The notes under the pieces are model-generated. The model did not search any database, was not told where the DNA came from, and worked only from the letters and a program-made list of their open reading frames with translations. A program made the translations under genes and the position numbers. This document shows positions 1-64,000 of a stretch of DNA of 64,000 nucleotides, piece by piece. Source of the stretch: an uncultured bacterium (GTDB taxonomy: Bacteria > Verrucomicrobiota > Kiritimatiellia > CAIKKV01 > CAIJXV01); contig CAIJXV010000105.1 of the NCBI GenBank assembly GCA_903824675.1, positions 62,001 to 126,000 on the forward strand, given 5' to 3'. Each line of letters begins with the position of its first letter. Within the stretch, counting starts at the first letter, position 1.

Positions 1-361
1 CGATCTCGATATTGTCCCGCCATTCCTCGTAAGAAATGGTTTCGAAACGGTTTTTCTGACCGGCATAGGCGTTGTTGATCAGGATATGAATTCCGCCGAG
101 TTGGTCGGCCGTGGCTCGCAGAGCTTCGCGGAGACTTTCGGGTTTGCGAATATCGCACGCCAGCCCGATGGCTCGAATGCCGTAGTCGGTCTTGAGCGTC
201 TGCGTGAATTCCTCGCACGAGGCGGTGTTGATTTCGGCGATGGCAATATCCGCGCCGAGTTCGGCCAGCGTCTCGCACATGGCCCGCCCCAGATAACCCG
301 ATCCGCCGGTAATGAATACAGTGCGGCCCTTGAGATTCGTCAATTCGCTTAGTTTACGCAT
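1..361 (-). CDS. SDR-family NAD(P)-dependent oxidoreductase (5' part; cut by window edge)
   Basis: The first 120 codons are present and the gene runs off the left edge of the window. The start is ATG at 361, preceded by AAGGAG seven bases upstream. The protein begins with a Rossmann nucleotide-binding motif TGGSGYLG (residues 18-25) and has NNAY (residues 96-99), the equivalent of the SDR NNAG motif. Catalytic Tyr and Lys would lie outside the window. It is the last visible gene of the leftward operon after the SGNH hydrolase, 46 bp downstream of it. This suggests a cytoplasmic sugar dehydrogenase or epimerase acting on a product of the locus. The substrate is unknown. Confidence 0.85.
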   Translation of the reverse strand, partial: MRKLSELTNLKGRTVFITGGSGYLGRAMCETLAELGADIAIAEINTASCEEFTQTLKTDYGIRAIGLACDIRKPESLREALRATADQLGGIHILINNAYAGQKNRFETISYEEWRDNIEI

Positions 362-407
362 GGGTATCTCCTTGCCATAGGGTTGTTTGATGACCGTTTT
401 CCCGAGG

Positions 408-1988
408 TTACTCCAGCCATTTGACCGTCCACACATGTTCCACGGGACGGGCCTCCGCCAGCACCTTGGGCTCAACCCGGGTGGATGGCGGCGGCTCACC
501 TTTTCCGACCACGGCGCGAATGGTATTCGCCCGAACGGCGGCCAAAACCCGTAATGTTTGGGCGGCCACCGGACCCTTGTCCAGCAAACCGGCATCGAAT
601 CCGAGGGTCAGCTGTTCGGCGGTGGTCACCGCCACGGCTTCTCCATCGATGGCGATTTCATAGCGTCCGGCGGGAAGATGTTCCACGGCGAGCAGATATC
701 GGCTCAAGCCGAAGATCGAATGGGGCGAACCGAGGGACGTGGGGACGTCCACGCCCAGGGCCGGCCGGGCGAGGGGGTCGATCGGGAATGGCAGGGATTG
801 ATCCCATCGTTTAAAACTCACGATGCCCTTTTGGATTTTCAGATCGCGGACCTCGGCTTTTGTGGCGGACATAACCACCTGTTTTTCAGCGTCAATGCGA
901 ACGTCGCTGACCAATCCATCGGCATCCAATAATTTCAGCAAAACTCCGGCCATACATAAATGTCCGGCCTCGTTGGGATGGATTAAATCGGTCGGCCGTT
1001 CCGATCCGGTGTATCCGCTCAATTGGATAAAGGGTGGCGTAGCCGCATCCACTTGGGCGGCCCAACCGCGCAGAAATTGACGGAATGCCTCCCACTGTTC
1101 GACCTTTGCACCCTTCAGGCCCTGCCATTGGAGCAGGAGGTGATCCAGGTCGGGCGCGGGGAGGAGCGCTACCAGGGCGGGATTGTCGAGAAAGGGTTTG
1201 ACGGCAACCGAGAGTGCCACGCCTTGGGTTTTATAATTGGTCATGGTCAAGGGGGTGTCGAGTAGCTTGACCAGTCCCTGTCGCAAGGCGGCGACCCGGT
1301 CCCGCCCATAAGTGGCAGCGAAAATCTGCTGGAGCGGCGCCATCTGGTCGATAAACGGAACCTGATTGCGCGCCGCCAGTTGGCTGAGTTTGTCGGCGAA
1401 CTGACGGTTGACCGGATTTGAACGCCAGCCCTCGGGCCGGGTGGTTCCATCAACCTTCTGGCCGGTCAGCCGAAATTTGCCGCCATCGGAGGCATAGTCG
1501 GCCGGGGCCAGCAAGGGCGACGCGCTGAACATCAGCAAGCGCGCCCCGGTACCCTGCACGGCTTCAACAAACCGCTGGGGTGCGCTGTGGGGATTCTCCA
1601 GAAAATCCTGCTCGCCCGGAAAAACCTTGGCGTGATCATTCATCCCGTAATTCACCGTCACCAGGGTGGGCTTATACGCGGCGATGGTGTCCCGAAACCG
1701 AATGATGCCTTGAATATAAACTTCGCCCGATTTACCTGAATTGACCGTGGTGAAGGCCAGTCCGGGGTATCGGGCGCGGATGAACGCCTCCAGATAAACC
1801 GTGTATAAGTTCTGCCAGGTAATGCTGTCGCCGACCAGCACCCAGACATCGCCGTTCCGAACAAAAAAACCATTCGTCGGGAGGGCGGGTTCAGGAGGCG
1901 TGAAAACAGGCGCGGCGACCGCCGCTTGAGTGGCCAGCCCCAGCCCGAGCAGGGCGACGAGCAACCAACTTTTATGCGCTGATTTCAT
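408..1988 (-). CDS. Secreted SGNH/GDSL-family hydrolase
   Basis: This 526-residue protein has a clear Sec signal peptide (residues 1-26, hydrophobic LLVALLGLGLA, ending AVAA). The SGNH blocks are visible: GDSI at residues 53-56 (nucleophile Ser), NSGKSGE near 83-89, GMND at 115-118, and the C-terminal DLIHPNEAGH with the Asp/His pair. Enzymes of this fold are esterases or lipases, and in polysaccharide loci they commonly remove acetyl or other acyl groups from sugars. Its start overlaps the stop of the upstream DUF4838 gene by ATGA, implying translational coupling. About 170 residues beyond the catalytic domain form a C-terminal extension of unknown role. A periplasmic or extracellular carbohydrate esterase is the best inference. 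Confidence 0.87.
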   Translation of the reverse strand: MKSAHKSWLLVALLGLGLATQAAVAAPVFTPPEPALPTNGFFVRNGDVWVLVGDSITWQNLYTVYLEAFIRARYPGLAFTTVNSGKSGEVYIQGIIRFRDTIAAYKPTLVTVNYGMNDHAKVFPGEQDFLENPHSAPQRFVEAVQGTGARLLMFSASPLLAPADYASDGGKFRLTGQKVDGTTRPEGWRSNPVNRQFADKLSQLAARNQVPFIDQMAPLQQIFAATYGRDRVAALRQGLVKLLDTPLTMTNYKTQGVALSVAVKPFLDNPALVALLPAPDLDHLLLQWQGLKGAKVEQWEAFRQFLRGWAAQVDAATPPFIQLSGYTGSERPTDLIHPNEAGHLCMAGVLLKLLDADGLVSDVRIDAEKQVVMSATKAEVRDLKIQKGIVSFKRWDQSLPFPIDPLARPALGVDVPTSLGSPHSIFGLSRYLLAVEHLPAGRYEIAIDGEAVAVTTAEQLTLGFDAGLLDKGPVAAQTLRVLAAVRANTIRAVVGKGEPPPSTRVEPKVLAEARPVEHVWTVKWLE

Positions 1989-4402
1989 AATGCCGCCGGT
2001 TCATTGGGCGCGTAAATGAAGGCGCGCCGGTAGAGTCCGCCGAATTCGGCGTCATTCCAGATCCGCACGGTGACCTGGTTGGATGCCCCGGGTTTGACAA
2101 ACTTCGAAATATCGAGGTCGACGGTATGCGGGCTCATCCACCAGATCTTGTGTTCGCGATGTCCCACGTATTCGCCATTGACCCATACCCAGACTTCATT
2201 GACGGCCCCCCCCAGCCAGAGGTGCAGAGGTTTGCCGGTAAACGCCTTGGGAACGTTGGCTTGCATCCGATACCAGCCGTACCCGTCATAGTCATGCCCC
2301 CGGGCGTCCAAGGGTTTTTCCTGTTGTTCCCAGAGCAGGAAGGTGTCGCGGGTATCCCACTGCGAATCCTCGAACGTCGGCGCATACCACTCGCCGATCA
2401 CGCCTTCATTAAAGGGATCCCGGATAAACTTGCTCTGCCGGGGGAGCGCGGTTGCCAGGGTTCCTTTCCGTCCATCGGTCAGGGCGGTTAAATTCTCGTA
2501 TAGTTTAACGCTACCCGCAGAGGTGAAGGCGGTGCTGACCAGTAGATTGGATCGGCCAAAGGCGGAGTAGATGTCCTGCAGCCGGGACTTGCACGATTCC
2601 ATTTTCTCAGCCGCCTTTTGAGCGCCCGGGAAATCGAGTTCCGCGGCGGCCGAATGCAGAGCCGTGTAGGCTTCCAAATGATCGGCGATGAGGGCGAAGG
2701 CTTCCACCCGACCCCGGTAGGGTTCCTCGGTCACCGCCGCCCGGTCCGCCTCGACATGCGGGCGCAGTCCCTTCACGAAATCAGCGGTATAGATATGGTT
2801 GACCAGCCAATCTTCGTGGGCCTGAAAATCGGTGTCGCCCAACCGCTGAGCGCAGGCGTCCCACCAGGCGCGCACCTCGGGTCCGGCGGCACCGAAGAAA
2901 GAGCCGTAAAAGTCGGTCTTGATGGCATTCAAGTCGGCGGAACTGTTCCAGAGCAGTTTGGCGGTGACATAATAACTGATCCAACTCTGCATGAACGCTT
3001 TGCGTCCCTCGCGATTCATGCCCTTGATGCCGATCTGTTTGTAGAGGGGAGCATTGACCGCCATGTTCTCAGCGTCCCGTTCCGGCAGGAACATGCCGAG
3101 CAGAAACCCGGGGTTGTAGTCATAGATCCAGACATGCGGTGTCTGACGGCGGAATTGGGTCAGGATTTTGATGAATTCCTGCCGGCGCCAGGAGCGCGGA
3201 TCGTTGTTCGGGTGCAAAATGTCACAGGAAATGGGGGCGACAAAGAGCGACATGTTTTTTCTGAACTTCACGCCCTGGGGCGGGACTTCCCGGTTGGAAT
3301 AGGCGGCAAAGCCCAGAAACTGATTCGGGAAGGCATCCGCGATCTTGCAGGCAAAATCGAAGTATTCCTCGCTCATCATTTTATTGAAGACATAGGTGGG
3401 ATAGTAGAAATTCTGATTGGCTTTGGCACAGACAGGGCAATAACAGAAGGGGGCTCCGTCGGGGGGTGAAATGCCAATCCCCTGGTCGGATCCTTTGCGC
3501 TCATTCATTTTCTTGATGTTCTGAATGGCCGCCTCCAGCACCTCCGGAGAAGACAGACAGAGCATGGTGGAGTGAATTTTGGATTTGGGGGTCACCCGGC
3601 GCACGCCGGATTTATCCATGGCATAATATTCCGGATGGGTTTCGGCGAATTCGGCCGGCGGGAGGATCATGGAGAGAGATCCATCGCCGGGCATGGGATA
3701 GAGGGGGCTGGAGGGATTCATCCCATTGCGGATGAGCCAGGTCATAAACTCTTTGCGTTCGACCGCCGTGGGCGGTACCCAACCCGAATACCAGATATTG
3801 CGCACGGCGAAATCGGGACGCGAGAGAATATCCAGGGGCGGTATTTCGGGCGCGGATAATTGAGGCACCACCTCGCCCCAGGCTCCGGGAAAATACCAGC
3901 GGCATCCGAGTTTCTCCAGGAAAGCATATACGGAGTAGGCTGTTCCGCGATAGGGACCGTCCTGGTTGCCGGCCAGATAAATCGCCCGGCCAACGCTCTT
4001 GATGATATAGCCTTCCTCTTCAAATGCTTTTTCCGTGATGGACTTGTCGAAGCCGGAAGGAATTGCAATATGAGCCTGGGCTGCGGCTTTCGTGTGCCCG
4101 ACATAGAGGAACGTTTTTGCCTCAGCCGGCAGCGGATCCCCTTCCGTGATTAAAGCCAATTCCACCCCGCTCATTTTTGAGAGATAGGTTTGGAGATCCC
4201 GGGCGGGTTCCAGGATCTTTTCAGTGTAGGCCTTGACTTCGTTGGTCGCCTCGGGCGCTTTTTCAACGATGATGATCGCAACCGCCTGGTGGTCACGCGT
4301 CAGCGGCAATCCAGCCGGGGGTGCCCCCCGGACGATTTCGACGGCGGTCAGGCCCAGAACCACCACACATCCCGCGGTCATTTGCAGAAACTTATTTTTC
4401 AT
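1985..4402 (-). CDS. Secreted DUF4838 protein with C-terminal carbohydrate-binding-like domain
   Basis: This 805-residue protein has a signal peptide (residues 1-26). Residues roughly 50-190 resemble the N-terminal domain of family 67 alpha-glucuronidases, including the stretch LEKLGCRWYFPG. The middle third carries the DUF4838 region, with ISPPDGAPFCYCPVC and several tryptophan/tyrosine-rich blocks. The last 160 residues resemble a galactose-binding jelly roll like that at the start of GH2 enzymes (LHLWLGGAVNEVWVWVNGEY). DUF4838 proteins occur in polysaccharide-use loci but have no settled activity. The gene lies 9 bp after the 772-residue protein gene and overlaps the SGNH gene, so it belongs to the same transcript. 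It differs from the other two DUF4838 proteins here in its C-terminal domain. Confidence 0.85.
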   Translation of the reverse strand: MKNKFLQMTAGCVVVLGLTAVEIVRGAPPAGLPLTRDHQAVAIIIVEKAPEATNEVKAYTEKILEPARDLQTYLSKMSGVELALITEGDPLPAEAKTFLYVGHTKAAAQAHIAIPSGFDKSITEKAFEEEGYIIKSVGRAIYLAGNQDGPYRGTAYSVYAFLEKLGCRWYFPGAWGEVVPQLSAPEIPPLDILSRPDFAVRNIWYSGWVPPTAVERKEFMTWLIRNGMNPSSPLYPMPGDGSLSMILPPAEFAETHPEYYAMDKSGVRRVTPKSKIHSTMLCLSSPEVLEAAIQNIKKMNERKGSDQGIGISPPDGAPFCYCPVCAKANQNFYYPTYVFNKMMSEEYFDFACKIADAFPNQFLGFAAYSNREVPPQGVKFRKNMSLFVAPISCDILHPNNDPRSWRRQEFIKILTQFRRQTPHVWIYDYNPGFLLGMFLPERDAENMAVNAPLYKQIGIKGMNREGRKAFMQSWISYYVTAKLLWNSSADLNAIKTDFYGSFFGAAGPEVRAWWDACAQRLGDTDFQAHEDWLVNHIYTADFVKGLRPHVEADRAAVTEEPYRGRVEAFALIADHLEAYTALHSAAAELDFPGAQKAAEKMESCKSRLQDIYSAFGRSNLLVSTAFTSAGSVKLYENLTALTDGRKGTLATALPRQSKFIRDPFNEGVIGEWYAPTFEDSQWDTRDTFLLWEQQEKPLDARGHDYDGYGWYRMQANVPKAFTGKPLHLWLGGAVNEVWVWVNGEYVGHREHKIWWMSPHTVDLDISKFVKPGASNQVTVRIWNDAEFGGLYRRAFIYAPNEPAAL

Positions 4403-4411
4403 TTTTCACTC

Positions 4412-6730
4412 CTAATCCATTCCCTCTGTTACGCTTGACCCAAACTGTTCCTGTAAAACCCGGCGCAAAGGCTCCGCGTTGTGCCTGAAGTGGAGGGTCC
4501 CATCGGACTTGGCGCGCAAGGCCGATGCACATTCATAAAACAGAAAACTGTCATACCCACTCTGCCGACCCCATTCCATCAGGCGGGCGACGGGGATCTC
4601 ACAACCTTTCGGGGAATCGCCAATGTGGTTGGTGGATCGGCGATCTTCAAAAAAGTTGTTACAATACGGGGCGTAAGTGACCGGGATTCCCTTGGCGTGG
4701 GCCAACGCCAGCACCTCCCGTGAAAATTGAGCGTCGGGCCACAACGATTTCCCCGTCACGCGGTCGGCCAAACCTTCGTTGAGCCAGCTCCGCCAATCGC
4801 ACACGATATTCAGGCCCCCGCCGGTGCCGGGTGCCCCATCGAAAAAGCTGTCGATATGCAGGGCCAGCGTCTTGCCGCGTCCATGCACCACCGCCGCCGC
4901 CTCCCGAATAAATTGGGTCCATCCTTCGCCGCGAATACGCCGCCACAGATCATAATCGAAGGCGTCGGTTTCCCAGATATCGATCCCGGTCTGCCGAAGC
5001 ATCTCATGGCGCACGGGTTCTTCAAACCCGTATTCGATCCAGGCGAAATCGGCATGATGGCTTCCGGGCCGGATATCGATTCCATCGGCACCGGAGTCCA
5101 GCATGGCCTCGACCCACGTCATCCATAATTTCCGCGTCTCGGGGAAGGACGGCGACATAATCGCCAGCGGACTGCGATCTTTGCCCCGGGCCAGGGCCAG
5201 AAACGAACCCAGGCCGCGATCGAGCACCAGGGGGGTATTAATCGGATCCCCGCCCGACATCATATTGATGCTCGGCGATCCGGGATAGCGGTTGAATTCA
5301 AATCCCCCGGGGTATCCCGGGATCGAGCCGCCGGTGGCCTGATCCGGCCCCCAGTTGAATCGGGTCGCATGGTCATCCCGGCGTCGGGAAAGACCATAGG
5401 TGATCCGGGTTTCTTCCCCCTGATCCCCATAGATGTGAACGAGGTCGCAGAGCCGGTTGGAAAAGGATCGCTGATCGCCATCGATCGTGATGACCATAAA
5501 CGGGTCACGCAGGATGAGCCCGTCGAATCGAAACACCCGCACCCGGCGTTTTTCAGCGGTGGGCCGCGGGCCCGACGGGGTGGACTGATAGATCGAACGT
5601 TCCTCCACCTGTTCGTGGCGATGAATCGGGCCGTCATAGGGTCGGTAGGTGTTGTTATCGTTCGAAACCATGAAGGTCACCTGGTCCGGCGTGAAGGCCG
5701 CCGGTTCGGCGTCATCTTTGACCAGCTCGATTCGGGTCCATATCGCATTGTGTCCCGGACCGTGGACGGAAGGTTTGCGGGTGGTGAGCAAATGCTGGTT
5801 GTCCGCCGCCATGCGCGAAACCCATCCTGAACTGTTCCCAATGCGGTGAATCCGTCCATGCTTGCGGGCCTGCTCGGAAAACGGCGGCCAACTGTAGCCC
5901 TGGATGGCCATGTCCAGGGGTTTCAAGAGACCGATGAGTTCGATCCCCTGTCGGTGAGCGTGGTCGACGGCGGCCGTGAAAATATCGCCGACGGCGGAAA
6001 ATGTGTCCCGGGCATGTTTGGCGATGCTGAGCGGGGCGAAATCGAAATACTCATCCGCCTTGCGACCCAGATCGATCCAGGACACGCGCCGGGTGCCCCA
6101 TGACTTGAGTTCGGTGAACAACGACTCGAAGGTTTTGTGTGTCCAGGCGCAGGCCATGAGGTCGTCATTGAAGTCCACGGTTACTTCCAACGGATAACCG
6201 GTTTGGATGGCCTGAGGTCGGGGAGGTACAGGATCCAGGGGCTCCCCGGTGGCGATGACCTGGCGAACCCGGCATTTACTGAATCCCATATGCACCGTGC
6301 CTGCCCGGGCCGAGCCGCGAAGGTTGGGCGCGAACAGGAGGTCGACGGTTCCGGACCTCACGCGCAGGGTTTTATCGGTCCATTCAAAACCCAAATGAGT
6401 CGTGCCGTTTTCCAGCGGTACCGGCACCGTGGATTGAAGGATGGTATATCCGCCGTCTCCGGCCTGGTGCCGGGGCGTGGTGGCCGGGAGGAGCGAGATG
6501 TGTAGCGCCGTGCGCGAATCGGTTCCACAAAAAGCCGTTGCGCCCGTCTGGATTTGGTCCAGTTCAACGTCAACCTGCAGGCGGCGCCAGGCCTCATGGG
6601 GTAACGGCACAATGACTCCGTCCCAACCGTGGCAATCCCAGGCCCCTTTTTCGTATCGCGGAAACGCCGTGTCGGTGTACCAGCCGGTCGGCAACTGTCC
6701 GGCCTGAAACCGTTCATCGAAGATTTGCAT
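4412..6730 (-). CDS. Putative cytoplasmic TIM-barrel glycoside-hydrolase-like protein
   Basis: This 772-residue protein has no signal peptide, unlike its exported neighbours. Residues 1-165 look like a beta-sandwich (laminin-G or concanavalin type). Residues about 180-750 read like a hydrolase barrel: GIELIGLLKPLD, then DSGADGIDIRPGSHH, GKTLALHIDSF, and GIPVTYAPYCNNFFED near the end. These patterns recall family-10-like or GHL-type barrels with acidic residues at strand ends, but I cannot assign a CAZy family. Its start lies inside the end of the 978-residue DUF4838 gene (17-bp overlap) with AGAGGA just upstream, so translation is probably coupled. A role in cleaving imported oligosaccharides is inferred from operon context only. 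Confidence 0.65.
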   Translation of the reverse strand: MQIFDERFQAGQLPTGWYTDTAFPRYEKGAWDCHGWDGVIVPLPHEAWRRLQVDVELDQIQTGATAFCGTDSRTALHISLLPATTPRHQAGDGGYTILQSTVPVPLENGTTHLGFEWTDKTLRVRSGTVDLLFAPNLRGSARAGTVHMGFSKCRVRQVIATGEPLDPVPPRPQAIQTGYPLEVTVDFNDDLMACAWTHKTFESLFTELKSWGTRRVSWIDLGRKADEYFDFAPLSIAKHARDTFSAVGDIFTAAVDHAHRQGIELIGLLKPLDMAIQGYSWPPFSEQARKHGRIHRIGNSSGWVSRMAADNQHLLTTRKPSVHGPGHNAIWTRIELVKDDAEPAAFTPDQVTFMVSNDNNTYRPYDGPIHRHEQVEERSIYQSTPSGPRPTAEKRRVRVFRFDGLILRDPFMVITIDGDQRSFSNRLCDLVHIYGDQGEETRITYGLSRRRDDHATRFNWGPDQATGGSIPGYPGGFEFNRYPGSPSINMMSGGDPINTPLVLDRGLGSFLALARGKDRSPLAIMSPSFPETRKLWMTWVEAMLDSGADGIDIRPGSHHADFAWIEYGFEEPVRHEMLRQTGIDIWETDAFDYDLWRRIRGEGWTQFIREAAAVVHGRGKTLALHIDSFFDGAPGTGGGLNIVCDWRSWLNEGLADRVTGKSLWPDAQFSREVLALAHAKGIPVTYAPYCNNFFEDRRSTNHIGDSPKGCEIPVARLMEWGRQSGYDSFLFYECASALRAKSDGTLHFRHNAEPLRRVLQEQFGSSVTEGMD

Positions 6731-9629
6731 CGACGTCCTCTGGGGTTTTGATCAACAGCCCGTCTTTTTCCGCCAGGTCACGGGGGATCATAAGCGCATC
6801 CGGCGTGGCGGCAACACTATTCGGAATATTAAAAAACCAGATTTCCCGCGGGGTGGTGCGCAGGCTCCAGATGCTCCCGTCCATTCCGGCGGGCACGGGC
6901 ATGGAGACCAGGGTTCCCATGCCACCCGGCGAATATCCGACCGGTTTCCCCTCGGGCCCGTAGAGATCATGTTTCCCCCCGTTCCAGAAATACTGGAGGG
7001 TTCGGGTTCCTTTGGGAACATAGAAGACCGGCGAACCGAAACCCAACATTGCACCCCGCGGCCAAAGCACACTGGCGGGGCGATGGGTTGGATACGTAAC
7101 CGTCCACCCCGAGCCATTCGATTTGAATTCCAGGATATAGGTTCCGTTGGTGGGCACGGGAATGGAGAGCGAGTGGGGTTGGTTGTCGAGCGGCATCCGG
7201 CCCGTGGCCACGAGGTTGGTGTGCCGTGTTCCTCCGGGACCTCTCAGCCACCAGGTGGCATCCCCCCGGCCCCGGTATTGGGCCAGCCGGCCGGTCGAGA
7301 GTTCCAGGTGGATCGGTTCGCCGGTAAAGGAATGAAAGGCATAGCGCGGTCCGCCCTGATAATAATCCGTCCGCTGGCCTTCAGGCACCCCGGGCAACGG
7401 GACTTTATGAATTAAGCCGGAGAAGGGAGGAAAGTGGACCGGGACCAGATCCGTTAGATCAAAGAATTGTTCGTTCAGATCGCAGACCGTAAAATAACGC
7501 AAGCCCTCCTGGAAATTGGCTTCGATTTGATCCGGGGTTAATTCCTCGGCGCCGATCCATACGTCCGGCGCGGAACGGTTGCCCTTCAGCTTTCCGAATT
7601 TTGGATGTCCGCGTCCGCCGGAGGGGACGAGTTCTATATCCTTTAGTGCCACTCCATAGATCTTGCCCAACCGGTATGCGGCGGCCGCCCAATGCGTCAT
7701 GTAGGTGTAGCGTGAGGCATAGAGTTGGCGCATCATGGCGATAAACGCCGCTTTTTTCTTCACCGGATCCGTTTCCTCATCCAGAACCCAGCGCAAATGA
7801 AGGTATCGCAGGTATTGCTTGATTTCCGCCAACCGGGCCAGGACATCCGGCCGGCCCGCCGCGACGTTTGAGGCTTCGTCCACATCGTGGAACGCCTGGC
7901 CCAGGAGTACCGTGCTCACCAGGTTGCTCGAATCGGGGCTGATCCGTTCATGGTACCGTTTCATGATCGGGGCCGCAGGGCCGTAGGCTTTTTCATAAAA
8001 ATCCGCCAGGAGCGCCTCGGTATCGGCCTCGGGATTCCACATCAATTTGCTGGCCAGGTAATAGCCTCGTCCGTGAGGGCCCCAACTATTCCCGCTCTGG
8101 GCGGAAATGCCGATCGCCTTCATTCCCGCATACACCCGCATCCGGTCTTGGACCCAGGCGAGGCTCGCGATGCGGCCCCCGGGCAGTTTATCCTGGTCCC
8201 AGTCGTAAACCGAAAAGTATTCGTAAAAACCGAGATGGGTTGCTTTGCGGGGCCACTGTTCGAATAATTCGGCGTAGGAGAGTTTGCTCATATTGAACCC
8301 GGCGGTCAGCTCAACGTAGATATTCGGCTCCAAGGGGAAGGTGGGGGGCTCGATATGAAAGTTGTAGGCCAGCAGGCCGACCATCTTGCCGGGGAATTCT
8401 TGTTGCACCATCCGGGCGACTTCATTGGCCAACCCAAAAACCGAATCCGACACGGTGCCCAGTTTGCGGGAGGCTTCGCTCTCCGAATGACCTCCGCCGT
8501 CCGAAGGATCCAACGAAATCATGTCGATTTCAGGATGTTCCCGGAACTTTTTGCGCGCGTACTCCATGAACATCTGACGTACGGCCGGCTCGGCCAGTTC
8601 CAACTTGGCAAATACATTGATCGTCGGATGACCCTCGGCATCGAGGACGGGTTTGCCGACGGTGTCCGTGACAAAGCCCGTGCGTTTGCCGCCCACTTCG
8701 GCGAAATACTCGGGATGTTCCCGCAAAACGGCCAGGTTCTCTTTGACAACGTTCTGCCACATGTGCCCGGCATTGACATCGAGGCTCCCCCCCAACAGGT
8801 TGTGACGTTGCCAGTTTTTGAGATCGCGCGGTTCCCGGCTTTGGCCGCGACCGACCCCTTCATCGGAAAAACCGCCATCCGAGAAAAAGATCGATCGGGC
8901 GGCCATGAGGGGGCGATCCGTGATGTCCAATCCATACGCGAGATGGGTTTGCGTCGGAATAATTTCCCAGCGGCTATTGGGGAAATACCAGCGACAGCCC
9001 AGGCTTTCCAGAAAACGGCAGACGACGTGCGAAACACCCCGGTCGGTTGCCGCCACCAGCAACAACCGGTTGGTTTGGGTGCGGATGGCGAAGGACTCGC
9101 GCCCGTCGAAGAGACCCTGGATCGCCAGCGGCTCTGCCAGTTCCGGGGTCTGCCACTCCGCGCGCGTTCCGACCATGATGCCCCGGACGGGGAGGGATTC
9201 CGCCGGCGCCGATACCCGGCTGACCTCGGCGCTCCGGGCCTGCTCAATGTCCGGTTTGGTCTTGGGGACAACGGGTGCCAAATCGACGGGATGGCCTTCC
9301 GGGGTTTGCACCACAAAGGCGGCTCCGCTGATTCGCTGGAGGATGGTTGCCAGTTCGGCCGCGGCGGCTTGGGTGGCGGGGGAGGCTTTTCGGGAAATCA
9401 CGATGGGCAGTAAAGCCAGCCCGTTGGAGGCCAGCCCGATGGATGGCACGGCGGTGATATTCCGTTCGATTGCGGAGGGTTGAAGGAGGGTGGCCTTCCG
9501 GGTGGGCGGCATCATCAGGGTCCGTCCGTCTTCCGGATTGCCCACCGGGGCCTCCTCTTGGGCCGGACAGATCAGAATCCCGGCCAGACAGAACAGAAGG
9601 GCAGAACCGATCCTCAGTCGAAAATTCAT
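6714..9629 (-). CDS. Secreted DUF4838 protein, first gene of leftward operon
   Basis: I favour the ATG at 9629 (971 residues), because it gives a compact signal peptide MNFRLRIGSALLFCLAGI ending near CPAQ; an in-frame ATG at 9650 would add seven residues. The N-terminal part has the GH67-N-like signature LESLGCRWYFPN. The DUF4838 core contains ISLDPSDGGG and SDSVFGLANEVAR, followed by LGFYEYFSVYDW and LPGG. A C-terminal beta-sandwich ends in IPNSVAATP and IPRDLAEKDGL. The last two domains are clearly shared with the divergent 911-residue protein, so the two are paralogues; the 805-residue protein is more distant. It probably acts outside the cytoplasm on a glycan of unknown type. A conserved 37-nt element lies 57 bp upstream. 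Confidence 0.85.
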   Translation of the reverse strand: MNFRLRIGSALLFCLAGILICPAQEEAPVGNPEDGRTLMMPPTRKATLLQPSAIERNITAVPSIGLASNGLALLPIVISRKASPATQAAAAELATILQRISGAAFVVQTPEGHPVDLAPVVPKTKPDIEQARSAEVSRVSAPAESLPVRGIMVGTRAEWQTPELAEPLAIQGLFDGRESFAIRTQTNRLLLVAATDRGVSHVVCRFLESLGCRWYFPNSRWEIIPTQTHLAYGLDITDRPLMAARSIFFSDGGFSDEGVGRGQSREPRDLKNWQRHNLLGGSLDVNAGHMWQNVVKENLAVLREHPEYFAEVGGKRTGFVTDTVGKPVLDAEGHPTINVFAKLELAEPAVRQMFMEYARKKFREHPEIDMISLDPSDGGGHSESEASRKLGTVSDSVFGLANEVARMVQQEFPGKMVGLLAYNFHIEPPTFPLEPNIYVELTAGFNMSKLSYAELFEQWPRKATHLGFYEYFSVYDWDQDKLPGGRIASLAWVQDRMRVYAGMKAIGISAQSGNSWGPHGRGYYLASKLMWNPEADTEALLADFYEKAYGPAAPIMKRYHERISPDSSNLVSTVLLGQAFHDVDEASNVAAGRPDVLARLAEIKQYLRYLHLRWVLDEETDPVKKKAAFIAMMRQLYASRYTYMTHWAAAAYRLGKIYGVALKDIELVPSGGRGHPKFGKLKGNRSAPDVWIGAEELTPDQIEANFQEGLRYFTVCDLNEQFFDLTDLVPVHFPPFSGLIHKVPLPGVPEGQRTDYYQGGPRYAFHSFTGEPIHLELSTGRLAQYRGRGDATWWLRGPGGTRHTNLVATGRMPLDNQPHSLSIPVPTNGTYILEFKSNGSGWTVTYPTHRPASVLWPRGAMLGFGSPVFYVPKGTRTLQYFWNGGKHDLYGPEGKPVGYSPGGMGTLVSMPVPAGMDGSIWSLRTTPREIWFFNIPNSVAATPDALMIPRDLAEKDGLLIKTPEDVDANLR

Positions 9630-9686
9630 CGGGTCCGAGATGCATTGCATAATGACCGGATACTAATCCGATCCCCGGGGTTTCAC

Positions 9687-9723
9687 AATAGCTCCAGCGC
9701 GTCAATCTTTAACCCAAACGCAT
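9687..9723 (-). promoter_or_regulatory. 37-nt conserved upstream element, copy 1 (candidate AraC operator)
   Basis: Read on the minus strand this is ATG, one variable base, a 26-nt invariant block containing GGGTTAAAGATTGACG, one variable base, then GCTATT. Copy 2 at 10711-10747 matches at 35 of 37 positions in the same orientation relative to the DUF4838 gene it precedes. A TTGTGA-17-TAGTAT promoter can be drawn at its downstream edge, placing the element where AraC-type activators usually bind. Binding by the adjacent AraC protein is inferred. Confidence 0.7.
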
Positions 9724-9777
9724 GACCGATCCATGGTTGACGATAACGGGCGACACGCGCGGAAGGGCCGGGACCTT

Positions 9778-10752
9778 TTATTCTTGGGCCGCCCCGGTTT
9801 TGCCCCGGACTGCTTTCGCGCGGATCGTGCCCATATTATGCTGTTCCCACAGGTGGGCCCGGTAATTTGTGGGGGACTGGCCCACTTCGCGGGTAAATGC
9901 CCGGCTGAATGCATAGATGGAACTGAAGCCGCACTGCTCGGCGATTTCGGTGATATTTAATTCTGTCCGGCTCAATAGCGCACAGGCGGCAAACACCCGG
10001 GAGCGGCGGATATACTCGGTAACTTTCAGATTCGCAACCTGTCGAAAACAATTTCGCAGATACCCGGCGGAGACCGACAAGTCGCGGGCCATGCCGGCCA
10101 CCGTCAGCGGTTTTACCAGGTGGGTAGCCACGAGATGACAGGCGCGTTGGACGAGCCGATGCGGGGACAGCGCCGGATGCGGTTCCCAGACGGCCGGTGA
10201 AGCCGGGCGGACTTGCCGCAAGAGCCGCCGCAACAGATAAGACAGCAAGGCGGTCACTTCGTCCGCCGGGCTCATGGCCTTGTGGGTCAGGGTGTATTCC
10301 CGCAAAAGGGCGTCGAGAAACGGCTGGAGGTCCGGCGGCACCTCGATGGGGAGGTTGCGCAAGCGGTTGAGAGGGTCGGTGGATTGCAGTTCAAACGTGA
10401 CGAACAACCAGGTGACTTGATTACCGGGCCGAACGCAGTATTGGTGGGTTTGGAAGGGGAATACGAGAAGCGCCTGTCCCGGTGACAGCGCCAGACGACG
10501 GTTGTCGAGCAATAGTTCCGCTTTGGTTTCCAGATTGAAAATCAACATAAAGCGGTGATGCGTTGCGCTCGTGGCCGACACATCCAGACTGTTTTTGCAA
10601 AACATCAGGATATTGTGTGGATGCGGCATCTGCACATCCGACAGGCCGACAAAAAAATGTTCCGGCTCGCCGATGGCCCGTACGCGCTCGCGGAAGGGGG
10701 GAAGGTCGGCATGTGTTTGGGTTAAAGATTGACGCGCTGGGGCTATTTTCAT
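9778..10752 (-). CDS. AraC-family transcriptional regulator
   Basis: ATG at 10752 gives 324 residues; an in-frame TTG at 10764 would add four. The first half is a cupin-like sensor (MPHPHNILMFCK, LSPGQALLVFPFQTHQY), as in AraC regulators that sense sugars. The last 100 residues hold the double helix-turn-helix: LTVAGMARDLSVSAGYLRNCF, then ITEIAEQCGFSSIYAFSRAF and the closing GQSPTNYR. It sits between two divergent operons with DUF4838 paralogues at their heads and is the obvious candidate local activator. One 37-nt repeat overlaps its first dozen codons, so it may also control its own expression. The inducer is unknown. Confidence 0.93.
   Translation of the reverse strand: MKIAPARQSLTQTHADLPPFRERVRAIGEPEHFFVGLSDVQMPHPHNILMFCKNSLDVSATSATHHRFMLIFNLETKAELLLDNRRLALSPGQALLVFPFQTHQYCVRPGNQVTWLFVTFELQSTDPLNRLRNLPIEVPPDLQPFLDALLREYTLTHKAMSPADEVTALLSYLLRRLLRQVRPASPAVWEPHPALSPHRLVQRACHLVATHLVKPLTVAGMARDLSVSAGYLRNCFRQVANLKVTEYIRRSRVFAACALLSRTELNITEIAEQCGFSSIYAFSRAFTREVGQSPTNYRAHLWEQHNMGTIRAKAVRGKTGAAQE
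10711..10747 (+). promoter_or_regulatory. 37-nt conserved upstream element, copy 2 (candidate AraC operator)
   Basis: This is the plus-strand copy of the element at 9687-9723, with two mismatches. It ends 78 bp before the 911-residue DUF4838 gene and lies over codons 3-14 of the divergent AraC gene. A CATAAT hexamer at 10772-10777 could be the -10 box of the downstream gene, with no good -35 box, as expected for an activator-dependent promoter. Conservation between two otherwise unlike intergenic regions is direct; the regulatory role is inferred. Confidence 0.7.
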
Positions 10753-10825
10753 TTCCGGCTTCAAACTCTACCATAATCATTAATGAGTAGGCAAGAAACG
10801 CGAAATTCCTGCTCCCAAGATCCCT

Positions 10826-13561
10826 ATGCGCAATCGACGGCAACAACTGAGGATGACGGTCGCCCTGATGGGCGCTATCTGGGTTTCAGTCGGCCTGGTT
10901 CGGGCCGGAATTAGGGAGCCGACCGCACCGCTTCAAAGCCCCCCCTTTATTCTGCCCGCGACCCGCAACTGGTCGTCAACGAACACGCCGGTCAAGCTCG
11001 CTTCCGGTGGCCAGGCGTTGCTCCCCATCATCATCGCGCCCGACGCCGGCCCCGCCCTGCGCGACAGCGCCACAGAGTTGGCCCGCGTTCTGCGAAAGAT
11101 GACCGGGGCTGAGTTCCAGATCCAGACCAATGACGTCCGTTCAGGACTCGTGTTGGGCACCTCGCGTCAATTTCCCCATCCGGAGCTGGAACCGGCGTTG
11201 AAGTCCTACCGGGTCGCAGACGACCAGGAAGCGTATACCATTCGGACTTCGCCGGGGTGCATTCTTCTCCTGGGGGCCACCGAACTGGGGGCCGGCAATG
11301 CCGTTTATCGTTTTCTGGCAGAACTCGGCTGTCGCTGGCTTTCTCCTGCGGTCACTTGGGAGATCATTCCCGAACAGCGGGAGTTAACGTGGTGTCTCGA
11401 TATCACGGACCGGCCGGACATCCCGGGGCGACGGATCTGGTATGCCATTGCCACCCAGGAAAACCGGGAAGCCTATAACCGGTGGCGAGTCCGCAATAAT
11501 CACAACTCGGGCCTCCAGGTCAACGCCGGGCATGCCTGGTACCAGATTTTCGACGAGAATAAAGCGGCTTTCAGTGCCCATCCGGAATATTGGCCATTGA
11601 TCAACGGGGTGCGGGCGACCAACCTGCAGACGATTGTCGCCCAGCCGGATATCGGTAACCCGGCGGTGCGACAGATGTTCATCGATCACGCGTTGAATAC
11701 GTTGCGCAAGGATCGGGAAATGGCCCGGGCCAAGGGCCGTGCGGAAACCACCATGGTATCGCTGGAACCCAATGATGGCGGAGCATTTTCGGGCAGTCCT
11801 GAATTCAAGGCGCTGGGGACGCTCTCGGACGCCGTCTTTGGTCTGGCGAATGAAGTTGCACGCGCGGTGGCCCGTGAATTTCCGGGTAAAATGGTCGGCA
11901 TGCTGGCCTATCGGGAGCATGCCGATCCGCCCGATTTTCCGCTCGAAAACAATGTATATGTGCAGATCACGCCCGCGTTGTTCACCCAGCATACCCGCGA
12001 GGAGGTCGTCGCCCTCTGGGTGGAAAAATGCGCCAATCTGGGTTTCTATGAATATTATATGCCCTACGAATGGAGCCTGGATCAATTACCCGGGGGCAAT
12101 GCCTCTTCCCTCTCCTTCCTGGCCACCAGCATTCGACGGACAGTGGCGCAACATGCCTCCAGCATTGACGGGCAGGGGAGCGGCTGCTGGTTCCTCAACG
12201 GGATGGGGTACTGGATTGCCTCTCAATTGATGTGGAACTCGCAACAGGATGTTGAAACCCTGAAGACCGATTATTTGACTGCGGCGTACGGCCCCGCCTC
12301 CGAAACCCTGCGCCACTTTTATGCGTTATGGGATCCCGATACGCGTCCGATTATTTCAAAAAACCTGGTTTACGAAATGGCGCTCGCGCTGCAGAAAGCC
12401 GATGATCAAATCCGTGCCCTAAACGCTACGGATCCCCGCCGGTCCGCAGAGATTCACGCCCGGCTCGACGATCTTCGACACTACCTCCGGTTTCTGGAGT
12501 TGGACTGGACCCTTCAAGCCATGGGGAAGGAGGGGCCGTACGAGGTCCGCGAAGCGGCCTTTATCGCCTTGTTCAAACATATCCTGCGCACCCAAAGCCA
12601 TTATATGAACGAAGTGGAACTGGCCCAGCAAAACCTGTTTCAACAGCGTGGAGAAAAATCCGGGCTGATCCTGGTAAACCAGAAGCCGAAGCCGAAAGTG
12701 ATGATTAACACCAATCTTTTGCCCTGGGCCAAAAACAACCCCTGGAAAGTCTCCACTCCCTATACGGCGGAAGAGATTGCCGCCAACTTCCAATCCACGC
12801 TGGCGTATTTTAAGACGGAACCCCTTCAGGAGAAGCCTTTCTCCAGCGATCTCGTGCCGGTGCGCTGGTCGGGCCCCCAGGCGCCGGGGGTGCCCGCGAC
12901 CCGGGAGACCCTTTTAAAAGTCCAATCGTGCGCCATGCGGTGGGCGGTGTATTCCTTTGGTGAGCCGATCCGGGTTCGCGTGGAACCCGGCACGGTGTAT
13001 TCGGCTTTCATGCCGCGCCCTTGGACGCTCACCGATTCCGCCGGCCGGTTGATAGCCGAGGGCGGAGTGGCCCCGAAAGATTCGGACGAGCAGAAGAATT
13101 TAAAGATTTCAGTTCCCTCCGCCGGCAACTATGTCTTTGAAATTCAGGATCGGGGTGGCGGATTTCTCGGCGTTGCTTTCCCGTCCAACCAGCCGGCGAC
13201 TTTCCTGCTGACTCGCGGGGTTCGCATCAATGAACAGGGTCCGTCGACATATAATCAGCCGCGCTGCTTCTATGTGCCCAAAGGGACGGCCGTCCTCCAG
13301 TTCTTTTCCGGCGCCGCCCCCCGGCAAACGACCAAAGTATATGGGCCGGATGGCAAGGTCCAGGTGGTCGGCGGAGGGTTCCGGGAGTGGACTTCCGTTC
13401 CCATTCCGCCGGGACAGGATGGCAAAGTCTGGCGGATGGACGCCGGACTGCACACGTTGTGGTTTGCCAATGTGCCCCCGGGGGTGGCCGCCGCCCCTGA
13501 GCGACTGCTGGTTCCCCGTGATCTGGCCGAAACGGATGGGCTTGAGATTCGCAAGCAATGA
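10826..13561 (+). CDS. Secreted DUF4838 protein, first gene of rightward operon
   Basis: This 911-residue protein has a signal peptide (hydrophobic MTVALMGAIWVSVGLV after an Arg-rich start). It has the same layout as the 971-residue protein across the AraC gene: GH67-N-like domain with LAELGCRWLSP, DUF4838 core with SLEPNDGG and SDAVFGLANEVAR, LGFYEYYMPYEW, LPGG, and a C-terminal beta-sandwich ending VPRDLAETDGL. The C-terminal sandwich probably binds carbohydrate or anchors the protein. The gene is translationally coupled to the next by ATGA at 13558-13561. Two exported paralogues under one apparent operator suggest that both act on the same polymer or on two linkages in it. Catalytic activity of DUF4838 proteins is not established. 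Confidence 0.85.
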   Translation: MRNRRQQLRMTVALMGAIWVSVGLVRAGIREPTAPLQSPPFILPATRNWSSTNTPVKLASGGQALLPIIIAPDAGPALRDSATELARVLRKMTGAEFQIQTNDVRSGLVLGTSRQFPHPELEPALKSYRVADDQEAYTIRTSPGCILLLGATELGAGNAVYRFLAELGCRWLSPAVTWEIIPEQRELTWCLDITDRPDIPGRRIWYAIATQENREAYNRWRVRNNHNSGLQVNAGHAWYQIFDENKAAFSAHPEYWPLINGVRATNLQTIVAQPDIGNPAVRQMFIDHALNTLRKDREMARAKGRAETTMVSLEPNDGGAFSGSPEFKALGTLSDAVFGLANEVARAVAREFPGKMVGMLAYREHADPPDFPLENNVYVQITPALFTQHTREEVVALWVEKCANLGFYEYYMPYEWSLDQLPGGNASSLSFLATSIRRTVAQHASSIDGQGSGCWFLNGMGYWIASQLMWNSQQDVETLKTDYLTAAYGPASETLRHFYALWDPDTRPIISKNLVYEMALALQKADDQIRALNATDPRRSAEIHARLDDLRHYLRFLELDWTLQAMGKEGPYEVREAAFIALFKHILRTQSHYMNEVELAQQNLFQQRGEKSGLILVNQKPKPKVMINTNLLPWAKNNPWKVSTPYTAEEIAANFQSTLAYFKTEPLQEKPFSSDLVPVRWSGPQAPGVPATRETLLKVQSCAMRWAVYSFGEPIRVRVEPGTVYSAFMPRPWTLTDSAGRLIAEGGVAPKDSDEQKNLKISVPSAGNYVFEIQDRGGGFLGVAFPSNQPATFLLTRGVRINEQGPSTYNQPRCFYVPKGTAVLQFFSGAAPRQTTKVYGPDGKVQVVGGGFREWTSVPIPPGQDGKVWRMDAGLHTLWFANVPPGVAAAPERLLVPRDLAETDGLEIRKQ

Positions 13562-13602
13562 CCAAGGGGAGGCAGTCGTCTGCTCCCGGGAGAAAACACA
13601 AC

Positions 13603-14886
13603 GTGAAACGATTGAGACTGGCCGCCATTGGGTGTGGTGGGCGCACCTACACCTACCTGTCCCTGGCCGCACAAGAGCCAGACCACTATGAAATTGTTGC
13701 CGCCGCCGATCCCCAGCCGGGCCGCGTGGAGCGCATCCGTACCCTCTCCGGGAATCCCTCGTTTCGCGCTTTCCGGAACGACGCAGAGATTCTCGCGGTC
13801 GACCGGCTGGCGGATATCATGGTGATTGGCACCCAGGACTCTTTCCATTTTGAACCGTGCCAACGGGCCTTGGAAAAAGGCTATGACATTCTGCTCGAAA
13901 AACCGATCGCGACCTCTCCGGAAGAGGTCCTGGCGTTGGCCCGCCTCGCGGACCGGTTGGGCCGCCGGGTGCTGGTCTGCCATATTTTGCGCTATACGCC
14001 CTTCTATCGTAAAATCAAAGAGATTCTCGATTCGGGGATCGTCGGTGACATCATCACCCTTAATGCCATCGAATCGCTCGGTCCCTGGCATCAAGCCCAC
14101 TCGTATGTCCGGGGGCACTGGGCGGTCACCGAAAAAACGTCGCCCATGATTGTCGCCAAGTCCTGTCATGACCTCGATATTTGCTCCTGGCTGATCGGCA
14201 GTCCCTGCAAATCCGTTTCGAGTTTCGGCGGGTTAACCCATTTTACGCCTCAAAACGCACCTCTCGGGGCGCCCGCCCGCTGTACCGATGGCTGTCCGGT
14301 CGGTCATACCTGTAACTTCAATGCCCTGCTGTATGCCACCCGGGAACGCGCCTGGCTTTCCTCCGTCTATGATGAGGAAGCCGGGGCTCCCCTTGAGCAG
14401 ATTCGCGCCTGGCTCCGGACGTCTCCTTGGGGCCGGTGTGTGTATCGGTGCGACAACACGGCCGTCGATCACCAGGTTGCCTGCATGCGATTTGCCAACG
14501 AGGTGACGGCCACCTTTACCATGACGGCGTTCGATGCCGGCCGTTGCATCGAGATCTACGGGACCCGGGGGTTCCTGACCGGACGGAACGAGCGTCAGAC
14601 CGAGGGGGCCGATATCCTGTTCATCCAGCACCACACCTACAATCGAACCCGCTGGAATGTCACTTCTCCGGTGGGTGGATATGCCGGGCACGGGGGAGGC
14701 GATCCGGGTTTGATTCATGCGCTCTACGAGGAGATGAACAAACCCGATGCCGCCGACATGGCCTCTTCGATCCAGCGCTCGGTGGAAAGCCATCTGATGG
14801 GATTTGCCATGGAAGCCTCGCGGTTGACCGGGAAAACGGTGGATATGGCCGATTATGTCGGGCGAGTTTCAAACGAACTAAAGTAA
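13603..14886 (+). CDS. Gfo/Idh/MocA-family oxidoreductase 1
   Basis: GTG at 13603 is preferred because GGGAG lies ten bases upstream and the Rossmann strand starts at once (RLAAIGCGGRTYTY). An in-frame ATG at 13558 would overlap the DUF4838 stop and add 15 unstructured residues. The 427-residue protein has the family's EKPIATS motif (Lys of the EKP triad) and a C-terminal alpha/beta domain. A cysteine cluster, CTDGCPVGHTC, lies in the middle of the C-terminal domain and is partly mirrored in the next gene. The family oxidises or epimerises sugars and cyclitols with NAD(P) in the cytoplasm. It probably handles a monosaccharide released by the DUF4838 enzymes. Confidence 0.88.
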   Translation: MKRLRLAAIGCGGRTYTYLSLAAQEPDHYEIVAAADPQPGRVERIRTLSGNPSFRAFRNDAEILAVDRLADIMVIGTQDSFHFEPCQRALEKGYDILLEKPIATSPEEVLALARLADRLGRRVLVCHILRYTPFYRKIKEILDSGIVGDIITLNAIESLGPWHQAHSYVRGHWAVTEKTSPMIVAKSCHDLDICSWLIGSPCKSVSSFGGLTHFTPQNAPLGAPARCTDGCPVGHTCNFNALLYATRERAWLSSVYDEEAGAPLEQIRAWLRTSPWGRCVYRCDNTAVDHQVACMRFANEVTATFTMTAFDAGRCIEIYGTRGFLTGRNERQTEGADILFIQHHTYNRTRWNVTSPVGGYAGHGGGDPGLIHALYEEMNKPDAADMASSIQRSVESHLMGFAMEASRLTGKTVDMADYVGRVSNELK

Positions 14887-14898
14887 GGAGCAGTGAAA

Positions 14899-16179
14899 AT
14901 GTCGAAGCGTCGTCGTTTTGCCGTGATTGGCACCGGGAATCGGGCCGCCTACATGTTCGTGGCCCCCCTGATCGAGAAATTCTCCGATGAAGTGGAAGCG
15001 GTGGGGTTATACGATATTAACCCCGCCCGCGCCGAGGTGTGCAACGAGATTGTCAAAAGTTCGATTCCGATTTTTCGTTCGGCGGAGGAACTGATTCGAA
15101 AGGCCCGGCCCGAGGTGCTGCTGATCGCCTCGCCGGATGCGACCCATGCCGGTTACGTGATCCAGGGACTCAAGGCGGGACTGGACGTCTTTTGCGAAAA
15201 ACCGTTATGCACCACCCGGGAGCAGGTGACCGCCATCCGCAAGGCCGCCCGTGTTTCTTCGGGCAAGGCCACGGTCACTCATAACCTGCGGTGCCTCCCC
15301 AGCGCCGAGGTGCTCAAGCGGGAACTCCGGAACCACCGGATCGGGACGGTCCGGCACGTCATCTTCAATGAATATCTGGACCGGTATCACGGGGCGGATT
15401 ATTTCCGACGCTGGCACCGGAATTTTAAGAATAGCGGGGGATTGTTGCTGCAAAAGGCCAGCCACCATTTCGATATGGTCAACTGGTGGGTGGGCAGCCG
15501 GGCTCAAACCGTCACGGCACAGGGGGGCCTGCTCTATTATGGCAAAAACGGTCCCTTCCGGGGAACGCGCTGTTCAACCTGTGCGCATACCCGAAAATGT
15601 CCCCACTATGCCGATCTGTTTGCAAATCCCTTCATGCAAAAACTCTATCAGAGAGTCGAAAAGGTGGACGGTTATTTGCGAGATCGCTGTGTTTTTGGCA
15701 ACGATATCGATATCACCGATACCGCCAACCTGACCGTCACCTTCGAGAACGGCGTCAAGATGGTTTATTCTCTGATCGCTTATGCCTCCTTTGAAGGGCA
15801 GCAGGTGGCGCTGGAAGGAACGCAAGGCCGTCTGGAGTGGCATCTCAAATACAACACCGGCTGGGCTGCGGGCAGCAAAAAAGGATCTAAAAAGGCCTCT
15901 TTGGAACAAAGCGGGGAGCACAGCGAAAAGGTGGAATATCTGCACCCCTTCAATCACGAGGTCACAGATCTAACCCCGCCCGCTCTCCAAGGGTCTCATG
16001 GAGGGGCCGATGCGAAGATCTGGGATTTCATCTTTAAACGCCGCCCTCCCGCCGATCCGCTGGGCCAGCGGGCCTCGTTGGAGGAAGGCATCCAGGCCGT
16101 ACTGATCGGGATGGCCGCCAACCAAAGCATCGCTTTGGGCGGAGCGCCGGTGAATGTGCAGACCGGCCGCCCGGTCTAG
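14899..16179 (+). CDS. Gfo/Idh/MocA-family oxidoreductase 2
   Basis: ATG at 14899 has GGAG eight bases upstream; a GTG at 14893 lies too close to that site. The 426-residue protein starts with RFAVIGTGNRAAYM (NAD(P)-binding turn) and carries FCEKPLCTT and a HHFDMVNWW segment that supplies the catalytic His. A cysteine cluster CSTCAHTRKC lies at the same relative place as in the preceding gene, possibly a metal site. It begins 12 bp after the previous stop, so the two dehydrogenases are expressed together and may act in sequence, or form a mixed oligomer, on the same sugar. The C-terminal part contains a Lys/Ser-rich loop (KKGSKKASLE). Confidence 0.88.
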   Translation: MSKRRRFAVIGTGNRAAYMFVAPLIEKFSDEVEAVGLYDINPARAEVCNEIVKSSIPIFRSAEELIRKARPEVLLIASPDATHAGYVIQGLKAGLDVFCEKPLCTTREQVTAIRKAARVSSGKATVTHNLRCLPSAEVLKRELRNHRIGTVRHVIFNEYLDRYHGADYFRRWHRNFKNSGGLLLQKASHHFDMVNWWVGSRAQTVTAQGGLLYYGKNGPFRGTRCSTCAHTRKCPHYADLFANPFMQKLYQRVEKVDGYLRDRCVFGNDIDITDTANLTVTFENGVKMVYSLIAYASFEGQQVALEGTQGRLEWHLKYNTGWAAGSKKGSKKASLEQSGEHSEKVEYLHPFNHEVTDLTPPALQGSHGGADAKIWDFIFKRRPPADPLGQRASLEEGIQAVLIGMAANQSIALGGAPVNVQTGRPV

Positions 16180-16285
16180 CCTGGCGGGTGGTGAAAAGCA
16201 TCACCGGGGAAGGGAATTCATTAAAATAGACTTGTCCCTAAAAACGGGACGGGATAGGATAAAAACGAGTTTAGGGACTCGGGAT

Positions 16286-16597
16286 TTATTTCAGGGAGGG
16301 ATTGGAATGGGTGTGGCGTTCGGCGGCCAGCGAGGGCTTTTTACGGGAAGAAATGCCATACTGGTGGGAGCCGAGCAAATCGATGCCGATATGCGGGTTC
16401 AACTCGAGCGCATCACAGAGTTGGTAAAATTCACAGACATCCACCCGGCGTTCACATTGTTCGATTTTTCCAATCCAGGTATGCGGGACCTTGAGCCGGG
16501 CGGCCAGATCGCGCATGGTGAGCCCGCGCTGAAGGCGGGCGGTTTTGAGCCATTGGATCAATAAGCGATAGGGCTCAGACTGAATCGTTTTTTGCAT
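16286..16597 (-). CDS. Small XRE-family helix-turn-helix regulator
   Basis: The 103-residue reading starts at ATG 16597, immediately before MQKTIQSEPYRLL; 25 extra in-frame residues upstream look non-coding. The helix-turn-helix is plain: ARLQRGLTMRDLAARLKVP, then WIGKIEQCERRVDVCEF, as in phage repressor and restriction-control proteins. The C-terminal tail is basic and short. It is divergent from the Pur-alpha-like gene with about 115 bp between them and may repress itself or that gene. No toxin or restriction gene lies next to it. Confidence 0.8.
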   Translation of the reverse strand: MQKTIQSEPYRLLIQWLKTARLQRGLTMRDLAARLKVPHTWIGKIEQCERRVDVCEFYQLCDALELNPHIGIDLLGSHQYGISSRKKPSLAAERHTHSNPSLK

Positions 16598-16711
16598 TTC
16601 GGGAAAGTATACGAGGAAGCCGTCGCTGTACCCAAATCGGGAACAGATGGCCGGGCCGGTCAAAACGCTCACCCTCCAAAGGACGGGCAGGGGGGTGAAG
16701 GAGGATGAGGC

Positions 16712-16951
16712 ATGGATCAGAAGATTGAGGCGCAGGTGGTCCGGGTTGAGCGGAAGACGTTTACGATTTCATTGAATGAAAACCCGCGGGGCCGCTTTGT
16801 ACGGATCATGGAAATGACGGCGGGAAATATGAGCGATGCCGTGGTTATTCCCACCAGTGGGCTATCCGAGGTGGTGAGGGTCCTGCAGGGGTTCATACCG
16901 GCGGAGCCCGGGGGCGGGGTGGGAGATGGCGGGGAATCACGGGGCGAATAA
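16712..16951 (+). CDS. Pur-alpha-like (DUF3276-type) nucleic-acid-binding protein
   Basis: This 79-residue protein has a strong ribosome site (AGGAGG nine bases before ATG). Residues 8-62 form one PUR repeat: KTFTISLNENPRGRFVRIME followed by DAVVIPTSGLSEVVRVLQGF, the beta-beta-beta-beta-alpha pattern seen in bacterial Pur-alpha homologues that bind single-stranded DNA or RNA as dimers. The last 17 residues are Gly/Glu-rich and probably disordered. Its exact role is unknown. It sits alone between the XRE regulator and the efflux operon. Confidence 0.75.
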   Translation: MDQKIEAQVVRVERKTFTISLNENPRGRFVRIMEMTAGNMSDAVVIPTSGLSEVVRVLQGFIPAEPGGGVGDGGESRGE

Positions 16952-17038
16952 CGAGCCGTCCGGGCGCCTGCTGCCGCGGGGTCTGTTCCTTTACCGATTG
17001 TTATTTACATTCCCCCCTTCCGTTGGTAACTTTGAACA

Positions 17039-17055
17039 TTCATTCAGTTAATGAA
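17039..17055. promoter_or_regulatory. Palindromic candidate TetR operator
   Basis: TTCATT-5 nt-AATGAA forms a perfect six-base dyad 45 bp before the TetR start codon, overlapping the region where a -35 box is expected. TAGAAT at about 17067-17072 could be the -10 box. TetR repressors typically bind such dyads in front of their own operon. This is inference from position and symmetry only. Confidence 0.45.
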
Positions 17056-17100
17056 GAAGTGTATTGATAGAATGAAGATAGGTTCACGAATGGAGACCGA

Positions 17101-17745
17101 GTGATGCCCAAAACAAAGGCCCAGGGAATCTTGACGCGTCGGGAACGGGAAAAGGCGACGCATCGCCGCGCGATTCTCGAAGCGGCGGAGCGGATCTTTT
17201 CTGAAAAAGGCCTCGACTGTGCCACGATGGAGGATATCGCGCGGGAAGCGGAGTTCTCGGTCGGAGCGCTCTACACCTTTTTTCGGAACAAGGAAGTTCT
17301 CTGGTCCGAGGTGATTGCCAAAATCGGCGTGGATTTCCTGGCGGCCTTCCGCGCCGAAACCCAGGCCGCGAGCGGACCTCGAGAGGCCATCCTGGCGCTG
17401 ATTCAGTTGAAACTCCGGTATGCTCAGGAACACGGTGCCTTTTTACGGGTCTTCACCGAAACCCGGCCGGGCAGCCGGATTTTGCCCGCTGCAGCCATTC
17501 CGCGGAATTGCCATGCGATATATGACACCTACATTGGCGAGGCCGCGCTGTTGTTCAAGGCCGCCATGGCCAAAGGTCTCTTGCGGAAGGCCGACGCAAC
17601 GTACACCGCGCTGTCGTTGGAGGGGATCGTCAATTCGTTCAAAGCCTATTGGGTGCGAAACGGCATGGAGTTGCCGCTGTCCGAACAGGCCCGACTGGTT
17701 CAACAATTTTTTTTCACACTGTCAGGAATTCCAAAAGGAGCGTAA
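17101..17745 (+). CDS. TetR/AcrR-family transcriptional regulator
   Basis: This 214-residue protein has the N-terminal TetR DNA-binding domain at residues 15-70: HRRAILEAAERIFSEKG, then TMEDIAREAEFSVGALYTFF and the closing NKEVLW. The larger C-terminal part is the variable ligand-binding domain. It is the first gene of the efflux operon, ending 7 bp before the adaptor start, so it most likely represses the pump until a drug or metabolite binds. ATG at 17101 has GGAG at a suitable distance. It resembles AcrR-type regulators, but the ligand cannot be predicted. Confidence 0.93.
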   Translation: MMPKTKAQGILTRREREKATHRRAILEAAERIFSEKGLDCATMEDIAREAEFSVGALYTFFRNKEVLWSEVIAKIGVDFLAAFRAETQAASGPREAILALIQLKLRYAQEHGAFLRVFTETRPGSRILPAAAIPRNCHAIYDTYIGEAALLFKAAMAKGLLRKADATYTALSLEGIVNSFKAYWVRNGMELPLSEQARLVQQFFFTLSGIPKGA

Positions 17746-17752
17746 TAAGGGA

Positions 17753-18997
17753 ATGAAAACGATACGATTTGAAAATCAAACCGGCGCGATCCGCCGCGAT
17801 AACCGAACCCGCCCCGGCGTCCGGGCCAAAACGTTGATGACGTTGTTTTGCGGGCTTTCCCTGACCGCCTGTCATCGACCGTCTCCGCCCCAGTCCCCTC
17901 CGCCGCCGGAAGTGGTGACGATCACGGTGGCCGTCCAGCCGTTGGTGCTGACCACGGAATTACCCGGACGCACGGCGCCTTACCGGATTGCGGAAATCCG
18001 GCCTCAAATCAACGGCCTCATCCAGAAGCGACTCTTTACGGAAGGGTCCGATGTTCAGGCCGGACAGGATTTGTATCAACTGGATCCGGCCCCGTTTCAA
18101 GCGGTGCTGGATAATGCGAAGGCGGCGTTGGGCCGGTCGGAGGCCAACCTGCCTGCCCTTCAATCCCGGGTTGCACGGCTTCGGGAAGCGGTGGCCGATA
18201 AAGCGGTCAGCCAGCAGGATTACGATGATACCGTTGCCGCCCTCAACCAGGCAGGGGCCGATGTTCAGTATTGGAAAGCGACCGTTTCGTCAGCCCAGAT
18301 CAACCTCGCCTATTCCCGGATCGTCTCGCCGATTTCCGGCCGGATCGGAAAATCAACCGTGACGGATGGCGCCATTGTGTCAGGCTATCAGCCGCTGGCG
18401 TTGGCCACGGTTCAGCAGCTGGACCCCATTTACGTGGATGTGCCCCAATCCACCGCGGAGCTACTGCGCTTGCAGCGCCGGTTTGAGAACGGGCAGCTGA
18501 CCCGGGATGGAGTGACGGCGAACAAGGTCCAGCTCGTTCTGGATGACGGCATCCGATACCCTCTGGAGGGCGAACTGCAATTCCGCGACGTGTCCGTGGA
18601 TCCGAGTACGGCCTCGGTGATTTTGCGGATGGTGTTTCCGAATCCGACGGGAGTTCTTCTGCCGGGCATGTTCGTCCGGGCGATGGTGCAGGAAGGCGTC
18701 AATGGACAAGCCATCCTGATTCCCCAACAAGCGGTTTCGCGGGATCCCAAGGGAAATCCCGTGACGTTGATCGTGAACGACGCCGGGACGATTGAACAAC
18801 GGGCCCTGCGCCTGGACCGGGCCATTGGCAACCAATGGTTGGTATCCTCCGGGCTCGCCGTAGGCGACCGGGTGGTGGTGGAAGGCATGCAGAAAGTGCG
18901 GCCCGGCAGCCCCGTGAAAGCGGTACGGGTTGAGAGCGACACGCATCCGGCGGTGAACCCAGACAAAACGGCTCCGGCGGCCGCTGCTTCGAAATAA
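17753..18997 (+). CDS. RND efflux periplasmic adaptor lipoprotein (AcrA/MexA type)
   Basis: ATG at 17753 gives 414 residues; the open frame upstream overlaps TetR and is not coding. A lipoprotein signal ends in LSLTAC, so the mature protein would be tethered to the inner membrane by Cys. Features of HlyD/AcrA adaptors follow: lipoyl-type halves (IRPQINGLIQKRLFTEGSDV and RIVSPISGRIGKS), a helical hairpin between them (about residues 115-170), then beta-barrel and membrane-proximal domains (VLLPGMFVRA, ILIPQQAV). It bridges the pump encoded next and the outer-membrane channel. The C-terminal tail is Ala/Pro-rich. Confidence 0.95.
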   Translation: MKTIRFENQTGAIRRDNRTRPGVRAKTLMTLFCGLSLTACHRPSPPQSPPPPEVVTITVAVQPLVLTTELPGRTAPYRIAEIRPQINGLIQKRLFTEGSDVQAGQDLYQLDPAPFQAVLDNAKAALGRSEANLPALQSRVARLREAVADKAVSQQDYDDTVAALNQAGADVQYWKATVSSAQINLAYSRIVSPISGRIGKSTVTDGAIVSGYQPLALATVQQLDPIYVDVPQSTAELLRLQRRFENGQLTRDGVTANKVQLVLDDGIRYPLEGELQFRDVSVDPSTASVILRMVFPNPTGVLLPGMFVRAMVQEGVNGQAILIPQQAVSRDPKGNPVTLIVNDAGTIEQRALRLDRAIGNQWLVSSGLAVGDRVVVEGMQKVRPGSPVKAVRVESDTHPAVNPDKTAPAAAASK

Positions 18998-19009
18998 CGG
19001 AGACACGCG

Positions 19010-22000
19010 ATGTTATCGAGATTCTTTTTAGACCGCCCCGTTTTTGCCTGGGTTATCGCCATCATCCTGATGGTGGCGGGGGCCCTGGCCATCCATTCCC
19101 TGCCCATTTCGCAGTATCCCCCTATTGCGCCCCCGTCGATCGCCATCACCGCCTTCTATCCGGGTGCCTCGGCGGAGACGGTGGAAAACAGTGTAACGCA
19201 GATCATCGAACAGAAGATGACCGGGTTCGACCAGATGCTGTACATCTCCGCGAGCAGTGACTCCGCCGGTTCTTCACGAATTGTGCTGACGTTCACTCCG
19301 GGAACGGATCCGGACCTGGCCTGTGCCCAGGTGCAGAACAAGCTGCAACTCGCCATGGCCAGCCTGCCGGAAGTGGTGCAACGCTCGGGTGTTAAAGTAG
19401 CCAAATCCACCCGGAACTACCTGTTGATCGTGGGGTTGGTATCGGAAGACGGAAGCATGAATGGATATGATCTGCGGGACTATGCCGCCTCCAGTCTGGA
19501 AAAGGTGCTGTCCCGGGTTCCGGGCGTGGGAGAAGTGGAGATCTTCGGCAGCCAGTATGCCATGCGCATCTGGCTGAATCCCGAAAAACTCACCAATTAC
19601 GGGCTGACGGTTCAGGATGTCCTGAGCGCCTTGCGGGCCTATAATGTGGAAGTGTCTGCCGGCCAGTTCGGAGGGGTGCCGGCGGTCGACAACCAGCGCC
19701 TGAATGCCGCCATCATGGTCCAGAGCATGCTCAAGACGCCTGAGGAGTTTGCCGATATTCCGCTCCGCACCAACCCGGACGGCTCGATTGTTCGCGTCAA
19801 GGATGTGGGCCGGACAGAACTCGGAACCGAATCCTACGATGTGGATATTGCCCATAACGGCCGGCCGGCGGCCGCCCTGGCGATCCGGCAGGCCGCCGGC
19901 GCCAACGCGCTGGAGACGGCTGACAACGTCAGGGCCAAGCTGAACGAGATGAGCAAGTTTTTTCCGGCGGGCATGAAAGTGGTTTATCCTTATGACACCA
20001 CCCCGTTCGTAAAGGTGGCCATCAAGGAAGTGGTTAAAACCCTGTTCGAGGCGATTGTCCTCGTGTTCCTGGTGATGTATCTGTTCATGGGCAATATGCG
20101 GGCGACGCTCATCCCCACCATTGCCGTACCGGTGGTGATCCTGGGAACTTTTGCCATCCTGGGCCTTTTTGGATTTTCCATCAACATGCTGACCATGTTC
20201 GCCATGGTGCTGGCCATCGGGCTGTTGGTCGACGACGCCATTGTGGTGGTGGAGAACGTCGAACGTATCATGAGTGAGGAAGGGCTCTCGCCCCTGGAAG
20301 CCACGCGAAAATCCATGGATCAAATCACCAGTGCCTTAATCGGGATCGGATTGGTTCTCTCGGCGGTGTTTGGCCCGATGATGTTTTTCCCCGGCTCAAC
20401 GGGGGTCATCTACCGCCAGTTTTCGGTGACCATTATCGCCGCGATGTTGCTTTCGGTGGTCGTGGCGCTGGTTTTGACGCCGGTGCTGTGCGCCTCGTTT
20501 CTCAAACCGGTGCCCAAAGGGCATCAACCCGCCGAAGGAGGCGTCTGGTTTTTACGACCGTTCTTTCGCTGGTTTGACCGTTTCTTTTTCCAGATCAGAG
20601 ATCAGTATTTGCGCCTGATCGGCCACTCGCTGGCCCGCAAAACCCGCTACCTCTTCATTTTTGTCCTGATCGTGGGGGCGATGGGCTACCTCTTCAAGCG
20701 CATGCCCACCGCCTATCTCCCCGATGAGGATCAGGGGATGATGATGGTTCAAGCCATGTTGCCGGCCAACTCGACCTTGGATCAAACCCAAAAGGTCATG
20801 GATACCGTCAGAAATCATTTTCTGGTTAACGAAAAAGATGCGGTTGATTCCGTCATGACCATTGTTGGCTCCAGTTTCTCCGGACGGGGACAGAATTCCG
20901 GCATGGCTTTTGTAAAACTCAAGGATTGGGATCTTCGGCATCGAGCCGACTTAAAGGTGGGTGCCGTGGCCGGTCGGGCCATGATGCAGTTCTCAAAAAT
21001 CCGCAACGCGTTGGTGTTTGCCTTTGCGCCGCCGGCGGTCGTGGAGTTGGGTCAGGCCAAGGGGTTTGATTTTCAGTTATTGGATCGGGGCGGTCTGGGC
21101 CATGAGGGTCTGATGGGGGCGCGTAACCAGCTTCTCGGTATGGCGTCCAAAGCCCCGGTTCTGACCAAGGTCCGGCCCAACGGCTTGGAAGATGTTCCGG
21201 AATATCGGATCGACGTGGATTGGGATAAGGCCGGCGTGTTAAACGTGCCGATCGGGTCAATCCACAATACGATCTCGGCGGCCTTCGGGAGCGCCTACGT
21301 CAACGATTTCATCCAGGGGGGCCGGGTGAAGCGGGTATACGCCCAAGCCGATGCCCCCTACCGGATGTTGCCCAGCGATCTGGAAAAACTCTACGTGCGC
21401 AGCAACGCGGGGCGGATGGTTCCCTTTTCGTCTTTTGCATCCGGCCATTGGGCCTCCGGTTCGCCGAAACTGGAGCGCTATAACGGCTTTCCGTCCATGA
21501 ATCTCCTGGGCGAATCGGCGCCGGGGAGAAGTTCAGGTGAAGCCATGTCCACCATGGAAGACTTTGTGACGAAATTGCCGCAGGGCATCGGATTCGATTG
21601 GTCCGGTCTGTCCTATCAGGAGCGGCAGGCGGGATCCCATGCGGCTCCGCTTTACGCCTTTTCCATCCTGGTGGTCTTTCTGTGCCTGGCCGCGCTCTAT
21701 GAGAGCTGGCCCATCCCCATTTCAATTTTGCTGGCCCTGCCCTTGGGCGTGATTGGGGGGGTCATCTGTTCTTCCCTGCGGGGCTTACCCAATGATGTGT
21801 ATTTCCAGATCGGGTTATTGACGACCCTCGGGCTGACCACCAAAAACGCCATCCTGATCGTCCAATTTGCGAAGGCCCGGTCCGATGAAGGCATGGGGCT
21901 GATAGCGGCTACCCTGGAAGGGGCCAAGCTGAGATTGCGGCCCATCATTATGACCTCGCTGGCCTTCGGTTTCGGGGTCATGCCGCTGGCGTTGGCGAAC

Positions 22001-22183
22001 GGGGCGGGCGCCGGTGCGCAAAAAGCCATCGGAACCGCGGTGCTGGGCGGGGTGGCGACTTCGACGTTCCTCGTGGTGATATTCGCCCCGCTTTTTTACG
22101 TGTTGATCGAAAAAACCTTCGGCAAAAACCGCAAACTTCACGCCGCCAAAACCGATCAGGTCTCACCTTCCGGGGATCATTAA
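19010..22183 (+). CDS. RND multidrug efflux permease (AcrB/MexB, HAE1 type)
   Basis: This 1057-residue protein has full family length, opening with FFLDRPVFAWVIAI and LPISQYPPIAPP as in AcrB. Twelve membrane segments flank two large periplasmic loops. The proton-relay Asp pair is present in GLLVDDAIVVVENVER (TM4), and the matching Lys in TTKNAILIVQFAK (TM10). Such pumps expel amphiphilic drugs, bile acids or lipids by proton antiport as trimers. It lies 12 bp after the adaptor and 1 bp before the outer-membrane factor, forming a complete tripartite operon. Substrate range is not readable. Confidence 0.97.
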   Translation: MLSRFFLDRPVFAWVIAIILMVAGALAIHSLPISQYPPIAPPSIAITAFYPGASAETVENSVTQIIEQKMTGFDQMLYISASSDSAGSSRIVLTFTPGTDPDLACAQVQNKLQLAMASLPEVVQRSGVKVAKSTRNYLLIVGLVSEDGSMNGYDLRDYAASSLEKVLSRVPGVGEVEIFGSQYAMRIWLNPEKLTNYGLTVQDVLSALRAYNVEVSAGQFGGVPAVDNQRLNAAIMVQSMLKTPEEFADIPLRTNPDGSIVRVKDVGRTELGTESYDVDIAHNGRPAAALAIRQAAGANALETADNVRAKLNEMSKFFPAGMKVVYPYDTTPFVKVAIKEVVKTLFEAIVLVFLVMYLFMGNMRATLIPTIAVPVVILGTFAILGLFGFSINMLTMFAMVLAIGLLVDDAIVVVENVERIMSEEGLSPLEATRKSMDQITSALIGIGLVLSAVFGPMMFFPGSTGVIYRQFSVTIIAAMLLSVVVALVLTPVLCASFLKPVPKGHQPAEGGVWFLRPFFRWFDRFFFQIRDQYLRLIGHSLARKTRYLFIFVLIVGAMGYLFKRMPTAYLPDEDQGMMMVQAMLPANSTLDQTQKVMDTVRNHFLVNEKDAVDSVMTIVGSSFSGRGQNSGMAFVKLKDWDLRHRADLKVGAVAGRAMMQFSKIRNALVFAFAPPAVVELGQAKGFDFQLLDRGGLGHEGLMGARNQLLGMASKAPVLTKVRPNGLEDVPEYRIDVDWDKAGVLNVPIGSIHNTISAAFGSAYVNDFIQGGRVKRVYAQADAPYRMLPSDLEKLYVRSNAGRMVPFSSFASGHWASGSPKLERYNGFPSMNLLGESAPGRSSGEAMSTMEDFVTKLPQGIGFDWSGLSYQERQAGSHAAPLYAFSILVVFLCLAALYESWPIPISILLALPLGVIGGVICSSLRGLPNDVYFQIGLLTTLGLTTKNAILIVQFAKARSDEGMGLIAATLEGAKLRLRPIIMTSLAFGFGVMPLALANGAGAGAQKAIGTAVLGGVATSTFLVVIFAPLFYVLIEKTFGKNRKLHAAKTDQVSPSGDH

Positions 22184-22184
22184 T

Positions 22185-23609
22185 ATGAATAAAACTATTT
22201 TTCTTCCATTGTTGGGAATGGCCTTCCTTTTGACCGGTTGTACGATGGCTCCGAAATACGACCGACCGGCCGCGCCGGTTTCCGCCCAATGGCCCCACGC
22301 CGCGGCGTACCCGGCAATAACCAACGCGCCGGCCGTTCCGACGCTGGCCTGGCGCCAGTTCTTTACGGACGCAAAACTCCAGCAGGTCATTGAAACGGCT
22401 TTGAACCATAACCGTGATTTACGGTTGGCCGCCTTGAATGTGGAACGGGCGCGGGATTTGTATGGCATCCAACGCGCCGCGTTGCTGCCGTCGGTCAATG
22501 TCGATGCGGGGGGGGTCAAGCAACGCGCGGCCGCCGATTTTACGAGCGCCGGGAACGCGCGAACGACGGAGAAATATGCGGTCAATCTCGGGGTTGCGGC
22601 CTGGGAAATCGATTTCTTCGGTCGAATTCACAGCCTGAAAGATCGCGCCTTAAAGGAGTACCTGGCCACCGAACAGGCCCGTCGGAGCGCCCAAATTCTG
22701 GTGGTGTCTTCAGTAGCCAACGCTTATCTGGCCCTGGCCGCAGATGGCGAAAAACTGGCATTGGCGAAGACCACCTTTGAGAGCCAAAAGGGGTCCTATG
22801 ATTTGATTCAACGGCTCGCCAAGCTGGGACTGGCTCCCGAAACCGATCTCTATCGCGCCCAAACACAGATGGCTGCGGCCCAGCGGGATATCGCCGGGTA
22901 TCTGCAGGCGACCGCTCTGGACCAGAATGCCCTGGACCTACTGGTGGGTTCCAACGTGATGGCCAACCTCATTCCCGCCACGCTGGATAGCGTCACTCCG
23001 CCGAAGGAGATTTATCCCGGTATCTCTTCCGAGGTGCTCCTGCAGAGGCCGGATGTTCTGCAATCCGAAAACCTGCTCAAGGCGGCCAACGCCGACATCG
23101 GTGCCGCCCGGGCGAACTTGTTTCCCCGCATTTCCCTGACGACTACCCTGGGAACCGCCAGTAGCGAACTATCGGGACTCTTTAAATCCGGTTCGGACAC
23201 CTGGCTCTTTGCGCCACAAATTTCCATGCCGATTTTCGATCCCCGTTCGTGGTCGGCGCTCAAGGCCAGTAAAGTGCAAAGAGAAATCGCCTTGACCCAA
23301 TACGAAAAGGCGATTCAGACGGCGTTCAGGGAAGTCGCCGATGCCCTGGCTGTTCGCGACCATATGGACCAGCAGTTGGAGGCGCAGCAAACCCTGGTTC
23401 ACGCGGTTGCGGAAACCTACCGCCTATCCAACATCCGGTATGTCCAGGGAATTGATAACTATCTGGGCGTGTATGAGGCGCAACGCTCTTTATTTATCGC
23501 CCAACAAGTGCAGGTGTCTCTCCGCCTCGCGAAACAGGTCAATCAAGTCCGGTTGTATGCAGTCCTAGGCGGCGGGGGCGACCAACCCGAGGCGCCGCAA
23601 GCACGGTGA
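22185..23609 (+). CDS. TolC/OprM-type outer-membrane factor lipoprotein (NodT family)
   Basis: This 474-residue protein has a lipoprotein signal (FLLTGC, Cys about 19) followed by MAPKYDRPAAP, the classic OprM/NodT start. Two outer-membrane-efflux repeats are visible: EVERARDLYGIQRAALLPSV-type helix pairs, a second VLLQRPDVLQSENLLKAAN block, and the closing YVQGIDNYLGVYEAQRSL. Trimeric channels of this family span the periplasm and outer membrane. It completes the tripartite pump and confirms that the cell has an outer membrane. A possible hairpin terminator follows at 23657-23705. Confidence 0.95.
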   Translation: MNKTIFLPLLGMAFLLTGCTMAPKYDRPAAPVSAQWPHAAAYPAITNAPAVPTLAWRQFFTDAKLQQVIETALNHNRDLRLAALNVERARDLYGIQRAALLPSVNVDAGGVKQRAAADFTSAGNARTTEKYAVNLGVAAWEIDFFGRIHSLKDRALKEYLATEQARRSAQILVVSSVANAYLALAADGEKLALAKTTFESQKGSYDLIQRLAKLGLAPETDLYRAQTQMAAAQRDIAGYLQATALDQNALDLLVGSNVMANLIPATLDSVTPPKEIYPGISSEVLLQRPDVLQSENLLKAANADIGAARANLFPRISLTTTLGTASSELSGLFKSGSDTWLFAPQISMPIFDPRSWSALKASKVQREIALTQYEKAIQTAFREVADALAVRDHMDQQLEAQQTLVHAVAETYRLSNIRYVQGIDNYLGVYEAQRSLFIAQQVQVSLRLAKQVNQVRLYAVLGGGGDQPEAPQAR

Positions 23610-23731
23610 TGGGTGGGAGGGGTGTGAGCCGTTTCAGGTGTCGCCCAACGTCACTGAAAAGCAGTAAAGCCGGATCTACGAGACGGCTTCGGGTGGCTTG
23701 CTTTTGGGGCAACTGACCTCAAATCATGAAC

Positions 23732-23822
23732 CGGTCAGGGCAGGCACGCGGCTACACCATAAGATACAACCCCACTCTATGAGCGGAATCGGATTTTACG
23801 ACTTTCGATTTGCCTTTCGAGT
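23732..23822 (+). repeat. 91-bp direct repeat, copy 1
   Basis: It matches 24959-25049 over its whole length, most strongly in GCGGAATCGGATTTTACGAC and the following TTTGCCTTTCGAGT. The two copies flank the MITE-like element and the DUF4160/DUF2442 genes, so they may mark the edges of an inserted or recombined block. Confidence 0.8.
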
Positions 23823-23925
23823 CCCGTCTACGGAACCGGGGTGGCGATAAAGAGAGGCAGGGCATCGGGGGCGACGAAACCAAAGCGCCGGACAACCACA
23901 GGCAGGAAGCGCCCTGAGCTTCCCA

Positions 23926-24128
23926 AATCCTCGCCTAATGCTGTTCCGTTGTTTCGCTGGCGTTCCTTGAATCCAACTCCCACACGGCGCTGACGGCGCA
24001 GCGCCCTCCAGCGGAATCCTCTCGCTGGTCGCGCTGTCGTCTTCTGGCGGGCGGCGCGCTGTCGCCGCCGTGTCCATGCGGCTGCCATTGACCAGTGTGC
24101 GGAAGGTCTGAAGGCTTAGGCGAGGATT
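23926..24128. mobile_element. MITE-like element, copy 1 (TIR ATCCTCGCCTAA)
   Basis: This non-coding element of about 200 bp starts AATCCTCGCCTAA and ends with its exact inverse TTAGGCGAGGATT. The inverted ends extend outward with one indel (AGCT-CCC on both sides). The interior is shared with 61574-61797, including GCTGACGGCG and CGTGTCCATGCGGCTGCCAT. No transposase is encoded, so it would need to be mobilised in trans. Classification as a MITE is inferred from the inverted ends and the second copy. Confidence 0.7.
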
Positions 24129-24233
24129 AGGGAGCTTATTTACCGGTTGAAAGCCAAATATCCCAGTGCTAACATCATCGCCATTAGGGACTCCGTGGTC
24201 GCTCATGCGACCTCAGGAAGGGGAGGAAGTGGC

Positions 24234-24483
24234 ATGCCTGTTATCGCGCGGTTCTATGGCATTGTCGTGAGGATGTACTTTCGGGAACATGGCGTCCCGC
24301 ATTTCCACGCTATTTATGGCGAATATGTCGGAGTTATTCGACTTGGCGGACCTTAAGATGATAGAGGGCGATCTTCCCGCCCGCGCCCAGCGGTTAGTGA
24401 TGTCGTGGGCGCGTAGGTACCGCCATGAGTTGACTGGAATGTGGATGCGGCAGGAATACCGACACTTACCGGGTTTGGAGTAG
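24234..24483 (+). pseudogene. DUF4160-family gene with a one-base frameshift
   Basis: ATG at 24234 follows GGAGG and begins MPVIARFYGIVVRMYFREHG, then VPHFHAIYGEYVGVI, the normal start of DUF4160 proteins. At about 24331 an extra base moves the rest of the domain into the next frame, where it continues DLADLKMIEGDLPARAQRL and ends at 24483. Dropping one C after the ATT codon restores an 82-residue DUF4160 protein of normal length. As written, translation stops after the peptide ends LGGP. It may be a decayed gene, a sequencing error or a frameshift site. DUF4160 genes typically precede a DUF2442 gene, as here, and are often treated as putative toxin-antitoxin pairs. Confidence 0.75.
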
Positions 24484-24488
24484 GCCGA

Positions 24489-24863
24489 ATGAAGAGCAAT
24501 AAACCATATCCGCTCATTGCCGATGTCAAAGTCCAACCGAACCAGCGGCTATTGGTTTGGTTCCGCAATGGTGTAAAGAAATTATATGACTGCACACCGA
24601 TTCTGGCCCTTCCGGCTTTCGAACCTTTACGAAGGGATGAGGCATTATTTCAGCGCGCCCGCGCCGACAAGCACGGTTATGCCGTCATTTGGAATGACGA
24701 ATTCGACTTGGCAGAGTCCGAAATCTGGCTCGGTGGGAGGTTGGTTCGGGAGACACGGTCTGTTGACGGGATCACAAAAGGCATGAAAGCTGCGGGAACA
24801 GCCAAGAAAAAGTCGAAACGACCCGCGGTGATGAAAACGGGCCGGAAGAAACCCAGCGCCTGA
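24489..24863 (+). CDS. DUF2442-domain protein
   Basis: ATG at 24489 gives 124 residues, with GGAG in the end of the DUF4160 gene as ribosome site; an in-frame upstream ATG at 24441 overlaps that gene. The domain is clear: PLIADVKVQPNQRLLVWFRNGVKK with a C-terminal half GYAVIWNDEFDLAESEIWLGG. The tail is Lys/Ser/Arg-rich and probably binds nucleic acid or is disordered. DUF2442 proteins usually follow DUF4160 genes and are suspected antitoxin or regulator partners; experimental support is weak. With the partner frameshifted, this gene may be a remnant of a broken pair. Confidence 0.8.
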   Translation: MKSNKPYPLIADVKVQPNQRLLVWFRNGVKKLYDCTPILALPAFEPLRRDEALFQRARADKHGYAVIWNDEFDLAESEIWLGGRLVRETRSVDGITKGMKAAGTAKKKSKRPAVMKTGRKKPSA

Positions 24864-24958
24864 AATTCCAAAACGAACCCCGAATTTCTCCCTGTATTCC
24901 CGTCTCGGGAAGAGGCGTACATAGCCCTTCGACTAACTGGTTCGACTCCGCTCACCAC

Positions 24959-25049
24959 CGGTCAGAGCAGGCACGCTGCTACACCCCAAAAGTAGCCCCG
25001 TTCTATAAGCGGAATCGGATTTTACGACTTTCGGTTTGCCTTTCGAGTG
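24959..25049 (+). repeat. 91-bp direct repeat, copy 2
   Basis: Same orientation as 23732-23822, about 1.2 kb away, with scattered substitutions. It lies on the far side of the DUF2442 gene. Confidence 0.8.
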
Positions 25050-25157
25050 CCCTAACAGGAACGGACCCGCAATTGTAATGATGGCTTCGCAAGGGTGGCG
25101 CAGACCGGCTGAAGCCGGGACTACGAACGTGTTTAGAAATTCGGTTCTGCCTGGAGC

Positions 25158-25262
25158 GCGGCACGCCGTTGCCGCCATCTCTCAAAGAGGCGTTGACAGC
25201 CTCTTCGACAAGCTCAGGGCAGGCGCAACGCCCTCCATCGGCATTGTCTCTAGTCCCGCCTT
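25158..25262 (-). repeat. Dispersed intergenic repeat, copy 1
   Basis: On the minus strand it reads through AATGCCGATGGAGGGCGTTG to ATGGCGGCAACGGCGTGCCG. The plus-strand copy at 30754-30840 has the same blocks, but this one carries about 20 extra bases (CTTCGACAAGCTCAGGGCAG on the plus strand) in the middle. It is non-coding. Confidence 0.7.
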
Positions 25263-25369
25263 CAGGCGGTCTCGACCCTATTGCGAATGGCTGGGAATGG
25301 ACCCGAAGGATTTGCCTTTGAATCGGGCAACTGGTATAAGAATTTTTGAATTTACGCAGGAGTTAAATC

Positions 25370-27016
25370 GTGCCCACTCATGAATTTGAATCTGCCATCG
25401 GTGTCGTCGCCGCTAATCCAGAGATGCCGGCCAAGATCGGGAATGAGATTCTGACGGCCGGCGGAAATGCCATGGATGCCGCGGTGGCGACCGCCCTGGC
25501 ATGTAGCATGGTTCGACCCAGTGCGTGCGGTGTCGGTGGCTATGTGGGCGCCGCCTTGATTCGAGAAGGACGGTCCGGAAAAATCTGGGCGGTGGATGGT
25601 AACGGTCCAGCTCCCCTGGCCGCACATCCCCATCTCTATGAGGTGTTGCCTCAGGCGACGGATCGGGGGATCAATGAAAACGAATATTTTTGTTCGGTGA
25701 AGGACGACGCCAATCTGCTCGGGCCGCTGGCGGTTTCCGTGCCGGGCCAGATGTCCGCCTTGGGGATCATTCATGAACGGTGGGGACGTTTGCCTTGGGC
25801 ACAAGTGGTGGCGCCCAGCCAGCAATTATTGGCGAACGGATTCCCGTACGACGATCTGGCCCGTTCCATCCGGGTCATGGAGGTTCCTTTACGCCGCTTT
25901 CCCGCCAGTGTGGCCCATCTGATGTCGAAGGGTCAATTGCCCCGTCCCGACGAGATCTGGCACCGGCCGGATATGGAACGCACCCTGGCGCGCCTGGCAC
26001 AGGCCGGATGGCGTGATTTTTACGAGGGCGAGATCGGCCGCACCATCGCCGACCAGGTTAAGGCGGCCGGCGGAATTCTGACGCGTGAAGATATGGCCCA
26101 GTATCGTCCGCGGGTGACCGATCCGTTGTCCATCAACTATCACGGGGCGAAAGTTCATGGGGCGATCCTGGGCAATGGATCCTTCAGTGCCCTGCAGGGA
26201 TTGCTGCTGTTGTCATCCCTGACGCTACCCGATAGCGATACGGTGGAGTACTGGCATCTGCTGGCCGAAGTCCTCAAACTCACCTGGCGCGACCGTCTGC
26301 GATATCTGGCCGATCCGCGTTTCGTGTCCGTGCCCCAGGATCGGCTGCTGGATCCCGATTACACTGCGGGACGGGTGGCGACGCTGGTGGATTTTCCCGG
26401 GAGTGTGGATCTGCGCGTGCCTAACATGGAAGTCGGTCCGGGTGCCGGCACGTTACATCTGTCCAGCGCCGATCGCGAGGGGAACCTGGTCTCCCTGACG
26501 TTTTCTCAGGGCAACACCTTTGGCACCTGTTTTACCGTTCCGGGCACCGGGATCATCCTGGGGCATGGGATGTGCCGGCTGGATCCACGTCCCGGCCGGG
26601 TTAATTCCGTGGCGGGTGGAAAGTGTCCCTTGAACAACACGTCGCCCTTGATGGTCAGCCTCCCCGATCGTCAGGTTGCGATCGGTTTGCCGGGGGGACG
26701 CATGATTATCGCCGCCATGATCCGTGCCGTTCAATTGCTGGTAGACCGGGGATTCAGTTCAGCCCAGGCAACCCAGGCCCGGCGTCTGCATGTGGCGACG
26801 GCGGAGCCCCTGACCTTGCAGGACGGGGAGAGCCAGGCGGTGGCGGATGGGCTGACCGCCTTGGGCCATAAGGTGAACCGTTCGCCGAGTGTGGGCGGAG
26901 TGATGCACGGCGCTGAATATTTTCCGGCCACCGGTCGGACCCGGGCGGGTAGTAGCGAACCGGTGGTATCGCGCCAGACGGATTATCGCCATATGGGGGC
27001 TTCCGGCGGGCATTGA
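25370..27016 (+). CDS. Gamma-glutamyltransferase-family hydrolase
   Basis: GTG at 25370 has AGGAG seven bases upstream; the protein is 548 residues. The N-terminal part shows the family pattern GGNAMDAAVATALACSMVRPSACGVGG and SVPGQMSAL. The self-cleavage site and nucleophile is Thr361 in GTLHLS, followed by NLVSLTFSQGNTFGT and the oxyanion region CPLNNTSPLMV. Such enzymes mature into two subunits and hydrolyse or transfer gamma-glutamyl groups, as with glutathione, or act on related acyl-amino bonds. No signal peptide is visible, so it is probably cytoplasmic, unlike the periplasmic Escherichia coli enzyme. The substrate is uncertain because distant members act on other amides. Confidence 0.88.
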   Translation: MPTHEFESAIGVVAANPEMPAKIGNEILTAGGNAMDAAVATALACSMVRPSACGVGGYVGAALIREGRSGKIWAVDGNGPAPLAAHPHLYEVLPQATDRGINENEYFCSVKDDANLLGPLAVSVPGQMSALGIIHERWGRLPWAQVVAPSQQLLANGFPYDDLARSIRVMEVPLRRFPASVAHLMSKGQLPRPDEIWHRPDMERTLARLAQAGWRDFYEGEIGRTIADQVKAAGGILTREDMAQYRPRVTDPLSINYHGAKVHGAILGNGSFSALQGLLLLSSLTLPDSDTVEYWHLLAEVLKLTWRDRLRYLADPRFVSVPQDRLLDPDYTAGRVATLVDFPGSVDLRVPNMEVGPGAGTLHLSSADREGNLVSLTFSQGNTFGTCFTVPGTGIILGHGMCRLDPRPGRVNSVAGGKCPLNNTSPLMVSLPDRQVAIGLPGGRMIIAAMIRAVQLLVDRGFSSAQATQARRLHVATAEPLTLQDGESQAVADGLTALGHKVNRSPSVGGVMHGAEYFPATGRTRAGSSEPVVSRQTDYRHMGASGGH

Positions 27017-27036
27017 TCGGAACGGGCGCCCCCTAT

Positions 27037-27065
27037 GGAATGCGGGACTTCAGTCCCGCCATTCC
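27037..27065. terminator. Hairpin between convergent genes
   Basis: GCGGGAC-TTCA-GTCCCGC forms a seven-base-pair stem extended by GGAAT/ATTCC across a small bulge. It lies between the convergent gamma-glutamyltransferase and fucosidase genes, touching the latter's stop codon, and could stop transcription in both directions. There is no long T tract. Confidence 0.5.
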
Positions 27066-28408
27066 TACCGCGGTTTGCCGTCGGCCCAGACCGAGGAGCC
27101 GCGAGTGCGAGCCCATTCGGCAAACAACTCGAGGTTGTTTTTGGACCAGGTTCGGCATTTGCCCCATTCGTTGGGTTCGGGTTTCGTCTCGCATTCCAGC
27201 CGAATCACCGGGAAGAGCGCGGTGGGCCTTTCCAAAGGAAGGCCGGACAAGACCAGGGCCTGGTCGTCCTGTTTGACGCTCAATTCCTGGCCGGTCGTCA
27301 GCAGGACGGCCCGTTTAACTTTTGATTTGAGACCGACGAGGCGCAGGGTGGGGCGGCCATCCCAGAAGCGGATGATCAGGTTGAGATTATTGCCTTTGAC
27401 GGTTTGGAGGCCGTAGGTGATGAATTCCGTCACGTCCCCGCGTTCGCTGCCATAGATGACTTCCCCGTGAACTTTCATCCATTCACCGAGGGCGATGGCG
27501 CGTTCGGTGAATTCGGGCGGGAACTGTCCATCCGGTTGCGGGCCGACATTGAGCAGGAAATTGCCGCCGAGCGAAGCGCATTTGACGAGCGTGAGCAACA
27601 ACTCGGACGGGGACCGCCATTGTTCGCCGCGCGTATAGCCCCAGAGGCGCGAAACGCTGGTCTGGCAGGATTCCCATAAAAAATCCGGGTCGGCATAGAT
27701 GCCCTGTTCAGGGGTGCCGAAATCGCCGATATAGTCGCCGGTATAACGTTGGCGCCAGTTTTCGAATTGCCAGAACCAGGAATATTGGGGCCATTCGAGC
27801 CGGTCATTGACGAGGATGCGGGGTTGCAAGGAACGAATCATGGACATGAGTCCGAGGCTGTCCAGATCAGCGGGGGAACGGGGCCAGAGCCCGTCGAACC
27901 AAAGGATGTCGATTTCGCCGTATTGGGTGAGGATTTCGCGGATCTGGTCGTAAACGTATTGTTTGGCGACTTTCCAACCGTCCGGATCTTTTTCGGGGCC
28001 GAGGAGCCAGCCCGGAAGCCGGAAATCGAGCAGGGAATAATAAAGCCCGACCTTGAGTCCTTCCTTGCGGCAGGCTTCGACGAAGGGGCGGACAAAATCC
28101 TTTTTGGGAGCTTGGGCCATGCTGGAGTAGTCGGTGGTCCGGGTATCCCAGAGACAATAGCCATCGTGGTGGCGGGTGGTGAGGACAGCGTACTTCATGC
28201 CCGCGCGTTTGGCGGTGGCGGCCCAGACGGCAGGATCGTAATGTTCGGGATTCCAGGCGCAGGCGGTTTGGATATACTCGTTTTGATCAAGATATTCGCG
28301 GTTAAGGGACTGTTCTCCCCGGCCGTAAATCGCATAGGGTCCCCAATGGATGAAGAGACCGAAGCGAGCGTCATTGAACCAATTGCCATAAGCCGGTTTT
28401 GTATTCAT
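27065..28408 (-). CDS. Alpha-L-fucosidase (GH29)
   Basis: This 447-residue protein begins with WFNDARFGLFIHWGPYAIYG, the GH29 signature, followed by KYAVLTTRHHDGYCLWDT and DFVRPFVEACRKEGLKVGLY. The nucleophile is Asp172 in ILWFDGLWP. A short C-terminal beta-sandwich ends the protein. GH29 enzymes remove alpha-L-fucose from glycans by a retaining mechanism. No signal peptide is obvious, so it may act on imported oligosaccharides. It is last in a leftward series after an ATP-grasp gene and an SDR gene, separated from the SDR by 258 bp of non-coding DNA. Confidence 0.92.
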   Translation of the reverse strand: MNTKPAYGNWFNDARFGLFIHWGPYAIYGRGEQSLNREYLDQNEYIQTACAWNPEHYDPAVWAATAKRAGMKYAVLTTRHHDGYCLWDTRTTDYSSMAQAPKKDFVRPFVEACRKEGLKVGLYYSLLDFRLPGWLLGPEKDPDGWKVAKQYVYDQIREILTQYGEIDILWFDGLWPRSPADLDSLGLMSMIRSLQPRILVNDRLEWPQYSWFWQFENWRQRYTGDYIGDFGTPEQGIYADPDFLWESCQTSVSRLWGYTRGEQWRSPSELLLTLVKCASLGGNFLLNVGPQPDGQFPPEFTERAIALGEWMKVHGEVIYGSERGDVTEFITYGLQTVKGNNLNLIIRFWDGRPTLRLVGLKSKVKRAVLLTTGQELSVKQDDQALVLSGLPLERPTALFPVIRLECETKPEPNEWGKCRTWSKNNLELFAEWARTRGSSVWADGKPR

Positions 28409-28666
28409 GGTTGCTATGCCTTAAAGAGGTATCAGCCTTTCAATTTCCGTAACAAAGGTTGGACATTATCTGATTTCACAATATTTCACACGTTTTTTGT
28501 GTAGAACCTGTCGCACAGGCGCATCTGCGCCTCGAATGGAGACGGCCGTCCACGGCCGTTGAGGCAGGGAGCCAGAGAAAGGAGAGGGACGCCCTGCCTT
28601 TTTTGGGGGGGAGGGCATCGTCCGCCCCCACAGAAGAGAAGACCCCAGATTTCTCCACAGCTACGC

Positions 28667-29452
28667 CTACCAGGCGGTCCAGCCGCCATCGACGCGGAGA
28701 CAATGACCGGTGACGTAAGTGGAAGCGTCCGATAAGAGATACACGACGGTTCCGGCGAGTTCGTCCTGCCGGCCAATCCGTCCGAGCATGGTCCGTTCCG
28801 CCAGTCGCGAAATAAAGGCGGGATTCTTTTCATCGACCTGAGGGGTGGGGAAAGGACCCGGCGCTACGGCGTTAACCCGGATCTTGCGCGGGCCATAATG
28901 GGCCGCCAGATACCGGGCCATCTGGATAATGCCGGCCTTGTTGGCGCCATATTCGATGGGATTCGGGATCATCGGCGGCTGATACACCTGTGGAACCGGT
29001 GATACCAGGCCATACATGGAGCCGAATAAAACCACACTGCCGCCCGCCGACATCGACTCGGCCGCCATCCGGGCCATCAGGAAGGTGGAGGTGATGTTCA
29101 AATGATTGGCTTTGTCGAACTCTTCAGCCGTCAGATCTTCCACCCGTTTACCGATGCTGAAAAAGGTGGCGACCACCCATCCATCCAGCCGGCCAAAGTC
29201 CTGGAGGGTGCTGTCCGTAAGCGCGCGAATGGCGGTTTCCTCGCCGGCATCGAACTGGACGCCCTTAACCCGGGCCCCCGGGACTTCGGCCCGAATGGAT
29301 TCGACCGCGGTCGCCAGGCGTTCTTCGTTCAGGTCTGCGATGACTACGGTGGCTCCCTGCCGCGCCAAAGCCCGACAGGATTCCGAGGCCAGATATCCGG
29401 CGCCCCCGGCGACCACGACCACCCGTCCGGACAGATCAAATAGTTTATTCAT
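28667..29452 (-). CDS. SDR-family oxidoreductase
   Basis: This 261-residue classical SDR has AGGAGYLA (residues 16-23) for cofactor, Asp in IADLNEE (suggesting NAD preference), Ser in LFGSMYG, the catalytic YGANK pair, then NAVAPGPFPTPQ and the terminal VTGHCLRVDGGW. The usual NNAG is replaced by VVATFFS, which is unusual. It follows the ATP-grasp gene by 27 bp. Near the fucosidase it could oxidise L-fucose or another sugar, but this is only inferred from context. Confidence 0.9.
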   Translation of the reverse strand: MNKLFDLSGRVVVVAGGAGYLASESCRALARQGATVVIADLNEERLATAVESIRAEVPGARVKGVQFDAGEETAIRALTDSTLQDFGRLDGWVVATFFSIGKRVEDLTAEEFDKANHLNITSTFLMARMAAESMSAGGSVVLFGSMYGLVSPVPQVYQPPMIPNPIEYGANKAGIIQMARYLAAHYGPRKIRVNAVAPGPFPTPQVDEKNPAFISRLAERTMLGRIGRQDELAGTVVYLLSDASTYVTGHCLRVDGGWTAW

Positions 29453-29479
29453 CGGACCCAGGACCTTTCGAGAAAATCC

Positions 29480-30496
29480 TTACGAGAGGCCAAAGACCGG
29501 ATGACGGTGGGCGGCCAGTTGGACAATGCGGCTACCCATGGCGCCGTAGGAATAGCCGGCGACTTTGGCGGCACAACCGAAACTGGCATCTTTCGAGATG
29601 TCCGAGTTGGGGTTGATATCGAGAACATAAAAAATTCCGTCCCGCAAACGCAAATCGAGCCGCGCATAATCCCGACAGCCGAGGGCCCGGTAACCTGCGG
29701 CGCAAATCCGTTCCAGCTCCTGTTTCTCGGCTTCAGCCAAAGGCGCGGGGATCAGGGATTGAATGCGTTGATAGCTTTCGGAGGACGGGATGAATTTGCT
29801 GTCATAGGAACAGAGGCGCTCCTGGATCTCCTTGCAATCGGAAAAGTCCATTTCAGCGGGCGGGAGCATTTCGATCGCTCCATTCCCCCAAAGCGTCACA
29901 TGGAATTCGCGGCCGTCGATGAATTCCTCGATCAGCGCGGACTGATGGAAACGTTGATGAACGGCTTCGACCTGTTCCTTCAATTCGGTCTGATTCAGAA
30001 CGACCGATTTGGAGGTCACCCCCAGGCTGCAATGCTCATCGGCGGGCTTGACGATCGCGGGAAAAACAGACCAATCCGGTGTTTTCTTGACGGGCACGAT
30101 TTGCCAGGCCGGGGTGGGGAGATTTTGGGCACAGAGCAATTCCTTCACCTTTCGCTTGTCCCGGCTGAGCGCGAGGACCTCGCCGGAGGCGCCGGTGTAG
30201 GTGAACTGGAGGGATTCCAAAGTATGCGCAACCGCATCGTCGCTGTGATCCACGCCCGGAAAGCCTTCGCACCAATTAAAAACGATGTATTTGGCGGGAT
30301 CAAAGCGCTCGAGTTGACCGGCGAGGTTGGCATCGGTGACGGGCAAAGGGATAACGGAATGACCGACCCGGCGGAGTCCGGCGATCAGGCGGCAGGTCTC
30401 GCCGACCGTTTCGGCGATTTCATGGGAAGCCCAGGCGCTGTCCATGTCATAGACCATCAGCACCGGCAACTCATTGTTTTTAAAAGCTAACTCCAT
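29480..30496 (-). CDS. D-Ala-D-Ala-ligase-like ATP-grasp protein
   Basis: This 338-residue protein has an N-terminal pre-ATP-grasp domain (VLMVYDMDSAWASHEIAETV) and an ATP-grasp domain: YTGASGEVLALSRDKRKVKE, FPAIVKPADEHCSLGV, ALIEEFIDGREFHVTLWG, and the Mg-binding end DYARLDLRLRD...YVLDINPNSDISKDA. The DINPN motif replaces the ENT(L)PG of true D-Ala-D-Ala ligases, so it belongs to the ligase-related group of unknown substrate rather than Ddl. It would join a carboxylate to an amine using ATP. It is first of a leftward pair with the SDR gene. Confidence 0.85.
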   Translation of the reverse strand: MELAFKNNELPVLMVYDMDSAWASHEIAETVGETCRLIAGLRRVGHSVIPLPVTDANLAGQLERFDPAKYIVFNWCEGFPGVDHSDDAVAHTLESLQFTYTGASGEVLALSRDKRKVKELLCAQNLPTPAWQIVPVKKTPDWSVFPAIVKPADEHCSLGVTSKSVVLNQTELKEQVEAVHQRFHQSALIEEFIDGREFHVTLWGNGAIEMLPPAEMDFSDCKEIQERLCSYDSKFIPSSESYQRIQSLIPAPLAEAEKQELERICAAGYRALGCRDYARLDLRLRDGIFYVLDINPNSDISKDASFGCAAKVAGYSYGAMGSRIVQLAAHRHPVFGLS

Positions 30497-30869
30497 CCGG
30501 CCTCATTCACATTTCGAACATACTAGAGGAACCACGCGCGCCCATTTATTATCGATGACGATTCGTTTTTAGCAGAGTTCGCGGATAATGCCAGAAAAAA
30601 GCGACACGGAGCGCGCAATTTTTGTGATGTTCCTTCAAACGGCGGAGGAAAGGGGATCCCATTATGGGGTTATTAAGGCGATTCGTTTTGGAGCATGGCG
30701 GATGGACGCCGCTTTTCTCCAACGCAGTACACGGCTCCTCCCAAAGCGTGACTGAAGTCCCGCCCTCGAGGACAAAGACAATGGAGGGCGTTGCGCTGTC
30801 AACGCCGCTTTGGGAAATGGCGGCAACGGCGTGCCGCCCTCCTCAACGGGGCCCTGATTCAAGAAGAAC
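30497..30869. other. Intergenic region with dispersed repeat, no gene
   Basis: It lies between the sulfatase stop and the ATP-grasp start. An AT-rich part (30530-30620) probably holds the ATP-grasp promoter. The rest contains the second copy of the dispersed repeat (30754-30840). Confidence 0.6.
30754..30840 (+). repeat. Dispersed intergenic repeat, copy 2
   Basis: It matches the minus strand of 25158-25262: GAAGTCCCGCC, AATGGAGGGCGTTGCGC, GTCAACGCC and ATGGCGGCAACGGCGTGCCG occur in the same order. The two copies lie 5.5 kb apart in opposite orientation. Confidence 0.7.
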
Positions 30870-32333
30870 CTAAGCGAATTCCCCCGGATGCCGTTTTTTT
30901 AATTCCGGAATGGCCCAGCCCCGACCGGTGGCCTCAAGGCGTTTACAATAGTCCGTCAGGAATCCGCGCGAATGAAAGGGCCCCCCCTCCTTCAGTACCG
31001 TCCAAAGCGGATCCGTATCTTCGCGCATCGTGGACATCATGGTGTCATGCCAGTCGAGATAACGGTGTGCGGCGGCGGCACAAAGATCAGGGCGTTGGAG
31101 GGCGAGATTGTGTTGTTCATGGGGATCCTGCCGGATATTGAACAGCATTTCGGCCGGATAAAGATGGTAAAAATCATGATAGGTGCGGATGTAGATCCAA
31201 TCCCCCCAGCGTACCGAACGCTGACAGCCGTGACTGCACTGGCTGAGGATCAGGGCGTCGCGGCCCGTGTCGATGCCTTCGGTGAGCGAGCGCGCGTAAC
31301 TGCGCCCGTCCCAGTGTTTCGCGGGCTCGAACGCCAGCAGATCCGCGAGGGTGGGCGCGAGGTCTAGGTTGTAGTGGAGCCCGGAATCCACCCGTCCGGC
31401 TTTAATCCGGCTCGGCCAGCGAAAGATCATGGGGATCCGGTGGGTGATGCGGTCGGAGGTTCCATGCTCGGCACAGCAACCTAATTCTCCCAGGTTTTCG
31501 CCGTGGTCGGAGGTGACGATGATGGCCAAATCGTCCAAGATCCCTTGATCCGACAGGGCATTGAGCAGCCGTCCGATATGGTCATCCATGTAGCGGATGC
31601 CGGTATCATAGCCATCGATCATGCTCCGAACGCCGGCGGCGTCTAAAATCGTATCCGGCTGGCGTGGAAATTTGGGATGGGCTCCACCCTTCCACATGCC
31701 GAAATCCCAGGCCGAATGGCCGCCGGGCTGGTTTTTCCACTCAGCGAGGACGGCCGGCGTGATCCATTGCGGGAGGGGGGTATCGGCGAAGGGATTACCG
31801 AATTCAGCGGGGACCCGGTAGGGCGTGTGCGGATCCCAATAATTGACATGCAGACACCAGTTGTCACGACGGGCATTGCGTTGGATCCAATCCAGCGCCA
31901 CGGGGGTAACCTGCTCGGCCGATTCCCCACCCCCCCAGCCGATATCATGCACCTCATTCAGGCCGGCATTGAACCACCAGGCGGCGTGTCGTCCGCCGAA
32001 AGTGGAAATCGAGGCGGTATGAATATTGTGACTCCATAACTGGCCCCAGAGGGAACCATTGCGAAGCCGATCGGTAAAACCGCGGGAAGCACCTTCCGGG
32101 CGCAGATCGGCGCACAAGCCCCCATGATTGATGACTCCGGTATGAATGCCATGTTGACCGGTGATCAGTGCCGCCCGGCTCGGCAGGCAGGGAGCATCCG
32201 AGCAGTAATAGTCATCGAAGCGAACGCCTTCCGTGGCAATGCGGTCGATGTTTGGACTGGTGGCTCGGGAATAACCATAACAGCCCAGGTGATCCGGGCG
32301 CAGGGTGTCGAGATCGAGAAATAACAGGCGCAT
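30870..32333 (-). CDS. Type I sulfatase
   Basis: ATG at 32333 with AGGAG six bases before it gives 487 residues; the longer in-frame reading to 32390 is unlikely. The metal-binding Asp residues lie in DLDTLRPDHLGCYGY (Asp7, Asp9). The catalytic Cys49 in CLPSR is the C-x-P-S-R motif matured to formylglycine, so a formylglycine-generating enzyme must exist elsewhere. VTSDHGENLG supplies further metal ligands. No signal peptide is seen, which is unusual for a polysaccharide sulfatase and suggests cytoplasmic desulfation of small substrates. A tandem repeat array occupies the space upstream, between it and the GH32-like gene. Confidence 0.92.
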   Translation of the reverse strand: MRLLFLDLDTLRPDHLGCYGYSRATSPNIDRIATEGVRFDDYYCSDAPCLPSRAALITGQHGIHTGVINHGGLCADLRPEGASRGFTDRLRNGSLWGQLWSHNIHTASISTFGGRHAAWWFNAGLNEVHDIGWGGGESAEQVTPVALDWIQRNARRDNWCLHVNYWDPHTPYRVPAEFGNPFADTPLPQWITPAVLAEWKNQPGGHSAWDFGMWKGGAHPKFPRQPDTILDAAGVRSMIDGYDTGIRYMDDHIGRLLNALSDQGILDDLAIIVTSDHGENLGELGCCAEHGTSDRITHRIPMIFRWPSRIKAGRVDSGLHYNLDLAPTLADLLAFEPAKHWDGRSYARSLTEGIDTGRDALILSQCSHGCQRSVRWGDWIYIRTYHDFYHLYPAEMLFNIRQDPHEQHNLALQRPDLCAAAAHRYLDWHDTMMSTMREDTDPLWTVLKEGGPFHSRGFLTDYCKRLEATGRGWAIPELKKRHPGEFA

Positions 32334-32430
32334 GTGATTCTCCTGCAAGATTATGCCAATGCCGCTACCGTATCTGATTTTCACATCCAAGGCACGAAAA
32401 TATCCGCGGTCCTTCCCTAGTCGGTAAAAA

Positions 32431-33012
32431 CCAAGTCAAGCCAGACCGATGGGCTGGCATAAGCCGTGCGGTATGCCCGGCTATACTGGGGAAGGGCAAG
32501 TAAAGCCAGACCTGTGGGCTGACAAAAGCCGTGCGGTACGCCCGGCTATACTGGGGAAGAGTAAGTCAAGCCAGACCGATGGGCTGGCATAAGCCGTGCG
32601 GTATGCCCGGCTATACTGGGGAAGAGTAAGTAAAGCCAGACCTGTGGGCTGGCATAAGCCGTGCGGTACGCCCGGCTTTACCGGGGAAGGGCAGGTAAAG
32701 CCAAGACCTATGGGCTGGCATAAGCCGTGCGGTATGCCCGGCTATACTGGGGAAGGGCAAGTCAAGCCAGACCTGTGGGCTGACATAAGCCGTGCGGTAC
32801 GCCCGGCTTTACCGGGGAAGGGCAGGTAAAGCCAAGACCTATGGGCTGGCATAAGCCGAGCGGTACGCCCGGCTATACCGGGGAAGGGCAGATAAAGCCA
32901 GACCTGTGGGCTGACATAAGCCGTGCGGTACGCCCGGCTATACTGGGGAAGAGTAAGTAAAGCCAGACCTATGGGCTGGCATAAGCCGTGCGGTACGCCC
33001 GGCTTTACTGGA
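32431..33012. repeat. Tandem array of nine 65/66-bp hairpin-rich units
   Basis: Units begin CCAGAC or CCAAGAC at 32441, 32506, 32571, 32636, 32701, 32767, 32832, 32898 and 32963. Each can fold CCAGACC-3 nt-GGGCTGG and GCCGTGCG-GTA-CGCCCGGC, both with one central mismatch. CTTTACC/GGTAAAG (or CTATACT/AGTAAAG) pairs across the unit joint. Odd units carry GAT or TAT in the first loop and mostly TATGCCC; even units carry TGT and TACGCCC, often with GACA. This gives a higher-order period of about 131 bp. The array starts ten bases after the GH32-like stop and ends 100 bp before the sulfatase start. Confidence 0.95.
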
Positions 33013-33022
33013 GCGAATGCGA

Positions 33023-34444
33023 TTACACCCCCCGCAATGCGGGTTGCCGGAATTCGACACGGCCTTCAACCGCGGTCAGGCCCCATTGCCCGGTTTTGAA
33101 GTCACAGATCCGGCTGGAGAGAGCGACGCCGTCGCCGGCATAAACGACCAGGGTGGTTGAATCGACAAAAATGCGGAGGGGGATCGGTTTTCCGGGTTCG
33201 ATCCGGAGCGAGCGTTCCACGAGGAAAGGGGCGGTCATCGCATACGGGGCCTCGCAATTCAATCGCGGCCAGCGGGCCAGCACAATTCGTTGGCGATGGG
33301 GTTCGATACGAACCAGGTAATACTGGTTGAGTTCAGCATCCGCCCGGAGGAGAATTCCTCCGGCGACCGCCTGTTCATCGAACCGCAGTTCGGTTTCCAA
33401 TAGGCAGGTGGCGGGCATTTCGCCCAGGAGCAGGACGGCATTTCGGCCGGGAGCGCCCCCCCAGGTGAGGGCATCGGAAAAATGCCAGTCGCCGATAACG
33501 GATTGTGGTTGAGGCGTGAGCCGATGTTTAAAAGGTTCAGCGAGGCGCGGGGGCGGGAAGGCGCCAAGGGTGCCATCGGGGCGTTGTTTGATTTCATGAA
33601 CGACGAGGTCCCCGCCCCATTCGCCCCTGCCGGAATCCTTATCGCTCCGGGTCGCCAGCCAGCCGAAGGCGAACCGGCGCTGCCCATCCCCGGCGGTCTT
33701 GGCGGCATACCAGGAGTGGGTGTCGAACGCATCGTCCGCGGGCGCCAGCCAGGGTCCCTGCAGGGTGCGGCTCATGCGATAATGAGTTACAAATCGTTCG
33801 CTGAAGGTGGAATAAACCAGGTACCACCAGTCGCCCCAGCGAAAGAGATCAGGACATTCGTGGGTGAAATACAGTTCGGGCGCCCAAAACGGGTCGCGCA
33901 TGTCCCAGCGGACCAGGTCCCGGCTGACGGCCAGGGCGACACAACCCCGGGTCCATCGGGATCCCTGCTCGGAACGGGCGGCGAGGAGCATCCAGTATTC
34001 GCCGGCCTCCTCATTGAAGAAAACGAAAGGATCGCGCCAGTCATGGCGTTCGTAACCGGCGGGGGCTTCGAGTACCACGCGGTGATCCTTGGTCCAGTGC
34101 CGCAGATCAGAACTGGTGGCCTGCATAATGACTTCAACAGATTGACCGTCCGCTTTCACCCGGTCGTTATGTCCGGTATAAAAGATATGGAAGGACTCCC
34201 CCTTTTTCAGGACACAACCGGTATAATTAAAATAGTCCCGGTCGTCGGGAGCTCCGGGAGCGAGCACTTCGATATCGTCGGAAAAATCCAAAAAATCATC
34301 GGTAACGACCCGGCGCCACGGCATACCCTGGGTCTTGGCGGCTTCGCCGCGCAAGCCGCGGAGATAAAACAGGTGATACCGACCGTTGTGAAAAAAGGGA
34401 ATGACATCGCCGGTCACTCCGCCCGGTGCGCGATAAAAAATCAT
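33023..34444 (-). CDS. GH32-like glycoside hydrolase
   Basis: ATG at 34444 gives 473 residues; an in-frame TTG at 34504 would overlap the previous gene. The five-blade propeller opens GDVIPFFHNGRYHLFYL, a variant of the GH32 WMNDPNG block that keeps an Asp. HDWRDPFVFF provides the RDP motif and HECPDLFRW the EC motif with the acid/base Glu. The last 150 residues form the GH32 C-terminal beta-sandwich (FVDSTTLVVYAGDG). Canonical members cleave beta-fructosides, but this branch with the altered first block has other or unknown substrates. It lies between membrane-protein genes and the repeat array. Confidence 0.85.
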   Translation of the reverse strand: MIFYRAPGGVTGDVIPFFHNGRYHLFYLRGLRGEAAKTQGMPWRRVVTDDFLDFSDDIEVLAPGAPDDRDYFNYTGCVLKKGESFHIFYTGHNDRVKADGQSVEVIMQATSSDLRHWTKDHRVVLEAPAGYERHDWRDPFVFFNEEAGEYWMLLAARSEQGSRWTRGCVALAVSRDLVRWDMRDPFWAPELYFTHECPDLFRWGDWWYLVYSTFSERFVTHYRMSRTLQGPWLAPADDAFDTHSWYAAKTAGDGQRRFAFGWLATRSDKDSGRGEWGGDLVVHEIKQRPDGTLGAFPPPRLAEPFKHRLTPQPQSVIGDWHFSDALTWGGAPGRNAVLLLGEMPATCLLETELRFDEQAVAGGILLRADAELNQYYLVRIEPHRQRIVLARWPRLNCEAPYAMTAPFLVERSLRIEPGKPIPLRIFVDSTTLVVYAGDGVALSSRICDFKTGQWGLTAVEGRVEFRQPALRGV

Positions 34445-34488
34445 GACCGTGTGAATATCGGATTTTGAGAGAGGAGTCAATTTTTGAA

Positions 34489-35514
34489 TCAATCGACGGA
34501 CCAACCCCAGAAAGCAGAAGAGATCAGTTTTCCCCGCCAGAGCGCATTTGCGTTTTTAACGGGTGGCACGGGGGACGTTGGGGAAAAGTCATATTCAAAT
34601 CGGAATCCGGCCGGAAGATTCAGGTTGGCCAACGATTGGGGAGGATTGGTACCCGCCACGACGTACCATTCGGGATTCAACAGGTCAACCTTGACGGTGT
34701 GTGAGGCTTGGGGTTGGAGGAGGATGACCTCTTCGTCCCGGATGGACGGGTGAACCCGCGGCTGGATTTCGCCCACCCACCGCGCCGAGTTCAGCGAGTT
34801 ACCCCAGTCCTGTTGTTGCGAAACCAGGCGGCAGGGGTGTCCATTGCCCTGATCGAGAATGGCCAGGGGTTTGCTCGAATTGTTCAGAAAGGCGAGGGTC
34901 AGGGCGGTAGGCCGACGTTGGGCATTGGTGGCCGTGATGGTGATCCCCAAGCCGAGGGGCGCCCACTGATATCCTTTCAAGACCGCGATGCCGTTGGGAC
35001 CCAGGGCCGCTTCCATATTCAGGGGAATGCGGATGCGATCGGCGCGTGATCGTTGGGCTTCGATGACCTGGCCCTGTCCTTGTTGAACGAAGAACGCTTC
35101 AACGCCGAACCGGGCTTGGAGATGGGCGGGGGAGGCTTGATCGATCCGTCCCCGGAGATAAATGCCGGTGCCCGGAGGGAGATCGGTGGCGTATTGGAAA
35201 TCAAGGAAGCCGTCCGGGGTCGAGGAGAAAACGGCATAAATCCGGTGATCCTTCCACTCGGCGCGCTGTTGATAATTAGTGGCGGAGGTTAGAATGGCCA
35301 GCAGGCCATCCCGGCAGGCATTGGAGGGGATCCGGTTGAAATCATAGCTCAGCCGGACATACTGGCCGCGGAAGGGATCGATGGGATCGACCGGTCGGGT
35401 CCGGAGGTAAACGGTTTTCCCGAAGTGTATAACTTGTTCCCGCTCCACAATCATGAACAGCAGGACCAGGAGTTGAAGTGCAACGGCGCCCCAGATCAGG
35501 ACGGTTTTCCTCAT
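34489..35514 (-). CDS. GDYXXLXY-family membrane-anchored protein
   Basis: This 341-residue protein has an N-terminal membrane helix (VLIWGAVALQLLVLLFMIV) followed by GKTVYLRTRPVDPIDPFRGQYVRLSYD, the family's defining motif in slightly changed form (GQYVRLSY). The first domain repeats this motif type, and the second half contains a further beta-rich domain (ITATNAQRRPTAL). The gene overlaps the DUF2157 gene by ATGA. DUF2157 and GDYXXLXY genes are often adjacent and are thought to work as a pair; their function is unknown. Confidence 0.85.
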   Translation of the reverse strand: MRKTVLIWGAVALQLLVLLFMIVEREQVIHFGKTVYLRTRPVDPIDPFRGQYVRLSYDFNRIPSNACRDGLLAILTSATNYQQRAEWKDHRIYAVFSSTPDGFLDFQYATDLPPGTGIYLRGRIDQASPAHLQARFGVEAFFVQQGQGQVIEAQRSRADRIRIPLNMEAALGPNGIAVLKGYQWAPLGLGITITATNAQRRPTALTLAFLNNSSKPLAILDQGNGHPCRLVSQQQDWGNSLNSARWVGEIQPRVHPSIRDEEVILLQPQASHTVKVDLLNPEWYVVAGTNPPQSLANLNLPAGFRFEYDFSPTSPVPPVKNANALWRGKLISSAFWGWSVD

Positions 35515-36833
35515 GGGGTTTGATCCTCCCCTTTGCGACGCTTGGCCCGATGATAAACCAGACCCTGGATAAAGATCGCCACGCCGATCAAAATGAAGAG
35601 CAACCCGCGAACGAGCAGGCTTCCAAAGAGATCAAAATACCGGGAGAAGGTTAAAAGAAGCAGGAGGAGGGCGCCTGCCACCGTGGACCCCAGTCGGCCC
35701 TGGCAGCAGCCACGGGTCATCAGAGCGATGATTAGAGCCAGAAAGGCCAGGTTGAACGGAATAGCGACCACCCACCCATCCCAATCCGCGGTCGGCAAAA
35801 ATGCATAAAGCGCAACGACGACCGCCGTGAAGGGATAAATCCATTGATCGAACGGGGGGCGCTCTGAAAAACGAATCCGGACATCCGTCGCAATCCGGAG
35901 CCAGAGGGCGATGGACAGGGCCAGGAAGGCAATGTAGTACAGTTTAATGGGTAAGGCGGCGGTAGCCCAGGAACTTCGCAGGAGATCGTCCGCGACCTGG
36001 GGGAATGTCAACAAATAGAGAATTCCGAGGGCGATCAGGCGTCCATAAAATCCGAGAATGGGCGTGGCGGATTCAAAAAAACGGAAGCGGGGAAAGAGAT
36101 AGGAGAGGGCGACGAGGGCGATCCCGAAATTCAACAGGCCACTGATGATCAATCCGCCATGGGCGTGGGAATAGCCCGGAGTTCCGACCAGGACAAACAG
36201 CGTACTCAGGAAGAGCGCGGGGATCGAGATGCTGAGCAAAAAGCGAGATTTCTGTTTCAAAGCCAGAAGCCCGATCCAGCCGGCCAGGATCAGCGGGCCG
36301 GCATGCATGGGGCGGTGAAAATTAAAGGCCTCCATGCCGCACCAGGTGGTGACCAGCACTGCGGCGAGCGTGGCATGGCTCAGGGAGGGTAGCGTCCACG
36401 CCAGGGCCATGGCGCCCAGCGACCAGAGGAGCAGACCATTGGGATAATGCTCGTCGATGTGATAGACTTGGGCGATCAGCCAGATCCCGGCGCCGAAGAG
36501 CATGGTTCCGAGGAGGCAGATGGCTTCGCCCAAGGCGGGACGTTGGCATTTCCGGATGAGCGTGAGGCCCGTGCCGTGGGCGGCGGCAATGGAACCCAGG
36601 ATGATGGCCAGCTTGATCCCACGGGGAATGGCCTGCCAGTTGTAGGCGAGGAGCAGGATGATTCCCAGGCCGATGATAACAGCGCCAAATCCGGCAAAGA
36701 GGATCAGGCCGAGGTTGGAGGCGGCGGGTTCGGGATATCGTTTTAAAAGAGTTTGCGCCTGATCCTCGGAAATCAGGTTTTCGTGCTGCCAGCTTTCGAT
36801 TTCACGGCGCACCCAGCGAATCGGAGAACTCAT
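35511..36833 (-). CDS. DUF2157-domain multi-spanning membrane protein
   Basis: This 440-residue protein starts with a soluble DUF2157 segment (WVRREIESWQHENLISEDQAQTLL) and then about 12 hydrophobic helices (for example NLGLILFAGFGAVIIGLGII and LVRGLLFILIGVAIFI). Its start has GGAGGGG nearby. It is coupled to the GDYXXLXY gene that follows, the usual partner. No enzymatic motif is seen and the role is unknown, possibly in envelope homeostasis. It heads the leftward run of GDYXXLXY, GH32 and, past the repeat array, sulfatase. Confidence 0.88.
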   Translation of the reverse strand: MSSPIRWVRREIESWQHENLISEDQAQTLLKRYPEPAASNLGLILFAGFGAVIIGLGIILLLAYNWQAIPRGIKLAIILGSIAAAHGTGLTLIRKCQRPALGEAICLLGTMLFGAGIWLIAQVYHIDEHYPNGLLLWSLGAMALAWTLPSLSHATLAAVLVTTWCGMEAFNFHRPMHAGPLILAGWIGLLALKQKSRFLLSISIPALFLSTLFVLVGTPGYSHAHGGLIISGLLNFGIALVALSYLFPRFRFFESATPILGFYGRLIALGILYLLTFPQVADDLLRSSWATAALPIKLYYIAFLALSIALWLRIATDVRIRFSERPPFDQWIYPFTAVVVALYAFLPTADWDGWVVAIPFNLAFLALIIALMTRGCCQGRLGSTVAGALLLLLLTFSRYFDLFGSLLVRGLLFILIGVAIFIQGLVYHRAKRRKGEDQTP

Positions 36834-37163
36834 TCAGCGCCCCTCCCCATCCGAAGTTGAAACGTTTTTAACACAAAGGCGGTCGGGATGAAAGCGTAAA
36901 GTCTGGAGGTCGCTTCTTCCTCCCCCCGGCGCGGGGGCACAACCCCAACCCATCAAAGACCCATAGGTGGCTATGCAGGATCAACACGCCGCCTTGACTG
37001 TGGGGAGCGCGCCGAATCAGCATCGCCAGAAGGTTGTGTCGTTTGCGGAGTATTTTCACCTTCCCTGGGGAGGCTCTCAAAGTTAGCTTTGAAAAACAAT
37101 AGCGACCCGGCCGGGCCATTAATTTTCCTTTGCGGAACGAGAGGGCTGGGATAGGATGGGATC
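36834..37163. other. Divergent intergenic region, no gene
   Basis: These 330 bp lie between the divergent DUF2157 and GspG-like genes and should hold both promoters. A GC-rich run CCTCCCCCCGGCGCGGGGG near 36919 is one arm of the GC-rich repeat type paired at 40 and 46 kb. No other feature stands out. Confidence 0.5.
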
Positions 37164-37625
37164 ATGAAAACGCATGATTCATTACGGACAAAGCGACAGT
37201 CCCGGGCTGGGTTCACATTTCTGGAAATCCTGGTTACGATCCTGATCATCAGTATTTTATCGGGCGTGGTGGGTTTGTCGGTGATCCGACATTTGAGCCA
37301 GGCGCGGATGGAAGCGGCGCGGGCCCAAATCAAAACCCTGCAAACCGCGATGCAGATCTATCGTTCGGAACAGGGAACTTATCCCACCCAGGAACAAGGC
37401 TTGATGGCTTTGTGCCAAAAACCCACGAGCGAACCGATTCCCCGGACCTATCCGGAGGAAGGCTACCTGTCCAGTTTGCAGCCGCCTTTGGATCCCTGGA
37501 AAAACGACTACATTTACCTGATTCCCGGCCGGCAAGGGGAACCCTTTGAGGTCCTCAGCTATGGAAGCGATGGCGAACCGGGTGGCGAAAAAGATGCGGC
37601 GGATCTATCCAGTTCAGACCGGTGA
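37164..37625 (+). CDS. gspG: GspG-like type II secretion major pseudopilin
   Basis: This 153-residue protein has the prepilin-peptidase site RAGFTFLEILVTILIISIL (Glu5 after cleavage) and the GspG-specific part: AQIKTLQTAMQIYRSEQGTYPTQEQGL, LDPWKNDYIYLIPG and LSYGSDGEPGG with its calcium-binding loop. Such subunits form the pseudopilus that drives export of folded proteins across the outer membrane. It is followed at once by a second pseudopilin-like gene, but no GspD, E or F gene is in the window. The remaining machinery would be elsewhere. Confidence 0.9.
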   Translation: MKTHDSLRTKRQSRAGFTFLEILVTILIISILSGVVGLSVIRHLSQARMEAARAQIKTLQTAMQIYRSEQGTYPTQEQGLMALCQKPTSEPIPRTYPEEGYLSSLQPPLDPWKNDYIYLIPGRQGEPFEVLSYGSDGEPGGEKDAADLSSSDR

Positions 37626-37626
37626 G

Positions 37627-38034
37627 ATGAAATCATCCGGATTTACTCTGATTGAAAACCTGGCGGCCTTAGTGGCGCTGGTCGTGGTGGTCACCGCCTT
37701 GTTGTCCGTTCACTTGAATATTCTACGGGCGGAAAAAACCACGCGGCAATTGAGGGTGTCCTGCCGGGCGGCAGAAGCGGTACTGGCTCGGCAGGTATTT
37801 GGGTTGGCCGCAGCGGCTGTGGATACGAATACCCTGTCGGACGTCGAGGCCACGTCTGAATCAGTGCTGGGAGACGATTTAAAATCTCAGGGTCAGGTTT
37901 GGGAACGGTGGACGGTTGCTCCGAGCAATCGTCCGGGGCTTGGAGTGGAACTGGAGTTGGTCAGCCGCAGCGCGTCGACTTCCGCACCCGCCCAAACAAC
38001 TCGGAATTCGAAAATCAACCACGGATCACACTGA
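37627..38034 (+). CDS. Prepilin-type N-methylation protein (minor pseudopilin-like)
   Basis: ATG at 37627, one base after the GspG stop, gives 135 residues; in-frame codons upstream lie inside gspG. It begins MKSSGFTLIENLAALVALVV, a type IV pilin-like leader with the conserved Gly-Phe and Glu5. The rest is poorly conserved and could be a minor pseudopilin of the GspI type. The short leader and position after gspG fit a small secretion operon. The C-terminal tail looks weakly folded. Confidence 0.75.
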   Translation: MKSSGFTLIENLAALVALVVVVTALLSVHLNILRAEKTTRQLRVSCRAAEAVLARQVFGLAAAAVDTNTLSDVEATSESVLGDDLKSQGQVWERWTVAPSNRPGLGVELELVSRSASTSAPAQTTRNSKINHGSH

Positions 38035-38313
38035 TTACACGGATAGTAGAATATAACCCATCCAACACCGTGGTCATCTTGCGGCAAAAGAACGGTGCTC
38101 ACGCTTGCCCTTCGTAGCCTTGGCGCAGTAGGGCGCGCCTACTACCAATTGAGTGGATCTCCCGTTCGTAGTAGCGCCGTGTGCGGCGCGTTTTTCCGTT
38201 AGGCTGTCATCGAAACCCGCGGTACGGAGCCCGCGGGCCAGCCTGGAAACTGGCGTGTTGTTGATGGACAATGACACGGAAGAAATCGTGAAACGTTGCA
38301 TTCTCGTTATCCG

Positions 38314-40305
38314 TCAACGTCGTGCTCTTCCAACAGCCAGAACCACGCGAGACAAGGACCCTTCGCGTCCCCATAAATTCCGGGTGGTGATCTCCAGGGT
38401 GTTGGTGCCGTCGGTCAATGGCCAATCGAACGCCGCCTGACGGGAATGGGGATCCGATCCCCATCCTTTTTCGGCGCGCCAATCCCCCCCATTAAAACGA
38501 TACCAGAAATCCTTGAAATTGGGGGTTACGGTGTCGACCTGAACGGCCAGTCGGTCCGGACTTTCCGTTGCCGTCAACCGGAGGGCGGCTTGATTGAGGG
38601 TCCAATCCATGTCACCCTCCCGATCCGTGTGCCGGGAAAATTGGCGCACGAGCGGTGCGGCGTCATCCCGCCACCAGAGATATTCATCGCAATGGTAATA
38701 ATCGAAACCATGCGCGGTTTCCCACGGCTCGCTTTGATCGAGGTAATTATTCCGGACCAACGCCCCGATCCGGAAGAAATTGCGATATTCATTTTCCCCG
38801 TAGCGCCGGTCCACGGTTTCGGCTGGGCCTTCGGCTGTTTGCAGGACTAATTTTTGGATGATCCTTCCGGGCGTGTGGTCGCGAAAAACCAGGCGGTGAA
38901 TCTCGATTGCGCTCAAGGGTTGGTCGGTTTGGGGATCCCAATATAACGCGGTTCCCCAGCGGGAAGGGGCCTCTGCCTGGACCGCTTCGACATCCATCAA
39001 GATCCATTTTTTATAATCGGTCGACCAGAATTCCGCCACATAGTGATGGGCCAGAATAATCTGCCGGGCATTATAGCCGAGTGCCTGTGCGCACTGGGTA
39101 AACACAACGGCAAAATGAGTGCACATGCCGTGATCTCCGGCGGGAGCCGCCAGAATGTTCAGCGCATCCCAGGGTCGCTGGCAATTGCCTTCATTGGCCG
39201 GCCATTGGCGGCGGACCCAGTTTCGCAGGAGGATGAGTTTTTCCAGTTCTGTCTGACCGGGCTTCACGATGTCATCGAGCCGCCACTCCGCGCGCAACCG
39301 GACCAACTTGGCCGAAGGCAACTGAAAGCCGAAGGGATAGGATCCCCGGAGGATGGCGGCATTTTGAAACTCAAGCAGGGTCCGTCTCGGGGAATCCGCC
39401 GGAATCTTCAGAATCAGGCCGGCGGTGATTCGCACCGATTTCAGGATCGGCGTGGCATTGGGGCGGGTGGAGCGCAAAATCGCCTGCCACTGGAGGAACC
39501 GGGCCGGTTTGACTTTTTTTGGGGCGGACCAGGCGGACCAGTGCGCATCCGGTTGGAGGGTGTCGCCCGTCCGCATTTGGAACTCCACCCGGGTTCCCGC
39601 AGGGGACTCGATCTCGGCCTCGCCGTTTACGGATTTAACTTCGACCTGCGGGCAAATGCGATTTTCATCGAGGGGATTGGCCAGATCGAGTACGGGCGAG
39701 GTTACCGTGCCGGTGGGCGCGTAACGGGACAACCGAAGGCGGACCAGGTATTCGCCGGGAGCCGCCTGCCAGGTTTTTCCGCCATCCCGGCTGACCTGAC
39801 TATTCACCGGCGGGTTGATATCGCGGTCATAGGCCAAGCGCGACGGGGCCGTGAAGATCAATTCATTTTTCCCTTTTCGCAAGGCGGTGCCATCGATGTT
39901 CGCGCCCGACCAGCCCTGCCCCGCAAAAGGGGTGAAGGGTAAAGCCTGGCCATTCAAGGTCGCCGATCGGATTTCGTTGAAAACGAAAAATTCGGCTCGT
40001 CCGGCAACCGGTTGATTAATATCGAAACAGATCCGCCCCTGGTCTTCTTTTGAGAATCGATCCCAACCGATGTGATAGCCCATCCAAGGATTCAGAGCAT
40101 CAGTCGGAACCAACCGAATCTGCCCGGGCACGGTTGTCACATCAATCGCGCCATCGCGATAACAAGCGGCAAATTGGGCCGGGGTGTTGAAGACCACGTC
40201 CACCGGGGACTCGGGCAATGACAGGTTTTCCGCCGCCGTTCCTGTGAGTCCCAGCGCCAGACAGAGAGCCGTCATACCCGCCCCGACGTTAAGTCGAAAG
40301 ATCAT
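38314..40305 (-). CDS. Secreted transglutaminase-like protein
   Basis: ATG at 40305 has AAAGGAGG upstream and a signal peptide (MTALCLALGLTGTAAE), giving 663 residues; the open frame upstream is intergenic. Residues roughly 20-330 are beta-rich with YLVRLRLSRYAP and SVRITAG, perhaps carbohydrate-binding. The transglutaminase-core Cys-His-Asp triad is visible in DHGMCTHFAVVF, LAHHYVAEFWS and WILMDVE. The last part (TNTLEITTRNLWGREG) is another beta domain. Bacterial members are mostly peptidases or amidases acting outside the cell rather than cross-linking enzymes. It stands alone; the target is unknown. Confidence 0.82.
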   Translation of the reverse strand: MIFRLNVGAGMTALCLALGLTGTAAENLSLPESPVDVVFNTPAQFAACYRDGAIDVTTVPGQIRLVPTDALNPWMGYHIGWDRFSKEDQGRICFDINQPVAGRAEFFVFNEIRSATLNGQALPFTPFAGQGWSGANIDGTALRKGKNELIFTAPSRLAYDRDINPPVNSQVSRDGGKTWQAAPGEYLVRLRLSRYAPTGTVTSPVLDLANPLDENRICPQVEVKSVNGEAEIESPAGTRVEFQMRTGDTLQPDAHWSAWSAPKKVKPARFLQWQAILRSTRPNATPILKSVRITAGLILKIPADSPRRTLLEFQNAAILRGSYPFGFQLPSAKLVRLRAEWRLDDIVKPGQTELEKLILLRNWVRRQWPANEGNCQRPWDALNILAAPAGDHGMCTHFAVVFTQCAQALGYNARQIILAHHYVAEFWSTDYKKWILMDVEAVQAEAPSRWGTALYWDPQTDQPLSAIEIHRLVFRDHTPGRIIQKLVLQTAEGPAETVDRRYGENEYRNFFRIGALVRNNYLDQSEPWETAHGFDYYHCDEYLWWRDDAAPLVRQFSRHTDREGDMDWTLNQAALRLTATESPDRLAVQVDTVTPNFKDFWYRFNGGDWRAEKGWGSDPHSRQAAFDWPLTDGTNTLEITTRNLWGREGSLSRVVLAVGRARR

Positions 40306-40738
40306 GGGTCCGCCTCCTTTCAAATCGAGAATCCATAAATAACGCAAAAAAACGCATTCCGTCTCCCTTTTTCGGAAGGCCGTATAGCCGAGGGAGCCTC
40401 TGCGATTAAGCAATGCCGGTTTTTCCCTCCCCCCGGCGAGGGGTAGGGTAGGGTGAGGGGGGCCTTGTATTTTTTTTGACTCCATTCGAATTTGCTGTAA
40501 AACACCTTTTAATTATTCCTCAGATGATGACCCCCTTGATTATTTCAGCAAGAATAAGGATCCCCTCACCCCGCCCTCCCCCGCGCCGGGGGGAGGGAGG
40601 AACCCAAAGACGCCGTCAAAGAAAGAGCGACCAACGGGGGCGTTCTCATAGTCTTAGCGTAACACGTATGAGGGCACCCCGGCTCCAGAGAAAGAGGCCA
40701 ACGGCGCGCCATATATATTGTCCAATTCCATCCCTTCA
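40306..40738. other. Intergenic region with GC-rich inverted repeats, no gene
   Basis: It lies between the beta-propeller stop and the transglutaminase-like start. The main feature is the pair of GC-rich arms at about 40425-40463 and 40562-40602. No promoter is evident beyond the ribosome site of the transglutaminase-like gene. Confidence 0.6.
40425..40602. repeat. GC-rich inverted-repeat element (MITE-like), copy A
   Basis: The left arm reads CCCTCCCCCCGGCGAGGGGT then GGTGAGGGGG. The right arm is its approximate inverse, CCCCTCACCCCGCCCTCCCC then GCGCCGGGGGGAGGG. The same two arms flank 46625-46777, with a different interior. Such arms are a common type of intergenic repeat in GC-rich bacteria. 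Confidence 0.65.
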
Positions 40739-41902
40739 TTATTTTGTCAGCTGAGGAAAGCCGATGATGCGCAAAGGATAAATGCACATCACCCATACTG
40801 TGCCATCGTCCGTGGCGCAGATTCCCTGGCTGTAAATCGGGTGGTCGTCGGTCCGGTTGGAAACGACCATGCGCTTGATCCAGCTGACTTGTCTTTTCCG
40901 GACATCATAGCGTGCCAGGTAGGGGATATTCCGGCTGGTCACGGTATAATAGAGGGCTCCATCTTTTCCGAGACCAGCGCTGTGAACATCCTGGGCCGGG
41001 AGGTTGGTCGGGGAGCAGGATGGACCGTAGGTCACCTTCAGGCGTTTGGCTTTGGAGTCGCGGATATCATAATGCTGAATCGAGCCGCCGGTCAGGGCCA
41101 TGCCCACCATCTCTTTTCCATCCGGGCTGAGGGTCAGGGTATAAGGTGGGCTATAGGGTTGTCCCGAGGGCAGATCCAACTTCAGCACGACTACCTGGTC
41201 TTCGCCGGGGCGGCAGCGCACAAACGTGTTGGATTGGCCAGTCATATAAACCACCCCGTTCGGATCAATGATGGTATATCGCGGCAGGGCCACCACGGCC
41301 GGACTAATCCATGTTTTGCGGGTGTTCAGATCAAAGCGGACCATTTCGCCGGCCGGCATGGACCAGAAGTAGAGCAGATTGCGAACCGGATCGAGCGATC
41401 CACCCATCAAGCCACCCCCGGGTTTGAGAATTCCATAATTGGTGGTTTGTCCCGTATGGGGATCATAGGCCAGCAAATATCCGCCGGCGTAGAGGGAAGG
41501 ATCCGGATCGTCCTTGGTTTTTTCCGCCGGTTCCCGTCCGCGTTTGCTCCCGGCATAAACGATTCCATTGGTTCCGATCAGGATTTTGGTATGTAATTTG
41601 CCTTGGGCGTTGATGCCTTTAAGCGGGACGCCGGTAATGTGGTCGAGATGCCAGAGGGTTTCCCAGGATTCTTTCTGGGGTGAAAATCGCACCAACGAAC
41701 AGCCTTCGTCGTAAAGCGCGGTTCCGACGTAAATCAAACCATCCCTTCCGCACTCGATGGCGGTATAGCCGGAACTGCGGGGGGCTCCAGGCGGAACCAC
41801 ATAGGCTTTCCCGGTTACGACCTCTTCCGCTAAAATGGCGGTGAAGCTAACAACGCCAAGCGCCATCCCTAAAACCCAAACCCATCGATTCATTCCGCGC
41901 AT
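40739..41902 (-). CDS. Secreted beta-propeller-like protein
   Basis: ATG at 41902 with GGAAGGG upstream gives 387 residues and a signal peptide (RWVWVLGMALGVVSFTAILA). The body repeats blades of the form DGLIYVGTALYDEG, NGIVYAGS, NGVVYMTGQ, DGALYYTVTS and DGTVWVMCIYP, about seven in total, as in NHL- or SMP-30-like six/seven-bladed propellers. No catalytic residues can be assigned; binding or lactonase activity is possible. It follows the inositol-monophosphatase-like gene closely and may share its transcript. Confidence 0.72.
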   Translation of the reverse strand: MRGMNRWVWVLGMALGVVSFTAILAEEVVTGKAYVVPPGAPRSSGYTAIECGRDGLIYVGTALYDEGCSLVRFSPQKESWETLWHLDHITGVPLKGINAQGKLHTKILIGTNGIVYAGSKRGREPAEKTKDDPDPSLYAGGYLLAYDPHTGQTTNYGILKPGGGLMGGSLDPVRNLLYFWSMPAGEMVRFDLNTRKTWISPAVVALPRYTIIDPNGVVYMTGQSNTFVRCRPGEDQVVVLKLDLPSGQPYSPPYTLTLSPDGKEMVGMALTGGSIQHYDIRDSKAKRLKVTYGPSCSPTNLPAQDVHSAGLGKDGALYYTVTSRNIPYLARYDVRKRQVSWIKRMVVSNRTDDHPIYSQGICATDDGTVWVMCIYPLRIIGFPQLTK

Positions 41903-41961
41903 TGCGGGGTCCCTTCCATTTTGAAACCACCCGCCGGTTGGACGCGCGCTTCGTGCACACC

Positions 41962-42819
41962 TCAACCTCCGGTCTGTGAGAGCACCGCCTGGATCAGGTT
42001 CCGGAGCTCTTCGTGGATTTGTCCATTGGAGGCGATATGGCGCAGGCGTCCACTGCCGAGGTCGGCCAGGGTTTCCGACCGGCCACCGGCGCGCTCGACG
42101 ATCAGGCCGGCGGCGGCGATATCCCAGATATAAATCCCGTTTTCAAAGTAGGCGTCGGCCTGGCCGGCCGCGACCCGGCAGAGATCCAGTGCCGCGACGC
42201 CCATGATTCGGGCCTTTTGAACGGAGGCCGACAGGGTTCTGAAAATCTCGAAGGGCGGCAGGCGCGGATCGATGCCTTTGTCCAGGCCGGTCATCACCAG
42301 CGCGGTCGAGAGCGAGTTCACGGAGGAGACCGCCAGTCGGCGCCCATTGCATTCGGCCGGGCCGTCATCGGTCGCCGTATAACATTCATCGAGGGCTGGC
42401 GCATAGACCACGCCCGCGCGCATGCGCCCGCCGGAACGGACGGCGATCGAACAACACCAAAGGGGCAGGCCGTGGGAAAAATTGACTGTTCCGTCAATGG
42501 GGTCAATGATCCATTCACAGGTGGCGGGATCCACGCCCTCGGCGGTTCCCGTGGATTCCTCGCCCCGGATGCGATGATGGGGAAAGCGCTGGCGCAGGAC
42601 TGATTCGGCGACTTCCTGGGATTCCAGGTCGAGGCGGAGTTTGACGTCATGCGCGAATGTGGCGACGACTTCGGAACGGCGGTCCCGGTTTTTCCAGGCA
42701 TGTTGCCCGGCGGCCTGGGCTGCGGCGCGGGCGGCATCGAGCAGGTCGGCGGAGGAAGGATGGGAGGCGGTTCCCGGGTCAGTTCTTGACGTTGGTTTGG
42801 AGCTTGGTGTTGGATTCAT
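41962..42819 (-). CDS. Inositol-monophosphatase-family phosphatase
   Basis: This 285-residue protein has the metal-binding motifs GEES (about residues 98-101) and EWIIDPIDGTVNFSHG, plus the later WDIAAAGLIVERAGG. These mark the lithium-sensitive sugar phosphatase family (SuhB or CysQ-like). Such enzymes hydrolyse inositol phosphate, PAP or other small phosphates using Mg. Its start overlaps the end of smc by 41 bp, so the N-terminal Ser/Thr/Pro-rich segment is encoded inside smc in another frame. The physiological substrate cannot be told from sequence. Confidence 0.9.
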   Translation of the reverse strand: MNPTPSSKPTSRTDPGTASHPSSADLLDAARAAAQAAGQHAWKNRDRRSEVVATFAHDVKLRLDLESQEVAESVLRQRFPHHRIRGEESTGTAEGVDPATCEWIIDPIDGTVNFSHGLPLWCCSIAVRSGGRMRAGVVYAPALDECYTATDDGPAECNGRRLAVSSVNSLSTALVMTGLDKGIDPRLPPFEIFRTLSASVQKARIMGVAALDLCRVAAGQADAYFENGIYIWDIAAAGLIVERAGGRSETLADLGSGRLRHIASNGQIHEELRNLIQAVLSQTGG

Positions 42820-45800
42820 AATCGGAAAATTTCATCGACATCACCTTGGAAATACCACGCTCCTCCATGGTGACGCCATAAAGGGTGTTGGCGGCGCTGA
42901 TGGTGCGTCGATTATGAGTGATGACCACGAATTGGGACTGATTGAGGAAGCTTTCCAGGATGGAGACGAACCGCGCGATATTGGACTCATCGAGGGCCGC
43001 ATCCAATTCATCGAGCACGCAGAACGGACTGGGCTTGATCTGGTAGATGGAAAAAAGGAGGGCGACGGCGGTCATGGTGCGTTCGCCACCGGAGAGCAGG
43101 GAGACGGTTTGCAGTTTCTTTCCGGGGGGCCGGGCGATGATATCGATTCCGGACTCCAGAACATCGCCCTCGTCGGCGAGGACCAGTCGGGCGGTCCCCC
43201 CATTAAAGAGCTTGGTGAACATGGCCTGGAAATTCTCGTTGACCCGGGCAAAAGTGGAAAGGAACATTTCCGAGGTGGTGACGTTGATTTTCTTGATCAT
43301 CTCAGCCAACTGCTGTTTGGCGGCGGTGAGATCATCCTGCTGCTGGGTGAGGAAGGAGTGGCGCTCCTCGAGTTCCTGGTATTCCTCAATGGCGACGAGA
43401 TTAACCGGGCCCATGGCTTCGATGCGGCCCCGGCATTCCTCGACCATTCGTTCAAGCGTCTCGGCATCCGGCCGGCCTTCGGGCCATTCGGGGTCGGGGG
43501 CGGTGTGGAGATCTTCGGGGGTCGCATTATAATCTCCGGCGAGGCGGTCCACCAGATTTTGGCGACGCATGCGACTTTCGGCGAAAAGAACTTCCCGCTC
43601 CGTACGGCGGCCGGACAATTCTTCGAGCCGGTCGCGTTTGGTCCCCAGCCGGGCGCCCAGATCGCCGAGTTCGGCGTTTTGGGATTCCCGTTGTTTCCGG
43701 AGCGCATCCAACCCGGCGGCGGCCGTGGCGAGTTCGGATTGAAGGGGTTCGATTTGGGTTTCGGCCTCGGTGGCGGCGCGGGTCAATTGATCGATCGAGG
43801 TTCGATAAGAGACAATGCCGCCGGCGCGGCCCTTGACGAGGGTTTCCAATTCGAGGATACGGGCCTTGAGCGGTTCGCGACGACTTTCTAGATGTTCCAC
43901 CTGCTGGCGGGCTTCGGCAAAGCGGACGCGCAACTCTCCGACTTCGATATAAAGGGCTGATCGGCGCTGGTCCAGACCCTGGATTTCACGGCCCAGGGCA
44001 TCGATCTGGCCCCGGAGGGCTGACTGGGCTTCCCGGGCGGAGTCAATACGATCCGCGACGCCCTGACGTTCCTCGGAACCATCGCCCTGTTCATCGAGTT
44101 GATGCAATTCCCAGACGACGGTTTCGAGCCGGTCCCGGGCCTGGTTGGCCTCCTGCGAGACCATCTGGTTTTCGCTTTCGCGAACCGCGAGGGTTCGCCG
44201 GCGATCCTCTGCATCGGACCGGGCGGTTTCGATGGCACTTTCCAGATTGGCGCCGGCTTCCTGAAGGGCTTTCAGGGTGTCATTTTTCAGGCGGACCTGA
44301 TCTTCGATTTGAGTCAGATCCTGCTTGAGATCGGCGATCAAATGATGGCGGGCGAGCGGGTTGGATTGGCCGGGTTCGCGCATCCAGAATTCGAAAGCGC
44401 CGTCGCCCCGCAGGATGGCGCCATCCCGCGTGACCCAGACGGCGTGGGAGGGAAGGGGGCCGGACACCTCGGAGAACGAATCGACCATCCGGACGCCGGC
44501 GAGAAGGCGCCGGATGAGGGGGCGGAATTCCTCGGAACAACGGACGTGCTCGGCCAGGGGCGATCCGGGTCCCGCCGGGTTGTCGGGGACGGACGCGGAG
44601 GAATCGAGAGCGATGAGCCGGGCCGCACCCTGGCGGCGTTCGGCCAGGAACTGGAGAAGGATCGCCGCCTGGGCGGAGTCACGGATGATCACGGCATCCA
44701 GCCAGGCCCGCAAGGCTGCCTCGAGGGCGACGCGGTATTCCGGGGCGACATCGAGATGTTGGGCCAGAGGACCGAGTACCTGGTCGGCGGCGACGGCCGG
44801 CGGGTGGGTTTTGTCGAGCAGGAGACGTGCGCCGCCGGGAAAATCTTCCGCCTCGATTTCAGCTTTCTGGAGCAGATCGATCTGGGCGTGGCGGGCAGCG
44901 GTCTGCGATTGCAGGGTCGCCAAGGTTTTCTGGGTTTCGCGGGATTCGTCGGCTTGGGAGGCGCGCTGCCGGTTCAATTCGTTAAACAGGGCCGTACCGT
45001 GTTCGATTTCGCGGGCCAAGGCGCGCAGGGTTTCGACCATCGTGGCCTGACGTTCCTCGTAGCCTTGGAGGGAATGGGTGAGTTGCGATTTTTCAGCGAT
45101 CAACCGTTCACGCCGGAGCATGTTGGCCCGGTCGCGGGCTTCCAGTTGAACCTGTTCGTTTTGCAGGCGGGCGATGGTGTTTTCCTGTTCCAGCGATTCA
45201 TTCCGGAGTTGCTGGAGCTGGGTTCGGCGGGCCTCGATTTCCTGTTCGATGGCCTGGAGGGCGGAATGGCGGGATTGCCACTCTTTTTCGGATTGTTCTC
45301 GACGCTGGCGGGCTTCGTCAACCGACGAGACGAGGGCATCCAAATCGCGGCGATGTTTTTCGATCTGGGCTTCGGCTTCGGAGATATCGCGGCGGTCGCG
45401 GTCGGCCAGGGTTTCGAGTTCGCGAATGCGATCGCGGTTGATGCGGACGGTGTCGGTGGTGCGATCGAGCCGGGTCTGGGCGTCGGCCCGATTTTCCATG
45501 GCCTGCCCGATGGCTTCCTCGGTGGCGGTGAGGCGGGCGCGTTGTTCGGTTTCCCCGGATTCCAGGTTTTGGATTTCCGTATGGAGTCCGGCGGATTCCT
45601 CGGCGATGGTCCGCAGTTCCGCTTCGATTTGCTGGAGGGCCGTGTCCATCTGGGAAAGCCGGTCGCGGGAGAAGCACAGGTCCAGCCGGCGCAGTTCTTC
45701 GCGTAATTCCTTGTAGCGGCGGGCCTTGCCGGCCTGGCGCTGGAGCGAGCCGATCTGGCGCTTAACCTCGCGGATCACGTCGGCCAGACGCAGGAGGTTG

Positions 45801-46357
45801 GCCTCGGTTTGTTCGAGTTTGCGGGCGGCTTCCCGCTTATCCATCTTAAATTTGGTGATTCCGCTGGCTTCTTCGAAGATCTCGCGCCGGTCCTCGGGGC
45901 GGGAGCTCAAGATCTGGTCGATACGGCCCTGCTCCATGAGCGAATAGGAAGAGGTGCCGATACCGGTGTTCATAAACAGGCGCTGAATATCCTTGAGGCG
46001 GCAGGGGGTCTTGTTCAGGAAATACTGGCCTTCACCTGAACGCAAAACCCGGCGGGTGACGGTGACTTCGTTGAATTCGGTGCCGAGAATAGACTCGCAA
46101 TCGGTGAAGGTGATGTTGACCTCGGCCATCCCCAGAGGTTTCCGGGCGTCAGTCCCGCTGAAAATACAGTCTTCCATCTTGGCCCCGCGGAGGGCGCGGG
46201 CACTGGTTTCGCCCAAAACCCAGCGGATGGCGTCCGATACGTTGCTTTTGCCGCAGCCATTGGGTCCGACAATGGCGGTCATGCCGGGTTCAAATTGCAG
46301 GCGGGTTCGGTCCGGAAAACTCTTAAACCCCGTGATATCCAGCCATTTCAAATGCAC
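42779..46357 (-). CDS. smc: Chromosome segregation protein SMC
   Basis: This 1192-residue protein is of full family length. GTG at 46357 has GGGAG eight bases upstream. Walker A is GPNGCGKSN (31-39). Long coiled coils rich in Glu, Arg and Gln flank a hinge at about residues 510-660 (Gly-rich FPGGARLLLDK at its edge). The C-terminal head carries the signature LLSGGERTMTAVALLFSIY and Walker B CVLDELDAALDE. SMC forms a ring ATPase with ScpA and ScpB that organises and separates chromosomes; those genes are not in the window. The last 41 bp overlap the phosphatase gene. Confidence 0.97.
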   Translation of the reverse strand: MHLKWLDITGFKSFPDRTRLQFEPGMTAIVGPNGCGKSNVSDAIRWVLGETSARALRGAKMEDCIFSGTDARKPLGMAEVNITFTDCESILGTEFNEVTVTRRVLRSGEGQYFLNKTPCRLKDIQRLFMNTGIGTSSYSLMEQGRIDQILSSRPEDRREIFEEASGITKFKMDKREAARKLEQTEANLLRLADVIREVKRQIGSLQRQAGKARRYKELREELRRLDLCFSRDRLSQMDTALQQIEAELRTIAEESAGLHTEIQNLESGETEQRARLTATEEAIGQAMENRADAQTRLDRTTDTVRINRDRIRELETLADRDRRDISEAEAQIEKHRRDLDALVSSVDEARQRREQSEKEWQSRHSALQAIEQEIEARRTQLQQLRNESLEQENTIARLQNEQVQLEARDRANMLRRERLIAEKSQLTHSLQGYEERQATMVETLRALAREIEHGTALFNELNRQRASQADESRETQKTLATLQSQTAARHAQIDLLQKAEIEAEDFPGGARLLLDKTHPPAVAADQVLGPLAQHLDVAPEYRVALEAALRAWLDAVIIRDSAQAAILLQFLAERRQGAARLIALDSSASVPDNPAGPGSPLAEHVRCSEEFRPLIRRLLAGVRMVDSFSEVSGPLPSHAVWVTRDGAILRGDGAFEFWMREPGQSNPLARHHLIADLKQDLTQIEDQVRLKNDTLKALQEAGANLESAIETARSDAEDRRRTLAVRESENQMVSQEANQARDRLETVVWELHQLDEQGDGSEERQGVADRIDSAREAQSALRGQIDALGREIQGLDQRRSALYIEVGELRVRFAEARQQVEHLESRREPLKARILELETLVKGRAGGIVSYRTSIDQLTRAATEAETQIEPLQSELATAAAGLDALRKQRESQNAELGDLGARLGTKRDRLEELSGRRTEREVLFAESRMRRQNLVDRLAGDYNATPEDLHTAPDPEWPEGRPDAETLERMVEECRGRIEAMGPVNLVAIEEYQELEERHSFLTQQQDDLTAAKQQLAEMIKKINVTTSEMFLSTFARVNENFQAMFTKLFNGGTARLVLADEGDVLESGIDIIARPPGKKLQTVSLLSGGERTMTAVALLFSIYQIKPSPFCVLDELDAALDESNIARFVSILESFLNQSQFVVITHNRRTISAANTLYGVTMEERGISKVMSMKFSDYESNTKLQTNVKN

Positions 46358-46455
46358 GACCCAGACTCCCTGTTAGGATGGGCTTTACCGCCCGCGCTCA
46401 AAGGTGGGAATGTATAGCATGGCAACCTCCCGCCGACAATTTATTTTCGCTGGCG

Positions 46456-46564
46456 TCACAGGGACGCCAAGGCTGTAGCGGGTTAGACTTTAGGCTGGTT
46501 AGGTCAAACCACAAAACGAGGAGTGAACGAAATCGGAAAAGACATGGAAAATCGGGTTGTTCGG
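46456..46564 (+). repeat. Dispersed repeat, copy 1
   Basis: It matches 59671-59779: TTAGGTC, AACCACAAAACGAGG, CGAAATCGGAAA and ATCGGGTTG occur in the same order with small changes. The context differs completely at the two sites. Confidence 0.8.
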
Positions 46565-46624
46565 TCCCCGTTTCTTCAATTAACAATCGCCATAGTTATA
46601 AAACACCGAAGCGTTGATTTTTAG

Positions 46625-46777
46625 CTCCTCCCTCCCTCGCGCCGGGGGGAGGGCAGGGGTGAGGGGGAACCGTCAGAGTAAGGAAGGGTTGCTTTGGAGT
46701 GTTACATCGCATTAGCTCAAATAACCCCAAAGATCCCCCTCACCCCAACCCTCCCCCGCGCCGGGGGGAGGGAGGAG
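46625..46777. repeat. GC-rich inverted-repeat element (MITE-like), copy B
   Basis: The left arm is CTCCCTCCCTCGCGCCGGGG then GGTGAGGGGG. The right arm is CCCCCTCACCCCAACCCTCC then GCGCCGGGGGGAGGG. These arms are the same as those of 40425-40602 in the same layout, around an unrelated interior. Confidence 0.65.
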
Positions 46778-46970
46778 TCCGTAATTAGGTATGAATCCAA
46801 CGGTCATTCATTCACTGGGTTTATGGGACGGCTCCCATTTCCCGTTTGTTCAGTCCCTGCGTTTTCCTCGTAGGTCGTTCATCAGAGGTTTACGGAGAGG
46901 CGTTGGTCTGATAGCATCCCCCCCGGCTTTTACGAGCCGACCCGATTCGGCCTGACTTTCAAGGGATGCC

Positions 46971-49232
46971 ATGAACGAAAAACATATTCTGAAGATTACC
47001 GACGAACTGAAACTCAATATCCGCCAGGTGGCTGCCACGGCCGTGTTACTCGACGAGGGCTCCACGGTGCCTTTCATCGCCCGCTATCGCAAGGAGCGCA
47101 CCGGCCAGCTCGATGAGGTGCAAATCGCCCAGATCCGCGACCGATTAATTCAACTCGTGGATTTGGATGCCCGCCGGGCGTCCATTTTGAAATCGTTGGA
47201 AGAGCGGAGTCTGTTGACGGATGAACTCCGGGCCTCCGTCGGGAAGGCCGATTCCATGGCGACCCTGGAAGATCTTTACCTGCCGTTCCGTCCCAAACGC
47301 CGCACCCGGGCCTCCATGGCAAAGGAAAAGGGATTGGAACCGCTGGCGAAAATGCTGTTTGATCAAACTAAAGTGTTTGATCCCGAGAAAGAAGCGGCCG
47401 CTTTTGTGGATGCGGAAAAGAAGGTGGCCGATGTGGCGGAAGCCCTGGCGGGGGCCCGGGATATCATGGCGGAATGGATCAGTGAAGATGCTGACGCCCG
47501 CAAGAGCCTGCGCGGATTTTATGAGAAAGAATCCCTGCTGGAGAGCAAGGTGGGGACGGGGGCTGAGGAAAAAGGGGCGAAATTCCGCGATTATTTTGAT
47601 TGGAAAGAACCGATTGCCCAGGCGCCCAGTCATCGGGTGCTGGCGATGTTCCGGGGGGAGAACGAAGAATGTCTGCGGTTGAAAATCCAGCCCCAACGGG
47701 AGCCGGCTCTGGGTTTGTTGCTCAGCCGTTTTGTGAAAGGGCCCGGCCCGGTGTCGCAGCAGGTTCAGGCGGCGGCCATCGATGCCTATGATCGGTTGCT
47801 GGCTTTTTCGATGGAGGCGGAGACACGGATGAGCCTTAAGGATCGCGCCGGGCAGGAGGCCATTCGGGTCTTTGCGTCCAATTTGCGCGAATTACTGATG
47901 GCGGCGCCCTTGGGACAAAAAACGGTGCTGGCGTTGGATCCGGGCTTCCGGACCGGCTGCAAAATCGTCTGCCTCGATCCGCAGGGGAAATTATTATTCA
48001 ATGTCACCCTGCATCTGACCTCGTCCAAACGGGAGGCTGAAGAATCCGCGGCGGTCATCAAGAAGATGGTGGATCATTTCAAGGTGGAGGCCATTGCCAT
48101 TGGCAACGGGACCGCCAGCCGGGAGACGGAAACCTTTGTCAAGGCGATCCCTTTTACCCGGCCGGTGCTGATCGTGATGGTCAATGAGAGCGGGGCCTCG
48201 ATCTATTCGGCTTCCGACGTGGCGCGTGAAGAATTTCCCGATCAGGACGTGACGGTGCGGGGGTCGGTTTCGATCGGCCGCCGGTTGATGGATCCGCTGG
48301 CCGAACTGGTGAAAATCGATCCAAAATCGATCGGGGTGGGGCAATATCAACATGATGTAAACCCCGGTCAGCTCAAACAGAGCCTGGACGATGTGGTGAT
48401 GAGTTGCGTCAACAATGTGGGGGTGGAGGTCAATACCGCCAGCAAGCAACTGCTGACCTATGTTTCCGGTTTGAATTCGACGCTGGCCCAGAATATCGTC
48501 CAGCTTCGGAATGAAAACGGCCCGTTCACCAGCCGGTCCCAATTAAAGAAGGTTCCTCGGCTGGGTCCGAAGGCCTTCGAACAGGCGGCCGGCTTTTTAC
48601 GGATTCGAACCGGCGAAAATCCGCTGGATGCCAGCGCGGTCCATCCCGAACGGTATGGGCTGGTTGAGCAGATGGCCCGGGATTTGAAGTGTTCGGTTGA
48701 GGATTTGATCAAGAGCGACGAGTTGCGCAAGAAAATCGATCTAAAAAAATATGTGACTGAAGAGGTCGGCATGCCGACCTTGACGGACATTGTGAATGAA
48801 TTAGCCAAGCCGGGACGGGATCCCCGTGAGAAATTCGAGGCCTTTTCCTTCTCAGAGGAGGCGCACGAGTTAAAGGATCTCAAGCCGGGCATGAAATTGC
48901 CCGGGATTGTGACCAACGTGACCAAGTTCGGCGCCTTCGTCGATATTGGCGTTCATCAGGATGGACTGGTGCATATCAGCGAACTGGCCGATCAATATGT
49001 CAGCGATCCTGCTGATGTGGTGAAAGTGCAGCAAAAGGTCCAGGTGACGGTGATCGAGGTGGATGCGGAGCGCAAGCGGGTTGCGCTATCCATGAAGACC
49101 AATCCCGGCCAGGGACGTGCGGCGCAAGGCGGGCGCAAGGAGCCCGGTCCCCGTGACGCTCGAGGGAGTGGCGGCGGGCCCCCTCGTTCCGCCCGCCCCG
49201 ATTTCAACAGTAATCCATTTGGTACGCTGTGA
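46971..49232 (+). CDS. tex: Tex-family transcription accessory / RNA-binding protein
   Basis: This 753-residue protein has all Tex domains in order: N-terminal helical part with VPFIARYRKERTG, a YqgF/RNase-H-like domain starting VLALDPGFRTGCKIVCLD, helix-hairpin-helix segments (LAQNIVQLRNENGPFTSRSQ, VPRLGPKAFEQAAGFLRI), and a C-terminal S1 domain (PGIVTNVTKFGAFVDIGVHQ...GLVHISEL). The Arg/Gly-rich tail is typical. Tex binds nucleic acid and affects transcript elongation and stress survival. It is a single-gene unit. Confidence 0.95.
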   Translation: MNEKHILKITDELKLNIRQVAATAVLLDEGSTVPFIARYRKERTGQLDEVQIAQIRDRLIQLVDLDARRASILKSLEERSLLTDELRASVGKADSMATLEDLYLPFRPKRRTRASMAKEKGLEPLAKMLFDQTKVFDPEKEAAAFVDAEKKVADVAEALAGARDIMAEWISEDADARKSLRGFYEKESLLESKVGTGAEEKGAKFRDYFDWKEPIAQAPSHRVLAMFRGENEECLRLKIQPQREPALGLLLSRFVKGPGPVSQQVQAAAIDAYDRLLAFSMEAETRMSLKDRAGQEAIRVFASNLRELLMAAPLGQKTVLALDPGFRTGCKIVCLDPQGKLLFNVTLHLTSSKREAEESAAVIKKMVDHFKVEAIAIGNGTASRETETFVKAIPFTRPVLIVMVNESGASIYSASDVAREEFPDQDVTVRGSVSIGRRLMDPLAELVKIDPKSIGVGQYQHDVNPGQLKQSLDDVVMSCVNNVGVEVNTASKQLLTYVSGLNSTLAQNIVQLRNENGPFTSRSQLKKVPRLGPKAFEQAAGFLRIRTGENPLDASAVHPERYGLVEQMARDLKCSVEDLIKSDELRKKIDLKKYVTEEVGMPTLTDIVNELAKPGRDPREKFEAFSFSEEAHELKDLKPGMKLPGIVTNVTKFGAFVDIGVHQDGLVHISELADQYVSDPADVVKVQQKVQVTVIEVDAERKRVALSMKTNPGQGRAAQGGRKEPGPRDARGSGGGPPRSARPDFNSNPFGTL

Positions 49233-49628
49233 GGGGAGAGGTTGTTCGTTCCTTGTTGTTAAGTTGGTGGTTTTGGAGAAGCAGAGAGCAGAGAGCAGAG
49301 GGCAGAGAGCCGGAACGGCGGCCATCGTCCGCTCCCCCAGAAGTCGAGGCGTTCCTGGAAGCTAGGTACATTTAAGGGGAACACCACGCGCCTCATGTGG
49401 CGCTACTGCAAACCCGAATCTGTAAACTGTGGCGTTGGTAGTAGGCGCGCAAGAGCGCCGTTCTGCGCGGGGAACAGAGAGAATCGCCGGAGCGGAGTCC
49501 GGCTCCCACATTATGAGGGCACTGGGGACAGGTTGTCTGTCGACCTCCGGTTGGCATGGAGGTCCTCCGATTTAACGTTGGGCAAATACCCGGTTCACGG
49601 GATGAAGCGCCTGAACGAGGTTCATCGC
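49233..49628. other. Intergenic region between convergent genes, no gene
   Basis: No coding sequence is seen. A purine-rich AGAGCAGAG run follows tex. The stretch TTGGTAGTAGGCGCGC at about 49435-49450 recurs inverted near 38129-38145 downstream of the pseudopilin genes. No T-rich terminator hairpin is clear. Confidence 0.5.
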
Positions 49629-50633
49629 CTATTGCCGCCCGAATTTTTTGACGGCGGACGACAGGATCTGGAGATTCTCGCAGGGGGCGTCAAGGGGGAC
49701 GGCGCATTCGGGGCCGATGAGGTCAATCCCCGCGGCCAGTTTTTCATTTACATCCTGGACGATATCCCGAGGCGTGCCGTTTCTGATCAAGGCGATATTA
49801 CTCGTCCCCCCCATCAGCGCCATCTTTTCGCCCGCAAGTTTCCGCGCCTCCGCCGTGGGAACTTTGGAATCGAAATGGAAACATTCAATTCCGGTCGTCC
49901 GGATGGATGCCAGGCGGTCCGCGGTATCGCCGCAGATGTGAAGGATCAGGGGGCAGGCGATCCGTTCATGCAGTTCATGATGAATTTCGGCCAGAAAATC
50001 CCGATAGATTTGAGGGGAACAGAGATCCCGCGTGCAATGGTCCCCAAGGGTGATGGCATCGGCCCCGCTATCGATCTGGGCGTTGGCGAACGCGACGGTA
50101 ACCTCGATCAGTTGCCGCAGGAGGTGTTTGACGCGGTCTGGTTCCAGGAGAGTGGACGCCAGGAATTCCTCGACGCCGAAAACATGATAGCCCAAGGTCC
50201 AGGGGCCAAAGACTTTTCCCACGACGGCCACTTCCTCGCCGAGGTCTTTCTTTAACCACTTCAGAGCGTCCAACGGGACCTGGCATCCGGGGTGGTGGAG
50301 GAAATCGGCCGGAATAGAAATAGAGTCGCTGATCGAGGTGCAGATGGGATGTCCGTCCGGCATCCGCCGGATATTTCCCCAATCGACTTGGCAGCCTAAG
50401 GCGGCCGATTCATGCCAGACACTGTAAAGGGGCATGACGTTGTCGAACCCCAGGAGGGTATGTCCAGTCGCGGCGAGAGCGGCCATGGCGGGAGCCTTCA
50501 GGTGGGCATCGGGAAAAGAGACTCCGATTTTCTCCATCAGATCAGTGGTTACAATGGAGGTTGCGCTGCCGGTGGCAACACGAGTTGCGGGTCCGCGGTG
50601 CAATTTTGCGAGAAAGATTTCTTTGGGTTTCAT
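49629..50633 (-). CDS. MtaA/MtbA-like methyltransferase (uroporphyrinogen-decarboxylase fold)
   Basis: This 334-residue protein has the uroporphyrinogen-decarboxylase barrel but carries zinc-ligand residues of corrinoid-dependent methyltransferases: His232 and Cys234 in LILHICGD and Cys310 in GPECAVP. True HemE uses different residues. MtaA/MtbA enzymes move methyl groups from a methyl-corrinoid protein to a thiol such as coenzyme M. Relatives in other bacteria are linked to demethylation of various substrates. No corrinoid protein gene is adjacent, so acceptor and donor are unknown. Confidence 0.85.
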   Translation of the reverse strand: MKPKEIFLAKLHRGPATRVATGSATSIVTTDLMEKIGVSFPDAHLKAPAMAALAATGHTLLGFDNVMPLYSVWHESAALGCQVDWGNIRRMPDGHPICTSISDSISIPADFLHHPGCQVPLDALKWLKKDLGEEVAVVGKVFGPWTLGYHVFGVEEFLASTLLEPDRVKHLLRQLIEVTVAFANAQIDSGADAITLGDHCTRDLCSPQIYRDFLAEIHHELHERIACPLILHICGDTADRLASIRTTGIECFHFDSKVPTAEARKLAGEKMALMGGTSNIALIRNGTPRDIVQDVNEKLAAGIDLIGPECAVPLDAPCENLQILSSAVKKFGRQ

Positions 50634-51091
50634 AAGAGAACTTTCATTTAGCGTATTTCGGGTCAGTTTGCATTATAAAACGTTGGTGCGCGGGATCAGG
50701 AGGGGATAGCCCACCCTCTTAAAAGAAAGCCGGGGCCTGGCTCTAGGGCGCATCTGCGATTCGGTGCGCAGAAACCGCCTAAAGGGCGTTTACCCCAACA
50801 ATTTTCAATCGATGTCGGCCCGCCCTTTGTGGCGGGCGTCTGGAGATGGAGGGGGCTGGATCCGCGGACGCCGGGCGCAGAGGCCCGGCTAACAACAACG
50901 GGGAATCAGGGTTGTGGGCGAAGCCCTATCTGGGGCGTTTATCACGGAAATAGGCGAATTTGCACCGAATCGCAGATGCGCCCCTGGCTCACCACCCGGC
51001 CATTTTGGGCTTGTCGGTCGAGCCGGATTAAGCGAGATTACTGCGGCCATCATCCGAGCATGGAAATGATTCAATAAGTAGGAGCCAGTCG
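50634..51091. other. Divergent intergenic region with MITE-like element, no gene
   Basis: It lies between the divergent methyltransferase and FAD-protein genes. Most of it is the inverted-repeat element at 50746-50983. Confidence 0.6.
50746..50983. mobile_element. MITE-like element with perfect 22-bp inverted ends
   Basis: The left end (50746-50767) starts GGGCGCATCTGCGATT and the right end (50962-50983) is its exact inverse over 22 bases. Further inside, CGCCT is matched after a short gap. The 238-bp element has no open frame. A partial match to the ends (GGCGCATCTGCG) occurs near 28518. Mobility is inferred. Confidence 0.7.
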
Positions 51092-53071
51092 ATGAAACAA
51101 ACAACTCTCAGTTTTAAAATTCCACCCCGCGGCCAAGTGAAAATTCCTTGCATTCAAGTCCACAGCCTGGTGATCGGGAGCGGAGCGGCGGGGCTGAATG
51201 CCGCCGTTCAACTTCATCGGCGCGGGGTCACCGATCTGGCCATTCTGACCGAAGGGTTGCAGATGGGGACGTCCATCAACACCGGAAGCGACAAGCAAAC
51301 CTATTACAAGATGTCCCTCTATGGCGCGGATACCGATGCGCCCCGGGCCATGGCGGAAAGTTACCGGGTGGGCGGCAGTATGCACGGCGATTTGGCCCTG
51401 ATCGAGGCGGCATTGTCGCCCCGGGCCTTCCTGAACCTGGTCGACCTCGGAGTTCCGTTTCCCCAGGATCGCTACGGCCAGTTTGTCGGCTACAAGACCG
51501 ATCACGATCCCCGCCAGCGGGCGACGTCGATTGGTCCCTATACCTCCCGCGAGATGTGCCGGGCCCTGATCCGGGAGGTTAAACGCCGCGAGATCCCGGT
51601 TCGGGAACAACGGGTGGTGGTGGCGTTGGTGACGACGCCGGAAGGGGACGGGCGTCGCGCCGCCGGGGCCCTGGTATTGGACGGGCGGGGTCAATTTGAA
51701 CTCTATGCGGCGGAGAATGTTGTATTTGCCGTGGGTGGGCCGGGCGGGCTATATCAGACCAGCGTCTATCCTCCGGTGCATACCGGGGGGATCGGGGTGG
51801 CGTTGCGGGCCGGCGCACGGGCCCAGAATCTGCCGGAATCACAATACGGATTGGCCTCCACGAAGTTCCGCTGGAATGTATCCGGAACGTACATGCAGGT
51901 GATCCCGAAATTCATCAGCCGGGATGCCCGGGGAAAAGGGCCGGACGTCGAATTTCTCCGGGAGTATTTCGATACGGTCGGGCAGATGAATTCGATGGTC
52001 TTCCTCAAGGGATACCAGTGGCCGTTTGACAGCCGCAAGATGGCGGGGGGGTCCTCGATTGTGGACATTCTGGTCTATATCGAATCGGTCCTCAAGGGGC
52101 GGCGGGTTTATCTCGATTTCCGGGAAAATCCGGCGGGTTACCGGATCGACGATATGAGTGAAGAAGCCCGGAACTACCTGGTGCGGTCCGAGGCGTTGTT
52201 GCCGACGCCGTTGGCGCGGTTACGCAAGATGAATCCCGGCGCGATCGATCTGTACCGCGAAAACGGGATCAATCTTGTGAAGGAACCGTTGGAGATCGCC
52301 GTCTGCGCCCAGCACAACAACGGGGGACTGGCGGCCAATCACTGGTGGGAGTCCATCAATCTTCCGCATCTGTTTCCGGTGGGCGAAGTCAATGGATCGC
52401 ACGGGGTGTACCGGCCCGGGGGATCGGCGTTAAATTCCGGACAGGTGGGCGGGTACCGCGCCGCGGATTACATTGCCGCGCGGTATACGGGTACGACCCT
52501 GGATCTGAAGGCGTTCAAGGCAGCGGCGGGGGTGGAACTGGCCGACTGGCAAGCTTGGTTAAAGAAGTGTCGGACCGCCAAAAAAGGCTGGGCGCAGGAA
52601 CGCACCGAATTCCAGGCGCGCATGTCGCGGGCCGGAGCGCACATCCGGGATCCGCGGGTGATCGTCGAGGCGCTGAAGGAAGCCTGGGCGCAGGTGGAGC
52701 GGCTGGAGTCGGCGGGGTGTACCGCCCGGACACCGGCGGAGTTGATCCAGGCCGCCACGAATCGACAGTTATGCCTGGCGCATGGGGTTTATCTTGAAGC
52801 CCTGCGGTTCGCCGTGGAGCACGGGGTGGGAAGCCGGGGATCGGCCATGGTGCGCGATCCGCAAGGGCAACCGGTGCATTCGAAGCTGGGGGGCGAATGG
52901 CGCTTTGCAGCGGAGAACCTGGTGTTTCGCGAACAAGTTCAGGAATCCTGGCTGGAAGCACCGGGCAAAGTGGCAAACCGGTGGGTTCCCTGCCGACCGT
53001 TGCCGGAAACCAGCGGGTGGTTCGAAACCGCCTGGGCGGCCTATCGAAACGGAAATATTTACCACCCTTAA
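51092..53071 (+). CDS. FAD-dependent oxidoreductase (fumarate reductase/aspartate oxidase-like flavoprotein)
   Basis: This 659-residue protein has AGGAG at seven bases. The FAD-binding start is SLVIGSGAAGLNAAVQL (Rossmann Gly-x-Gly-x-x-Gly), followed by GSDKQTYYKMS and an internal GGPGGLYQTSVYPPVHTGGIG, typical of succinate/fumarate flavoproteins. Late motifs include NNGGLAANHWWESINLPHLF and VGEVNGSHGVYRPGGSALN. The family oxidises or reduces C-C or C-N bonds beside carboxylates. It lies 21 bp before a KdgK-like kinase gene, so it may act on a sugar acid or amino acid in the same pathway. The substrate is unknown. Confidence 0.85.
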   Translation: MKQTTLSFKIPPRGQVKIPCIQVHSLVIGSGAAGLNAAVQLHRRGVTDLAILTEGLQMGTSINTGSDKQTYYKMSLYGADTDAPRAMAESYRVGGSMHGDLALIEAALSPRAFLNLVDLGVPFPQDRYGQFVGYKTDHDPRQRATSIGPYTSREMCRALIREVKRREIPVREQRVVVALVTTPEGDGRRAAGALVLDGRGQFELYAAENVVFAVGGPGGLYQTSVYPPVHTGGIGVALRAGARAQNLPESQYGLASTKFRWNVSGTYMQVIPKFISRDARGKGPDVEFLREYFDTVGQMNSMVFLKGYQWPFDSRKMAGGSSIVDILVYIESVLKGRRVYLDFRENPAGYRIDDMSEEARNYLVRSEALLPTPLARLRKMNPGAIDLYRENGINLVKEPLEIAVCAQHNNGGLAANHWWESINLPHLFPVGEVNGSHGVYRPGGSALNSGQVGGYRAADYIAARYTGTTLDLKAFKAAAGVELADWQAWLKKCRTAKKGWAQERTEFQARMSRAGAHIRDPRVIVEALKEAWAQVERLESAGCTARTPAELIQAATNRQLCLAHGVYLEALRFAVEHGVGSRGSAMVRDPQGQPVHSKLGGEWRFAAENLVFREQVQESWLEAPGKVANRWVPCRPLPETSGWFETAWAAYRNGNIYHP

Positions 53072-53092
53072 GTGGGGTTTGGAACGGACACC

Positions 53093-54118
53093 ATGAAAAC
53101 CATCTGCTTCGGCGAAATCATGTTGCGGTTGAAATCCCCCGGTGCGGAACGCCTTTTGCAGAGCGCCTGCTTTGAGGCCACCTTCGGGGGCGGAGAGGCG
53201 AATGTGGCCGTGACGCTGGCCCAGTTCGGCGCCGAGGCGGCATTGGTGACCGTGTTGCCCTCCAACGACATCGCCGAGGCCTGTCTGGCGGAACTCCGGC
53301 GGTTCAATGTCGAGACCCGCCGGATTGTGCGGGGCGGGCAACGCATCGGGATTTATTATCTTGAAAGCGGCGCGAACCAGCGGGCGTCCAAGGTGATTTA
53401 TGACCGGGCCGGATCCTCGATGGCGATGGCGAAGCCGGGCGATATTGACTGGGAACAGGCTCTTGCCGGGGCCGGGTGGTTTCATATCACCGGGATCACT
53501 CCGGCCATCAGTGCGACGGCCGCCGAGCTGGCGCTGGAAGGGGTCCGGGCGGCGCGCGCCCGGGGTCTCAAAATCTCCTGCGACTTCAATTATCGCGGCA
53601 ACCTCTGGAAATATGGCAAAAGTGCGCCCGAAGTGATGAAAGAACTGGTCGGTTATGTGGATGTGGGGATCGCCAATGAAGAGGATTGCCAGAAAGCCCT
53701 GGGCCTGAAACTCGAAGTGGCGGTGGAAAAGGGGCATCTGGACCGGACGCAATATGAGCAATTGTGCCGGCAGGTTTTGCGGACGTTTCCCAACATGAGC
53801 CTGATCGCCATCACCCTGCGGGAAAGCCATAGCGCCGATTACAACGGCTGGGCTGCCTGCTTGTGCGACCGCACCCGATTCGTGGTCAGCCGGAGCTATG
53901 AGATTCAGGATATCGTGGACCGGGTGGGGGGCGGAGATGCCTTTGCCGGTGGGTTGATTTACGGATTACAGACGCAAGCAGATCCCGAATGGGCCTTGAA
54001 TTTCGCCGTGGCCTCGAGTTGTTTAAAGCATTCCATTCCCGGCGATTTCAACCGGATCACCCGGGCGGAAGTCGAGAAACTTTTGGAAGGCGATGGGTCC
54101 GGCCGGGTTCAGCGGTGA
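53093..54118 (+). CDS. PfkB-family kinase, 2-keto-3-deoxygluconate kinase-like
   Basis: ATG at 53093 gives 341 residues; an in-frame GTG at 53072 has no better ribosome site. PfkB features are visible: GEIMLRL at the start, [15 protein letters not shown] (sugar binding), [22 protein letters not shown] typical of KdgK, and [15 protein letters not shown] with the catalytic Asp at the end. KDG kinase phosphorylates the product of uronate or gluconate breakdown for entry to the Entner-Doudoroff route. The insertion around [18 protein letters not shown] is longer than usual. A strong hairpin terminator follows. Confidence 0.85.
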
Positions 54119-54175
54119 GGGGAGAATTTCTCGCAGAGTCCGGGATAGGTCAGATAGAGTGACACAGAGGTAGAC

Positions 54176-54218
54176 CGGGCCGGGCGATGGGCCGGAAGCC
54201 AGCCCATCGCCCGGCCCG
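54176..54218 (+). terminator. Strong hairpin after the KdgK-like gene
   Basis: CGGGCCGGGCGATGGGC pairs perfectly with GCCCATCGCCCGGCCCG around a nine-base loop. It lies 57 bp after the kinase stop and is followed by TTCTC. A 17-bp stem without a long T tract fits a terminator or an RNA-stability hairpin. Confidence 0.7.
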
Positions 54219-54263
54219 TTCTCAACGCGGCCACCCGATTGACGAGAGGGAACAAGGGGAGAC

Positions 54264-54677
54264 ATGATTACGACAGGGGAATGGGATCGGATCAATGGTC
54301 TATCTGCGGGAATTTTGAAATGTGCGTTTCGCGTTCACACGGAATTAGGCCCGGGATTGTTGGAGTCGATTTATCAAAAATGCCTGGCGATCGAATTCAC
54401 AAGGCAGAATCTTGGATATGAGTGCGAAAAGCCGGTCTTTGTGAAATATGGGGGAGTTCAGCTTACAGAAGTTGCCTATCGATTTGATTTTGTTGTTGAA
54501 GATTTGGTTATCATCGAACTTAAGGCGGTGGATGAGGTCAAGGATCTTCATAAAAGGCAATTGATGACTTATTTGCGATTGGGACACAAACCATTGGGCC
54601 TATTACTCAATTTTAATGTGATCAGACTTAAGACCGGTATTGCACGGATTATTAATCATACGGTGCCTTCTCAATAG
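54264..54677 (+). CDS. GxxExxY-family protein (PD-(D/E)XK-nuclease-like)
   Basis: This 137-residue protein carries the name-giving motif G31-L-L-E34-S-I-Y37 and the nuclease-like block FDFVVEDLVIIELKAVDEV (Asp, then Glu-x-Lys). It ends with LLNFNVIRLKTGIARIIN, the usual family close. The function is unknown; members are small, widespread and commonly found among intergenic repeats. AT content is higher than in neighbouring genes. It lies within inverted repeats of the TTTCTCGCAGAGTC type, consistent with an accessory or selfish unit. Confidence 0.88.
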   Translation: MITTGEWDRINGLSAGILKCAFRVHTELGPGLLESIYQKCLAIEFTRQNLGYECEKPVFVKYGGVQLTEVAYRFDFVVEDLVIIELKAVDEVKDLHKRQLMTYLRLGHKPLGLLLNFNVIRLKTGIARIINHTVPSQ

Positions 54678-54849
54678 GGGATTAAATCTTGAGTTAAGAA
54701 GTCTTCCCATTTCTTCTCTTGCAAAGAACACCGGGACGGGGGATTCCGCCTCCGGGCGGAATCGCACGGCCCTGCTATTACTCTGGTTTAACTCAATCTG
54801 AACCTTCTGAGACTCTGCGAGAAATTCCCCGGCGATAGATGAGGACGAG

Positions 54850-54875
54850 TTTCTCGCAGAGTCGGGGATAGGTCA
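54850..54875 (+). repeat. Third copy of the CTCGCAGAGTC repeat
   Basis: It matches 54127-54152 in 25 of 26 positions (TTTCTCGCAGAGTC then GGGATAGGTCA). With 54811-54824 it makes a perfect 14-bp stem. The end overlaps the stop codon of the leftward lipoprotein gene, so it could serve as its terminator. Confidence 0.75.
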
Positions 54876-56174
54876 ATTAGCCGGAGGGGCGACGGCCTCA
54901 TCGAGCAGGCGGAAGATCAGTCCGATATTCAATCCGCTGACGGGCCCCATGCGGCCCGGGGGGAAGGGAAGGGGCACTTCCGCATCGCCGAAGTCCCAGG
55001 ATTGATCGATATGGGACAGGGCATCGGGCGCATTTTTCGTGGCATCCGAATCCGGTACGAAGCAGGTGATGAAATCGGCGCCCGATTGCCGGATATAGCG
55101 ACCGTAATCCTCGTTGGGCGTGCCGATGCCGATATAGGCCAGCCAGACCAGCAGATCCCCGGGGTGGACGGTGTTGGTAAAGGCGGTTGAGGCGTGCCAG
55201 ACAACGGGGAAGGGTTTCCAGTTCGCACGGGTATCGAGGTTGATTTCATTCATGCAAAAGTGAGTGCAGGACGAAATCGCCGGGGTTTTTCCGGCGGCCT
55301 GTCGGGCGCGAATCAAGCGTGCGGATTTTTCGATTTGCGTGCGGACCGGATCGCGATTGAGATCTTCAATGAGACGGTGGACCCGGTCTCGATAGAGTTG
55401 GGATAGGATACCTGCCGGCACGGCGTTGGTGCAGGGCACTCTAAGCATCCGGTCTTTTTGGATCGGCTCATTATGGACCTGGGCCTCGGGCCCATAGATG
55501 CTCATCAGGATGCCGGGGACTTTTCCCTGCCGGGAGCAGGCGGCGACGAATTCGCATTGCCAGACCCAGACATTCAGCACATTGACTAATGAATTCAAGG
55601 CCGCTTCCGATTCGCCGGGGCCCCCCGCCCCGTTATCGATTAAGAAATCGGCGGGGACATCGGCGGGACGACCTGCGGTCGAGGCGAAGAGCACGGTCAG
55701 CCAGCCATTGCTGGCCGCTTGTGAGAGTTGCCGACGAGCCCGGGCGCCATCTTTTTCCCAGGAGCGAACGCTGAACAAAAAGATATCGTGCGGAGTGGGC
55801 CGAGTATGACGGGGTCGATCTTCAATGGGCAGAGCGGGCGCCAGGCCGCCCGCCCGGTTAAGGATTTCCTCGGCGAACGAGGGTTGATCGCCATAGGGCA
55901 CCGTGATGAGGGCGTCGGCATGTTGGGTGAACCGCAAGGCGGCAGCCTGGGTGGACTGGAAGACGACCGGCATTTGGCGTTCCGAGAGGAGGCCGCGCGC
56001 CGCGAAGGCTTGGAGCAGCCGGGGCATGGGCGGGGACGGACGGGAAGGGGGAGGCGCGACGACGGTGGAGGCGGGTGCCGCCGGACGGGCGAAACGCTGA
56101 CAGGCGGGAAGGAGCGGAAGGCAGGCGATGAACCCCGTCACAACGAAGATTCGAATGAGCCGCATACCGTTCAA
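54873..56174 (-). CDS. Lipoprotein of unknown function
   Basis: This 433-residue protein has a lipoprotein signal (FIACLPLLPAC, Cys25) followed by a Pro/Ala-rich linker. I do not recognise the domain. Visible blocks are MPVVFQSTQAAALRFTQHAD, ADALITVPYGD, AISSCTHFCMNEINLD and PGDLLVWLAYIGIG. The order of short beta segments and loops suggests an alpha/beta fold. It overlaps the preceding zinc-ribbon gene's end by 4 bp, so the two are coupled. It probably sits on the periplasmic side of a membrane. Confidence 0.75.
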   Translation of the reverse strand: MNGMRLIRIFVVTGFIACLPLLPACQRFARPAAPASTVVAPPPSRPSPPMPRLLQAFAARGLLSERQMPVVFQSTQAAALRFTQHADALITVPYGDQPSFAEEILNRAGGLAPALPIEDRPRHTRPTPHDIFLFSVRSWEKDGARARRQLSQAASNGWLTVLFASTAGRPADVPADFLIDNGAGGPGESEAALNSLVNVLNVWVWQCEFVAACSRQGKVPGILMSIYGPEAQVHNEPIQKDRMLRVPCTNAVPAGILSQLYRDRVHRLIEDLNRDPVRTQIEKSARLIRARQAAGKTPAISSCTHFCMNEINLDTRANWKPFPVVWHASTAFTNTVHPGDLLVWLAYIGIGTPNEDYGRYIRQSGADFITCFVPDSDATKNAPDALSHIDQSWDFGDAEVPLPFPPGRMGPVSGLNIGLIFRLLDEAVAPPAN

Positions 56175-56965
56175 CCTTCCGGTACCTGGCTGAGAATGAA
56201 TTTATAGAACCAGAATCCCCCGGCGGTCAACAAACCGAGAAGAACGATCGCGAAAAAGAGGATTCCGATTTTATGGGCCAGTTTGCCGATTTTGGTGTGT
56301 TTGACCGGATCGCGATTCCAACCGATCGGGCGGGTGTCCGGTTTATTATGGCGCCCGCTGGCTTGATTGGTTTTGCAAAAGGGACAAATCACCGTCTCGG
56401 CATCGATCTCGCGTTTACATTTGATACAGAAGGTGGGCGGGGGCGGTTGCTCGGGGGCGAGCACTTTCAGGCGGGTTCCGGTACCGGTGGGAATGGCCGT
56501 TTTATGGTCGTCCAGCCGGGTTCCGCAGACAGGGCAGAAAGCGACCTCGCCCTCAATCGGGCTGAGACAACCTGCGCATTTACGGCGGGTGGGGGTGGGA
56601 GGGGTTTGAGGGGAAGGGGGGGTGGGTACAGAGGAGGAAGGCGGGGGGGCATCCAAAGAGGGCAATGGAATATCGCTGTCACACTTCAGGCATTTCATGG
56701 TGGATCCGGCCATTTTCGAGGCCGTATCATAACTCAAAGTGAACTGGGCGGCGCAATGTGGACACGTCAGGCGGACAGGTTTGCCGGGGATGAACGGTTT
56801 GTCTGGCAGAGCGGCAGCGGCTACCGTTTCGGCGGGGGCGGGAAAGGAGAGGGGCGCATCACAGACGGGACAGGATCGGGTTTTACCGACCACTTTTGGG
56901 ATGAACGCCTCGGTGACGGTCACTTCGGTTTTACATATTCCGCAGGTGACAGATAGATCCGGCAT
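56171..56965 (-). CDS. Multi-zinc-ribbon membrane protein
   Basis: ATG at 56965 with AAAGGA upstream gives 264 residues. Four Cys-rich ribbons are visible: CGICK...SCPVC, CPHC...CLKC, CAGC...CPVC and CIKC...CPFC, separated by Pro-rich linkers. A single hydrophobic helix near the C-terminus (IGILFFAIVLLGLLTAGGFWF) anchors it. No enzymatic motif is seen. The tail-anchored layout with cytoplasmic ribbons suggests a scaffold or nucleic-acid-facing role. Translation of the lipoprotein gene that follows is likely coupled. Confidence 0.78.
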   Translation of the reverse strand: MPDLSVTCGICKTEVTVTEAFIPKVVGKTRSCPVCDAPLSFPAPAETVAAAALPDKPFIPGKPVRLTCPHCAAQFTLSYDTASKMAGSTMKCLKCDSDIPLPSLDAPPPSSSVPTPPSPQTPPTPTRRKCAGCLSPIEGEVAFCPVCGTRLDDHKTAIPTGTGTRLKVLAPEQPPPPTFCIKCKREIDAETVICPFCKTNQASGRHNKPDTRPIGWNRDPVKHTKIGKLAHKIGILFFAIVLLGLLTAGGFWFYKFILSQVPEG

Positions 56966-57091
56966 GATCAAATCCTTTCGCAGATGCGTTCACCTGTTTT
57001 ATTTAGACCAAAACACCTGAAAGCGGAAGCTTTTTGTTTTCGGGGGGGGCCGCGGGAAATCAAGGGATCAATTTTTTTATAAAAAAACTAT

Positions 57092-57121
57092 TGATTTTAT
57101 TGAGTGGAATGATACTTTTCT
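57092..57121 (+). promoter_or_regulatory. Candidate promoter of the HU gene
   Basis: The AT-rich stretch upstream of HU contains TTGATT, about 16 bases, then TACTTT, roughly sigma-70-like with a weak -10. This is the most AT-rich stretch nearby and lies about 65 bp before the start codon, consistent with a highly expressed gene. Confidence 0.4.
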
Positions 57122-57184
57122 GAACGAACGGTGAAGCTATAGGGGTTTCGCCGTGTTTTAAAAAACTCAATAAGGAGCGGTTTT

Positions 57185-57472
57185 ATGGGCAAGAACGTGA
57201 CGAAGAGCCAAATCATTGCGGGTATCGCGGAGCAGGTCGAAATCAGCAAGAAACAGGCCGTGGCGGCGGTTGACGCGTTGGTTGGAATGGCTTATAAAAA
57301 CGCCAAGAATGGCTTCATGATTCCCGGTCTCGGCAAGCTCGTTCTCGTCCAGCGGAAAGCGCGCATGGGCCGCAATCCCGCCACCGGCGCGACGATCAAG
57401 ATTCCGGCCAAGAAGGTCGTGAAATTCCGCGTTGCCAAAGCCTGCAAGGATGCGATCCTGACCCAGAAGTAA
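57185..57472 (+). CDS. HU-family DNA-binding protein
   Basis: This 95-residue protein has standard HU length, with AAGGAG seven bases upstream. N-terminal helices (TKSQIIAGIAEQVEISKKQAVAA) are followed by the beta arm region (GLGKLVLVQRKARMGRNPAT, with the conserved GRNPATG) and a C-terminal IPAKKVVKFRVAKACKDAI. HU dimers bend and compact DNA. The gene has its own promoter and terminator and so is a single-gene unit. Confidence 0.95.
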   Translation: MGKNVTKSQIIAGIAEQVEISKKQAVAAVDALVGMAYKNAKNGFMIPGLGKLVLVQRKARMGRNPATGATIKIPAKKVVKFRVAKACKDAILTQK

Positions 57473-57494
57473 GATCAATCGGTTTGACTCCGAG

Positions 57495-57524
57495 TAAAGC
57501 CGCAGTCTTCGGACTGCGGCTTTA
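57495..57524 (+). terminator. Rho-independent-type terminator after HU
   Basis: TAAAGCCGCAGTC-TTCG-GACTGCGGCTTTA is a perfect 13-bp stem with a stable UUCG tetraloop, about 22 bp after the HU stop. Only a short T tract lies at its end. Confidence 0.88.
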
Positions 57525-57546
57525 TGCTTGAAACGGAGGAGTAGCG

Positions 57547-57783
57547 ATGCCTATTTACGAATATGAATGCCAGGCGTGCGGCGCCCGGATGGAAAAGCTG
57601 ATTCGCAATCCCGCCGATGTGCCGGCCGAGTGTGAAAAATGCGGAGCGCCCAAGCCCCGCAAGGCATTGTCTGCTTTCAGTGTCTCCGTCCCCGCGACGG
57701 GGAAGGGTGCGGCATGCAAATCCTGTGCCGATAGTCCCGCCTGTCCCTACAGCGGGGGTGGATGTGGTTGCGCCGGCGAATAA
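57547..57783 (+). CDS. FmdB-family zinc-ribbon protein
   Basis: This 78-residue protein starts MPIYEYECQACGARMEKLIR and has the second CEKCGAPKPRK, the FmdB/regulatory-ribbon pattern that binds one zinc. The tail adds further cysteines (CKSCADSPACPYSGGGCGC). GGAGGAG precedes the ATG. FmdB was linked to formamidase operons, but most homologues have no known role. It lies 12 bp before the TSUP gene and probably shares its transcript. Confidence 0.9.
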   Translation: MPIYEYECQACGARMEKLIRNPADVPAECEKCGAPKPRKALSAFSVSVPATGKGAACKSCADSPACPYSGGGCGCAGE

Positions 57784-57795
57784 AGGAGTCCGTCC

Positions 57796-58167
57796 ATGTT
57801 CGCATCCCTTCCTTGGCTGGCCCTGTCAATTCTCGGGCTGGCGGTTGGATTTTTGAGCGGGTTGCTGGGAATCGGCGGCGGGGTGATCATGGTTCCCGGT
57901 CTGGTCCTGCTGATGAAGATGACCCAACAGAACGCCCAGGCGGTCAGCCTGGCGGTCATGGTGCCGGTGGCGCTCTGGGGATCTTTCCGTTATTTTAACA
58001 GTCCCAACCTCACTTTTGATTTCCGAATGGTGGCGATCCTGGTCGTTCTGGCTCTGTTGGGAACCAGCCTGGGGACGGCTTTGGCGCTTTACCTGTCGCC
58101 CGGTACTCTGCGCAAGGTGTTTGCCGTGGCGCTGATTTTGATGGGCGGCTGGATGCTGATCAAGTGA
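57796..58167 (+). CDS. TSUP (TauE/SafE)-family half-length permease
   Basis: This 123-residue protein has about four hydrophobic helices. Its start LGLAVGFLSGLLGIGGGVIMVP is the canonical TSUP motif. Full-length sulfite or sulfoacetate exporters are twice as long with an internal repeat, so this would work as a dimer. No frameshift is apparent. It follows the FmdB-type gene with GGAG upstream. Substrate could be a sulfur anion. Confidence 0.88.
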   Translation: MFASLPWLALSILGLAVGFLSGLLGIGGGVIMVPGLVLLMKMTQQNAQAVSLAVMVPVALWGSFRYFNSPNLTFDFRMVAILVVLALLGTSLGTALALYLSPGTLRKVFAVALILMGGWMLIK

Positions 58168-58183
58168 GAGCCGGGATGCGATC

Positions 58184-58438
58184 ATGAAAAACCAGGTCTG
58201 CTGGACAGAACGGTTGGAGGATGGGGTTCGCCGGGAGATTCGGGTGACCTTTTCGCGGAACGGCTTGAAATGGCAATTCAAGCGAAGCGATGAAGAGCGC
58301 TGGGTGTATGACCGGACTCCGACCCCGACCGAATGGGCGGACTTGGAGGAACGGGTGCTCAACCGGTATCAGCGACGCGCAATACCTTTCAAGGATTTGG
58401 AGCAGGTGCGCGAAGGCCGCGCCCGGGCCGGCAGCTGA
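58184..58438 (+). CDS. Conserved small hypothetical protein
   Basis: This 84-residue charged protein has no recognised domain. It begins MKNQVCWTERLEDGVRREIR, contains FSRNGLKWQFKRSDEERWVY, and is predicted to be mostly alpha with a short beta hairpin. It starts 16 bp after the TSUP gene in the same direction and is likely co-transcribed. The function is unknown. Confidence 0.6.
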   Translation: MKNQVCWTERLEDGVRREIRVTFSRNGLKWQFKRSDEERWVYDRTPTPTEWADLEERVLNRYQRRAIPFKDLEQVREGRARAGS

Positions 58439-58573
58439 GGGCAGGTGAGGCAGAGGGGAAAGCTGTTAGTTGTTGGGTTGTTGGTTTAAACAACAAGGCC
58501 AAAGATTTCAAGTATCGATCCCACTTCATAACCTAACCACTCAATAACCAACAATATCTCCTTCTCCTGCAGC

Positions 58574-59617
58574 TTAGCGCCATCCAGAGGGCACACGGGG
58601 GGAACGGGTTCTTTTTTCCGGCGTGCGTGCGACCCGGTCGATTTGTTCCAGCTCCCACGCGAGTTGAACCAATTCACTTTGGGATTTACGCACCCGTGCG
58701 GTGAGTTCGGTCCGGATGGACAGGATGAAAATCGGATCCGCGATTTTCTCCTTATAATTCCAGGCGGTTTGTTTTTTTGCCGCCCGTAATTCTTTTTTGA
58801 TTTGGCGGATGGATCGCGACAGGCGGGCGATCAGGAGTCGGATGGCTGAAACCGGGGTGTGGGCACCCAGTCCGGCTTCCCCTTCTTCGCAACGGGCGAG
58901 AATGCCCTGGAGCGCTTCCACATCCTTGTGTTGATACGCCTGCTGAGTTTCATGCCAGAGATTTTTGCGGGCCTCTGACATGACCCCGTGTCGATCGGGA
59001 TGCAGGCGGCGCACGAGGATTCGGTATAACTCCCGGACGGTGGGCGGGGTTACATCTTCCGTTTTTGCCGTTTTGGAGACAAAAAGGCCTTTAAAAAATT
59101 CGGCAAATTGTTCCCAGTGCTCATCGTCCGGATCTTCACCGCCGGGTTCCGCCGGGGGATCCATCTCATCGGAGAAGGGATCGGTTTCTTTTTGTCGGGC
59201 GCGCAGGATCTCGTCCCATTGTCGATCCTCCTCGAGAGCCGCGTCCGGATGAGCCTGCCGATGGAGATGCTTGCGATAAGCATCGATTTCAGAGAGGTTG
59301 AACCGATCTGCGAGTTCCAGGACCGATCGGAAGATGGCTTGTTTGGCGGCAATGTCGTTAAGAATTTCGCGATGACGGGACAGGATTTGCCCGAAGGTCA
59401 GATGGAGCCAACGGAGAAAACCGGGACGATCTTCGGAGTGGAACTGCTGAAGTTGCGTGGATAGTTCGGCCAATTTCCGCTCCGTGCGTGCATGCGCTTT
59501 CAATTCATGCTTGCGGATGGCCTCCGTGTTGAGCCGGATCAAATCCAAGGAGCGCTTCGGGGAAACCGGTCGGACAGTTCCCCGGCCCGGAAATTTGGAT
59601 TTGCGCTGGGTTTTCAT
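58574..59617 (-). CDS. J-domain-containing protein
   Basis: This 347-residue protein has a J-domain-like segment with His-Pro-Asp at 206-208 (ILVRRLHPDRHG), followed by LWHETQQAYQHKDVEALQGI. Long helices with Arg, Glu and Gln before and after suggest coiled coils. J domains stimulate Hsp70 ATPase. There is no zinc-finger or Gly/Phe region, so it is not a classical DnaJ and may direct DnaK to a special client. It is divergent from sixA across a repeat-bearing spacer. Confidence 0.75.
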   Translation of the reverse strand: MKTQRKSKFPGRGTVRPVSPKRSLDLIRLNTEAIRKHELKAHARTERKLAELSTQLQQFHSEDRPGFLRWLHLTFGQILSRHREILNDIAAKQAIFRSVLELADRFNLSEIDAYRKHLHRQAHPDAALEEDRQWDEILRARQKETDPFSDEMDPPAEPGGEDPDDEHWEQFAEFFKGLFVSKTAKTEDVTPPTVRELYRILVRRLHPDRHGVMSEARKNLWHETQQAYQHKDVEALQGILARCEEGEAGLGAHTPVSAIRLLIARLSRSIRQIKKELRAAKKQTAWNYKEKIADPIFILSIRTELTARVRKSQSELVQLAWELEQIDRVARTPEKRTRSPRVPSGWR

Positions 59618-59642
59618 CAGCCAAGTAGTATACTATTTTTGT

Positions 59643-59860
59643 ATGACAGCCACACGAAAAAATCACAGGCACACAGGGATGCCAAGGTGGTAGCGGTTTT
59701 AGGCTATAGGCTGTTAGGTCGAACCACAAAACGAGGTGCGTACGAAATCGGAAATGCCACCGGGAATCGGGTTGGTCGGATAGTGCGATTCCCGGGGTTT
59801 TCCTAATAGCCTACAGTCTACAAACCTATCGCCTGTTACTGATGACAGCCACACGAAAAA
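59643..59860. repeat. Repeat-bearing segment between 19-bp direct repeats, before sixA
   Basis: ATGACAGCCACACGAAAAA occurs at 59643-59661 and again at 59842-59860. Between them lies a 109-bp stretch (59671-59779) repeated at 46456-46564. The direct repeats look like target-site or recombination duplications around an inserted element. The second copy overlaps codons just upstream of the chosen sixA start. Confidence 0.7.
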
Positions 59861-59865
59861 TAAAT

Positions 59866-60369
59866 ATGAACCTATACATCGTCCGACATGGTATTGCCGT
59901 GGAGGTTGGGGAGCACGGCGTCCGCAAAGACGCGGAGCGCTTCCTATCCGAAGAAGGCCGACGAAAAACAACTGCTGTGGGGCGTGGGTTAAAGCGTCTG
60001 GGGATCACGCCTGACCTGATTTTGACCAGTCCCCTGGCGCGGGCGCGCGAAACCGCGGAACTGATCGCGGCGGTTCATGATCCCGGGCTTCCGTTTGAAG
60101 TGTTTGATCCCCTGGCACCGGGCGGCGATTTTATAGAAATCGTGCGAGAGCTCAAGGAACGATCTTTCGCAGACATCATGCTGGTGGGGCATATGCCGGA
60201 GGTGGCGGAATGGGTCTCCATGTTTGTCGGAGGGGATCCGGGAATGGAGTTCACCTTCAAACGCGCGTCCGTGGCGTGTATCCATTTTGAGGGCCCGCCC
60301 GCCGTGGGATGCGGTCGCCTGGAGTGGTTGATTCCTCCCGGCGTTCTGCGGAGTCTGGGAGACGATTAA
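59866..60369 (+). CDS. sixA: SixA-type phosphohistidine phosphatase
   Basis: ATG at 59866 begins MNLYIVRHGIAV, giving 167 residues. An in-frame ATG at 59842 lies in a repeat and adds eight residues of no likely function. The catalytic RHG is at residues 7-9, and the second histidine lies in LVGHMPEV. Members of this branch of the histidine phosphatase superfamily remove phosphate from histidine phosphotransfer proteins. The next gene encodes a CYTH protein, a pairing also seen in polyphosphate gene groups. Confidence 0.9.
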   Translation: MNLYIVRHGIAVEVGEHGVRKDAERFLSEEGRRKTTAVGRGLKRLGITPDLILTSPLARARETAELIAAVHDPGLPFEVFDPLAPGGDFIEIVRELKERSFADIMLVGHMPEVAEWVSMFVGGDPGMEFTFKRASVACIHFEGPPAVGCGRLEWLIPPGVLRSLGDD

Positions 60370-60443
60370 CCGGCCGGGAATCACGGTTCGAATTCAGGCG
60401 GGCACGGCCGACGTCGGATCTCGGAATTCCAAAGGAAACCGCA

Positions 60444-61109
60444 ATGACCTTGACCGATCACCATGAAATCGAGACCAAGCTCCAGTTGCCGGGTACGGAG
60501 CAATTAGCTGAAGTACCGGGTCTGATCCGGAAACTCCAGGGCGACTGCTCGGCCTCGCGTTGCCGCTGGGTGACGGATATCTATTGCGACTCTCCCGGAT
60601 TTTGGTTTTACCGTGCGGGTTTTGCCTCTCGAATCCGGCACTACCGCGGGGAATCGGGTGCCGAGTGGACGCTTAAAAGCCTGCGGCGGCCTCGCGGCGG
60701 GATTGCGATCCGGCAGGAGCTGACGGAACGGCTCGCCACGGCGCCCCACCTGCCCACGGATCGCCTGCCCGGACGCCTTCTCCGCCGGCAGTTTGAAAAA
60801 CGAATGGATCTGCCTCGCCTGATTCCCTTGTTTACATTAGTTCAGCGTCGTCGCGTATTTGAGGCTATCTGGTCGGCGACCGGGCTTCACCTGGAGGTCA
60901 GTTTGGATGTGACCCGTCTGGCCGGCGGGCAGGAGGAATTGGCGATCGTGGAACTGGAATTGATGCAGGGGGAACCGGCCTCCTTGAAGGAGGTGACCCG
61001 GTGTCTGCGCAAGCTATTGGGGGTTCGGACCGCTCCCCCTTCAAAATTCGCCTGGGCCGTGCGACAGACGGGGAGCTTTGCGGGGGTTAAAATCGTCAAA
61101 GGTCCCTGA
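60444..61109 (+). CDS. CYTH-domain protein (triphosphate-tunnel-metalloenzyme type)
   Basis: ATG at 60444 has AAAGGA upstream, giving 221 residues; open codons further upstream overlap sixA. The defining ExExK is E8-I-E10-T-K12, followed by basic strands that form the tunnel (GFASRIRHYRG, AEWTLKSLRRPRG) and VELELMQGEPASL with acidic metal ligands. CYTH enzymes hydrolyse inorganic or organic triphosphates or, in some groups, make cAMP. No CHAD domain is attached. With sixA it may handle phosphate groups or polyphosphate. Confidence 0.85.
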   Translation: MTLTDHHEIETKLQLPGTEQLAEVPGLIRKLQGDCSASRCRWVTDIYCDSPGFWFYRAGFASRIRHYRGESGAEWTLKSLRRPRGGIAIRQELTERLATAPHLPTDRLPGRLLRRQFEKRMDLPRLIPLFTLVQRRRVFEAIWSATGLHLEVSLDVTRLAGGQEELAIVELELMQGEPASLKEVTRCLRKLLGVRTAPPSKFAWAVRQTGSFAGVKIVKGP

Positions 61110-61898
61110 TCCTCGCGTAATCTCCGCGGTGCGGCGGTCTCCGACCTCATCGGGACGCAGATAGACGGCTCGTCCCGCAGCCGCTGGACTCGCCCTCCAA
61201 ACGTCAAACGATACAAGATGGAGTGTTCTCCCCTGGAGGGCGAACCTCTGGCGATACTGTGCATCCGGCAGTAAAGCCAGACCTATGGGCTGGCTTGCGA
61301 GAGAGCAGCCACGCGATGCCCGGCCACGTTTCGTGGACGCTCTCATCGCGGGACCCTCTCTCTTGGCGAACTCCGCCTGCCCTGCGAAGCCATCCGGGCG
61401 TAGGAGGGCGGCTTTGCGTGAGAAATCCCAGCCTTGTTGCCAAAATGCCAACTTCACGGTGAGAAGGCCGTGCGAGGGACCGCCCGGCCCACCCGGACAT
61501 CGTGAGCACTTTTGGGTGGCTGACTTTTCCCCTGCACAGCAGATGGATTTGATCTTCATAACCCAGGGCCCTGATCCTCGCCTAATGCGGTTCCGTCATT
61601 TCGCTGGCGTTCCTTGAATTCAACGCCCACAGGGCGCTGACGGCGTAGTGCCCTCCAGCGGAATCCGCTCGCTTGTCTCGATGTCGTCTTTTGGAGGGCG
61701 GCACGCCTGCCCTGAGTATGCCGAAGGGCTGTCGCCGCCGTGTCCATGCGGCTGCCATTGACCTGTCTGCGGAAGGTCTGAAGGCTTAGGCGAGGATTTG
61801 GGCCAAGGACTGGAGTCTTGACAGGTCGCCCGTTTTTCGCAAGTCTGAAGGAGTGAGTGAAAATTGGAACCCCAATCCCATACAGAAAGGACGATGGC
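61110..61898. other. Long intergenic region with repeats, no gene
   Basis: No open frame has coding character. It contains a single dispersed copy of the tandem-array unit start (GTAAAGCCAGACCTATGGGC, 61271 on) and the second MITE-like copy (61574-61797). GC-rich stretches of apparent order between 61130 and 61270 remain unexplained. Confidence 0.55.
61574..61797. mobile_element. MITE-like element, copy 2 (TIR ATCCTCGCCTAA)
   Basis: The left end is ATCCTCGCCTAA and the right end is its exact inverse TTAGGCGAGGAT. The interior is the same as 23926-24128 except for an extra stretch CCTGCCCTGAGTATGCCGAA in the middle, which resembles part of the repeat at 25158-25262. No protein is encoded. Confidence 0.75.
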
Positions 61899-62258
61899 AT
61901 GAAACGACAAATCTGCTGGATGATGAGCGGGCTGATGGGCATAGTTTTGATTTTTTCTGCGGGGTGCATGGGATTGGGCGGAGGTGTGGCGGCTTCAACG
62001 ACCCCGTTGGAGGGCCGGGAATACATTATTCTGGATAATGTTGTTTCAACCGATAGTTGCGTTATGTTTTTGGGGTTTATTCCAGTTTCGGATTTAAACT
62101 CAGTGCATGATGCCGTCAAGGATGGGCTGCGGAAGAACAACGCCGATGCCTTGATCAATGTTACTGTGGATACCTACACCGCGTATTTTATTCTCTTTTC
62201 GCGGACCTATACCCGGGTAACCGGCACGGCGATCCGATTCGTGCCCGGCAAGCGGTAG
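61899..62258 (+). CDS. Small lipoprotein (DUF6567/TRL-like)
   Basis: ATG at 61899 has AAAGGA seven bases upstream, giving 119 residues. The lipoprotein signal ends IFSAGC. The mature part has the pattern LEGREYIILDNVVSTDSC, FIPVSDLNSVHDAVKDGL, ADALINVTVDTYTAYFILF and TVTGTAIRF-like close, seen in DUF6567/TRL-type lipoproteins. The function is unknown. It is a single-gene unit next to a MITE-like element. Confidence 0.75.
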   Translation: MKRQICWMMSGLMGIVLIFSAGCMGLGGGVAASTTPLEGREYIILDNVVSTDSCVMFLGFIPVSDLNSVHDAVKDGLRKNNADALINVTVDTYTAYFILFSRTYTRVTGTAIRFVPGKR

Positions 62259-62500
62259 AGGATAGGTGGTAAAGAGGGAAATGTAATTTTGGTGATAAGG
62301 TTGGTTTACGGACGGTCGGGGTGGCCCTTCGACATTGCTCATGACGGGCACCCGACCATCACCCCCCCCTCACATAAAGGCCTTTTTTACCTCCGGGAGA
62401 GACGGCTGCCACGCCGTCCGCCGATTTTTCAGCGCAACCGAAAAGCTGAATCCTTCACCCTCAGTGCCTCCATCGGACATTGATTCGCTTTAAAAATATC

Positions 62501-63652
62501 ATGCGCGTGCTGGCCATAACGAATTTATATCCGCGTCCGGACTTGCCGACGTTGGGCATTTTTAACCATCAAATGATGGATGCTTTGAACCAACAGGTGG
62601 CGGTCCGGGTGATTTGCCTGGTTCCGGAATGGCGCCTCTGGCGTTGGGCCGGGATTCGGCAATGGAAAAATCCACGGCCGACGTCTTTTTCCGTCACCTA
62701 TTTGCCGGTTCCCTATCTGCCGGTTTTGGGCCGGAATTTAAGTGCGTTCTTTTACCGGTGGGTACTGGAAAGACAGGTGACCGCGGCAGCGGACGAGACG
62801 GTCTATGCGGCCTGGTTGTTTCCGGATGCCGTAGCCGTTGCGGAGTGGGCGCGGCGGTGGGGCCGGCCGGTATGGGTACGGGTTATGGGTACGGATTTAT
62901 TTCACCTGCGCGCGCCGACCCGCCTCCGGCAAATTTTGAGGGCCGATGTCTCGATTTCCGGTTATATTTGCAATGCCCGAAGTCAAATCTCGGCGCTCCA
63001 GTCGGCGGGAGTCGGAATCCACCGGCTCCATTATGTCCCCAATGGGGTGAATGCGCAGAAATTCCACTACCGTGAACCGGCGGTTGCGGTGCGGGAATTG
63101 CCGACCGCACCCTCCGGCAAGGGACGGAAACGAATTCTTTTTGCCGGCAATCTGGTTTCGGTGAAGGCGCCGGAAGTCGCGTTACAGGCACTGGCGCAGG
63201 TGGTGAAAACACAGATTCCTGTGGAATTTGTTTTTGTCGGCGACGGGCCGTTGAAGACCCAGTTGATGAAAACCGTTCAACTATTGAATCTGACGGACCA
63301 GGTGTTCTTTGCCGGTCGGCGCGGTCATGAGGAAATGCCGCTCTGGATGAATTTCTGCGATTGCCTTTGTCTTTCAAGCTGGAGCGAGGGAATGCCCAAT
63401 GTGATTCTAGAAGCGTTGGCGTCCGGATTGCCGGTGGTGGCCACGGAGGTGGGCGCCTGTCGCGATCTGCTGGAGGGCGAACCGATGTCCCGGCTGGTTC
63501 CGCCGGGTGATGCGCAAAAAATGGCAGAAGCTCTCGGCGACTTATTATCACAGACTGTGGATCGTCCAGCCCTGGCCGAGCGGCACGGTAAGCGCAGTTG
63601 GGAGGATCAGGCGCAAGGAGTGTTGGCGTTGATCGGGAAGGATAGTTGTTAA
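62501..63652 (+). CDS. Group 4 (GT-B fold) glycosyltransferase
   Basis: ATG at 62501 gives 383 residues. The N-terminal domain starts RVLAITNLYPRPDLPTLGIF and contains LHYVPNGVNAQKF near the domain joint. The C-terminal domain carries RILFAGNLVSVKAPEVALQA, FVGDGPLKTQLM and the signature CLSSWSEGMPNVILEALASG (Glu-rich nucleotide-sugar site). Enzymes of this fold transfer sugars to lipids, polysaccharides or proteins, mostly at the inner membrane surface. No signal is seen. Other surface-polysaccharide genes are absent from the window, so its product is unknown. Confidence 0.93.
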   Translation: MRVLAITNLYPRPDLPTLGIFNHQMMDALNQQVAVRVICLVPEWRLWRWAGIRQWKNPRPTSFSVTYLPVPYLPVLGRNLSAFFYRWVLERQVTAAADETVYAAWLFPDAVAVAEWARRWGRPVWVRVMGTDLFHLRAPTRLRQILRADVSISGYICNARSQISALQSAGVGIHRLHYVPNGVNAQKFHYREPAVAVRELPTAPSGKGRKRILFAGNLVSVKAPEVALQALAQVVKTQIPVEFVFVGDGPLKTQLMKTVQLLNLTDQVFFAGRRGHEEMPLWMNFCDCLCLSSWSEGMPNVILEALASGLPVVATEVGACRDLLEGEPMSRLVPPGDAQKMAEALGDLLSQTVDRPALAERHGKRSWEDQAQGVLALIGKDSC

Positions 63653-64000
63653 GTTCTTCGTTGTCGGCATTGACCGGAAGAGATTCACCACGGAGGCACC
63701 GAGGCACTGAGCAACCGTCAGGGAACCGAAGATACGGTCAGCCTTTGCACGCCGCGTGCCAAAGTCAGCCCGCGCTGGTTTAGGGATGGAGCAGGAGTCC
63801 ACGGGTCAGATTTCTTTCGGTGATCTCGATCCCCCTCCCTGTCAGCACGCGGGGTGAATTGAACGGCTTCCGTTCTAGACAGCCCGCATCGGGAGGCGGA
63901 AGATTTTCCCTCCGTGCCTCGGTGCCTCCGTGGTGAACATCCGGTCTGCTGGAGAGTTGAAGCGGATATATTGCACGCAGAGTCACGTCAGGTTCAGATC
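63653..64000. other. Intergenic region with inverted-repeat element, no gene
   Basis: Almost the whole region is the element at 63684-63937. No open frame reaches a convincing length. Confidence 0.6.
63684..63937. mobile_element. MITE-like element with perfect 24-bp inverted ends
   Basis: The left end (63684-63707) begins TTCACCACGGAGGCACCGAG and the right end (63914-63937) is its exact inverse over 24 bases. The repeated GGAGGCACCGAGGCAC pattern is of the widespread CACAGAGGCACAGAG intergenic type. The interior is non-coding. Confidence 0.7.

Follow-up and report, generated by a model that had tools for sequence, protein, structure and literature searches.

A predicted tandem AraC-family operator precedes two divergent DUF4838 operons and overlaps the first codons of the regulator gene

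Two divergent operons, each beginning with a DUF4838 gene, flank a gene for an AraC-family regulator in the window (the whole stretch of 64,000 nucleotides analyzed here). Coordinates of these genes and of the regulatory features discussed below are listed in Table 1. The content of the operons, including DUF4838 proteins, a GH2-like domain, a GDSL esterase and GFO/IDH/MocA oxidoreductases, suggests a role in glycan or glycoside use, judging from domain assignments.

Table 1. Genes and predicted regulatory features around the araC-family gene (window coordinates).
Feature	Position	Strand	Remarks
GDSL-like lipase/acylhydrolase, gene 4 of minus operon	408..1988	-	
DUF4838 protein with C-terminal Glyco_hydro_2_N domain, gene 3 of minus operon	1985..4402	-	Pfam
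772-aa protein, gene 2 of minus operon	4412..6730	-	no Pfam or NCBIfam match
DUF4838 protein, 978 aa, gene 1 of minus operon	6714..9650	-	Pfam E=2e-31; likelier start 9629
-10-like TAGTAT	9660..9665	-	22nd base past copy 1 core end
-35-like TTGTGA	9683..9688	-	overlaps copy 1 end; placed by register with 11 other sites
Copy 1	9687..9723	-	tandem AraC-type operator (predicted), upstream of minus-strand DUF4838 operon
Copy 1 half-sites	about 9720-9707 and 9699-9686	-	
araC-family regulator gene	9778..10752	-	HTH_18/HTH_AraC at C-terminus
Copy 2	10711..10747	+	tandem AraC-type operator (predicted), upstream of plus-strand DUF4838 operon
Copy 2 half-sites	about 10714-10727 and 10735-10748	+	
-35-like TTTTCA	10746..10751	+	overlaps copy 2 end
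-10-like TACCAT/CATAAT	10769..10777 (10769-10774 / 10772-10777)	+	22-25 nt past copy 2 core end
DUF4838 protein, 911 aa, gene 1 of plus operon	10826..13561	+	Pfam E=1e-31
GFO/IDH/MocA oxidoreductase, gene 2 of plus operon	13558..14886	+	
GFO/IDH/MocA oxidoreductase, gene 3 of plus operon	14893..16179	+	

The regulator gene starts at 10752 or 10764 on the minus strand. Its product has a C-terminal double-HTH DNA-binding domain (HTH_18, E=2e-20; HTH_AraC, E=2e-14; Pfam) and showed profile matches to the AraC and SoxS structures. The NCBIfam model of E. coli AraC aligned to residues 75-305 with E=1e-18, under that model's cut-off. In the structure prediction of the regulator the DNA-binding domain alone was confident; a cupin-like ligand-binding domain may form the N-terminal part, where strands were predicted at 48-122 with low confidence (mean pLDDT of 53). 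Close orthologues showed 55% (G009), 50% (G004) and 49% (G007) identity, and a contig search for related loci returned two close orthologues only, in G007 and G009.

The initial annotation had described a near-identical 37-nt element in front of both operons, and we found the two copies where it had placed them. Copy 1 occupies the gap separating the 3' end of araC from the minus operon, and copy 2 lies within araC codons 2-14, which accounts for the reported overlap with the first codons of this gene. The copies are identical at 35 of 37 positions, including a 26-mer without a break (GTTTGGGTTAAAGATTGACGCGCTGG), and the match does not extend into the flanks of either copy, which are unrelated, as had been noted. 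Each copy is directed at the DUF4838 gene downstream of it (9650/9629, minus strand; 10826, plus strand), so that the claim of one orientation relative to the operon preceded also holds. Scatter at random genomic places had been named as evidence against a regulatory element, and such scatter was not seen. With up to 3 mismatches, the 25-mer TTTGGGTTAAAGATTGACGCGCTGG had exactly 2 occurrences in the 4.24-Mb genome and 0 in 287 relatives. The 16-mer core, with up to 2 mismatches, matched at two extra places, which is chance level (1+1 in the reversed control), and TTTGGGTTAAAGATTG, with up to 3 mismatches, gave 25 matches versus 25 in the reversed control, indicating no extra genomic copies. 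A sequence-only model derived from eight sites (R1) assigned 35.3 bits to copy 1 and 34 bits to copy 2 and detected no sites beyond these two in this genome. The predicted regulon in this genome comprises the two flanking operons (plus araC) only. Other repeats were also present in the window: exact matches over 24 nt were found between regions at about 24.0 kb (23782-24110) and 61.7 kb (61599-61790), with a copy of one edge of this possibly dispersed repeat at 25.0 kb (25008-25030), and at 32433-32600 a stretch recurs in direct orientation at a spacing of 130 bp, again with an exact match over 24 nt.

The half-site anatomy of the element was derived by comparing the araC 5' ends of close orthologues. 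In the alignment with relatives it resolves into a pair of half-sites in direct orientation, separated by 21 bp, with the consensus TGCGTTTTGGTTAAAA-N6-TGCGTTTTAGCTATT; the halves in G009 are CGTTTTGGGTAAAG and CGTTTTGGCTATTG. When four sequences were evaluated jointly, the 21-bp direct repeat was equalled by 0 of 2000 column permutations at any offset. Promoter-like features occupy a regular position relative to the site. At nearly all of 12 sites, a -10-like hexamer (TATAAT-like) starts about 21-25 nt past the site, mostly at 22, and the mean score of this register was reached by 0 of 2000 shuffles at any position (p<1/2000), while the -35 position of the 12 sites overlaps the site end and is a poor match. 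Plausible -35/-10 elements had been proposed downstream of both copies, and this proposal is supported by -10-like hexamers at matching distances. A generic sigma-70 scan reported 0 promoters, and a terminator scan likewise returned nothing; the -10-like hexamers are below the generic sigma-70 consensus, as is expected of activator-dependent promoters. By analogy with known systems, a 21-bp tandem repeat followed by a -10 about 22 nt downstream corresponds to the geometry of AraC-family class-II activation.

A search for the 37-mer in related genomes had been suggested. The exact 37-mer was absent there and a degenerate tandem motif was kept; since only this motif persists, the proposed test of absence from the same promoters in relatives was read at the motif level. 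A degenerate tandem pattern was built from G000 (this genome), G009 and G004 and searched in eight genomes. With 0 mismatches, it recovered its building sites and two new ones, G004:C38:26096, which precedes a DUF4838 gene, and G007:C227:3081, which precedes a beta-propeller (PD40) gene. Two clear sites with 2 mismatches were found in G007, one before a DUF4838 gene, adjacent to a broken araC-like frame, and the other before a gene lacking a Pfam assignment. G009 has the araC copy only, and in G004 the second site is 14 kb from the first on the same strand. Sites in relatives are each directed at the gene downstream, and the genes preceded include DUF4838, GFO/IDH/MocA and others, consistent with a set of functionally related targets. 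In G007:C152:6375-7073 (L092), an AraC-like N-terminal frame adjoins a DUF4838 gene; the frame stops prematurely and is apparently broken, and the operator between the two is still intact.

When R1 was scanned over 17 genomes of the order, strong sites were detected wherever araC has a close orthologue (49-55% identity), in four of four such genomes versus none of the 13 others (Fisher, 0.0004), which is the co-occurrence of motif and AraC orthologue that the initial annotation had proposed to look for. The best of the weaker matches was G004:C38:17096, before a GFO/IDH/MocA gene. Of the other weaker matches, G008 and G004:C18 each had one at the 5' end of an araC homologue (33-37% identity), and one more in G008 preceded a related GFO/IDH/MocA gene; the weak sites of G008 and G004:C18 scored 13-18 bits and were accepted chiefly on position. 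The initial annotation had predicted the regulon of a single sugar-sensing regulator. Its idea of a shared site is retained, as a predicted AraC site characterized by the 21-bp repeat, the -10 distance, recurrence and co-occurrence, and a scattered set of targets was not found in this genome. A sugar as effector is conceivable from the gene context (DUF4838, GFO/IDH/MocA, GH2-like and GDSL), which points to glycans. An alternative, which we consider unlikely, is that the operator belongs to another regulator, such as an unseen second AraC-type protein, and that this araC is merely one target. These genomes encode many AraC-type proteins (26 candidates at first look in G000) and the binding partner is a predicted one; besides, the intact close orthologue in G007 (C433) has no site at its own 5' end, with three sites elsewhere in that genome. 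However, the distribution of strong sites follows the close orthologue, the 5' ends of araC homologues carry such sites in four genomes, and a 21-bp tandem repeat with a fixed -10 distance is an AraC-family architecture, all of which favor the protein encoded between the copies.

No in-frame ATG, GTG or TTG was found from the element to the conserved EPEHFF block, and for this reason copy 2 must be coding in this genome. Coding by copy 2, the placement of both mismatches between the copies at third codon positions in the araC frame and the IAKTxQSLxKT-like N-termini common to close orthologues would fit a conserved N-terminal peptide of AraC, with DNA identity reflecting coding constraint and copy 1 being a fragment of a lost araC. 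We regard this explanation as very improbable. The frame of the motif differs among araC genes, reading GAA AAT AGC (E-N-S-H-I-D..) in G008 and G004:C18 versus AAA ATA GCC (K-I-A-P-A-R..) in G000, and the sites at G004:C38:26096, G007:C227 and G007:C552 are outside any araC gene. Because of these frame differences and non-araC sites, conservation is attributed to DNA and not to peptide, and coding constraint is refuted as the sole explanation. Copy 1 as a relic of a second araC gene was likewise rejected, as the tail beyond its 37-mer showed no resemblance (local p=0.17-0.44) to the coding tail of araC. A point against the operator reading is that the third codon positions within the element agree with G009 at 8/12, which is high and yet not exceptional, as 36 of 305 windows of the gene reach this value.

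The placement of the copies also raises two readings other than an operator. They are inverted around a 987-bp segment holding nearly all of araC, whose frame would survive inversion, and could be the ends of an invertible segment, with the body of the araC gene switching orientation between them. This is extremely unlikely, since the copy 1 flank would provide no start after inversion (codons run to TAA without ATG, GTG or TTG), relatives have single copies or copies that do not flank araC, and the -10 register is left unexplained. Long-range pairing within the araC mRNA, in which copy 1 in the 3' UTR and copy 2 in the 5' codons would control araC translation, would take advantage of the complementarity of copy 1 to the mRNA start if transcription reaches 9687. 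It appears scarcely credible in view of G009, which has the araC copy only, and of G004, where the second site is distant and on the same strand, and it does not predict either the 21-bp repeat or the promoter register.

At the level of the class, AraC homologues were identified in 35 of 346 genomes. Among held-out class-level homologues, the best match was at the same place in 22 of 28 (shuffled mean 2.5, maximum 9). A repeat with a 20-bp offset (AGTCAATATnGTTAAA) was found at the araC 5' end in L104-L123 and others, and a -10 at 22 nt was absent at these repeats (p=0.98). Because of the 20-bp offset, the different sequence and the lack of a -10 at 22 nt, class-level repeats were not counted as the same site; they may represent an operator of this subfamily that has drifted. 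The divergent gene beside class-level araC homologues often begins with the motif '(E)LDPxFVPAVLWNRAY'.

The computations show the repeat architecture, where the repeat recurs and lies in relatives, its register with the promoter, its joint occurrence with araC and its conservation at the DNA level. From the sequences, we infer that the AraC-family protein whose gene lies between the copies very probably uses the element as its operator; this protein would activate both DUF4838 operons in a class-II manner and also bind its own first codons. In the proposed mechanism, the AraC-type protein would bind an effector, predicted to be glycan-derived, and a dimer with two double-HTH domains would occupy the tandem half-sites at their 21-bp separation. 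Next to the second half-site is a poor -35, with the -10 about 22 nt downstream, and RNA polymerase would be recruited to the DUF4838 operon, so that the operon on each side would be activated from its own copy. The regulator bound to copy 2 would sit on its own araC codons and limit its own transcription; because copy 2 lies within these codons, AraC probably blocks transcription of its own gene.

In E. coli, the PBAD half-sites are spaced by 21 bp and araC is autoregulated by AraC. At araI1-I2 of PBAD, a dimer binds two direct-repeat half-sites, the promoter-proximal one of which overlaps the -35 (PMC7408454). The predicted operator resembles araI1-I2 in having two direct half-sites with the second at the -35, but it differs in half-site sequence, in the position of one copy inside regulator codons and in the presence of two copies serving two divergent operons; a CRP site and a distant looping site were not identified here. 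AggR, an AraC-family protein of enteroaggregative E. coli, uses a site separated from the downstream -10 by 21-22 bp, the optimum being 22 bp (PMC6392122). The -10-like hexamer described here similarly begins about 22 nt past the site, whereas the site is a long tandem repeat from an uncharacterized PVC-group lineage, in contrast to the AggR site, which is described as single (PMC6392122). According to part of the published account, Caldicellulosiruptor AraC-family carbohydrate regulators are predicted to be activators, and tandem repeats precede the promoter elements close to glycan-utilization genes (PMC8579813). Tandem repeats near probable glycan genes are also found in our case, with the difference that phylum, motif and target families are other ones, and a DUF4838 link is not described in that part of the account (PMC8579813).

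The predicted operator thus adds a new, well-supported case to an ordinary type of switch, the AraC-family operator, and its most unusual trait is that it is embedded in the regulator's own codons. In G008, the site is duplicated almost identically along with roughly 100 nt of araC 5' region and promoter (G008:C1:1690-1790 and 3630-3730; L088), and the duplicate of the araC start region stands before a GFO/IDH/MocA gene, a case of apparent regulon growth by copying. It is conceivable, although somewhat short of probable, that in this AraC lineage the operator also serves as the regulator's first codons, the reading frame having extended across it, and in a frame that differs from lineage to lineage. 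One stretch would then be an activator site for the divergent operon, a roadblock for araC and coding sequence, and the regulon would grow by copying the start region before new glycan operons.

These findings provide a concrete predicted operator and regulon for an uncharacterized AraC subfamily in a poorly studied lineage of the PVC group. They also tie DUF4838 proteins to a regulated, probably glycan-linked program alongside GFO/IDH/MocA dehydrogenases, and they point to an operator inside the first codons of its predicted regulator that is kept as DNA regardless of reading frame.
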